Of a stretch of DNA of 38,330 nt, positions 1-38,330 are shown one piece after another. The position numbers were made by a program, and so were the translations under genes. The notes under the pieces were generated by a model. The model did no database searches. It was not told the origin of the DNA and was given only the letters and a program-made list of their open reading frames with translations. Each line of letters starts with the position of its first letter. Position 1 is the first letter of the stretch. This DNA comes from a virus, in IMG/VR virus record IMGVR_UViG_3300032524_000092, positions 1 through 38,330 of that record; one strand, 5' to 3'.

Positions 1-912
1 GCTGTCAATATTGAAACTCTCAGTTTTATTCATGCGCTTTATGTGATCCGGAACTCTTCCTAAAGTTGGATCAGTAAAGGTTGCAGGTGAAACAAGTAGC
101 ATAAATTTTATATTGTGGCTTAAGTCGTCATCGTTGTAGTCATCAGAACTTGCCAGGTAAGCGTATTTATCCTCAAGTACACTATCTTCGAATCCTCTAT
201 ATGGTTTCCAATTCCATAAGGATACGTCTTTTAATGTAGGAATAGAATCATATCTTTCCTGTGCCCACATGATTGGATATATCTCATGAAGATATTTAAT
301 TGACACTCTATTATGATTTGGTGCAAGTGGTTCCCATATAGAGAAATCTGTTATAGGTAAATCAGCTACCACATCTTGGTAGCTACCAAGTAGCTCTGGA
401 TCTTCCTCCTCTGTAATAAGGTCTGGTCTTTCGTTTCCTCTTGTATGATTTATTCCTCTAGCTAAGAAACTATAAGATTCTCCTATCGGTTCTCCGCCGG
501 CATTAATTGATTGACCTAGACTTTGTAGGTGAACATCAATTATTGTATACTGCTTAATCTCTGGATTCTTATCCAGTAATCGATCATGTCTGCCGCTGTA
601 ATAAATATTTATCTTGGTGAAATGAACATCAACTAGGTCTTGTTCTTTTAGGGTATTAGAATCAGCATTTCTTTTTAATGGCATAATATCAGAAAAATAT
701 GATAGAGCAGCTGAGTCATTGAAGTTCAGTAAGAATTGTCCTTGTACCAATTCTTCTCCATTAGCTACAGTATCAAAGCGCACAGATTTATATCCGTATA
801 TTGGTAGCTTTGCTCTACTGACTTGGAACTGAAAGAATGGAGAATCTAATTGGATATCTCTTCCATCGTCAGTTACTGCTACAATTGCTACGTCACTTCC
901 ACTGAAATACAT
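1..912 (-). CDS. Third tail-tube-like protein, partial (3' end beyond window)
   Basis: The frame is open for 304 codons from an ATG at 912 to the window edge, so the C-terminus is missing. The first 155 residues echo the two preceding tube-type proteins: FSGSDV at residues 3-8 (FSGSDI in the tube), LVQGQFLLNF at 55-64 (IAGSMIFTMF in the tube), a strand-like segment around 93-105, and SYSFLAR at 146-152 where the tube has MTFVAK. Residues 160-304 are acidic and resemble nothing I know. The start sits 3 bases after the previous stop and has only a weak Shine-Dalgarno. In T4, gp48 and gp54 are tube-fold proteins that join baseplate and tube, and a similar role is my inference. The match is motif-level only. 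Confidence 0.6.
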   Translation of the reverse strand, partial: MYFSGSDVAIVAVTDDGRDIQLDSPFFQFQVSRAKLPIYGYKSVRFDTVANGEELVQGQFLLNFNDSAALSYFSDIMPLKRNADSNTLKEQDLVDVHFTKINIYYSGRHDRLLDKNPEIKQYTIIDVHLQSLGQSINAGGEPIGESYSFLARGINHTRGNERPDLITEEEDPELLGSYQDVVADLPITDFSIWEPLAPNHNRVSIKYLHEIYPIMWAQERYDSIPTLKDVSLWNWKPYRGFEDSVLEDKYAYLASSDDYNDDDLSHNIKFMLLVSPATFTDPTLGRVPDHIKRMNKTESFNIDS

Positions 913-915
913 AGT

Positions 916-2238
916 TTATGTGCTCACAGTCATGAATACGCTTACTGATCTATTGTCGTCTACATTTAAAGAATGTGGTATTTTAGAATAACCATCTTTG
1001 TAGTAAGTAAAAGACCACGAGCCTGGTTTACCAGTTACTGCTATTCTTCCGCTTGCTGGACTATTAAATATTTGTTCATTAGATACTGGAGTTACTACTG
1101 TTAGTTTAACATCTTTTAATGGCACACCTTCTTGATCGGAAATTGTAATTGTATACATTACATTAAATATAGTATCACTTGCTGGATTTGAAACCTCTTC
1201 AGTAGTATTAGTATCTACTGGTATATCTTCTAAAGTGGATCCTGAAGTAAGACCTGGTTGTCCTGGTGCTATTACTCCCTCTTCTTCCATTGATACCGGT
1301 AATTCAGTTGGTGGAGTAGTGTCTGGATTTAATGGATCCATTGATAGTTGTTGTTCATGAATAGCTGCCCTATCTAAGTGAGGATTACCGGCGCTATCAT
1401 AGCTTACGATCGGTTGATTAAGTTGTGAGAATGAATTGAGCTGATCAAATCCAGCTGCATTCAACATTTGTACAAATCTTTTATTATTAGCTTCTGCTCC
1501 GAGTCCTGACATGTACCCCCGTGATAAAGACATATCATAAGTGACCTGCCATGGCGCTGTGTCTGCTCGTTCTCCAGAACCTGTACTAATTAGTTTAACT
1601 TTTGTGCCGTTCCCAACAAGGGCAATAAGATCATCTGCTTCTCTTTCGGTAGCAAAATACTTTTCCTGTGTTACAATTTCTGATCCAGCACTGTCCCACG
1701 CCTCTTTCATATTTGGTCCCGGGTGCAGTAAGTCTATATCTTTAGCTACATACTGCAGTGTTGTCTCTAAGTATGCTTCATCTGTTCCTAGTACCATTCC
1801 TTCGTCAACTATTTCTATGTCATATAACGACATAAATGCGCTTAGTCCGTCTTCATTTACAAACATGAAATACATATTAAATGGTGGTACCTGGTCTGTC
1901 ATAATTGAGTGTACAGGAGAGTCCTCAGTTTGTACAACAAGATGATTAATTATATCCCACAGGGCTGCTTTATTAAAGTTTATGAATACCATTGATCCTG
2001 CAATTGTTCGTGGTCCGTGAGTATATGCCTGTGCATAAGACTTTCCAATGCTACGTACAGGTACTTTATCTCTATGTGTTGACCAACTGACTACAGATAT
2101 ATTTGATAAATTTATAAGTGGAGGAATATTTGGAAGACCCACTGTATTTGAAAACATAGGAACAGCTAAAGTAGCTTTAATATCTACTCCGCTGAATGTG
2201 CCTTGCTCGTTTCCTTTTATAAAGAAGTTTTCATTCAT
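916..2238 (-). CDS. Tail-tube paralogue with C-terminal Ig-like/carboxypeptidase-regulatory-like domain
   Basis: This 440-residue protein has an N-terminal domain (about 1-175) clearly paralogous to the next-door tube protein. Shared landmarks are TFSGVDI (14-20), RTIAGSMVF (77-85), TDQVPPFN (114-121) and LETTLQYVAKDIDLLHP (157-173). A Pro/Thr/Glu-rich linker follows (about 290-355). The last 80 residues (about 360-440) are strand-rich, with VPLKDVKLTV and PGSWSFTYYKDGY, and resemble carboxypeptidase-regulatory-like or Ig-like beta-sandwich domains found on many virion proteins. It is probably a tube-tip or baseplate-hub component, or a decorated minor tube protein. It follows the tube gene across a small stem-loop. 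Its ATG at 2238 has no obvious Shine-Dalgarno. Membership of the tube family is well supported within the window, but the exact position in the virion is inference. Confidence 0.65.
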   Translation of the reverse strand: MNENFFIKGNEQGTFSGVDIKATLAVPMFSNTVGLPNIPPLINLSNISVVSWSTHRDKVPVRSIGKSYAQAYTHGPRTIAGSMVFINFNKAALWDIINHLVVQTEDSPVHSIMTDQVPPFNMYFMFVNEDGLSAFMSLYDIEIVDEGMVLGTDEAYLETTLQYVAKDIDLLHPGPNMKEAWDSAGSEIVTQEKYFATEREADDLIALVGNGTKVKLISTGSGERADTAPWQVTYDMSLSRGYMSGLGAEANNKRFVQMLNAAGFDQLNSFSQLNQPIVSYDSAGNPHLDRAAIHEQQLSMDPLNPDTTPPTELPVSMEEEGVIAPGQPGLTSGSTLEDIPVDTNTTEEVSNPASDTIFNVMYTITISDQEGVPLKDVKLTVVTPVSNEQIFNSPASGRIAVTGKPGSWSFTYYKDGYSKIPHSLNVDDNRSVSVFMTVST

Positions 2239-2253
2239 TATGATTAGCTAATA

Positions 2254-2277
2254 GGAGGTGCAGTTTCCCACACCTCC
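2254..2277 (-). terminator. Stem-loop after the tail tube gene (weak terminator or processing hairpin)
   Basis: A 7-bp perfect GGAGGTG/CACCTCC stem with a 10-base loop lies between the tube stop and the next start. On the minus strand it is followed by TATTAG rather than a T-run, so a full Rho-independent terminator is doubtful. An attenuating or RNA-processing hairpin fits better. Confidence 0.4.
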
Positions 2278-2298
2278 ATCAGATTGTACGGGGTTTTA

Positions 2299-2907
2299 TT
2301 ATAGCGTATTTGCTGTACCAGCATTATATGTCTGTACAGTTGAATACCCTCCATTAACCGGTTTCCACCAGTCTACTTGTTTTGCAACAAAAGTCATCTG
2401 TGTTTCTTGCACAGTGTCATCAACGGAGATACCAGTACCCTCAGAGATTAGATGCACGCCGAATATTTTCATAACGGTTGCATTTCCAAATTCATTTACA
2501 CCCACAAGAGTTACATCAAATGGTGGAATTTGGTCACTGTAGTATGGTTGTGCTGGAGAATAGTCACTCCAGTCTGCGTCAGCAACAGCTGTATTATCAC
2601 TTCGATTCATATCTGTAGGGCGTTTTATATAACTAGCAGTTTGCATAATATCATATAATGCTTGACGATCAAACATAGTGAATATCATTGATCCAGCTAT
2701 ACCACGTTTACCGCGTGAGTAAGAGATAGCATCTGGTTGTCCCATTACGAATACTGGGCGTACTTCTCTATTAACAGATAGAGATAATCCTTGAAGATTT
2801 CCGATTTCGTAGTTACCGAAAACAATCTTGATATCAGATCCTGAGAATGTAGTGTAGGTCGAAGCCTCGTTGTTCTGTGTTACGTCGAAAACATTTGCAT
2901 TTGGCAT
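2299..2907 (-). CDS. Tail tube protein
   Basis: The 202-residue product follows the tail sheath gene, the standard place for the tube of a contractile tail, and its length suits the family. It is strand-rich, with TFSGSDI at 20-26, RGIAGSMIF at 68-76, SDQIPPFD at 124-131 and QMTFVAKQVDWWKP at 170-183. The proteins from 2238 and from 912 repeat these motifs, so it founds a local family of tube-fold paralogues. Hexameric rings of such proteins form the channel through which DNA leaves the virion. A clear Shine-Dalgarno (AAGGAAAACACAAATG) sets the start at 2907. A strong terminator lies upstream and a hairpin downstream, so it may be transcribed or processed as a separate unit, as suits an abundant protein. 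The call rests on position and fold-like pattern, not on an exact family match. Confidence 0.7.
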   Translation of the reverse strand: MPNANVFDVTQNNEASTYTTFSGSDIKIVFGNYEIGNLQGLSLSVNREVRPVFVMGQPDAISYSRGKRGIAGSMIFTMFDRQALYDIMQTASYIKRPTDMNRSDNTAVADADWSDYSPAQPYYSDQIPPFDVTLVGVNEFGNATVMKIFGVHLISEGTGISVDDTVQETQMTFVAKQVDWWKPVNGGYSTVQTYNAGTANTL

Positions 2908-2985
2908 TTGTGTTTTCCTTAATATTAGTTCTTGTCCGTAAGAACTCTGGGCACTCGGATCTCAAATTAGTTATGGCATATATAG

Positions 2986-3014
2986 AAAAACCCCCGTCAT
3001 AACAACGGGGGTTT
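2986..3014 (-). terminator. Rho-independent terminator after the tail sheath gene
   Basis: A perfect 10-bp stem (AAACCCCCGT with ACGGGGGTTT) and a 7-base loop end in a run of five T on the minus strand. It lies 43 bases past the sheath stop and about 80 bases before the tube start. It is the clearest terminator in the window. Confidence 0.9.
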
Positions 3015-3056
3015 AGCTTGGATCCTGAGGAGAGGAGGATCGATTAGTAAGATGTA

Positions 3057-5759
3057 TTAGGCATTACTTACATCAGACTTTAGGATCACCGGAACACGGA
3101 TATCCCTGATTTCAAATACAGGAACAAGAGTAAGTGGTATCTCAATCTGTCCTATTACTCGTTGGGCCGGACTAGACTTTACAGTGAATGTAAAGCTAAC
3201 AAGGCTTATAGGCACGCGAGCACGCAGCTTTGTATCGATTGCTGTCTCCAGTGCTTGCAATGTTTGGAGTGTATTTGGTTTACCAAGGAAGGCTCCAGCT
3301 ACGTCACGGACATCTCTAACGGCAGAGTTAACTGCACGCATTGTTGATTCAAGATGATAATCAGATGTCAGTGCAGCTAATGTGATACCATCAGCTAGTC
3401 GAGCTCCACGTGCTTCTTGGATTGCTCCATTGATGCGGGCGTCACTTAGTGCGTCCAACTGTGGTGTTCCACTTGTCATTTTATCTGAATATTGATACCT
3501 TAATCCAAGTAATCCTGTTATTGAATCTAGGTACATTGTTTCTTCATCTCTTAGCATAGCTATATGTCCAGCAACTGCAGATTCTGCAGTGTTCGCGTAA
3601 CGAACACCCTTGCCGCGGAAAAATCCTTCAATGTCGACAGCCGTAAGGGCTTTAGAATCGAAACTGGATAGGAAGTTTGCGGCACGTAGTTCATCAGAAT
3701 AATCTACAATTGTTAGCTTTTTAGCTCTAGTGCTAATGTCTGTACGTATGATAGTTGAGTTTGGTCCTGTACCAACCATAGGCTCAAATCCGATTATGCA
3801 TTGAGCTTCTCGGTTGTGGCTTTCAATGAAGGTCTTTATTAGGCCGTGAAAGTTTGCGTTCACTGTTTGTGCTAATCCGGAGTTGGTATTGTACCCAGTT
3901 TTACTTGAGTCAATGTAAGCTCCAGGAATTACCATAAGAGCGAAGTTTATACCTTCAAGGTTATCAAATGCTGATTCTAGTTCTTCATAGAGTTCAGTAT
4001 TTGTCAAAGATACACCATTTTTCCCGCCTTTAAGTGTTTGAGCACTAGTTAGGGTTGGGGAGGTAGGTGCATATTTGTAATTAAAACCTACAATACAGTC
4101 TTCAGTACCAATGGCCTCACCATCTGGGCCTGGTTGGATATCTTCACCTGATAGGGTGATTTTTCCTGTCTGTGCGTTTGTAACATTGACGGTTGATCCC
4201 ATCTCATAATATGTTACAGTAGCATAACGGAATACAGTATTCTGAGGTAGGGCTGCGCCAAAGACGAATTCCTTTCCTCGAACAAAGTAATCAGTAAACG
4301 CAGTAGATGCAGTGACAGCTGATAGATTCGTTTTCTCAGTAAAGATACCAAGACATGAATCGTAGCTTACACGTATATCTCCTTCGTCGTAATCCGCTAG
4401 GTTGACAGTTCCGCCGTCGGCTGGAATGGTAAGTGTAGCTTTCAGCGTGGATGAATTCCAGGATAGAGACCATGTGCCTGCGGACAGATCCATGATATCC
4501 CATTCTGTTGCTCCAGCTGTAGCTTTGCGCATTTCAACTTTGATTGGGTATGTACCATTAACTGTTACAACACCGGCTTTACTCCAGCGTGTGATACCTT
4601 TAAATCCAGCACCAAGATTGGCAACTGTATAGTCAGCATCATAGCCTTTTGCGGTATGGAAAGATGAAGCTACTTTAAGGGGACCTAACATCCCAGAATT
4701 AGCAGCTGCATAATCTGCAATACCAAGCTGTGCATCAAATGCAATGGTACGATTGTCTGTGTCAAATTCGCCAACATTTACGCCGCGAACTCGGAAGTAG
4801 CCTTCACTGGTTAGATCGCCGCTACCGGGATCTTGTGCCAAAGTGGCTAGAGGTGCTTTATCGGTTGTTACGTTAAGTAGTGTATTGAATCTAGTGTCAT
4901 TACGTCCAGGTAAAGGCATACGAGCTGCTTTTACTGTTGTGGATCCACCATCAAATACTTCAATACCACTGTCACTAATAGCATAAATGCTACTAACTGA
5001 TACAATAGGTTTTGTTGTATAGTTGGTTGGATCGGTTCCACTTACGTCAGTGCCATCAATATATAATGTACTGTTAACATAATCACCGGTACCCACATTA
5101 CTTATATCTAACTTTGTTTCAGTGTCTGATGTTGAAACAATGATATCTGAATCGTTAGTTGTATTAAGTAACAATTCGAATTGAGCAGTTTTATCTGGAA
5201 CTGTAGCGATAAGAATATCACGCATATTAGTTTCAGCATTAATAGCTGCAGCTAGTTCAACTAGGTTGTGGGCATGCACACTCGCATTGTTTGGGTTATC
5301 CCAGTCGTATTTAAAGGTAGACCATAATTCGGTTTTCGGATTATAGATCTTAAACGTCTTAGCCGACGTGTCTTGGGTAATTGAGATGTTATTGTATTTA
5401 TCACCTGAATAAAAAGCCTCAAGTGTCAACGCAACGCCATCAGTAGTATCAGCGGAATTTAGTTTTATGGCTGATCTTGCGCCAACAGCATCACCTATAC
5501 GCATCCCTGTAATAAGGGGACTTTTCCCGCGTGAGGTTTGTGCTTGCCAGCATTCGTTCAACGCACGAACAAGTGTACCGGTGCCAAAGGCTCCGAATAT
5601 TTGTTCTGCATGATCCAAGTCACGTATAGTGACAGGGGTATACATTGGTCCATCAGCTGATGTACCAAGTATAATAACGTGTTTGTTGAACAGACCAGAC
5701 TGTTCCGCTCTTTCTAAGTTACCGTCGGTAAGGGTTGGGGTAAACTTTGGAAGTGGCAT
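3057..5759 (-). CDS. Tail sheath protein
   Basis: This 900-residue protein forms the contractile outer layer of the tail. The N-terminus has the sheath-like pattern HVIILGTSADGP at 27-38, then FGAFGTGTLVRAL, and the C-terminus ends in a conserved-looking sheath domain (PAQRVIGQIEIPL and EIRDIRVPVIL), the part that normally carries interlocking strands. The middle (about 130-620) is Thr/Ser/Asp-rich and strand-rich, and probably holds inserted surface domains, since many sheaths are only about 400-700 residues. GGAGTAAATAAATATG gives a strong start at 5759. The tube gene follows after a terminator, which supports the call. The domain count of the inserted part cannot be settled by eye. Confidence 0.85.
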   Translation of the reverse strand: MPLPKFTPTLTDGNLERAEQSGLFNKHVIILGTSADGPMYTPVTIRDLDHAEQIFGAFGTGTLVRALNECWQAQTSRGKSPLITGMRIGDAVGARSAIKLNSADTTDGVALTLEAFYSGDKYNNISITQDTSAKTFKIYNPKTELWSTFKYDWDNPNNASVHAHNLVELAAAINAETNMRDILIATVPDKTAQFELLLNTTNDSDIIVSTSDTETKLDISNVGTGDYVNSTLYIDGTDVSGTDPTNYTTKPIVSVSSIYAISDSGIEVFDGGSTTVKAARMPLPGRNDTRFNTLLNVTTDKAPLATLAQDPGSGDLTSEGYFRVRGVNVGEFDTDNRTIAFDAQLGIADYAAANSGMLGPLKVASSFHTAKGYDADYTVANLGAGFKGITRWSKAGVVTVNGTYPIKVEMRKATAGATEWDIMDLSAGTWSLSWNSSTLKATLTIPADGGTVNLADYDEGDIRVSYDSCLGIFTEKTNLSAVTASTAFTDYFVRGKEFVFGAALPQNTVFRYATVTYYEMGSTVNVTNAQTGKITLSGEDIQPGPDGEAIGTEDCIVGFNYKYAPTSPTLTSAQTLKGGKNGVSLTNTELYEELESAFDNLEGINFALMVIPGAYIDSSKTGYNTNSGLAQTVNANFHGLIKTFIESHNREAQCIIGFEPMVGTGPNSTIIRTDISTRAKKLTIVDYSDELRAANFLSSFDSKALTAVDIEGFFRGKGVRYANTAESAVAGHIAMLRDEETMYLDSITGLLGLRYQYSDKMTSGTPQLDALSDARINGAIQEARGARLADGITLAALTSDYHLESTMRAVNSAVRDVRDVAGAFLGKPNTLQTLQALETAIDTKLRARVPISLVSFTFTVKSSPAQRVIGQIEIPLTLVPVFEIRDIRVPVILKSDVSNA

Positions 5760-5784
5760 ATTTATTTACTCCATTTATCTAAGC

Positions 5785-6438
5785 TTAGACTTGTGAGTCC
5801 AATTTAATTTTGACCTCTTGGATCTTCTGCGTCTCTACTGCTGAATTAACACACAGCATGACGTAGTAGGTTAGCGTACGCGTTTGAAGCAGGTTATTAA
5901 CCTTAAGCAATTCTTTGTCTTGTTTTCGTTCATGGAAATGATACTGTTCTGCTCCTAGTAGACTTCCATAATGTGGCATAAATGAAAATTGAAACCACTG
6001 AGCAATCTTCTCAGCCTCACTAGCGGACTGAGACCATATTGTAAATGAGAAGAACGCATCAAACTTTTGTCCAAATATTTGATATACCTTATCTCTAGAT
6101 TCTATTTCATCTCGTAATCGTGGCTTATTTTCTTTTGTCCCACTACTAGAACCTGGTTTAACTGACCCGCCAAGACTAGCAGGCATAACAGATACTTCCC
6201 ATGTTATAGCACTTTTAAATTCTTTATCAGTTTCATAATTGATTACCCATTCAGGGTATGATGGTTCCAGTGTTAGATCTGAGTCAACATATGATAGTAC
6301 CTCAGACATGCCCTGTATGTATCTATATACATCTACACCTTGGAAAAATAGATTACTTTCATAATTGATATTAACTTCAGGGGCATCATTTGGTCCATCA
6401 TAGATTAATATATTTCTTGCAGAATCAGAGCTTGACAT
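5785..6438 (-). CDS. Probable neck / tail-completion protein
   Basis: The 217-residue protein lies immediately before the sheath gene, where contractile phages usually encode tail terminator or completion proteins. It is soluble, with no signal peptide or membrane segment. Aromatic-rich stretches such as FDAFFSFTIW and ITWEVSVMP suggest a beta-rich core. A Gly/Ser linker sits near residues 90-103. The start overlaps the upstream stop (TAATG), so translation is probably coupled. I do not recognise the family by sequence. The role comes from position and size, as with T4 gp15 or gp3-type completion proteins. Confidence 0.5.
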   Translation of the reverse strand: MSSSDSARNILIYDGPNDAPEVNINYESNLFFQGVDVYRYIQGMSEVLSYVDSDLTLEPSYPEWVINYETDKEFKSAITWEVSVMPASLGGSVKPGSSSGTKENKPRLRDEIESRDKVYQIFGQKFDAFFSFTIWSQSASEAEKIAQWFQFSFMPHYGSLLGAEQYHFHERKQDKELLKVNNLLQTRTLTYYVMLCVNSAVETQKIQEVKIKLDSQV

Positions 6439-6899
6439 TAGTATGCTTCCAATCTAGGAACAACTATACATGTGGAGTATATTAGTGCTCCGCCGTGCCC
6501 TCTTTTAAAAGAGATATCATCTATTGTATATGCTTCTCTGTGGTCCATTTGCATTACTAGTCCTGGTGTTAAATCTCTATTTTCTCCATCGTAGTTGATT
6601 TCAATAATTACATCTCCTCGCTTTGGGGACATACTGTAATCAATAAATATTTTGCTCTTTTCAGTAATTACTCCCGCAGTAGAGCGAACACTTGCAGGAT
6701 CATGTCTAACTAGAATAGGAAAATCTGAATAATCCCACTTTGATCCGCCTACTCCTTCTTCTGTAGCTGGATCCACATATGAAGATTCTGTAGATAGATC
6801 ATAACGCCTATAAATTACCCAATGCCCATAGTCTACTAGTGTGTCCATAATAGATGTACGTTGTGATTGCGCTGAGTTTCCGTGTAGTTGTAGTGTCAT
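6438..6899 (-). CDS. Probable head-tail connector protein
   Basis: The 153-residue product lies in the neck block between the Ig-like-domain protein and the tail-completion candidate, with TAATG overlaps at both ends. Its first half is charged and aromatic. The second half (FIDYSMSPKRGDVIIEINYD, then VMQMDHREAYTIDDISF) reads like a small beta-barrel, a common architecture for head-closure or stopper proteins. It has no membrane segment or cysteine cluster. No exact family is recognised, and the assignment follows from gene order. Confidence 0.45.
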   Translation of the reverse strand: MTLQLHGNSAQSQRTSIMDTLVDYGHWVIYRRYDLSTESSYVDPATEEGVGGSKWDYSDFPILVRHDPASVRSTAGVITEKSKIFIDYSMSPKRGDVIIEINYDGENRDLTPGLVMQMDHREAYTIDDISFKRGHGGALIYSTCIVVPRLEAY

Positions 6900-8242
6900 T
6901 ATCTAGTTTTCTCTTCAATATCTCTACTCCAATTATCTCTATACATTGGAGCTTCTCTACCTGATGCATCTATTGCATTTGATCCTATTACTGCTGATCC
7001 GCCTTCTTTGCCGGTTTCTACCCAAGCAGGCCCAGCAAATGGTATTACACTTGTACTGCCCTCGCTAAGCTTTTGCCCTAGCAGTGTTACCATTAAATCA
7101 AGGTTTCTTAAATCATCTATAAGGGCATCAGAATCTGGTCTTGATCCTAAACTTAACTCACCTAATTTTTGAGATGTTCCTCCAGGGGAAGAAGTATCTC
7201 GCAAGACAATAGTCATCATATCGCGTAGTCCGCGATTTAGAACATACTTACTTGCATAATATGGTGTTATTGTAGGCCATGTAAATCCATGTGATTCCCA
7301 CAATCCCTTAGCTGTTAAACTTATTTTGTACAGTAGTGTAGATAGTGTAAAATCATTAAAGCGATTTAGTACTGCTCCACTAAACAATCGTAATTCTTCT
7401 ACAGTTACTAACTGAGGAAGAAGCTTACTAACAAAATCAATTTTTGGTACAAACGTATTAGTAGGTATATTTACCTTAATCGTGTACAGGAAGTTTGAAT
7501 CCATACCAAAACGTACAGGCCGTATACTTCCTTGAGCGTGCCCAGATTCAGAAACTATAATTGAGCTCTCTGTAATAAGAGCCTCATTAGTAATAAATTC
7601 AACTGAATTATTTAAGGCCGTAGCAAGGTCACCACTACTAGCGATCGTAAGTTGATTGCCATTTATGATTAGCTTGTAATTGTCAGCCCAATAATTATCT
7701 CCAGCAGGATACCCAAGTGGATGTGATGCAGCAATATCTACTGATGTCCCTGATGGAACAAGACCAGTAAACGTTAATGCTACATTATCTCCAAGAACAT
7801 TTACCGCTGAGTTGTCTGGAACAGAACTTACTAAGTACAGTTCATCTGTTGTGGGTTCTAGTGCCGGGTCAACTGCTGTAGGTATTGAATCTACTGTATC
7901 AGCTGAATCAACATACAGACTAGTTGTAAAATTCCAACTTACTGTTTCAGGTAATTCGGCTGATCCTGCGGACAATACTCCCCAAGCATTGCCCATTACT
8001 ATGACTGTGTATCTAGTATTTCCTAATAGATCAGCAGCCGGTGTAAATTGTATTGTTTTATTACCAGTTACTGTAACTGTTCCTTCTACCGCAATATTAG
8101 TTTCAGATGAAACAAGATTAAATGTAAATTCATTTACACTAGTTGCCAGTAGGTTCTCATTAAACGTAACAATTATAACTGCGTCTAAATAAGCCGTTAC
8201 TGAGTTGAACCCAGGGCTTACTGTTGCTACGTTAAAGGACAT
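6899..8242 (-). CDS. Neck/structural protein with N-terminal bacterial Ig-like (Big_5-like) domain
   Basis: Residues 1-110 match the Big_5/SbsA-type Ig-like pattern: VSPGFNSVTAYLDAVIIVTF, then TIQFTPAADLLGNTRYTVIV and VSWNFTTS. Such domains sit on the outside of virions and surface layers. Residues about 130-265 look like a second beta-rich region. The rest (about 270-447) is mixed helix/strand, with GRKL-type charged segments absent and a Gly/Ser-rich tail. That last part is presumably the conserved neck or head-completion core. The gene overlaps the next one (TAATG) and follows the 252-residue protein after 7 bases. The Ig-like call is fairly secure, but the role of the core is inferred from position only. 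Confidence 0.55.
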   Translation of the reverse strand: MSFNVATVSPGFNSVTAYLDAVIIVTFNENLLATSVNEFTFNLVSSETNIAVEGTVTVTGNKTIQFTPAADLLGNTRYTVIVMGNAWGVLSAGSAELPETVSWNFTTSLYVDSADTVDSIPTAVDPALEPTTDELYLVSSVPDNSAVNVLGDNVALTFTGLVPSGTSVDIAASHPLGYPAGDNYWADNYKLIINGNQLTIASSGDLATALNNSVEFITNEALITESSIIVSESGHAQGSIRPVRFGMDSNFLYTIKVNIPTNTFVPKIDFVSKLLPQLVTVEELRLFSGAVLNRFNDFTLSTLLYKISLTAKGLWESHGFTWPTITPYYASKYVLNRGLRDMMTIVLRDTSSPGGTSQKLGELSLGSRPDSDALIDDLRNLDLMVTLLGQKLSEGSTSVIPFAGPAWVETGKEGGSAVIGSNAIDASGREAPMYRDNWSRDIEEKTR

Positions 8243-8249
8243 TAGTTAT

Positions 8250-9008
8250 CTAGCGTCCTGGTATTTTTATTGACTTAACATTTTTTGTAATTGGCTCTTG
8301 TTCCGTAACTACCATTCCTATACCTGATGCTATACCAAGATCACCCATTAGATCTAGAATTAAATCCATAACTGCAGATCTAGGTGTTACTGCTCTGTTA
8401 TAGCCTTGTTTCTCAATTTCTAATGCTTCTCGTAGAAACGGACCTTGTGCTTCTTTAGGTAGTGCGCCAACAATTTTAGGTAATAGAGATCTCAAATCTT
8501 GGGATGCTTCTTGAAGAAGCTTAAAAGCTTTTGAGTCTTTATCAGCATATGTCATTGTACCTCTAGCAATACTTGGGTTACGTGGTATCTGTTTGCGATT
8601 TTTAACGCGTTCCAGATCCCCTTCTGTCCAAACAAGTCCTTTACGTTTGCCTTTTGAACTGGCTTTCGCATCTTGCTTATCTATGAGCCATTGCTTATAG
8701 TCATTAGTGAATTCCATTTTACCAGCATTTACTGCACGATTAAGCATCTTCCTCAATTCAGGGTCTTTTGGTATATCTGACATAGCTATCCACCAGTCGC
8801 CATCTTCTGGATTAAATGTTTCGGGTTCTTTACCCTCTTCTGCTTTAAGTGCTTTAGCGCTTTTTGGGTTAAGAGCACGAAGAGTCTTTTCAACTGTTTG
8901 TGTATTCCAACTTAATTGAAAACCAGTTTTAGGGTCTCGCCACAGCATGGCATCCGCTAAAACTAGGTATTTAGGATTAGACATATTAATAGTATTGTCT
9001 GTAGACAT
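8250..9008 (-). CDS. Uncharacterised virion-module protein
   Basis: I do not recognise this 252-residue protein. It is basic in the middle (ASSKGKRKG at about 135) and has a hydrophobic segment, DLILDLMGDLGIASGIGMVV, near 217-236, probably a buried helix rather than a membrane anchor. It begins at a strong Shine-Dalgarno (GGAGGAACGCAAATG) right after the capsid terminator, so it may start its own transcript leading into the neck genes. Its position between the major capsid protein and the neck suggests a head-completion or head-associated role. That is inference. Confidence 0.5.
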   Translation of the reverse strand: MSTDNTINMSNPKYLVLADAMLWRDPKTGFQLSWNTQTVEKTLRALNPKSAKALKAEEGKEPETFNPEDGDWWIAMSDIPKDPELRKMLNRAVNAGKMEFTNDYKQWLIDKQDAKASSKGKRKGLVWTEGDLERVKNRKQIPRNPSIARGTMTYADKDSKAFKLLQEASQDLRSLLPKIVGALPKEAQGPFLREALEIEKQGYNRAVTPRSAVMDLILDLMGDLGIASGIGMVVTEQEPITKNVKSIKIPGR

Positions 9009-9040
9009 TTGCGTTCCTCCTCTAGGGTTATCTTATTAGT

Positions 9041-9071
9041 AAAAGCCAGTGCAGCCAGTTTAGGCCGCACT
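9041..9071 (-). terminator. Rho-independent terminator after the major capsid gene
   Basis: On the minus strand AGTGCGGCC pairs with GGCTGCACT across a 6-base loop (9 bp, one G-U), followed by GGC and TTTT. It lies 30 bases after the capsid stop and ahead of the strong ribosome site of the next gene. Confidence 0.75.
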
Positions 9072-9100
9072 AACTTTAACTGTTTTTTGTATCAACAGGT

Positions 9101-10450
9101 CTATGTTACTAATGCAGTATCATTATCAAGTGTTGACAATGTAACTGAGTTGACATTATCGAATACATAACTCTTATCGATAACAACATCACGCGCAACT
9201 GCAACGCCTTTACCCTGTTCAAACAGGCCCATTCCCCAACGCTCTTTGATTTTCATCGCTTTGATGTCGCGTTCTGGGTCGTCCCATTGATCGACAGATG
9301 GTCCTTCACGTGTTAACAGAATACCGCAACGACCAGAATCAGCCATTACAATATCAGTAACGTATTTTGTGTTTGCACCAACTGTAGCCGTCTTATAAGA
9401 AATGTGTGGTGACACAATAACTCTAAGTGGCGAAGGTAGGTATTCAGGAGCGATATTAAAACTCGCGCCTAGTGGGTTTAAACTAGTAACAAATGGGTTG
9501 TTACCAGCTACACGGTTGTCGTTTCCACCCGTTTGGGTGTTGAAACCGCGACCTGTTGCTGTAGTTCTGTAACCTAGCCCGTTAAGACCAGTTCCATATC
9601 CAGGTGAACCAGCGCCACCAGGTAATCTGTTGGTTGCTAGTGTAGCACCTTTGAATATGATTTCACGAGTTTCCGGATCTGTCATGAAAACTTTCCATGC
9701 CAGCGGACTCATTAATAGTGTATCGGGATTAAATCCACGTAAAAATAGATACACATACAGCTCAAAAATATCATCAACGGTCATTGATCCATTTTGGGCA
9801 CCTGTAATGTCGCGGCCTGAGCATACGCCTTTTTCAGAAGTGGAAGGTGTGGTATTATCGAACACGTCGCGTCCGAATTCATTTACCATTTTAATTCCAT
9901 ATTCTTCTTTATGGCGTGCCAGTGCACGACCTGCTAGTCGTAACCAAAGACCGAATACGTCGAATAAATTGTCGTCAATAACTTCGTCAGTGACACGCAT
10001 TTTCAACCCGTGCTTTGAAACACCGAGTTGGACCATGTGTCCATCAGCAAAGTTAAATTCAACTTCTTCATATTCCTGTCCTTCAGCTACTTCAGCAGCG
10101 TGAAAAGCACCTAGAGCACCAATTTCTACTTGACGACTTGCGCCTTCATAACGAATTTCTTGGAAGAGATTCGGAACGATAAGTAGTTCTGGCTCGAGAG
10201 CTTCACGAACAATACGAGAGACCGTAGTAGGAATAAAACGCGTTAGATCGAATGTTGAAACGGTATCACGAAGATCTGTATCTTCTATTTGGCTTGCAGC
10301 TTCATCCATGTGAAATAGGTCTTTGAACCCCATTTGCACAATATGTTTGTCATCATCGGCTAAACCAACAATTCCATTATTGGTGAAGACATCCAGAACC
10401 ATATCTTGCATAGCGTTTTCAAGTGGTACGTTTTTGCTTATAATTTGCAT
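9101..10450 (-). CDS. Major capsid protein
   Basis: This 449-residue protein follows portal, protease and scaffold candidates, as the main shell protein normally does in HK97-fold phages. The N-terminal 90 residues (DDDKHIVQMGFKDLFHMDEA) look like a delta domain that protease could remove. The segment EIGALGAFHAAEVAEGQEYE followed by LGVSKHGLKMRVTDEVIDD has the E-loop and spine-helix character seen in large myophage capsids. A Gly/Asn-rich loop (about 265-315) may be a surface insertion. GAGGGAAAGTCAAAATG gives the start. A stable hairpin upstream and a terminator downstream isolate this gene, consistent with high expression. I cannot fix the cleavage site from sequence alone. Confidence 0.85.
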   Translation of the reverse strand: MQIISKNVPLENAMQDMVLDVFTNNGIVGLADDDKHIVQMGFKDLFHMDEAASQIEDTDLRDTVSTFDLTRFIPTTVSRIVREALEPELLIVPNLFQEIRYEGASRQVEIGALGAFHAAEVAEGQEYEEVEFNFADGHMVQLGVSKHGLKMRVTDEVIDDNLFDVFGLWLRLAGRALARHKEEYGIKMVNEFGRDVFDNTTPSTSEKGVCSGRDITGAQNGSMTVDDIFELYVYLFLRGFNPDTLLMSPLAWKVFMTDPETREIIFKGATLATNRLPGGAGSPGYGTGLNGLGYRTTATGRGFNTQTGGNDNRVAGNNPFVTSLNPLGASFNIAPEYLPSPLRVIVSPHISYKTATVGANTKYVTDIVMADSGRCGILLTREGPSVDQWDDPERDIKAMKIKERWGMGLFEQGKGVAVARDVVIDKSYVFDNVNSVTLSTLDNDTALVT

Positions 10451-10511
10451 TTTGACTTTCCCTCATTATCTCCTTTGGGATTAGTTAGCCTCATGGGCCT
10501 ATTTAAAGCGT

Positions 10512-10542
10512 AGGCAGGAAGAATATGATACTCTTCCTGCCT
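10512..10542 (-). terminator. Strong stem-loop between the 386-residue protein and capsid genes
   Basis: A perfect 11-bp stem (AGGCAGGAAGA with TCTTCCTGCCT) and a 9-base loop lie 5 bases past the upstream stop. The minus-strand sequence after it is ACGCTTTAAAT, so the T-tract is poor. It may be a partial terminator or an RNA-processing/stabilising element placed before the capsid mRNA. Confidence 0.55.
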
Positions 10543-10547
10543 CAGCA

Positions 10548-11708
10548 TTATTTGATGTCAATCTGGATGTATGCGTATCCGAACGCTCCATTATTGATTG
10601 CTTCTTTAATCAGGATAGCACGGTCTTTATTAGACGGCCATGTGATTGCGCAACCATTAAGGGCACGTTCTACAAAGTCATACAGATTCTTAGGGATACC
10701 GGCTGTCTTAGTACCAGTCATTTTCTGATCATAGTACGTATCTACTGTTTCCAATAGATCTTTAGGATGCCGTGTATCAATCGACAGTAAACGCCCAACG
10801 GTTTGGGTAGTTACTGCCTGGGTCAGGGAATTACCCTGAGGTGCATAGTTACCGTAGATATCTGGTTTAACCTTCATACCAGCAATACCGTGACCGGTAA
10901 CACTAGAATCAAATGTTAAGAATGAATATCTAAGTTCAACAGCTTTATAGCCGTCTTTAGCCTCAGTTAAAATAGCTGGGGCACCAGTGGAACAGTCAGT
11001 AAACGTATTTACAGCAACTTGTGCTAAACGTTCCAATTCGTAAATGTCACAGAAAGGAACTTTTATGAACTGCTCTGCCAGAATACCGTAGTTTTTCCAT
11101 AGTTCGTAGTTCAAGTTAGCACCACGAATGTCCTGGTATACATCATACATAGCTACACCAATAGGCATGTTAGCCGGCAAGGTATATGCTTCTGCAGCTG
11201 CAACAGCAGATCCGCCGTTAATAACTGATGGAACAACAGCTGTAACATCATTGGCTACATATGCTACCTCAAAAGCAGTACCGCCATTAGCCGGAGCCAT
11301 TAGTGCGATAATGTTACGAGAGATACCATAGTAACTTTGATCTGAATCAAGTTTGATGGCTGTTGAGTCTATTGCACTTTGTAATCCAGTTTGCATGTAA
11401 CCAGACTCAAATTGACCGGACTCGTTAAAGTTCTCCATATTAAGATGATCAGAATATGGTTCGGCCACAGCGTTAGCTGCTGTAATCGCGGAAACGATAC
11501 GTCCTTTAGGAATTACTACCCATTGCTCGGTAGTGACATCCTGGAATTTCACAGGCAAATATCGGAATGGAATCATAGGAAGCGCTGGACGAATACCGTC
11601 AGAAACTTCAATATTCGGACGAATATCTGATTCTGCGAATTTTGAAGACGCAGCTTTTAGCGTGCGATGCCGCGCTGATTGTGTGGTGAAATGTAATTTA
11701 TTACTCAT
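10548..11708 (-). CDS. Probable capsid-associated structural protein (second shell or decoration protein)
   Basis: The 386-residue protein lies between the scaffold candidate and the major capsid gene. It is soluble, strand-rich and Ala/Gly/Thr-rich, with an early segment RYLPVKFQDVTTEQWVVIPK (48-67) and long runs of small residues, typical of virion shell proteins. It has no catalytic motif that I can see. A strong downstream hairpin and a plausible Shine-Dalgarno (GGAG, 11 bases before ATG) suggest it is made in quantity. It could be a minor capsid or vertex protein, a decoration protein, or a neck component. I do not recognise the family. Confidence 0.5.
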   Translation of the reverse strand: MSNKLHFTTQSARHRTLKAASSKFAESDIRPNIEVSDGIRPALPMIPFRYLPVKFQDVTTEQWVVIPKGRIVSAITAANAVAEPYSDHLNMENFNESGQFESGYMQTGLQSAIDSTAIKLDSDQSYYGISRNIIALMAPANGGTAFEVAYVANDVTAVVPSVINGGSAVAAAEAYTLPANMPIGVAMYDVYQDIRGANLNYELWKNYGILAEQFIKVPFCDIYELERLAQVAVNTFTDCSTGAPAILTEAKDGYKAVELRYSFLTFDSSVTGHGIAGMKVKPDIYGNYAPQGNSLTQAVTTQTVGRLLSIDTRHPKDLLETVDTYYDQKMTGTKTAGIPKNLYDFVERALNGCAITWPSNKDRAILIKEAINNGAFGYAYIQIDIK

Positions 11709-11755
11709 TTCGTTTTAACTCCAATGAAAGTGGGTTTTCCTCTAAGGGGAAGAAA

Positions 11756-12424
11756 CTATTTAGATTCAGGTTTTTTTCCTAAGCTAGCGATTCTAGCTAG
11801 AAGATCCGGCAGCCCTTTTATGGGTTTCGGTTCATCCTTTGTATCGTCGTCGCCTTCTTTACTATCTTCAGGATTAATTTGACCATCTTCCTTAATAGTC
11901 TCATCTTCAAGCTTTGTGCTCGGTGAGTTTGAGAATGTTTTCTTAATCTCTTCAGCTAATGGCGTGAGAGAATCCTTCAGTTCGTCAACGGACTTACTAG
12001 AGAGCTCATCACGAAGCTTCGTGATTGAAGATTCTACATCCTCAATATCAATTGACTCTTTCTTTAATACTATAGAGTAGGAGATAATAGAATCAATCGT
12101 GTTTGTTTTTAGGGTTGCTTCAGCTTGATCTTTTGCTTCGGTTGCTTCAATTACCTTAGTTTCTGATTTAGCTGTAGCTTTGTCGACTTCGGACTGAACG
12201 TGATCTTTTACCTCTTTCGAGTCAAGTACCTCGTCAGACTTTGTGTCAGCTGCTTTGATTTCCTCGATCTTCGCGTCGATTTCTTCGAGGACAGGTGCGG
12301 TTTCTTCGTCAGAATAGCCGCTTGCTTCAATAACCTGCTTAGCTTTTTCAAGTTCTGGAATGCCGGACGCAGCCATAGTTTGCACTAATAGATCCTGCAT
12401 TTCTTTACTTAATTGGTTTTTCAT
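11756..12424 (-). CDS. Probable head scaffold / assembly core protein
   Basis: The 222-residue protein is highly charged and helical, rich in Glu, Lys, Asp and Ser, with no Cys or Trp and few aromatics. Residues about 45-180 read as coiled coil (EEIDAKIEEIKAADTKSDEV, then SSITKLRDELSSKSVDELK). An acidic linker (EDSKEGDDDTKDEPK) leads to a short basic C-terminal stretch, LLARIASLGKKPESK. Many scaffolds use such a basic tail to contact the coat. Its place directly after the prohead protease and before the shell genes supports a scaffold that the protease would degrade. The role is inferred from composition and gene order. Confidence 0.65.
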   Translation of the reverse strand: MKNQLSKEMQDLLVQTMAASGIPELEKAKQVIEASGYSDEETAPVLEEIDAKIEEIKAADTKSDEVLDSKEVKDHVQSEVDKATAKSETKVIEATEAKDQAEATLKTNTIDSIISYSIVLKKESIDIEDVESSITKLRDELSSKSVDELKDSLTPLAEEIKKTFSNSPSTKLEDETIKEDGQINPEDSKEGDDDTKDEPKPIKGLPDLLARIASLGKKPESK

Positions 12425-12453
12425 GTTTATTGCTTACCTTTCGCTATGGTTAG

Positions 12454-12492
12454 TTATGTCATGGCGGTAAATGCGTTCGGCTCTGTGGCCAT
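12454..12492 (-). other. 12-codon mini-ORF between protease and scaffold
   Basis: An ATG overlaps the protease stop as TAATG, exactly as real genes do in this operon. It opens a 12-residue frame (MATEPNAFTAMT) before a stop. It fills the only gap between protease and scaffold. It may be a leader for coupling or chance sequence, since length gives no statistical support. Confidence 0.2.
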
Positions 12493-14261
12493 TACTTCTG
12501 TGTTAATACGGCCGTTAACAATCCTAAGATTGAATATGTTTGTTCATCTGAGGTTTTAACACCACAGTTGAGCTTTGAGTTTTGACTCATTAAACAACGA
12601 CGGACTTTTGATTTGTCTCCTGGCCCTTTATAGCCATCAAGTAATCGTAAGCCTGCTCGTACGTGAACACAGTCTTGTGTTGGAAAACTACCGAACTTCT
12701 TATTAGCTTTATCGGCCGTTTTCTTTTCTTCTTCTGACATATCTTCATCAACAATGTCAACCATATCCCATGTTTCTGGATCTAGCCATTGGTCTCTCAT
12801 GTCAAACATTTGTCCAAGTTTATGTGTGTGGGTTTTTGTTTCCCCGTCTGCTGTAGCTGGCATAATTCTGCCGCTAATAGTTCTATGATAATGTCCTGAG
12901 ACATAATCGGTATCACCGTTTTTTGCTTCATTTAGATATGTAACGTGGCGATGTTTTACACTATCTTTTTTGTTTTGATAGCCTGTTACATGTGCTTCGA
13001 TCATATCATAGTAATATTTAGGGATAGGTAGATCCTTTACAAATGTGTGGCTGTGTGATTTTTCGCTGCCATCAGCAATTGCATCAGTGATTCTATTATC
13101 GACTATTCTGTGAGAATGATTCATAGTATAATCAGCCCAACCATTTCCAACTTCATTTATTGAAGCAACATGTGCATGGGCAACTTTACCTTTGTCTCCG
13201 ACCTTATTAGTTAATTTGCGGCCTGCTGGTTGAGCTTTAAGTTCCTCATCAAGGGCATCAACTAGCCAGTCAAATATTTTCATGTCATCATCAGTAAGTT
13301 CTAATGCTTCAATCTCTTCATCAGAAAGTACACCATCATTTACACCATCATTTACACCATCACTTACAGCATCAGATTCAGCTGCAAGGTCTTCAAGTGT
13401 TACTGTGGTTTTTGGGGTACTCTTATCAATTAGTACTAAGCCGCCTCTATTTGCATAGTCTTCAATGCTTCCTTCAACTTGTTCCCATATTGCTTTATTA
13501 ACAATTGAGTCTTCATTAGGAGAATCTTTGAATCTTTCAATAAGTGCAAGGTCTGGAATAACGACTTCATTATCAAATACAAATATTCCATTATGTGTTT
13601 CATCTTTAGGTGCTTGACTGAAGTCTGGTTGTTCAGAATCTGCAAACTCCCAATTAGTTACGCCAGCATAGTGTGTGTCACTTTGATCAGCCGGTGTATT
13701 TACGAATGAAACTTCTTTAGCTTTGGTACGTCCAATTTTCCAGTAGGTTAATTTCTTTTCACTGCTTTCTTCATCTTCAATGATTTTACCACGAGGGTGT
13801 CCGCAGAAACCATCTGATAGTATGTTGGCACCACAGTGTGTGCACTCTACAAAATCGATTGGAACAACACGAGTTGATACTGTAAGGTATCTTCCATCAA
13901 TGATTTTTTGTTTAGCTTCTTCATCAAATATTCTAGTTTCAAGTTGTGTAAATCCACCACGCGGGTCATCTAAGAAATGATTAGCAGATACTCTACCAAT
14001 AGGATCCATAGCTCCGCCTTCTTCCATGTCACTCATTCTGTGATGAGTTAGTACTGGGCGTTTAAATGGATTTGTCCAGGTATGGTAAGATTCTTTCATT
14101 GAATCTGATGTGTAAAAGAAAAAGTTACCATTCACAAATCCAGAGTGCGTTGCATCAAGGATAGCAACAAGTGACCTACCTGGTATGTTTTGATCAGCAG
14201 ATAATATACCATCTTTTGGATCTAATTTTATGCTGTCTATTAAATATGGATTTTTACTCAT
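12492..14261 (-). CDS. Prohead maturation protease with C-terminal His-rich repeats
   Basis: The 589-residue protein presumably cleaves scaffold and capsid precursors during head maturation. Residues 1-200 look like a phage prohead serine protease: RPVLTHHRM places the candidate catalytic His at 73 or 74, GRYLTVSTRV places the candidate Ser at 129, and EVSFVNTPAD (183-192) is a typical closing strand. C140, C143, C153 and H155 form a zinc-knuckle-like insertion. An Asp/Gly/Val tetrapeptide repeat (about 301-312) leads to two His-rich repeats (360-408 and 435-481). The end (FGSFPTQDCVHVRAGLRLLD, then GYKGPGDKSKVRRCL) is a motif I know from phage head proteins. I chose the ATG at 14261 because ATGAGG, 15 bases upstream, supplies its ribosome site. 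It overlaps the previous gene by 8 bases. Confidence 0.75.
   Translation of the reverse strand: MSKNPYLIDSIKLDPKDGILSADQNIPGRSLVAILDATHSGFVNGNFFFYTSDSMKESYHTWTNPFKRPVLTHHRMSDMEEGGAMDPIGRVSANHFLDDPRGGFTQLETRIFDEEAKQKIIDGRYLTVSTRVVPIDFVECTHCGANILSDGFCGHPRGKIIEDEESSEKKLTYWKIGRTKAKEVSFVNTPADQSDTHYAGVTNWEFADSEQPDFSQAPKDETHNGIFVFDNEVVIPDLALIERFKDSPNEDSIVNKAIWEQVEGSIEDYANRGGLVLIDKSTPKTTVTLEDLAAESDAVSDGVNDGVNDGVLSDEEIEALELTDDDMKIFDWLVDALDEELKAQPAGRKLTNKVGDKGKVAHAHVASINEVGNGWADYTMNHSHRIVDNRITDAIADGSEKSHSHTFVKDLPIPKYYYDMIEAHVTGYQNKKDSVKHRHVTYLNEAKNGDTDYVSGHYHRTISGRIMPATADGETKTHTHKLGQMFDMRDQWLDPETWDMVDIVDEDMSEEEKKTADKANKKFGSFPTQDCVHVRAGLRLLDGYKGPGDKSKVRRCLMSQNSKLNCGVKTSDEQTYSILGLLTAVLTQK
12819..13184 (-). 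repeat. Two His-rich repeats inside the prohead protease gene
   Basis: Protein repeats at residues 360-408 and 435-481 share the pattern HxHV, INE or LNE, NG, DY, HxHR, RI, ADG and HSH or HTH, giving three HxH-type pairs each. The copies are diverged at DNA level, so the duplication is old. Clustered HxH pairs suggest metal binding. Confidence 0.7.
13330..13365 (-). repeat. Triplicate 12-bp in-frame repeat (Asp-Gly-Val-Asn) in the protease linker
   Basis: Three nearly identical 12-base units (TACACCATCATT on the plus strand; the last unit has one change) encode an acidic tetrapeptide repeat between the protease domain and the His-rich repeats. Slippage could change the copy number without breaking the frame. 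Confidence 0.75.
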
Positions 14262-14610
14262 TGTCTTTATCCTCATATATTATATGCTTGCTAGTTTCAA
14301 TTGAACGACAACGAGAACATTTAATTTCTAGTATCGTTCCTGGTACTATACGAGCAAGTAATTTATTGCAGACTACTTCTTTTCCCCATTTGGCAGATCG
14401 CTTGGCATCAATAGCCATGCATCTAAAATCAACCGGTTCAGACATAATTACATTACCGCGATAATTTATAACGCTGCAGTTATGTCTGTGGCACTTAATT
14501 TCAAAAGCCCATGGAGCGTCGTTATTTTCTTTATAACGACAGATTAACCCATTGCAGTGTGGAGGGCAACGGTATTCGATGTAGTCAGTAGTTTGGTTTT
14601 TATCACTCAT
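14254..14610 (-). CDS. Small Com-like zinc-finger protein
   Basis: The 118-residue protein carries two cysteine clusters. The first is CPPHC near 15-19, with C24 and then CHRHNC at 40-45. The second ends in GTILEIKCSRCRSIE, closely resembling the LEIKCPRC end of phage Mu Com-type zinc fingers, though the usual CxxC on the opposite side is reduced to one Cys (EVVCNKLLAR). Com proteins regulate translation by binding mRNA. Here the gene sits between portal and protease, so a packaging, head or regulatory role is open. Weak Shine-Dalgarno; it starts 7 bases after the portal stop. The zinc call is likely, the function unknown. Confidence 0.55.
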   Translation of the reverse strand: MSDKNQTTDYIEYRCPPHCNGLICRYKENNDAPWAFEIKCHRHNCSVINYRGNVIMSEPVDFRCMAIDAKRSAKWGKEVVCNKLLARIVPGTILEIKCSRCRSIETSKHIIYEDKDNE

Positions 14611-14617
14611 TGGTAAT

Positions 14618-16378
14618 TTACTCTATGGTAAAATAGTTAGTTAATGTATCAAAAATAATATTTGATATGTATGAAATTGGAAGGGTACCTGCACCATCAG
14701 AAGCAAATGCAAAAGATAGGTGAGATTTAATCTTGGTTTTTACTAAATCATCCAGATTAGAGTCGTCAATAGTCTTGAGAGCTTTTTCGGCCGTATCAAT
14801 ACTGGAGTTAGTAATTTCTTTCTGTAGGCCATCATATTCATCTTTATTAATACGTGGTTTTACAGTACTACGTCCATGTTGATTAGTTGGATTATTCTTA
14901 TTAGCAAGAGACTTTTTAATTGCAGCATCGCCTTGTGCTTTAGCTTCCGCTTCTGCTAATGGTATCTGTACCATATACAAATATAGCTCTTTTTGTTGTG
15001 ACGATGTCATTATGTCATAACCCAATTCTTTACGTAGCTCGTCTTGGGTTATTGTGTTAGTAGTCCATTTTTGTAGTACATGGGCTTCACGTTTAATCTT
15101 TTGTTCTAGATCAATCTCTGGAATACGTAGGTATACCATATTGTCTTTAATAGTTTCAGGTCTATACCCAACTTCATATAATAGTTGTTTAATTATGTGC
15201 TCTTCAACGGCTGATTTAATTATCTGTTGAAATTTAATAGTTGTACTCTGCATTTCAATACTTAAAACTTGTGCCGTAGCTCTACTGGATGAATCACCCT
15301 TACCCATTGCAACATCACTCATACCAAGACCTGCTTGTATACGGTCACGCCAATAAGCTTTTAGGGGTCCCATATCTAATCTGCCATCGCCGCTAGATAT
15401 ATTTTCTACTTCCACTCTATTAGTTGTAACAAGTACACCATCTGATGGTAGGCTATTCAATAGAGTTATTAGAGAATCAACTTCCGGACCTGTTCCAGGT
15501 TTATCTTTCTCTCCTACTTTAGCATGAAATTTAGATATAGCAAACTTAATTGCTTGAAGTAGTGCTAGTTCTTCTGTCTCTCGTAGTGCCTTAATATCAG
15601 CAAGGACAGGAATAACCATAGGCATAGCAAAGAAATACTTTGGGGATGTAGCAGTTCTATCTTGTATATGAACTACATTATAAGCGGGCCATTCAGGGGC
15701 TTTTATGCTAGTACCATATATTTGTGCCGACATTTGTTGCTTCCATCTCCTGGCATTACCAAATTCATCTTTCTCTACCCACATAGTTTCTGGGTCAGCA
15801 ACCCTAAGTCCTGCTATTGGAATGCGTTCTTTTCCGTCATAGGTTACATATTTTTTACCACCCGACGCTGCAATATTTCGTTGTAGTATAACATATACTT
15901 GGGCAAATGCTGCAATGGAAAATCCCATTTCTTGGAATAATTGAATTGTAGTTTTTCCTGTTACCTGGGCAATTTGTGAAAATCTTTGTCTTATGTATCG
16001 TACAGTCTGAGGATTCTGTCCTATAAATTCAAATCCATTTTTCCATATCTGCTCAACATATTTTTCTATAGCACGGCGAAACATGGATTCTGTTTGTACT
16101 GCATTCTGTACTTGAGTAAGGTTCCAATCATTAGATTGAAAGTTCCCACGTCTAATAAAACTATATACCTGCATAACAGTAGATCGTAGATTATGAAGAA
16201 TTGTAGATAGACTAATTGATTTTGCTTTACCAACGTCTGAGTGAGATATTCCTTCATCTTGTGATTGGGCAAGACTTTGACGTTCTTTATAATAGTTATC
16301 TACTACCTCAGTGACTTGATCAAATGAACTTTTTGGTCGCCATACCTGCCAGAAATAGTTTCGTGTTTTACTTGCCAT
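14618..16378 (-). CDS. Portal protein
   Basis: The 586-residue product would form the dodecameric ring at the head vertex through which the terminase pumps DNA. Family features are an N-terminal helix-rich wing (FRRAIEKYVEQIWKNGFEF), the segment IAGLRVADPETMWVEKDEFG, the crown-proximal stretch VVHIQDRTATSPKYFFAMP, the long helix with ALLQAIKFAISKFHAKVG, and AGLGMSDVAMGKGDSSSRAT, a portal hallmark where the chain passes the tunnel loop. An Asn/Thr-rich low-complexity stretch follows at about 490. I placed the start at the ATG at 16378, one base after the previous stop. The longer TTG-initiated frame lacks a ribosome site and would overlap the preceding gene. Confidence 0.85.
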   Translation of the reverse strand: MASKTRNYFWQVWRPKSSFDQVTEVVDNYYKERQSLAQSQDEGISHSDVGKAKSISLSTILHNLRSTVMQVYSFIRRGNFQSNDWNLTQVQNAVQTESMFRRAIEKYVEQIWKNGFEFIGQNPQTVRYIRQRFSQIAQVTGKTTIQLFQEMGFSIAAFAQVYVILQRNIAASGGKKYVTYDGKERIPIAGLRVADPETMWVEKDEFGNARRWKQQMSAQIYGTSIKAPEWPAYNVVHIQDRTATSPKYFFAMPMVIPVLADIKALRETEELALLQAIKFAISKFHAKVGEKDKPGTGPEVDSLITLLNSLPSDGVLVTTNRVEVENISSGDGRLDMGPLKAYWRDRIQAGLGMSDVAMGKGDSSSRATAQVLSIEMQSTTIKFQQIIKSAVEEHIIKQLLYEVGYRPETIKDNMVYLRIPEIDLEQKIKREAHVLQKWTTNTITQDELRKELGYDIMTSSQQKELYLYMVQIPLAEAEAKAQGDAAIKKSLANKNNPTNQHGRSTVKPRINKDEYDGLQKEITNSSIDTAEKALKTIDDSNLDDLVKTKIKSHLSFAFASDGAGTLPISYISNIIFDTLTNYFTIE

Positions 16379-16379
16379 A

Positions 16380-18137
16380 TTAGATATCCAAACCTGCCTC
16401 TTGTAGGGCTTCAATAACGTTTGCTAGTTCTGATGAATCTAGTCCCTTTGAACATTCGCCCATCTTTGAGCGATAAACTGCATCACGTGCCGTTGCTGGA
16501 TCTGCTCCTAGTCTATTAATCATAAATTTTTCTATCTCATCATCTGATGGTTGTAAAATTATACTAAGCGCGTCTGCGCCTGTAGCTTCCAATTCACTGA
16601 GGTTAGTATTTTCTTTTCCCCCTGTGGATGGGTCAAGTATATTATCCAATATTCCTTCAAAATCTTCATATTCTACTGTGCCGTCGTCTAGGTTAGGATT
16701 TTCGTTATCAACATCGTCATCATCTGTGCCTCTTACAGCTCCGTCAACAGCTCCGTCAACAGCTCCGTCATCTACTGTGATGATGTCTTCAGGAACAATA
16801 GCTGTCCCGTCGCTTTTAGTTATGTCATCATCTGTCTGATATTGAGAAAGTATGTCTTGACATAATTCCATATTTGATGTAGCAGCAATCAATGAATCAA
16901 GTAGGTGTATTAGCTTCTGAAAGTTTATTTGAGTACTGATATTTTTGTTAAGACCGCTTATGTCATCAGAAAAGAATGCTCTCATTCTTCCTAGTGATTG
17001 AAATGTTACACCAGCCAACCAACCTAGTATTCCTTTTCTACTAAATAGCCAAGCTAATAATCCTTTTACTAGATCATAAAATGGCATGCAATTAACAATT
17101 CTATTTTTGTTTAGTAGTCCAAAAGCAAATGAATAAATTTTACTTTTAGTTTGTCTATATATTACATTTAATGTAGCAGCTGTTGATACCAGTATACTAT
17201 CAATAAGTATTTTATAAATATTAAAACTCATAAATTTAAGTGAGAATCCACTTGTGCTTAGGGTGAATGTTGCAATTACTCTAGCATATATAATGAACTG
17301 TCTAAGATTCTGTAATTGGTCTTGGATTTTCTCAGAGGGTGTTAAGCGAGATGCAACCTCATTGATTCCGTCTGCGTATATGTTTTCTCCAGCATTACTT
17401 ATTGCTGCCATCTGTCGTAAAAGACAACATGCTATATCGATATGGTCCTTTCCTAAGATTGTATCTACAGACGATTCTAACATATCAAGTGCGGGCTCTA
17501 CATAATTTAAAGACGCATCTATGGCTGAGTTAAGAAAATTATCATTTCTAACTGGTTCAAATCTTGCAACTGATGTTCCAGCAGGTACAAGTAGATCTTC
17601 GCCTGGTGGAATATCTACTGCCAACTGTGTGTAATAGTCTCTTATAAAAGAGCTTGAAACTTTTTGTGTAAGTCCTAATTTTAAGACTCGTGGATCTTTA
17701 TAATTACGATCATTATATTCAATATACCGTGTTGATAAACTTATATTTGTTCCTTCTGAAATGAATCCAATTCTATTGCGGTCTTCCTCTACCACCCATT
17801 CTTCTACTGCATCATAGCTTGATGTAGAAATATGTATATACATGTCACCTGGTTTTAGTGGACGTTCAAGTTTAAATGAATATTCGCTTATAGCTGGTGC
17901 CCAGTTTTCACTCATATTTACATAGTCCATTAGACCTTGAGCTGAGTCTACTTGGTTTTCAAGAAACTTATTTAATCCTTTTACAAATTCTGATTGTGAT
18001 ACATCAAATTCAGTTTCCTCATTAAGTGGGCCATGTGCAGAATGCGCATCAGCTCTAGCTTCTGGTGTGGCTGCTGATATAAAAGAATTCAGTGACTGAA
18101 GAAGTCTATCTTTTACTGATGGTGTATTATTACTCAT
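16380..18137 (-). CDS. Uncharacterised protein between terminase and portal
   Basis: I do not recognise this 585-residue protein. Residues 1-80 are helical and acidic. Residues 80-200 look beta-rich (EYSFKLERPLKPGDMYIHIS, then IPPGEDLLVPAGT). Residues 290-385 hold amphipathic or hydrophobic helices, including ILIDSILVSTAATLNVIY and LLAWLFSRKGILGWLAG, which might touch a membrane or pack in a bundle. An acidic stretch with a DGAV triplicate (457-468) follows, and the last 70 residues form a small helical domain. It is coupled to terminase by TAATG and to portal with one spare base. A virion or packaging-accessory role follows only from position. Confidence 0.5.
   Translation of the reverse strand: MSNNTPSVKDRLLQSLNSFISAATPEARADAHSAHGPLNEETEFDVSQSEFVKGLNKFLENQVDSAQGLMDYVNMSENWAPAISEYSFKLERPLKPGDMYIHISTSSYDAVEEWVVEEDRNRIGFISEGTNISLSTRYIEYNDRNYKDPRVLKLGLTQKVSSSFIRDYYTQLAVDIPPGEDLLVPAGTSVARFEPVRNDNFLNSAIDASLNYVEPALDMLESSVDTILGKDHIDIACCLLRQMAAISNAGENIYADGINEVASRLTPSEKIQDQLQNLRQFIIYARVIATFTLSTSGFSLKFMSFNIYKILIDSILVSTAATLNVIYRQTKSKIYSFAFGLLNKNRIVNCMPFYDLVKGLLAWLFSRKGILGWLAGVTFQSLGRMRAFFSDDISGLNKNISTQINFQKLIHLLDSLIAATSNMELCQDILSQYQTDDDITKSDGTAIVPEDIITVDDGAVDGAVDGAVRGTDDDDVDNENPNLDDGTVEYEDFEGILDNILDPSTGGKENTNLSELEATGADALSIILQPSDDEIEKFMINRLGADPATARDAVYRSKMGECSKGLDSSELANVIEALQEAGLDI
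16735..16770 (-). repeat. Triplicate 12-bp in-frame repeat (Asp-Gly-Ala-Val)
   Basis: Three identical units of ACAGCTCCGTCA (plus strand) encode DGAV repeated three times within an acidic linker. It resembles in design, but not in sequence, the repeats at 13330 and 27639. Confidence 0.8.
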
Positions 18138-21100
18138 TAGATATCTCTATTGCGTGGAGTGTGTGTTACATTTCTAGAAATTCTTACTGAACCACCATTT
18201 GAGCTTCCGCCTATGAACGGTACTGGATCATCTTCCTCAGGCGGTTCACCTTGTTTTGGGTACAACCCGTGGTCTCTTACAGTTATTCCATTTATAGATG
18301 TAACTGTTGGTAGTTGTATTGATGGCTTACTTGGGGATAATGCTCTAGCATGCCCATGGGCTGAAAGTATAGGAGACTTAATTACTTCTGCTTCGATACT
18401 ATAATCCCATGCTAAGAATTTATCATGATTTATTAAGAACGCATGATTAGCTAACATCCACCCATCTAATGTATGATCATTGCCGGTTGAAAATACTTCG
18501 CCTTTATCTGTTGTACGTAAAACACTGTAATCGCGCATCTGACCAATAAGTCTATTCTGTTCTAGTTCAACTGTGACGTGTCTTTCATTGCCGGTAGAAT
18601 CTGTTACTGTCTCAACTGCTGGGAAAACACAAATACCGTTCTCTAACATTTTGACTGAGTTTCGAACAACTAGATTCTTAGTACGTACTTTAGTAGATTC
18701 ATTTGTTGTTACATCTATTACCTCGGTTGTGCCGCCGAAATCAACTACGGCCATTTTATTTAGCATATGTTTTAAACCTGCACAGTTTTTACCTGTTGCT
18801 GATACACCCCTTTGTAGAGCAAGACGTAGAAGTTCCCAGTTAGTGTGTCCATGTCCCCTATCAAAGCACGCATAGTCAATTGGGAACTTACCGAATAGTC
18901 CTAATATAAAATCAACTCCTGCAGTATTTGTATAATCTTCTGCGCTAATATTATAGGTAGCAACTAGGCGAAAGAAGTTTGCTCTTGTAACTGGCGGTGC
19001 ATCTCCGGGTACGCCATCATTATACGGCTGTAATACCATAGGTGATTTTACATGTTCTTGTATTACAATTCGTACACCTGCGGCAGCCTCATTCCAGTCA
19101 ACCCCCATTGTTACATAACTATTTTTAAATATCTCAACCTCTGAATAACCATACACATACAGTGATGGTTCAATATATTTATTACGGAATACGCCCTCTG
19201 TTGCTTCACCAAATTCTGCACAATTATATGTTAACATTCCATTTGCTAATACATAACTATGATCCTTAGATGAAACAGTTATGTTATATGTATCTTTAAG
19301 GCCGGTGTTTTCTTTACCTATAATGTCCGCATAAACACCACGTTCGTTAAATGAAGTCTTAACAAAATCTGGGTACGATTCAATCTCATTTCTTCCATAT
19401 AGTCTATTAGGAATAATACCATTAGATGCTTTTTCTGCAATCTTTTTTGTTATACCGTATAAGTGTGTAAGTTCTGTATAACTATGAGTACGTTTTAATT
19501 TAGCAATATTTAGGAATCTATTGCGTTTTTCATTTAATAGACGTTTATACTTCTCTGCATATAGATATAGTGCAAGGGCATGTTTATCTTTTCTTTCACA
19601 TAGGTTGTATCCAATTAATTTATAGAATGATGAGGAAAAATCCACCCAAGACCCGTTTCCGCGAATATATACAGTATAGCATATTTTTCCGTTGGGCTGA
19701 ATGTAATCCGATACACAACTTTCAAACCCAATCTCGGTAATTAATTTATTTATTTGTTTATAATAACTAGCACCATCAGGTACCTTGCTTTTGGTAAAAC
19801 TTAGTACTAATGATCTGTCATGTGCGTCTGCGCCAATTGTGTTACCATCTGTACTTAGTAGGGCACTTATAAAGGAAGATTTAACTTCTTGTTCTCCAAG
19901 CCTTATAAAATCTGGAATATTAACTTGCTGAAGTGTACGATTACCAGTGGCACAACCAAACTCAATTAATTGTTTTGGTAAATAACCGTAATAACGTAAC
20001 TGATAAAATCCAGGTTCTTTCTCATTTAAGTTACCAGAAGTTATATTTGGTAATAGTTTTGTAATTATTGACTTTAGCCTAATCAAATCGTTTTCACTTT
20101 CAGAGTAAAAAGCTACGGATTCTCCATTGGTAGGAAGTGTTCCATCACCATAAAGAAACCCAACTATAGCTCCCCACAACACGTCGTTGGGTTTTCCAGC
20201 AAGCCTATTAATTGGCTGGATGTTTATTTCTTTTGCATTAATAGCTTTTTCTTTCCCATTACGAGTATTGAAACTATGATCTGTAGATGCTTCTACACTA
20301 TTAATATCAGTCATTATGCGAATACACGGTTTCTGGCCGGTAAATTTGTGATTAGTTGCCGTGATGGGAGTAATATCACTATATAGGATAGAACCAATCT
20401 TTAAATTCTCTATGTTTATTTTTCCAATATCAGATAGAATTGGTGTATTACCAACTAAACAATATTCTCTAGTGTATCTTATAGAGTCAGTTGTAGCTCG
20501 TACAAGTGATTCATGTTCAGGTGTCCACTCTGGGGACTCACTTGATGGGATATGAAATTCACGGAAGTTGAATTCTTGTTTGTTCTTATTTGTACTTACA
20601 TTGTAGAAAAACTCATGCCTGCCGGTTGGGGTAGAACTTAAAATAACATTTGTACTTTTGGTTGTTGTTGCAATAGGCCATATAGCTTCAAGTAATATAC
20701 TCTCTGGAATATAATCACACTCATCTATGATTAAATCATTAGCAGAATTGTGCACAAGAAGACCGCCATTAGATATTCCATTTACTTTGAATGGGCTAAG
20801 TGATTCATCTGGGGGAAATAATGCAACATAATTGTGGTTACCTTCTATGGTAATATCATATGTTTGCTTAGTTTGATTAGTGTCTTTTACTTCATTAACC
20901 CTGCAGTATTGCTTTCGTAGCTTTTGCCTACGTGATCCATCGAGCGTGCTAATTTCAACATCAATACCTAGAGATGTAATAAAATGTGCACTGGATTGAT
21001 GGAGTTTCCATGATCTTAAATCTCCAACTTCAATTTCTTCGCCTTTATCGGTGAATACTTTATGGTTAGATGTGGCTTGTAAGAATCTTCCAGATCTTGT

Positions 21101-21721
21101 AGATACTTCATAGATTGGTTTGAACCCATTATCGTGAACAGCTGTAACAGATTTTGGTTCTGGTCTGTCTAATTCATAATTCCATGAAACAACTTTTTCT
21201 TCTGGCTTAATTTCTTCAATTGGTTTCCACGATAGATCAGCCATCCATATTTGTGTACCTGCTGGTAAACATTTACCACGAACAGAGTTATTTCCTACAT
21301 TACCTGTAATTACAGATCCATTTAGGAGTTCTACTTTATGTGGTTTTCTAGTTACCCTGGAGATTGAGTTTTTAATCTTATGAGAATCAAAACATAGATG
21401 ATCTATGTTATTAAAGATTTCATCAAGCTGACCTTCGTACGCTGTAACAATAAGAATTTGACGATTATGATAAGTGAAAGCTTTGTACACGGCTTCTATT
21501 GCTAGTACTACAGTTTTCCCTGTTCGACGGCCCATGCGTAGAATTTTACGAAAGTGTCTATCTTTTAATATGTTTCTCTGATACTTACGTAAACGTAATG
21601 GCTTTAGTGGGTCCATCGGATCCTGAAGGAATGCTTCAGCAAACAGCCACGGACTCATTAGAATCTTGGCTTCTTGTAATTCTTCCTCTGTTAGTGGTGG
21701 TAGTGTGCTTAGGTCTGACAT
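18137..21721 (-). CDS. terL: Terminase large subunit interrupted by two inteins
   Basis: The 1194-residue precursor reduces to a 606-residue terminase if both inteins splice, a normal size for large myophages. Extein landmarks are Walker A GRRTGKT (64-70), Walker B LIIDECD (330-336), LSSTPTGR (361-368, coupling motif), and an RNase-H-like nuclease with GVDWNEA (D875), ACFDRGHG (D954) and GNDHTLDGW (D1082/D1086). Intein 1 occupies residues 151-325 and intein 2 residues 421-833. The protein drives ATP-powered packaging and cuts concatemeric DNA at the portal. Both insertions lie at conserved sites, so the unspliced chain should be inactive. The gene overlaps the end of the preceding Hint-like gene by 13 bases and is coupled to the next by TAATG. 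The ribosome site is weak (AAGAG). Confidence 0.92.
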   Translation of the reverse strand: MSDLSTLPPLTEEELQEAKILMSPWLFAEAFLQDPMDPLKPLRLRKYQRNILKDRHFRKILRMGRRTGKTVVLAIEAVYKAFTYHNRQILIVTAYEGQLDEIFNNIDHLCFDSHKIKNSISRVTRKPHKVELLNGSVITGNVGNNSVRGKCLPAGTQIWMADLSWKPIEEIKPEEKVVSWNYELDRPEPKSVTAVHDNGFKPIYEVSTRSGRFLQATSNHKVFTDKGEEIEVGDLRSWKLHQSSAHFITSLGIDVEISTLDGSRRQKLRKQYCRVNEVKDTNQTKQTYDITIEGNHNYVALFPPDESLSPFKVNGISNGGLLVHNSANDLIIDECDYIPESILLEAIWPIATTTKSTNVILSSTPTGRHEFFYNVSTNKNKQEFNFREFHIPSSESPEWTPEHESLVRATTDSIRYTREYCLVGNTPILSDIGKINIENLKIGSILYSDITPITATNHKFTGQKPCIRIMTDINSVEASTDHSFNTRNGKEKAINAKEINIQPINRLAGKPNDVLWGAIVGFLYGDGTLPTNGESVAFYSESENDLIRLKSIITKLLPNITSGNLNEKEPGFYQLRYYGYLPKQLIEFGCATGNRTLQQVNIPDFIRLGEQEVKSSFISALLSTDGNTIGADAHDRSLVLSFTKSKVPDGASYYKQINKLITEIGFESCVSDYIQPNGKICYTVYIRGNGSWVDFSSSFYKLIGYNLCERKDKHALALYLYAEKYKRLLNEKRNRFLNIAKLKRTHSYTELTHLYGITKKIAEKASNGIIPNRLYGRNEIESYPDFVKTSFNERGVYADIIGKENTGLKDTYNITVSSKDHSYVLANGMLTYNCAEFGEATEGVFRNKYIEPSLYVYGYSEVEIFKNSYVTMGVDWNEAAAGVRIVIQEHVKSPMVLQPYNDGVPGDAPPVTRANFFRLVATYNISAEDYTNTAGVDFILGLFGKFPIDYACFDRGHGHTNWELLRLALQRGVSATGKNCAGLKHMLNKMAVVDFGGTTEVIDVTTNESTKVRTKNLVVRNSVKMLENGICVFPAVETVTDSTGNERHVTVELEQNRLIGQMRDYSVLRTTDKGEVFSTGNDHTLDGWMLANHAFLINHDKFLAWDYSIEAEVIKSPILSAHGHARALSPSKPSIQLPTVTSINGITVRDHGLYPKQGEPPEEDDPVPFIGGSSNGGSVRISRNVTHTPRNRDI
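19223..20461 (-). mobile_element. Intein 2 with LAGLIDADG (DOD) homing endonuclease, in terminase
   Basis: Residues 421-833 (413 aa) start at CLVGNTPIL (Cys1, block A) and carry block B VEASTDHSF. They contain both endonuclease motifs: WGAIVGFLYGDGTL (516-529) and FISALLSTDGN (617-627). They end DTYNITVSSKDHSYVLANG (block F) and MLTYN, with Cys834 as +1 nucleophile. The residue before the terminal Asn is Tyr, where His is usual. It is inserted between RYTREY and CAEFGE, just before the nuclease domain. Both DOD motifs keep their acidic residue, so the endonuclease may still be active and mobile. Confidence 0.9.
20747..21271 (-). mobile_element. Intein 1 (mini-intein without endonuclease) in terminase
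   Basis: Residues 151-325 (175 aa) begin CLPAGTQIWMADLSWKPIEE (Cys1, block A), carry block B GRFLQATSNHKVF and block F TYDITIEGNHNYVA. They end GGLLVHN, with Ser326 as +1 residue, a canonical His-Asn/Ser junction. There is no room for a LAGLIDADG domain. About 18 extra residues separate block F from block G. It splits SVRGK from SANDLIIDECD, six residues before the Walker B aspartate, so splicing is needed for ATPase function. Confidence 0.92.
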
Positions 21722-22518
21722 ATAAAACTCTTATCTACAAAGTTCCCAAATTGGGAACTTACCTTTACTATTTCTTGTGGTACTAATTCTTTATAGTAAC
21801 GACCTATGATATCATTACATAGGGGGTTAGGATCCTTTAAGATAGTTTTGGCACTTCGTGTTGGTCTGACACGGAATATTTTTTTGTTCTTATCATTAGT
21901 ACCCACCATAACTCTAGTTGATCCTTTTGCTGTACATCGTATACGTTTAGTTCTGTCGAATAAATGAAATAATAATCGTTGATCGTCAAAGTTGATTGTG
22001 GAAATATCCATGCCCTTATACAACTTACGTGCAAAACGACTTCGTATTTCATACATTAATGATTCTAATGTTGATTCATCCAACTGACAAAAGTAATTAG
22101 ATATTTGTACATAGTGTGGGTATTGTTTTAAGGATGCACTAAGGGAATTTGAAATAACATTTACCCAAGTTTGGTCTTCGGATTTTGTACCATATACTGG
22201 TAAATAATTTACTGAGCGTATATCTATCTTTAAATGTCCAGTGTATTTTTTATTGGGTGGGTGGGAGAAGTTTTCCCACTTATTGGATGGAGATAAGAAC
22301 TTAGTATTATCTGTACATGTTATTTCACGACCGCTTTTACTAATAACTTTCCACAGTGACAGATCTTTATCACATTCAGTAACTGTGATATTTTGTTCTC
22401 GGAACCCGGTTATAAACCAACCAATTCCTTTTACTGTAGAATTAACAACACTGCCTATTGGCAGTACTGAGCCATTAGATAATACTATCGGATGGTTTGC
22501 TCCGAGGTATAGAGCCAC
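21709..22518 (-). CDS. Stand-alone intein-like (Hint-type) protein, splicing residues missing
   Basis: This 269-residue protein reads like an intein with almost no exteins. Its start, YLGANHPIVLSNGSVLPIGS, aligns with block A of intein 2 (CLVGNTPIL) but has Tyr4 in place of Cys1. ISKSGREITCTDNTKFLSP (about 60-78) matches block B with Asn-Thr in place of the His region. The last residues, IVKVSSQFGNFVDKSFICQT, parallel the blocks F/G of intein 2, with Gln-Thr at the Asn/+1 position. The middle shows no LAGLIDADG or HNH motif. A GTG start has a good Shine-Dalgarno (AAGGGAATAGTTGTG), and the end overlaps terL by 13 bases. It may be a degenerate intein kept as a gene, or a Hint fold with a new role. 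The resemblance is by eye. Confidence 0.6.
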   Translation of the reverse strand: MALYLGANHPIVLSNGSVLPIGSVVNSTVKGIGWFITGFREQNITVTECDKDLSLWKVISKSGREITCTDNTKFLSPSNKWENFSHPPNKKYTGHLKIDIRSVNYLPVYGTKSEDQTWVNVISNSLSASLKQYPHYVQISNYFCQLDESTLESLMYEIRSRFARKLYKGMDISTINFDDQRLLFHLFDRTKRIRCTAKGSTRVMVGTNDKNKKIFRVRPTRSAKTILKDPNPLCNDIIGRYYKELVPQEIVKVSSQFGNFVDKSFICQT

Positions 22519-22520
22519 AA

Positions 22521-22688
22521 CTATTCCCTTCTGTGGCTACGATTACGTAAATTTCTTTGTTCTGCCTTACCAACAAAATGGCGGCGTTCGAATATTTCAG
22601 TAAGAAGCCCGGACTTTATTACTTTCTTACGAAAGCGACGTAGGGCTACTTCTATTGATTCATCTGGTTTTAATATAACTTCAATCAT
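22521..22688 (-). CDS. rpsU: Ribosomal protein bS21 homologue
   Basis: A 55-residue frame runs from ATG at 22688 to TAG. It carries the bS21 signature: VALRRFRKKVIKSGLLTEIF (residues 14-33), then ERRHFVGKAEQRNLR and a basic end RSHRRE. Bacterial bS21 proteins are about 60-70 residues and share VALRRFKR...EKAG.L.E...R..., so this is a slightly shortened version. bS21 sits near the anti-Shine-Dalgarno end of 16S rRNA and affects initiation. Phage copies are known and are thought to replace the host protein and favour phage messages. It starts 8 bases after the previous stop with a modest AGAGAT ribosome site, and is followed after 2 bases by the Hint-like gene. The basic, conserved, full-length frame makes chance very unlikely. 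Confidence 0.92.
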   Translation of the reverse strand: MIEVILKPDESIEVALRRFRKKVIKSGLLTEIFERRHFVGKAEQRNLRNRSHRRE

Positions 22689-22696
22689 GATTATCT

Positions 22697-23761
22697 CTAT
22701 GCGTGGTACATTTTTGCTTCATTGCCTAAGAAGCGATTGGATGGATTTACTTTAGCACCATAGATTGCAGAAACGGCTCTCTGGCGCTCAGTTGCTGATT
22801 CGGCCGTCATGAATATGCTTTGCATTTGGGCCGGTGTTATATCGCGTGAGTTAACACTGCGTAATATTTCAAGTGCTGATATGGCTAAGTTTGATACTCC
22901 GCGTACTGAAGCATTTGTTGCCATACCCCCTATAAGTGTTCCGAGTTCGAAATATGCTAACATACTTCCTACCCTAAATACACCACGTGTTGCTGCAACT
23001 CCAATGTTGTGCATTGTGCGTCCTTTTTTATATACGCCAAGTGAAAAACCGAGAGGTTTTACTGATGGATCTAGTCTAGGTACAATAGCTCTAGTGGTTG
23101 TTGCTCCAATACTTTCTAATTTTACAGCAGAACTAACAGCTGGATTTTTTAATGCCTCTGCAGTGACTTCTCCAGCTCCTGCAAAGTGTCTAAGATGTCT
23201 AGACATAGTTCGTGATGGTCCTCTATTTGCGTCCATTACGGCAGATAGTTTACCGATTCCAGTTTCACCTAGATTACTTGTTGCGACATAGTCTGTTAGT
23301 TCATGAACTACCTTATTTGGATTAATTAGACCAGCCAGCCCAACAGTACGTGCGTGACGAAATGCTGTGGCTACGTTACCTTGTCCTATGCCGCCAAATA
23401 AATCATTTAATGTTCTAGCTCCGCCTTGTATTGTTGATAGAACTAAGTTACCTGCAGTTAGGTTTCTGGTCCATCCCCCGGGCCCTACTCCAGAGATTAA
23501 AGTTTTATATCCAAAAAAACCCATGCCGCTAAGAGACGCTCTGCCTTTAGTGGCTTGAAGACTTTGGAATGGATTTGTAATAAATAATGTTGATGCTGAT
23601 GACATGGGATTGCCGAGTGAAATATCAACAAATGATGTGGCTGGATTAAATCCGACAGCTTCATTAGTAGCTGCGCCAGCAGCGAATATTGCAGCAGGTC
23701 CTAAAATCTCTTTATTAGCAGATGTTACTTTTTGAATTGTTGCTGAATTAATTGACGGCAT
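22697..23761 (-). CDS. Ala/Gly-rich probable virion or membrane-active protein
   Basis: I do not recognise this 354-residue protein. It is basic and rich in Ala, Gly, Ser and Asn, with long mildly hydrophobic stretches such as AAIFAAGAATNEAVGF (23-38), ELGTLIGGMATNASVRG (about 273-289) and ISGVGPGGWTRNLTAGNLVL. The composition resembles internal virion proteins that are ejected with DNA or that insert in membranes. The neighbour from 24455 has the same style, so the two may act together. Starts coupled 1 base after that gene and ends 8 bases before the bS21 gene. Confidence 0.45.
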   Translation of the reverse strand: MPSINSATIQKVTSANKEILGPAAIFAAGAATNEAVGFNPATSFVDISLGNPMSSASTLFITNPFQSLQATKGRASLSGMGFFGYKTLISGVGPGGWTRNLTAGNLVLSTIQGGARTLNDLFGGIGQGNVATAFRHARTVGLAGLINPNKVVHELTDYVATSNLGETGIGKLSAVMDANRGPSRTMSRHLRHFAGAGEVTAEALKNPAVSSAVKLESIGATTTRAIVPRLDPSVKPLGFSLGVYKKGRTMHNIGVAATRGVFRVGSMLAYFELGTLIGGMATNASVRGVSNLAISALEILRSVNSRDITPAQMQSIFMTAESATERQRAVSAIYGAKVNPSNRFLGNEAKMYHA

Positions 23762-23762
23762 A

Positions 23763-24455
23763 TTACATTCTTATCGATCGGTTACGTATCTTATGCATTG
23801 CTAGAGGAAGCGTTCCATCAGCTCCCATATGTCCCGGAGTTAATCTTCCTCCTGGTCTCTTGTACCACGTTCGGTATCCCCTACCCCCTCCATATGATCT
23901 TTGATCCATCTTAACTGGGTTAAGTCCATAATATGATTTAGCTATTGTTCCTAGTGATCTAGAAGCATTAACGGCGAATTTACTACCAACATATAAACCA
24001 CCTGCTCCTGCCGCAACTCCCGCAGTAACGGCGGTAGATGGACTCTTAGTGACAGCAAGGGCTATTAACCCAACAGATACACCAGACAATGTAGCAGTAG
24101 TTGCTGCTGCTCCAGCAATGGTATTTCTAGCGCTTTTCTTTATACCTTGTTTATCTGGATGAAACATTATATTGTACCCTCTACCGAGATCATCAAAAAA
24201 ATCTGAAGTATTTAGATTAGGTATAGTACTACCAAACATATCTCCAGCCGCAGTTGGGTCACTTATGTCTACACCGGGTCTTCTTAGTGAATTGCCGCCA
24301 AAAAAGTTAGAAGTATGTTTTATTGCGCCATAGGCCAAGATCCCACCGCCGACTGTAGCATATCGACTTGATTTTGCTACCTCCCCTGTAAATGAACCAG
24401 CACCTTTTAGGAGTGCTTTAACGGCTGATTGGGTAAATGGTGTGTATGCTGGCAT
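23763..24455 (-). CDS. Gly/Ala-rich probable virion or membrane-active protein
   Basis: This 230-residue unknown has two hydrophobic stretches: a Gly-rich one near 33-45 (ATVGGGILAYGAI) and a longer pair around 112-157 (AGAAATTATLSGVSVGLIAL, then TAVTAGVAAGAGGLYVG). They could span a membrane as a hairpin. The C-terminus (about 180-230) is basic, Gly/Arg/Tyr-rich and probably disordered, a pattern seen in nucleic-acid-contacting tails. It is followed by the similar 354-residue protein after 1 base. Function unknown; a DNA-ejection or internal head role is speculative. Confidence 0.45.
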   Translation of the reverse strand: MPAYTPFTQSAVKALLKGAGSFTGEVAKSSRYATVGGGILAYGAIKHTSNFFGGNSLRRPGVDISDPTAAGDMFGSTIPNLNTSDFFDDLGRGYNIMFHPDKQGIKKSARNTIAGAAATTATLSGVSVGLIALAVTKSPSTAVTAGVAAGAGGLYVGSKFAVNASRSLGTIAKSYYGLNPVKMDQRSYGGGRGYRTWYKRPGGRLTPGHMGADGTLPLAMHKIRNRSIRM

Positions 24456-24457
24456 AA

Positions 24458-25237
24458 TTATTTATTATCTGGACTTATATCCTCAAAATCAGCGTCTTCA
24501 ATCTTCTCTTTTGCTATAGCTTCTTCCATGCGTCTTCTTATGTCTGCCGCCTTCTTGGACTCGTCCTCTGGGTTTGTGATCTTGAATCTGAGGCGTCCTT
24601 CACGGGTAGCGACGAGCTCTTTCCTGAGTCGCTCTTTTTTCTTGAGAGCTTTTTCCTTGGTGATGAGCGCCGGAGCAAAGTCATCTTGATATATAGGTAC
24701 TCCTGTTTGTTGGTCTATGGCTACAGTGCGAGGTACTATGTCATTTGTTATGGCTAAGTACTTTTGAGCTCTATGTTCTTGTATTATGCTATCAACATAT
24801 TCTTGAATCATATTAAGCTCAATATAGCTCTCTGGATCAACCTTTAGATCTTTTATTAGTTGTGGCACCATGCGAATTACTAAATCAACTTCTTCCGGAC
24901 ACGGATGATCCTTTGGAGCAATTTTTAGTTTATGATATAGGCATATATCTGCAAAATCACAATCTTCTTCTTGGCAGTTAAGAGGAACAGTATTAGCCAT
25001 TCCAAATACACGATCCTGATTGAACCTTACTAGTTGTAGTATTTGTGATTGTGTGAGTACCAGATTATCACGTAATTCTTCTGGATACGAATCCAGCAAT
25101 GATTGAATTGCGGGTATCTCTTTTACATAATCAATTAGTTTGATTTCTAAGTCTGGATTAGCTTTGAGTTTTTGCTCCGCTAATGCAAGTGCTGCTATTT
25201 CAGATGCTGCATTACTTGGTGGTTTAGTGTCAGACAT
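24458..25237 (-). CDS. Cysteine-cluster protein of the packaging region (possible small terminase)
   Basis: The 259-residue soluble protein is acidic and mostly helical. Residues 88-113 hold four cysteines (CQEEDC, DIC and HPC, i.e. C88, C93, C99, C113), a likely metal site. A C-terminal charged helix (KEKALKKKERLRKELVATRE) resembles a coiled coil. A region like this, lying upstream of terL in the same operon, would fit a small terminase subunit or another DNA-packaging accessory. It does not sit next to terL, however, and I see no clear helix-turn-helix. Starts one base after the GT4 stop without a strong Shine-Dalgarno. Confidence 0.45.
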   Translation of the reverse strand: MSDTKPPSNAASEIAALALAEQKLKANPDLEIKLIDYVKEIPAIQSLLDSYPEELRDNLVLTQSQILQLVRFNQDRVFGMANTVPLNCQEEDCDFADICLYHKLKIAPKDHPCPEEVDLVIRMVPQLIKDLKVDPESYIELNMIQEYVDSIIQEHRAQKYLAITNDIVPRTVAIDQQTGVPIYQDDFAPALITKEKALKKKERLRKELVATREGRLRFKITNPEDESKKAADIRRRMEEAIAKEKIEDADFEDISPDNK

Positions 25238-25238
25238 T

Positions 25239-26639
25239 TTATGTTAGTTTTATTTCATTAATTAGATTAAGCCAGTTCTGACGAAACGCATTCCATGAGT
25301 ACTTTGTAGCTAAGTTGCGGCCTTTGATTGCTACATCGATACGCTCTTTTTTAGACATATTATATAATGTTTTTAAAACCTCTACTGCGTGGTTAACGTC
25401 TGGGTAGGCGCGACCTAGATTAGTCATTGGTTCTTGTCTTATAACAATAGGGTCAATAAGAAATAGGCCGTCTCTGCCCCACGATTGAGCTGCAGAATAA
25501 TCAAGTGATGTTGTTGGTACTCCGGCTGCCATGCTTTCGAGAACAGGTAAATCCCATCCCTCTGCGGCAGACATGTGGAAATGTATATCTGCCATATTAT
25601 ATACATCATTTAATTCATTATCATCTGGACCAATACCTGGACGTATTAGGGGGTTAACTTTAAACCAATCATAGGCATCATACTGTCGTAGGAGTTCATC
25701 CATATTCCATCCGTTGTCATGATACGGTGAGTGGAATAGGAACCTTATAGGTCGGTTTGGATCTTCATATCCAGCATCTTTAAATTTACGAATTGCTTCA
25801 AATAAGAATGGAATATTCTTACGTTGAATATTACGACCAACATATAGTATATTGAAATCATTTTTAGTTGATGGAGATGAGTCCCAAAGTACTCCTCCTC
25901 TACTACGCCCAACAGAAAGGAATTTACGATCATGAGAACGTAGTTCATTCTTACGTTCATAGTTTATATTTTTAAATATAGATAGATTTACTCCAAAGGG
26001 TATCACCTTAGTAACACATTCACTATCTACCATTTCATTAATTACATCTTTAGCCCAGTCACAGTATGCGATAGGAATATCAGTTTTTTCATATAGCTCT
26101 TGCCAATCAAGATAATGTCCGCCTAATTGTGTAAAGCGCGGTAGAGGCTCTCCGTCAACTGCAGCGTACATTATATGAATATAAGAATCACGCATTTGAC
26201 TTTCCTGTGCCGGCTGACACATCCATTGGTCACCAATGCTTATTACAATATCTGGATCAAACGTTGCGGTGGCAAGATTAATTGAATTCTGTCCGTATTT
26301 ATCTTGTTCTATACGTGCGCCCTTTCCACAGTATACTCCATCTTCATCTTTTGATATAGGTTTATGTTCTTTATCTAATCCAATATATCTAATTCTTCCA
26401 TCTTGGTATAATTCTGATATCATAGTTCCACGGTTACAGCACCTGGTGTGATCTTTATAGGTTGTATATGTTATCCACGGTCTACGTAGAAGAGGCTTGG
26501 AGCTATGAAACCAAGCTAACTGTGCAACAATGTGACCATCACTATGTAGGGTTTCTAGTATTTTAGTAGCAACCCTGGCGTAGCCGGTTTTAGAATTCGT
26601 AGAGTCTGATGTAACAAGTATCTTGTACTTTTTATTCAC
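25239..26639 (-). CDS. Glycosyltransferase family 4 (GT-B)
   Basis: The 466-residue enzyme should transfer a sugar from a nucleotide donor to an acceptor glycan. Its C-terminal half has the GT4 pattern: ILYVGRNIQRKN (264-275, phosphate-binding Arg/Lys), the EX7E motif EGWDLPVLE (E360, E368), and the turn AAGVPTTSLDYSA. The N-terminal half (1-200) starts KILVTSDSTNSKTGYARVA, as a GT-B acceptor domain does. The start is a GTG at 26639 with a strong AGGAG six bases upstream. It lies outside the main sugar cluster, in the packaging end of the operon, together with a 74-residue gene whose stop it overlaps. Substrate unknown. Confidence 0.85.
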   Translation of the reverse strand: MNKKYKILVTSDSTNSKTGYARVATKILETLHSDGHIVAQLAWFHSSKPLLRRPWITYTTYKDHTRCCNRGTMISELYQDGRIRYIGLDKEHKPISKDEDGVYCGKGARIEQDKYGQNSINLATATFDPDIVISIGDQWMCQPAQESQMRDSYIHIMYAAVDGEPLPRFTQLGGHYLDWQELYEKTDIPIAYCDWAKDVINEMVDSECVTKVIPFGVNLSIFKNINYERKNELRSHDRKFLSVGRSRGGVLWDSSPSTKNDFNILYVGRNIQRKNIPFLFEAIRKFKDAGYEDPNRPIRFLFHSPYHDNGWNMDELLRQYDAYDWFKVNPLIRPGIGPDDNELNDVYNMADIHFHMSAAEGWDLPVLESMAAGVPTTSLDYSAAQSWGRDGLFLIDPIVIRQEPMTNLGRAYPDVNHAVEVLKTLYNMSKKERIDVAIKGRNLATKYSWNAFRQNWLNLINEIKLT

Positions 26640-26856
26640 TGTGTTTCTCCTGAAGGATATCTAATAGTTCTGGGTGTTTGTGTACCATTAATTTAACTAT
26701 GGAAGTAAGGTATACACATCCATTGTTTCTAAATTTGGACATTAGTTTAAACGATCTATACTCTCTTGTTAGCATAATTTTATCTGGAACGGTTCCTGAA
26801 TCCATCTGTACAAGTAAAGAGTCTTGAATTTGTTCTGCTATTTTTGTGCTAATCAT
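26632..26856 (-). CDS. Small uncharacterised protein
   Basis: The 74-residue product is soluble and helical, with an early LTREYRSFKLMSKFRNNGCVY stretch broken by one Cys. It overlaps the membrane-protein gene at its start by 8 bases and the GTG-started glycosyltransferase at its end by 8. There is no Shine-Dalgarno, so translation is probably coupled. The overlaps on both sides are the main support that it is real. No family recognised. Confidence 0.45.
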   Translation of the reverse strand: MISTKIAEQIQDSLLVQMDSGTVPDKIMLTREYRSFKLMSKFRNNGCVYLTSIVKLMVHKHPELLDILQEKHSE

Positions 26857-28378
26857 TTAGTGCCGCATGTAGTAAAGAGTCTTCGTTTGATGGAATAAGT
26901 GTGGAACCAGGAAGACGATATGCATCTGCAATTTTATCTGATATTCCTCCTTGGTAGGACATATGATCTAGACCAAAAAGCTCAAATGTTGCTGATACTG
27001 ATCCTAGGGCAACAATTCTACGTTCATAGAAAACAGCTCTTCTTACCATGTCAAGTAATCCAGTAGTTCGTTGGTCTGATAAATTCTCAAAATAACATTT
27101 TAGTGTGGGAGCTTGGGCACTCAACTTAGACTTCAGTGTTTGTTCTATGGTGCTGTCTTGTAGGTTGAAATATATACCATTTGATTGCTTACTGAGATTT
27201 TTAATTGCTGGACTTAAAATACCAAACCACTCTGCTCTTGTAAGTGATTCTACTTCTGCCAGTTTAGTATAGTAATCCACTAACCACTCAGCATATGGTG
27301 GGTTATCACCTAGAACTATTGATGCGTTACTGGTGTTAGTGTGTGACACTGACCTTACACTTGGTATTAGTGAGCACAAATCCTCTATGTGTCGGTTATC
27401 ATCTGATATGTCTACAATTACATTTTTCATCTTCATGAGTGGGGCCAATTTATATACAGCATCTTGTGGTTTTCCTGTTATAAAAACCCTTACTGCCAAA
27501 GGATAAGAAGTTGTTTTTGCTATGTACGTTACAGGTTTGGTATCCTCTACAACTTCCATAAGCTCTTCGTGGTCTTCCGGCCACATTTTGTTATAGTCTT
27601 TAGTTGATTCATTAAGTTCCCTGATAATATCCTCTGTGTCTTCCGGGGTATCTTCCGGGGCATCTTCCGGGGTACGTTTCTTTCGTTTACGTCTGGTAGT
27701 TGGAGTCTGTCCTCCTTGTACTGCAGCCATGAGAAGGAATATAGCAGCAGGATCTATAATAAATGCTATTAGCAATGTTATTATACGGGCAGTTCCATCC
27801 TGACTTAGTCCTAGCATAATTCCAATATGTTTAAATGGACCAATTTTAAGATCTGCTGTAATCTCTTCAACGGTAGTATTATTTTTGGAAGCATACAAAC
27901 TATCGATTATTGTATTTAGCTCAGACATTCGTGGAGCAGATTCTTTATATGCGTTCTCTCGTCGTATGATATAGTTATCTGGCATTAAATCTATTCGTGT
28001 CTGAATATCTGTAAGTTCTTTTTCATAACGAACAATTTGTTTATCCAGTAGGGTAGACTTATTTTCTACTATAGTCTTAACTGCACTATCTTGTGCATAG
28101 GCTTCCATCCAAAATCCGTAATGCCCCCATAGTGCTATAACCATAAGGCCTATCATAATAATGAATAGAGGAACTTTAAGTGCTTTCTTTTCCCCTACGA
28201 TTAGCCATCCAGCAATGGTAAGTTTTGTTATTTCTAATACTATAAAGGAAATTACAGTTGTGTTGAACGCACCTTTATACAGTGCGGTCATGCCGCTTAT
28301 TGTTAGCCACGCACTTACTATTGCTAGGGCGAATGCGACTAATATTATTAGCCTGCTATCTTTAAGATTAAAATGCAA
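26849..28378 (-). CDS. Membrane protein with coiled coil and cytoplasmic C-terminal domain
   Basis: The 509-residue protein has four likely transmembrane helices (about 9-30, 40-62, 69-90 and 197-220). Between the third and fourth lies a charged coiled coil (about 100-165, e.g. LLDKQIVRYEKELTDIQTRI). After the last helix come a basic stop-transfer stretch TRRKRKKR (228-235), a PEDA/PEDT/PEDT repeat (237-248) and a 240-residue soluble domain that I do not recognise. The start is TTG at 28378, chosen because GGAG stands 9 bases ahead and no ATG upstream is in frame. A host-membrane role during late infection is plausible; function unknown. Confidence 0.6.
   Translation of the reverse strand: MHFNLKDSRLIILVAFALAIVSAWLTISGMTALYKGAFNTTVISFIVLEITKLTIAGWLIVGEKKALKVPLFIIMIGLMVIALWGHYGFWMEAYAQDSAVKTIVENKSTLLDKQIVRYEKELTDIQTRIDLMPDNYIIRRENAYKESAPRMSELNTIIDSLYASKNNTTVEEITADLKIGPFKHIGIMLGLSQDGTARIITLLIAFIIDPAAIFLLMAAVQGGQTPTTRRKRKKRTPEDAPEDTPEDTEDIIRELNESTKDYNKMWPEDHEELMEVVEDTKPVTYIAKTTSYPLAVRVFITGKPQDAVYKLAPLMKMKNVIVDISDDNRHIEDLCSLIPSVRSVSHTNTSNASIVLGDNPPYAEWLVDYYTKLAEVESLTRAEWFGILSPAIKNLSKQSNGIYFNLQDSTIEQTLKSKLSAQAPTLKCYFENLSDQRTTGLLDMVRRAVFYERRIVALGSVSATFELFGLDHMSYQGGISDKIADAYRLPGSTLIPSNEDSLLHAALND
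27639..27674 (-). repeat. Triplicate 12-bp in-frame repeat (Pro-Glu-Asp-Ala/Thr)
   Basis: Three units of TCTTCCGGGGTA (plus strand, with CA for TA in the middle copy) code for a PEDA/PEDT repeat in the membrane-protein linker. It is GC-richer than the surroundings. Confidence 0.75.
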
Positions 28379-28381
28379 AGA

Positions 28382-28645
28382 TTATTTCTCCGTAAATTCG
28401 GCTGCTAGCTCTTCCATTTCTTGCCCTTCATAAACTTCCGGAAAAGTATGATGTACAAAAACGAGGCTTATAATTTGTCTGTCACGATCACTATAAAAAT
28501 CTATCAGTTTTGCATCACGTGGTAGATTCTTAATGTATCCCGGGTGTGTAAGAATTTGTGGAAATGCTTCATAGGAAATACGTAGTTTTATACACCTACG
28601 AGGAGGAGAAGATGTAATATTTTTATCTCCAGTATATAGTGTCAT
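28382..28645 (-). CDS. Small uncharacterised protein
   Basis: An 87-residue soluble protein without known motifs. It carries a basic, Pro-rich start (SSPPRRCIKLRISYEAFPQI) and an acidic end (EGQEMEELAAEFTEK). It begins by TAATG overlap with the gmd stop and ends 3 bases before the TTG start of the membrane-protein gene. The coupled context supports its reality. Nothing suggests a function. Confidence 0.45.
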   Translation of the reverse strand: MTLYTGDKNITSSPPRRCIKLRISYEAFPQILTHPGYIKNLPRDAKLIDFYSDRDRQIISLVFVHHTFPEVYEGQEMEELAAEFTEK

Positions 28646-29628
28646 TATTTACTCAGTCTTTCTATGTCTTCCCGTACCATGTTGTAGACTAGTCGTTCAA
28701 ATGATGTATCTGGTTCCCAGCCTAGAATGTCTTTAGCTTTTGATGAATCACCACATAGGTAGTTTACTTCTGCCGGTCTCATGAACCTTGGATCTTGTTT
28801 AACGTATTTTCCCCAATCTGATATGTGAATGCAATTGAATGCTGCATCTAGAAATTCTCTTATTGAATATGCTTCTCCTGTTGCTATTACAAAGTCTTGT
28901 GGTTCGTCCTGCTGTAACATTAGGTGCATAGCTTTTACATAATCAAGCGCATATCCCCAATCTCTTTTTGCATCAAGATTACCTAGAGTTATGTGGTCTT
29001 CTTTTCCTAGCATAATCTTTGCTACACCGTCAGTAATTTTGCGTGTAACAAATTCTATTCCTCGTCTAGGAGATTCATGATTGAATAATATCCCGGAACA
29101 AGCAAACATATTATAACTCTCACGATAGTTTGTAGTGATCCAGTGTGCATATAACTTTGCGATTCCGTATGGGGATCTTGGATAAAACATTGTATCTTCA
29201 TTAGCTTTAGTGACAGTTTGTTTGCCAAACATTTCAGATGATGATGCTTGATAAAATTTAATTCCACCCTCAAGGGCTTCATGCCAGTAAGACTCACGTA
29301 TGGCTTCTAACATTCGTAGAACCCCAAGTCCTGTTACATCCCCAGTATACTCAGGTGAATTCCAACTCTCCTTGACAAACGATTGGGATGCTAGATTATA
29401 TACCTCATGAGGTTCAGATTGTGATATAGCCCTGGCAAGTGAATTTTGATCAGTCAGATCACCACTAAGCCAGTTAATGTCATCCTCTATGTGAGCTACG
29501 TTTCCACGATTCTTAGAAGAGCTTCTACGCTCTAGTCCAAATACAGTGTATCCTAATTCCAATAGATGGTCTGCCAAGTATGACCCATCTTGTCCTGTGA
29601 TTCCAGTAATTAGTGCTCGTTTATCCAT
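28645..29628 (-). CDS. gmd: GDP-mannose 4,6-dehydratase
   Basis: The 327-residue enzyme converts GDP-mannose to GDP-4-keto-6-deoxymannose, the entry point to GDP-fucose, GDP-rhamnose and GDP-perosamine. Seen directly are the Rossmann NADP site ALITGITGQDGSYLADHL (5-22), GDLTD (56-60), ASSSEMFG with the catalytic Ser/Glu (128-135), the Tyr/Lys pair SPYGIAKLYA (Y154, K158), and the family signatures LFNHESPRRGIEFVTRKIT (181-199) and LGNLDAKRDWGYALDYV. Length is a little below the 370 of the E. coli enzyme. Start and stop are coupled to both neighbours (TAATG) and the ribosome site is GAGGAG. It is the best-defined sugar gene in the window. Confidence 0.95.
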   Translation of the reverse strand: MDKRALITGITGQDGSYLADHLLELGYTVFGLERRSSSKNRGNVAHIEDDINWLSGDLTDQNSLARAISQSEPHEVYNLASQSFVKESWNSPEYTGDVTGLGVLRMLEAIRESYWHEALEGGIKFYQASSSEMFGKQTVTKANEDTMFYPRSPYGIAKLYAHWITTNYRESYNMFACSGILFNHESPRRGIEFVTRKITDGVAKIMLGKEDHITLGNLDAKRDWGYALDYVKAMHLMLQQDEPQDFVIATGEAYSIREFLDAAFNCIHISDWGKYVKQDPRFMRPAEVNYLCGDSSKAKDILGWEPDTSFERLVYNMVREDIERLSK

Positions 29629-30686
29629 TATCTTAACTCCTCTAGGAATATTTTTATTTGTTCAAATTCACTATCATAGTCCACAACTTCTTTGAATTTC
29701 ATATAACAGTTATGGCACATATCTGCATATTGATCGTCGTCAACATCAGTTATTTTCTTTAGTCTATCAATTATTGGTCCACCGTTATCTAACTCAAGGT
29801 ATGTTTCGCCTTCAACTAATAAGTCTCCAGCTAGTTTACCCTTGTAATCACGTCCGAATGTTATAACAGGCCGTCCCATAGCAAAAGCGTTGTGGATCAT
29901 GTGTCCGAAGCCGTCACCTCCTGGTTTTACGTGCCATATGAATCCAGAAGCATTTATCGCGTCAGCTATGTCGGTAGCTTTGCATATACTGTTATCTACC
30001 ATACCTGCTCCAAACATTTTGATTGTCCAGTCTGGTAGTTGTCGTCTAACTACATCAAGTAGGTTTGCATTCCTCATGTAATGAATAAAGCTAGATATAG
30101 AGTGTGGTGTTTCTGATGGGCCGTTGTATTTATACGTATCCAGATCAAATTCCTGGTGATAAAATACTGCATTCTTACCGGCAGGTAAACCGGACTGTGG
30201 AAGTGCACAGGATGCCATGATATTATTAACGTTCTGATTCATTGACCAACTGTTGCCAATTTGAAATATATGCTTGGCTTTTGGTTGATACAATTCAATC
30301 AACTTATTGAACGGTTCAATATGAGAAGGAATTGATGACAAAATTATATCAAACTCAGTCTCTTTGAACTTATCTAAAGTTATACCTCTATTGATCTTAC
30401 CTTTAGTAGGATCTGTTACATAATATATACCATCTTCTGTGGTGTAGTTTTTATTAAGCCAGGTACGTTCATCTAATGGATTACCATGTAGATCTACAGG
30501 TACAGTCTCAATATTGGTATCTAAGAATTGTTTGGCTGTATCTATGTGTGGGTATACATGCCAGTACCCTTCATGGTACCAGTCTAATCCTATTGGTCTG
30601 TACAGTTCCCATCCGAGGCGTTTCTCAAATAGAAGCTGTAGTGAATAGTATAAATCCCCGTGGTGTAGGTCTGCTAGTACTCTCAT
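29628..30686 (-). CDS. Glycosyltransferase-like protein (GT-B type)
   Basis: The 352-residue protein looks like a GT-B glycosyltransferase. The C-terminal half holds a nucleotide-sugar-site-like segment HVKPGGDGFGHMIHNAFAMG (about 257-276) followed by RPVITFGRDYKG and an acidic LVEGETYLELDNGG, similar in layout to EX7E families. The N-terminal half begins MRVLADLHHGDLYYSLQLLF. I used the ATG at 30686 because GGAGAAAATAATG couples it to the previous stop; the longer TTG-initiated version has no such site. It ends in a TAATG overlap with gmd. Donor and acceptor unknown. Confidence 0.6.
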   Translation of the reverse strand: MRVLADLHHGDLYYSLQLLFEKRLGWELYRPIGLDWYHEGYWHVYPHIDTAKQFLDTNIETVPVDLHGNPLDERTWLNKNYTTEDGIYYVTDPTKGKINRGITLDKFKETEFDIILSSIPSHIEPFNKLIELYQPKAKHIFQIGNSWSMNQNVNNIMASCALPQSGLPAGKNAVFYHQEFDLDTYKYNGPSETPHSISSFIHYMRNANLLDVVRRQLPDWTIKMFGAGMVDNSICKATDIADAINASGFIWHVKPGGDGFGHMIHNAFAMGRPVITFGRDYKGKLAGDLLVEGETYLELDNGGPIIDRLKKITDVDDDQYADMCHNCYMKFKEVVDYDSEFEQIKIFLEELR

Positions 30687-31531
30687 TATTTTCTCCAATT
30701 TTCCATGCAAGTTCCGTTTGAAAGATCGCGCCAATCTTTTAAGCAGCGGTCTATACCAAATAGTTTTATAGCGTCAGATAAGCCAGGCATAGTTGGGTTA
30801 TCTAAGAACATAAACCCAAGACGGCTGGATTCGACTTTGGAAGTTACATCAAATGATCCATAGTTTCTAGTCTCAACTTTACCGTAGGATCCCATTAGAT
30901 TACCTATATGGAACCATTCTGGGCCATAGTGCGTATAACGCAGCCGGTAATCACAATAGTGCCCGCCCATTTTAGCGCCGAGTTTATTCATTGCATGTAA
31001 CCACTTCCGTCCATGAGAGACATCGTCAGCAGACAATTTATTATATAGCTCGGTGCGTATTATCATATAAGAGTTTTCCCAGTGTGGTTCTGGTTTAATC
31101 AATGTATTTTGGTACGTCTTTGGATCCACTACAGAATGGATACTATTTTCAAGCATAGTTGGGTTTTCATCATAGTATCCAGGATACTCAAAATGACAAG
31201 TAAAATCAAATTCTCTCTCTATAAATTCATTAAGATACTTTTGAAAATGATTAATGTCTGTCATAAAGAAATCATTATCAATGAACACAATATATTTAGC
31301 ATTGTGGAGTACTTCTTTGTGTATGTTTACCATGGCTGCATCATAACTTAGGTGAGCTTTAGCATTAAGCATTTCTGCGCCTGGTGGACATTCTATTAGG
31401 TCGTGTCCAGATGTGTCCTGCAGTATAAGTGAATATTCATTATCTATTAGAGTTTTGGCTGTAATTTCGTTGAATGCATTTACTTGTCTATGACAATTAG
31501 AAAATATCATTACGTCTTTATGTGGTATCAT
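30686..31531 (-). CDS. Glycosyltransferase-like protein (GT-A type)
   Basis: The 281-residue protein has the layout of a GT-A enzyme: a first strand (VMIFSNCHRQ), a helix with catalytic-domain spacing, and a DXD-type metal site IVFIDNDFFM (D85, D87). Downstream Trp/His-rich segments such as GPEWFHIGNLMGSYG would form the acceptor side. The start at 31531 has GGAG eleven bases upstream and overlaps the previous gene by 14 bases. No donor can be named. Confidence 0.6.
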   Translation of the reverse strand: MIPHKDVMIFSNCHRQVNAFNEITAKTLIDNEYSLILQDTSGHDLIECPPGAEMLNAKAHLSYDAAMVNIHKEVLHNAKYIVFIDNDFFMTDINHFQKYLNEFIEREFDFTCHFEYPGYYDENPTMLENSIHSVVDPKTYQNTLIKPEPHWENSYMIIRTELYNKLSADDVSHGRKWLHAMNKLGAKMGGHYCDYRLRYTHYGPEWFHIGNLMGSYGKVETRNYGSFDVTSKVESSRLGFMFLDNPTMPGLSDAIKLFGIDRCLKDWRDLSNGTCMENWRK

Positions 31532-32558
31532 GATTAGGTCTCCAATTAAATTGAATAGGTGGATCGTTAAGGTTTATTATACCCTCTAGTTCCCGAGCAA
31601 TACTTTCTTTTCCGTCATGTAAATATATAGCATGACTTACAATTGGGTCTGATTGGTGCACCCAGGCTATACACATGTGGTTGGGCAAATTGTGCGTCAT
31701 ATGCGATAAGCCTAGGTGAGTCATTGCATTATCTCCTATTGCTCTTCCGTATGCAACTTCTGTAAATCCTCCAATAGTATCATAAGATTTCCTTGTCATA
31801 ACATGAAACCCATGAAACCCATAGGATACTGGGCAATAGTCTTGTCCTGGAGATAATAGTTCTTTAAAACGATCAAATATGTTTGGTGTATCTAGTGATA
31901 CTGGAGTATTAGATTTACGGTCCATGAAGTATGTGTCACGTAATTGCATTAAAGATGGCTCTTCGTAAATCCGAACAAATTGTTTTATTCCTTCAGAGAA
32001 CCGTGGTTTTAGTGTATGTGTTTCGTCATCTGATACCTCACACCATGCAGCGTGTGGTTTAGAGTAAAACATTCCATCAACTGAGTGTGTATTAACATAG
32101 TCATTCAATTCAGATAAGCTGAACATATATAAAAAGTCAGCTGGGCTAAATAATAGTATATCACCAGTTGCGTGCTTTGCTGCAAGATTATATAGTCGAC
32201 TACTGCTTAACCATAAGAATTTCTTATGTACTTCAAATAGTTGTCCTTTTTTATATAGACCAAGTTTATTGCTTAGATAATCTAGTGTATCATCTGGAAG
32301 TATTTCGTTATTATAATAGTGGTCTATTAATTGTTCTAACCAAAATATTGAGTCCTCCATTGTGTGATCAATAATAGTGATATTATCATATAATTGTTGT
32401 AGCATATCATATGCTTTATCCAACTTACGGTTACCAAAGCGTTTATCGTTTACTAGTATTATTTCGAATACTTCTGGATCATTATGTTCTTCTAGGAATT
32501 GAATGAATAGTGATACATCTACATGAGATGCCAGTGCTGGAACACATATACTTATCAT
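31518..32558 (-). CDS. Family-2-like glycosyltransferase (GT-A type)
   Basis: The 346-residue protein begins MISICVPALASHVDVSLFIQ and continues to FEIILVNDKR (31-40), the usual GT2 entry. The helix and strand RLYNLAAKHATGDILLFSPA (121-140) stand where GT2 enzymes have N..A..A.GDY..F.D.D, but here the DXD reads SPAD. The last third contains GGFTEVAYGRAIGDNAM, reminiscent of the GGF.E.....ED segment. ATGA overlap with the aminotransferase gene and a strong AGGGAG site at the start. Loss of the second Asp could mean metal-independent action or low activity. Confidence 0.65.
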   Translation of the reverse strand: MISICVPALASHVDVSLFIQFLEEHNDPEVFEIILVNDKRFGNRKLDKAYDMLQQLYDNITIIDHTMEDSIFWLEQLIDHYYNNEILPDDTLDYLSNKLGLYKKGQLFEVHKKFLWLSSSRLYNLAAKHATGDILLFSPADFLYMFSLSELNDYVNTHSVDGMFYSKPHAAWCEVSDDETHTLKPRFSEGIKQFVRIYEEPSLMQLRDTYFMDRKSNTPVSLDTPNIFDRFKELLSPGQDYCPVSYGFHGFHVMTRKSYDTIGGFTEVAYGRAIGDNAMTHLGLSHMTHNLPNHMCIAWVHQSDPIVSHAIYLHDGKESIARELEGIINLNDPPIQFNWRPNHDTT

Positions 32559-33658
32559 ACCGAACTCCCTGCTGCTTCGAGTATATAGTCTACATTATCG
32601 TCAGACAGCCACGGCCCTATTGGTATAAATACCACTTCTCTGGCCGCCAGTTCTGCTTTTTTGCACAGTGCTTTTTGTCTTCCAAATACACTGTATTCAT
32701 AGTTCAATCTCCACATTCTTGACACACTAATACCTTTTGATATCATGTGTTCAATAAATTTATCTCTGTTCGGTACACGGATCCAGTAAAGCCACCAAGA
32801 GGGCTTTATGTATTCCGGAACGTAAGGTGGAAGAAATCCCATGTGTGAGAATTCTCCAGTATACCGTGCTGCTTGTTTTCTAGCAATAGAAATATTGCTA
32901 TCTAAGTTGGCAATATTGGCGTTGCCAATAGCTGCAGCAATATCATTCATATGGAATTTATATCCCGGTTCTAGTATGTCAGCTTCCATTTGGTGGGCTA
33001 ATCTAGACACACCTTCTGGTGCATTACGCGATATACCAAACCATTTCATATTATTTGCTCGTTCTTTTAGATTGTTGTCTTTGAATACTAATGCTCCGCC
33101 ATCTCCAGTGCTTAGCTGTTTAATGGATTGAAAACTAAAGCATGAGAAATCATATCTAGCAGATATATGTATATCATTTACAACTGTACCTACAGCGTGG
33201 GCACAATCTAGTATTACTGGAATACCAAACATATCTAATCCTGCAGGGTATAACCCGCCCACTGCAGTAGCAACTATGGCCTTGACTTTTTTAGCCTTTC
33301 TTCCAAGACCTAAAAATAGACTTTCGATACTGTGTCTATCTAATAGTAAATCATCATATGTAACGTCAGCCCAAACTATATGTGCTCCTACAGATATTAT
33401 AGCCATGTTGGTAGCTACCATAGTGTATGGAGTACTAATTACAAGATCACCATGACCCACACCGGCAAGTTTGAGTGCCATAACCATTGCGCTTGTGCAT
33501 GAATTAGTTGCTACAACATTATCAGTACCAAATCTTTTCTGTAGGCTACTTGTAAACAGTTTAACTTCAGGACCTTCTCCAGTCATTCCAGATTCAAGTA
33601 CTCTAGCCACTGCGGCTGGTGCTTCTGGAGACGTATTTACTTTAAATAGTGGTATCAT
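32555..33658 (-). CDS. DegT/DnrJ/EryC1-type sugar aminotransferase (possible GDP-perosamine synthase)
   Basis: The 367-residue PLP enzyme transfers an amino group to a keto-sugar nucleotide. Motifs seen: GEGPEVKLF (27-35), NSCTSAMVMALKLAGVGHGD (52-71), TPYTMVATNMAI, the acidic PLP-ring contact ILDCAHAVG (D151), and the Schiff-base lysine in SFQSIKQLSTGDGGALVF (K180). With Gmd three genes away, GDP-4-keto-6-deoxymannose would be an obvious substrate, giving GDP-perosamine (PerA-type), although other keto sugars are possible. Start and stop overlap the neighbours as ATGA. Family membership is sure, the substrate is inference. Confidence 0.88.
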   Translation of the reverse strand: MIPLFKVNTSPEAPAAVARVLESGMTGEGPEVKLFTSSLQKRFGTDNVVATNSCTSAMVMALKLAGVGHGDLVISTPYTMVATNMAIISVGAHIVWADVTYDDLLLDRHSIESLFLGLGRKAKKVKAIVATAVGGLYPAGLDMFGIPVILDCAHAVGTVVNDIHISARYDFSCFSFQSIKQLSTGDGGALVFKDNNLKERANNMKWFGISRNAPEGVSRLAHQMEADILEPGYKFHMNDIAAAIGNANIANLDSNISIARKQAARYTGEFSHMGFLPPYVPEYIKPSWWLYWIRVPNRDKFIEHMISKGISVSRMWRLNYEYSVFGRQKALCKKAELAAREVVFIPIGPWLSDDNVDYILEAAGSSV

Positions 33659-34233
33659 ATTATTCTTCTTAGTACGGTTATTGAATATTTACCGTCTATT
33701 ATGATTTGAGAATTGAAGTGATCAGTAATAAACCTATAATCAAGTATAGGCTCAAAAGATAGATAGTCATATTTCTTTTGCCAATGATTAAGGTGTCCAC
33801 CTTCAAGAATTATTGTTTTTCGCACCTTCGGTATCCATTGCATTAAAAGTGGGTATATATTACTCATATGATTACATATATCAATATGTAGTAAGTCTAT
33901 TGGGGCAGTGAATCTTTTGAGTTTAGCTACTTCGGATGCGTCCATTTTTTCCACAGACCACGCACATTTTAAGTTCCGTGATCTAAGATAACTGTTGGCA
34001 ATAGTTTGATTTGCGTGTGTTTTAGAGTTTGGAGGTCCTTGATATGTGTCTTCGAATGAATCAAATGTAGTAAGAGTTGTACCAGAATTCATTAGTTCGC
34101 CTATCATTCCAGCGCTGTATCCTTGCTGTGTTCCAATCTCTACGACTGTGCTGGGGTTAGTTGCCCATACGGTACTTATAAATGCAGCATTCATTGCTGA
34201 AGTTTTGTATGATGTATGTTTTATTTTTGACAT
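33655..34233 (-). CDS. SAM-dependent methyltransferase-like protein
   Basis: The 192-residue protein contains a glycine-rich SAM loop, VVEIGTQQGYSAGMIG (30-45), then LTTFDSFEDTY and a later strand LLHIDICNHM (114-123), which fits class I methyltransferases of the Methyltransf_24 or cephalosporin-hydroxylase-like group. Such proteins commonly modify sugars in surface-glycan clusters. The gene sits between the VOC-fold gene (TAATG overlap) and the aminotransferase (ATGA). Acceptor unknown. Confidence 0.68.
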   Translation of the reverse strand: MSKIKHTSYKTSAMNAAFISTVWATNPSTVVEIGTQQGYSAGMIGELMNSGTTLTTFDSFEDTYQGPPNSKTHANQTIANSYLRSRNLKCAWSVEKMDASEVAKLKRFTAPIDLLHIDICNHMSNIYPLLMQWIPKVRKTIILEGGHLNHWQKKYDYLSFEPILDYRFITDHFNSQIIIDGKYSITVLRRII

Positions 34234-34667
34234 TACTTCTCCGTTGCGTAGTTAGGAGATCGAAGCTCAATCCAGTTACCTTCATAATCTCTAATGAATA
34301 TATTTCTCCACGCATCTCTCCAGTGTATCATAACAGAAAATTTACCTGCATGCTTCTTTAAGAATGCTATTCTATCATCAATATCTATGGCTAAATGATT
34401 AACACCATACCTATAAAATGGGTGACCTATGTCAAAGTCATGGGCACCTTCAACAGTATCAGAAAATTGATGAATCTCAACTTTGATTCCATCTTTCTCA
34501 TACATCTTAATATTGGCTTTTGCTGGAATATTAAACAGATCTAATGCTGCCTGCTCTGGAAGTATGTTATTACCAATCTCCTTAAATCCTAGTATGTCAC
34601 ACCAAAACTTTTCAAATATCTTAAAATCATTTGTAATGTATCCAATGTGCCCAAGTGTTAGCTTCAT
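34233..34667 (-). CDS. VOC-fold (glyoxalase/dioxygenase-like) metal protein
   Basis: The 144-residue protein shows a full vicinal-oxygen-chelate pattern of two beta-alpha-beta-beta-beta units, with candidate metal ligands H7 (LTLGHIGY), E64 (KVEIHQF), H91 (VNHLAIDI) and E134 (NWIELRSP). The family includes glyoxalases, dioxygenases, epimerases and resistance proteins, so the reaction is unknown; a sugar-modifying step is suggested by the cluster. A longer GTG-initiated frame exists, but the ATG at 34667 is preferred because AAAGGACTACTTATG precedes it and it overlaps the previous stop as ATGA. Confidence 0.8.
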   Translation of the reverse strand: MKLTLGHIGYITNDFKIFEKFWCDILGFKEIGNNILPEQAALDLFNIPAKANIKMYEKDGIKVEIHQFSDTVEGAHDFDIGHPFYRYGVNHLAIDIDDRIAFLKKHAGKFSVMIHWRDAWRNIFIRDYEGNWIELRSPNYATEK

Positions 34668-35860
34668 AAGTAGTCCTTTATCTCTTCTTTGTAGAAGTCT
34701 ACGGTTTTCCATCTGTAGGCTTGTATTTTGTCGTAGTCTACTCCCCACTGAGTTAGAGTAGCAGTGAACTGATTGTGCATTTCTAAGAACAGATCTTTTG
34801 CAGCAAACGCAGCTAATTCTTTTACCATAGCCCAGTGTGCTACATATGTGCCGTAGTGCTCTGCTGTGAAGTGTGGTTTAAAATGATCCATATTGGGTTT
34901 AAATTCTCTTGCTCCTGGATCGAAGTACCCTTCTACCATATATCCGTTTCCAAGGTGCCAGTATGGGGCAGCTATAGTGAGGTCGTGTTTCCAACTTACA
35001 TCAATTGTGTCTACAACATCTAAAGATGTATCAAAGCTATTGGCTGCATCGTTGTGCTGAGTAACCACGTGATTGCGCATACAAAAAGATCTACCATCAT
35101 GATTTACAATTCCTGCCATTTTCATGTTTGGGGATGCACACATGATAGTCCAGAAATCTGACCTAAGTCCTCCATCAATTCTAATATGTATATTTGGCAG
35201 ATCAAATGGATCACTATCTAGTGTGCGGCAGATATTATTCCATCGCATAACCTCACTGTGAAAAGGGGAAGAATCTTTACCACGTCCGTTTTGTATTATG
35301 GTATTAGAATTATATGATTCTAAGCATTCTTTAAAGAAGTCACGTTTAAATAAGAACAGATCACCGTTGTTAGTTGGGTATTTCCATGGAAGCCAATCCC
35401 AATTACGTTTGCCTTCCTGACCTACTCCGCTACAATCTAATGGAAGTTGTCCATCAATGTGGTGAAATATACTACGTGGGAAGTTTGATGCACTTACAAA
35501 AGTAACATCAGTATTGTTTTCTAGGAAGTCTGCTATTGCATTTAGTGAATCAGCAGATGGGAAAGCATCGTGGTCCACACGCATAAGGTAATCGTAGTCA
35601 AGATCCATTCCGCTTGATATTCCAATAAAGTTTGCTTCTGTATCAAACGGTATTGGCTTACGTTTTTGTAGATCAATAACCGGGTATGGGTTAACTATAT
35701 TAGTAAAATATTCAGTATCGATATTGTTATTTACAAAAACAAAATCGAATCTATCTAATTCAGATGACTTACGATCCAGAAACCTACGCCAAGCAGAAAT
35801 GAATATTGAGTTTCCATTATTGTAGAAGCCACATGATTGTATAGTGACTCTTATTTTCAT
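34664..35860 (-). CDS. Glycosyltransferase-like protein (GT-A type)
   Basis: The 398-residue protein has an N-terminal Rossmann-like domain with VFVNNNIDTEYF (41-52), then YDYLMRVDHDAFPSADSL (89-106), in which D96-H97-D98 forms a DXD metal site. The segment NGDLFLFKRDFFKECLES further on fits the acceptor-side helices of GT-A enzymes. It shares no obvious identity with the other GT-A genes here, so the set seems assembled rather than duplicated. TAATG overlap and GAAGAGG site at the start; ATGA overlap with the VOC gene. Substrate unknown. Confidence 0.62.
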   Translation of the reverse strand: MKIRVTIQSCGFYNNGNSIFISAWRRFLDRKSSELDRFDFVFVNNNIDTEYFTNIVNPYPVIDLQKRKPIPFDTEANFIGISSGMDLDYDYLMRVDHDAFPSADSLNAIADFLENNTDVTFVSASNFPRSIFHHIDGQLPLDCSGVGQEGKRNWDWLPWKYPTNNGDLFLFKRDFFKECLESYNSNTIIQNGRGKDSSPFHSEVMRWNNICRTLDSDPFDLPNIHIRIDGGLRSDFWTIMCASPNMKMAGIVNHDGRSFCMRNHVVTQHNDAANSFDTSLDVVDTIDVSWKHDLTIAAPYWHLGNGYMVEGYFDPGAREFKPNMDHFKPHFTAEHYGTYVAHWAMVKELAAFAAKDLFLEMHNQFTATLTQWGVDYDKIQAYRWKTVDFYKEEIKDYL

Positions 35861-36534
35861 TATAACCTCTTCAGTATAGTAAGGCCATTATTGTTGGTGT
35901 AGACTTTCTCAATTGACCAGTGTGGATTATCTCTAATAAATCGTATTATAGCATAATTTAGTCCAGTACCAACTTCGTTTGTAGTAACATGATCTACAAA
36001 TAACTTTGCATCACACGCTTGCCCTTGTGTACCAAATGTTTCTGTATCATGCATTATAATGTATTTAGTAGCTTGGTTGCCGTGCCGGGCTAATTCAATC
36101 TCAAGAACATCTTTGTGGTGGAACGTGTCAATGAATAGTAGCTCAACTTCATCAATAACTGGAATCTTTGTAGTATCCCCTTTTTGGTACGTATAATCAA
36201 CCAAGTCGTCATATAGACGTTTATATTCATTTGCCCAAAAGTTATTAGTTCTAGGATCCCCACCGGCGTGCTCTTTAGAGTTCCATTCGAATAGATCGAT
36301 TGATAATAATGATTTTGGCTTAGCAAATAAGAATGCTCTAGTAGAGAATCCGTATCGTACGCCCATTTCAGTTATAGTGTCAACCTTTAGGCCATACTCT
36401 ATAAGGGTAGGTACGTGCTCATTAATGTCACAACCATGTGTGTTTGTCATTCGGTAGATTTCATTTTTCTCACCTTCATATGATGCTACTGGAAAGTGTC
36501 CGAGCATGAGATTTAGTTTTTCTTGATAGTGCAT
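35860..36534 (-). CDS. SAM-dependent methyltransferase / cephalosporin-hydroxylase-like protein
   Basis: The 224-residue protein has a SAM-loop pattern TITEMGVRYGFSTRAFLF (53-70), then LLSIDLFEW (77-84), LLFIDTFHHKD (132-142) and IIMHDTETFG (159-168), the HDT strand typical of this group in phage and bacterial glycan clusters. It probably methylates a sugar hydroxyl. AGGATATATTATG marks the start; the stop overlaps the next gene as TAATG. It is distantly like the protein encoded from 34233 in layout but not in sequence. Confidence 0.7.
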   Translation of the reverse strand: MHYQEKLNLMLGHFPVASYEGEKNEIYRMTNTHGCDINEHVPTLIEYGLKVDTITEMGVRYGFSTRAFLFAKPKSLLSIDLFEWNSKEHAGGDPRTNNFWANEYKRLYDDLVDYTYQKGDTTKIPVIDEVELLFIDTFHHKDVLEIELARHGNQATKYIIMHDTETFGTQGQACDAKLFVDHVTTNEVGTGLNYAIIRFIRDNPHWSIEKVYTNNNGLTILKRL

Positions 36535-36548
36535 AATATATCCTATTA

Positions 36549-37949
36549 TTAAATTAGTTTTTTAATGTATGATTCTACAACTGCAGCTACAAGATCTGGA
36601 GCAGTACTGTTATACCATTCTGTGTAAATTCCATCTTGTGCGTTCTGGAAATGTAGCCAATCATCCCCGTGGTTATCATCTCCTATTTGAGCTTCACTGT
36701 CTTTGTATTTAATGTCCCAATGAGTAGTACGTGTATTCTCAGGGTTCAGAGTAGGGGTACATTGGAAGCACTGATCAATTACAATAGGATGAACTTTGAA
36801 TTTAATAGGCTCTCTATCTCTATCTAATGTTATATATGTGGCAGCATGCTCAAATGATACTGGGAATAGAAAGTTGGAATATCTATTTGTGCGCAATATG
36901 GTAATGAACTCAGCAAAGCCGCCCGGGTCAGATAGGTAGGTCTTGCAGTTCCTAGCCAATAGTATGTCTTGCCATATATCAAGCCTACGCACGTTCTCAA
37001 TTCCGCAATTACGTAGTTGTTGTAATTCATGCTTCTCTGACAGTCTGTGATGGTATGGGGCTACTGTCCAAGAGTATGTGAATAGTATATCATCGCACAT
37101 ATCTTGTAACCTGGCTAGTAAGTCGGGGGTCTGACCACGATTAAAGTTTTTACCTACTTCACCATCCTTTAGTGTGAATATAATTTTAACTGGCTTACCT
37201 AATTCACGTAAGCGCCTAACTATGTCAAATATGACATTAAATTGCTTATTGATGCCATAGTACCAACGTACGTAGTCAGGCCATCTAAGACCAACACGTA
37301 GATAGTCTCTATAGTTATATGCTAGATCCATATTCTCTGCAATGTATTCATCTGTAAATGTAAATGGATAGTCGTCATCATCCATGCACATATATTCTAA
37401 TAGTGTACGATCCCATCCAACTTTTCCGTCAATAGGATATACTTTTCTTCCAAGACCTAAATGAGCTACTTCGTTGTTGTGTATTTCAAGAGCATTAGCT
37501 GCTATATTACTATCAATCCATTTAGCTGTTGGCCAGAACTGTTCTAGGATAGGTGCAGAGGCCATACCTATACGCCAGATGTAGTCAAATCCTTCATCAC
37601 TAACAAAGCCGTCCGGAAATACAGTTGGGTCGCCCTCATTAAGAAGATTTACCCAATCAGTTTCTCCACCGCCTTCTAGTTGGTACCGTTGTTTTACAAC
37701 AGCCATTTGGAGGTCATCTACAGGTAGATTAACTTTACCGCGATATGTTTCTAGCCCTATACAGTTTGTTTCATCAACATTACTACGATATAGGTGAATC
37801 TCTACATTAGGAAAGAACTCCTTCATTATCTTGTAGTGACAGAAATAGGCAAAGTCCATTCCTAGATTCTCTCCTAGGTTTAGTACTTTGATTTTAATTG
37901 GGCGTCCGCTTCTTAGGTCCTTTATAAATTCTTGTGGGCTTATGTACAT
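36549..37949 (-). CDS. Putative glycosyltransferase-like protein (GT-B type)
   Basis: This 466-residue protein lies inside the glycan cluster. It starts KVLNLGENLGMDFAYFCHYK (23-42), as GT-B enzymes can, and its C-terminal half has LARNCKTYLSDPGGFAEFIT, a loop-plus-helix that in GT9-like and O-antigen-type transferases lies at the donor site. The middle is Trp/Tyr-rich (RVGLRWPDYVRWYYG). No clear EX7E or DXD was found. An AGAGGTAGTTATG site sets the start. It may be a glycosyltransferase or another sugar-handling protein; I am not sure. Confidence 0.5.
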   Translation of the reverse strand: MYISPQEFIKDLRSGRPIKIKVLNLGENLGMDFAYFCHYKIMKEFFPNVEIHLYRSNVDETNCIGLETYRGKVNLPVDDLQMAVVKQRYQLEGGGETDWVNLLNEGDPTVFPDGFVSDEGFDYIWRIGMASAPILEQFWPTAKWIDSNIAANALEIHNNEVAHLGLGRKVYPIDGKVGWDRTLLEYMCMDDDDYPFTFTDEYIAENMDLAYNYRDYLRVGLRWPDYVRWYYGINKQFNVIFDIVRRLRELGKPVKIIFTLKDGEVGKNFNRGQTPDLLARLQDMCDDILFTYSWTVAPYHHRLSEKHELQQLRNCGIENVRRLDIWQDILLARNCKTYLSDPGGFAEFITILRTNRYSNFLFPVSFEHAATYITLDRDREPIKFKVHPIVIDQCFQCTPTLNPENTRTTHWDIKYKDSEAQIGDDNHGDDWLHFQNAQDGIYTEWYNSTAPDLVAAVVESYIKKLI

Positions 37950-37957
37950 AACTACCT

Positions 37958-38197
37958 CTAGTATTGTTTGTGTTTTGGTTCTGTTAGCTTGGTATTTTTT
38001 CCTGATATAGCGTCTTTGAACAGCTCGTTTATCTCATCCATTAGATCATTACGTTGTCTGTTAACTGCGCTTACAGTATCTGCGGCGCTAAGACGTTCTT
38101 CGTCTGTAAGTGATAGGTCTCTGCGTGTGTCTTCAAGATGCCATAGACGTACGTTTGAAATAGTTAATTTATCTACTAAACTTCCTAGTGTTTCCAT
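37958..38197 (-). CDS. Small DUF4254-like protein of the glycan module
   Basis: The 79-residue helical protein opens METLGSLVDKLTISNVRLWH (1-20) and continues with NRQRNDLMDEI. This resembles short phage DUF4254-type proteins, which tend to lie beside glycosyltransferases. No catalytic motif is visible. AAGGATAATCAATG gives a good start, 3 bases after the stop of the partial gene upstream. The family call comes from memory of the pattern. Confidence 0.55.
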   Translation of the reverse strand: METLGSLVDKLTISNVRLWHLEDTRRDLSLTDEERLSAADTVSAVNRQRNDLMDEINELFKDAISGKNTKLTEPKHKQY

Positions 38198-38200
38198 TGA

Positions 38201-38330
38201 TTATCCTTTTATCCATAGTGACTGGTATTCTACAATTATAGGTATATATCCTTTATTGTATAACCACTCGTGACTAGTTCCACATTTACCTTCTCCAGGT
38301 AAGTCATAATCATCTAGAAGAATAATACTA
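38201..38330 (-). CDS. C-terminal end of a methyltransferase-like protein (partial)
   Basis: An open frame enters at the window edge and ends in TAA, giving 42 residues. The part seen, SIILLDDYDLPGEGK and then GYIPIIVEYQSLWIKG, matches the last strands of TylF/cephalosporin-hydroxylase-type methyltransferases, where a DDY or DDYGxPG turn is typical. It would be the third such protein in the cluster. The N-terminal half lies outside the window. Confidence 0.5.
   Translation of the reverse strand, partial: SIILLDDYDLPGEGKCGTSHEWLYNKGYIPIIVEYQSLWIKG

Follow-up and report, generated by a model that had tools for sequence, protein, structure and literature searches.

Why would a phage keep an intein-like protein as a gene of its own, directly upstream of the terminase gene terL? 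Inteins are usually viewed as selfish elements with two fates, splicing or decay. The initial annotation of this locus left two answers, a relic or a factor acting in trans on splicing. To choose between these and other possibilities, we examined the fold and anatomy of the protein, its distribution and mode of selection, and its association with the inteins of TerL.

The window, by which we mean the whole stretch of DNA analysed, is a virus contig of 38,330 bases and represents a genome fragment. The S21, Hint and terL genes are co-directional in it, and the Hint gene also runs in the same direction as the packaging and capsid genes. The genes of this part of the locus are as follows.

18137..21721, minus strand: terL, carrying two inteins; its ATG falls within the 3' end of the Hint gene
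21709..22518, minus strand: free-standing Hint/LAGLIDADG-derived gene of 269 aa, with a GTG start at 22518 and its stop at 21709
22526..22532, minus strand: ribosome-binding site of the Hint gene (AGAAGGG), 7 nt 5' of the GTG and within the end of the S21 gene
22521..22688, minus strand: ribosomal protein S21 homolog of 55 aa (PF01165, E=1.8e-10), directly upstream of the Hint gene
22697..23761, minus strand: conserved 354-aa gene, the locus marker, with the C-terminal motif TERQRA..AIY.AKV.PS.R..GNE
24458..25237, minus strand: 259-aa gene conserved across nearly every related locus; its product has a C-x5-C-x4-C pattern

Elsewhere in the window, a 118-aa protein encoded just 3' of the portal gene (14254-14610) weakly resembles a translational regulator family (phrog_6417, E=3.5e-4). 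A long run of sugar genes adjoins the structural genes (25239-38330), including glycosyltransferases, a GDP-mannose 4,6-dehydratase (E=1.6e-127), and aminotransferase-like and methyltransferase-like genes.

Searched singly, the window protein gave a weak TIGR01445 match against intein models (E=0.036, below the cut-off), no match in Pfam or PHROGs, no tblastn match in phages and no relatives among viral contigs. Relatives were reached via its neighbours, by a TerL search and by the motif of the 354-aa gene. A profile built from six homologs retrieved nine of all PDB sequences at E<=10, and all nine are inteins. The best matches (E=2.2e-4) are variants of the Ssp DnaB mini-intein, and both halves of the VMA inteins 7qst and 7qsu align, including block F and some of the LAGLIDADG region. 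In an HMM-HMM comparison, the Hint family scored 46 against the TerL site-1 inteins, while the maximum among 100 column-shuffled controls was 24 and the reversed control gave 13. AlphaFold models reached a pLDDT of 79 for the window protein and 73 for the L006 member. Full-length VMA inteins are the top Foldseek match for both models (7qsu, with E=5.6e-5 and 5e-7, respectively), and for each model the 50 best PDB matches are without exception inteins or related Hint, BIL or hedgehog domains; the non-Hint fold that the initial annotation had named as a refutation did not appear. Matches among viral proteins were mostly homing endonucleases and intein-bearing proteins. The Hint horseshoe with blocks A/B and F/G, which marks the Hint-fold superfamily, is present. 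There is hardly any doubt, then, that the window gene encodes an intein-derived Hint protein. Profiles, AlphaFold and Foldseek thus bear out the initial annotation of a stand-alone, degenerate intein-like gene adjoining terL, and the GTG and AGAAGGG provide the start of its own that had been attributed to it.

The protein is a whole intein without exteins, its Hint fold interrupted by a reduced LAGLIDADG region. The open reading frame starts about three codons ahead of intein position 1, and the window protein ends one residue after the terminal-Asn position; across members, the frame ends within about 10 residues of that position (0-3 in most). Since the limits of the reading frame coincide with those of the intein, the gene corresponds to a single intein without exteins and does not lie in frame between two of them. 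Its regions, all encoded on the minus strand, are the following.

22444..22509, minus strand: block A region, residues 4-25; position 1 is Tyr4, and no aligned member has Cys or Ser there
22270..22356, minus strand: block B region, residues 55-83, with 'SGREITCTDNT'; Gly-Arg is retained, Arg64 is invariant and the His position is Thr72
21940..22206, minus strand: reduced LAGLIDADG region, residues 105-193; helices 116-132, 148-163 and 177-189 are retained
21712..21828, minus strand: block F/G region, residues 231-269; it ends in FICQT and overlaps the terL start region

The order of blocks A, B and F/G is that of the initial annotation, which had overlooked the degenerate LAGLIDADG part at about residues 105-193. 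Residues 164-170 and 194-222 are modelled with low confidence.

What has been lost is specific. An alignment of 15 sequences shows I/V/T/K/L/E/R/Y at position 1, T/V/I/S/G where block B would have its His and Q/K/R/L/P in place of the terminal Asn, whereas Gly16, Arg64, Gly110, Leu146 and Leu151 are invariant. These patterns indicate that structural residues have been retained and catalytic ones have not. The window protein has Tyr4 at the Cys1 position and Gln268 followed by Thr269 at its end, exactly as had been read from its sequence. The catalytic set of an intein (Cys, Ser or Ala at position 1, a block-B His, and a terminal Asn or Gln with a +1 nucleophile) is not maintained. Neither are the two helices ending in a catalytic acidic residue that characterize LAGLIDADG endonucleases: the helices are partly retained, the acidic residues and most saddle strands are gone, and the first repeat is shortened. 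Autoprocessing of the hedgehog or BIL type does not fit either, as position 1 lacks Cys and a partner domain is absent. We found no added C-terminal domain and no HTH or other DNA-binding domain in the Hint protein. All members but one have a pI >9, in contrast to the TerL site-1 inteins, the majority of which are neutral or acidic.

The C terminus calls for caution, since it is also the start of terL. In the window, the last 13 nt of the Hint gene contain that start, which lies at the same Hint C-terminal codon, in another frame, in 16/16 lineages; it is an ATG, except for a GTG in L066 and L050, and several lineages have a ribosome-binding site of the GGGAG or GGTAG type just 5' of it. Because of this overlap, the penultimate-His position is always Cys or Trp (TGY/TGG), and the IGSF[LI]CQ ending is partly a constraint at the nucleotide level rather than a protein motif, given the terL start and its ribosome-binding site. 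The C-terminal likeness to a TerL intein noted in the initial annotation is therefore present but partly forced. Nor is the Cys or Trp conserved at the C terminus a new active site, a reading that we considered and rejected: it arises from the TG of the terL start codon, translated in the Hint frame. Evidence for the Hint fold from the N-terminal and middle parts is independent of this overlap. More generally, an overlapping start codon can mimic block-G similarity.

To determine how the gene has been inherited, we retrieved 48 loci by the C-terminal motif of the 354-aa gene. Combined with the TerL searches, these gave 16 distinct carrier lineages, and the gene always lies just upstream of terL, so that its presence beside terL in related phages, for which the initial annotation had suggested looking, is borne out. 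The Hint gene as query returned the same loci and one further contig. We found no Hint gene in GTDB genomes or GenBank phages, and none ahead of terL in the outgroup phages for which the upstream flank is available. Eight larger records contain a single copy per genome where one was found, the other matches being TerL inteins alone; the divergent L063 copy, missed in this eight-record search, was detected in the locus survey. In the TerL tree, all 17 rows with the Hint gene fall in one clade (support 100/99), and the Hint tree reproduces the main groups of the TerL tree. One TerL clade, a matching Hint tree and a constant locus together argue for a single origin followed by vertical inheritance, with no mobility; the sporadic distribution or mobility typical of LAGLIDADG elements is not seen. 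As for the source, several intein groups lie at about the same distance from the protein, and the adjacent TerL intein is one candidate among them.

The gene also behaves as one under selection. In four pairs of close to moderate distance, dN/dS indicates purifying selection, at 0.14 (L064/L065), 0.22 (L085/L070), 0.27 (L053/L061) and 0.36 (L064/L085), wider pairs being excluded because their synonymous sites are near saturation. Calculated separately for the N-terminal, middle and C-terminal thirds, it ranges from 0.06 to 0.44, below 0.45 in each. Among the closest pairs, the rate of evolution of the Hint gene is about three times that of terL. The reading frame is unbroken in 15/16 lineages; we take the break in L002 as a sequence error because that contig has several frameshifts, terL included. 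Judged from these sequence comparisons, the Hint gene is very probably selected but splicing-dead.

Some members differ in their surroundings. In L016 and L019, no S21 gene lies between the 354-aa gene homolog and the Hint gene, which overlaps or directly abuts that homolog; S21 and Hint are therefore not an obligate pair. L006 (5480-5773) and L007 (5411-5740) have an additional small gene (97-109 aa) between the 354-aa homolog and S21. The L003 member (5910-6013) has no ATG, GTG or TTG ahead of block A, and its translation must begin at a rare start codon (CTG or ATC/ATT), unless it is expressed by another route. Synthesis as an S21-Hint fusion by -1 frameshifting was ruled out, as the relative frame of the two genes differs between the window and L003.

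TerL itself carries inteins in these phages. The initial annotation had recognized two of them in the window terminase, and both were recovered (PF14890, E=3e-13; TIGR01443 and TIGR01445 above the cut-off).

20747..21271, minus strand: TerL intein 1, a mini-intein without endonuclease, 175 aa, TerL residues 151-325 (VRGK^C...LVHN^S)
19223..20461, minus strand: TerL intein 2, of LAGLIDADG type, 413 aa, TerL residues 421-833, not common to other carriers

All carriers with a readable terL have an endonuclease-free mini-intein of 161-176 aa at the first of these sites ([V/I]RG[K/Q]^C...HN^S), and that of L002 is detectable across frames. TerL inteins at other sites are sporadic, namely, intein 2 of the window and the Walker-A inteins of L002 and L016. 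The latter two (L002 1427-4161; L016 4240-7086) hold an additional intein within Walker A (GRR^C...HN^TGK) besides the site-1 mini-intein. Outside the clade, L089 (6904-10323, a mini-intein) and L029 (3949-6996, LAGLIDADG type) have TerL inteins at the same RG^C site as the carriers and no Hint gene. It follows that splicing at this site does not in general need the Hint gene and, as the carriers form one clade, the association of the gene with the mini-intein counts once.

The fold, descent and selection of the Hint gene are well supported; its molecular role is inferred. Because it has been kept as an ordinary gene despite the loss of its splicing and DNA-cutting residues, it probably has a new job. 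On balance, we favour domestication of an intein as the explanation of the whole. The ancestor would have been a Hint plus LAGLIDADG intein that lost its exteins along with its splicing and cutting residues, and the dead intein would have persisted as a free-standing protein, encoded in the late/packaging operon of a single clade of large environmental phages. The Hint protein would now be a putative non-catalytic, mostly basic binding protein, sharing one mRNA with TerL and translated together with it; TerL or DNA are the candidate partners. Tentatively, and ahead of the other candidate roles, it may serve as an accessory of TerL or of DNA packaging. The basic charge is a weak pointer to a binding role. 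Against such an accessory stand the models, which lack most of the LAGLIDADG beta-saddle and make sequence-specific DNA binding of the homing type unlikely, and the faster evolution relative to terL.

Other roles for a retained protein fit parts of the same evidence. A regulator of its own operon, binding nucleic acid at the S21-Hint-terL mRNA or its promoter by analogy with WhiA, would agree with the basic charge of most members, the retained LAGLIDADG-derived helices and the overlap of the gene with the ribosome-binding site and start of terL; yet as the saddle strands have disappeared together with the two acidic residues of LAGLIDADG, and neither an HTH nor another DNA-binding domain was found, we regard it as unlikely. 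Unlikely to about the same degree is a dead Hint that regulates the TerL mini-intein in trans, by binding the precursor or an intein half and delaying, promoting or chaperoning splicing. All 16 of the 16 carrier lineages have the endonuclease-free mini-intein at one TerL site, neither it nor the Hint gene was ever lost in the clade although inteins elsewhere in TerL are gained and lost, and the two share a fold, the Hint protein being presumably translated together with TerL. Both, however, have a single origin within one clade, the free Hint is not specially near the site-1 intein in sequence, and L029 and L089 dispense with the gene. A trans-acting factor that governs splicing in this way is not known to us. 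The trans action proposed in the initial annotation is thus compatible with the fixed mini-intein in all carriers, set against these two gene-free loci. Its most specific form, in which the free Hint would bind the TerL precursor and set the time of mini-intein splicing, thereby timing DNA packaging, is more doubtful still; if true, it would be the first dedicated trans regulator of protein splicing known to us. The constant pairing of the Hint gene with a fixed TerL mini-intein makes trans-control of splicing a directly testable question. Another role in the virion ranks after trans regulation and before decay.

Decay, the other option of the initial annotation, would make the gene a relic whose frame is held merely by translational coupling to terL. 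The loss of all catalytic residues, the fast evolution and the position of the terL start and ribosome-binding site inside the 3' end would suit a relic, and a dead, nearly extein-less intein has been published, Arthrobacter Arth_1007 (PMC3196547). But purifying selection extends over every third of the gene and not its 3' end alone, a short reading frame would suffice for coupling, and the one broken copy comes from a contig with terL frameshifts as well; conservation in 16 lineages under purifying selection disfavours a relic, which we consider improbable. More improbable still is a substitute for a missing small terminase subunit (TerS) directly 5' of terL, the reading we initially preferred. 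The gene occupies the typical TerS place and overlaps terL, PHROGs name no TerS in the window, and PF03592 and PF11053 were not found in eight related records; the Hint protein itself, though, matches no TerS family in Pfam or PHROGs. PF05119 (P27-type TerS) instead matches the 259-aa gene homolog of 4/8 records, with E values of 5e-5 to 3e-4, below the cut-off, and that gene is conserved alike in carriers and non-carriers. From its sequence, the 259-aa gene is probably the unannotated P27-type TerS of this phage group, which contradicts a TerS role for the Hint protein. Residual activity, either as a free-standing homing endonuclease or as a Hint protein that processes itself by means of unusual catalytic residues, is the least credible reading. 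Inteins with a terminal Gln exist, and residue 268 of the window protein is Gln; HO and WHO, moreover, are free-standing, non-splicing intein relatives that cut DNA (PMC7282813). But the LAGLIDADG acidic residues are gone and the first repeat is shortened, the terminal position varies among Q/K/R/L/P, there is neither a Cys/Ser nucleophile nor a block-B His, and inheritance is vertical, without spread.

The initial annotation knew of no described case in this position, and we found no report of a free-standing intein-like gene beside terL in the open-licence literature, although it may have been described elsewhere. Several known systems share parts of it, yeast HO/WHO and an Arthrobacter pseudo-intein coming nearest. 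Like yeast HO and WHO, the phage Hint protein is a free-standing intein relative without exteins or splicing that combines Hint and LAGLIDADG parts, and HO, too, is domesticated (PMC7282813). HO and WHO, however, have an active endonuclease and a C-terminal zinc finger (PMC7282813), whereas in the phage Hint both splicing and cutting appear dead, the LAGLIDADG part is shortened and the zinc finger is absent; the phage gene also differs in holding a fixed place next to terL in phages. The Arsp-FB24 Arth_1007 'DnaB' intein is likewise nearly extein-less, of phage origin and devoid of catalytic residues, including the block-B His, and its authors presented it as the first case of a decayed intein that has been retained (PMC3196547). 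Yet it is a single decayed copy, shown to be a pseudogene (PMC3196547), while the phage Hint is a conserved family under purifying selection. WhiA reuses a homing-endonuclease domain, as a non-cutting fold within a transcription regulator, but is a known transcription factor with an HTH and without a Hint domain (PMC3781837, PMC11701221). TliVMA and PhoVMA (PDB 7qsu and 7qst) are the nearest solved structures across the entire length of the Hint protein, and differ in lying inside an ATPase with exteins and in having a full LAGLIDADG domain. As for the neighbourhood, phage bS21 loci also place an S21 gene near packaging and capsid genes (terL/portal/capsid), but with bS21 on the opposite strand and, by text search, no mention of an intein (PMC9723584). 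The phage Hint family is unlike HO/WHO, Arth_1007 and WhiA in that both activities appear dead while the Hint domain is present and the gene is conserved. If our interpretation is correct, this would be a clear case of an intein exapted to serve as a protein, kept across a divergent phage clade with both activities gone, and intein research would gain a family in which the Hint fold itself, and not splicing, is the object of selection.
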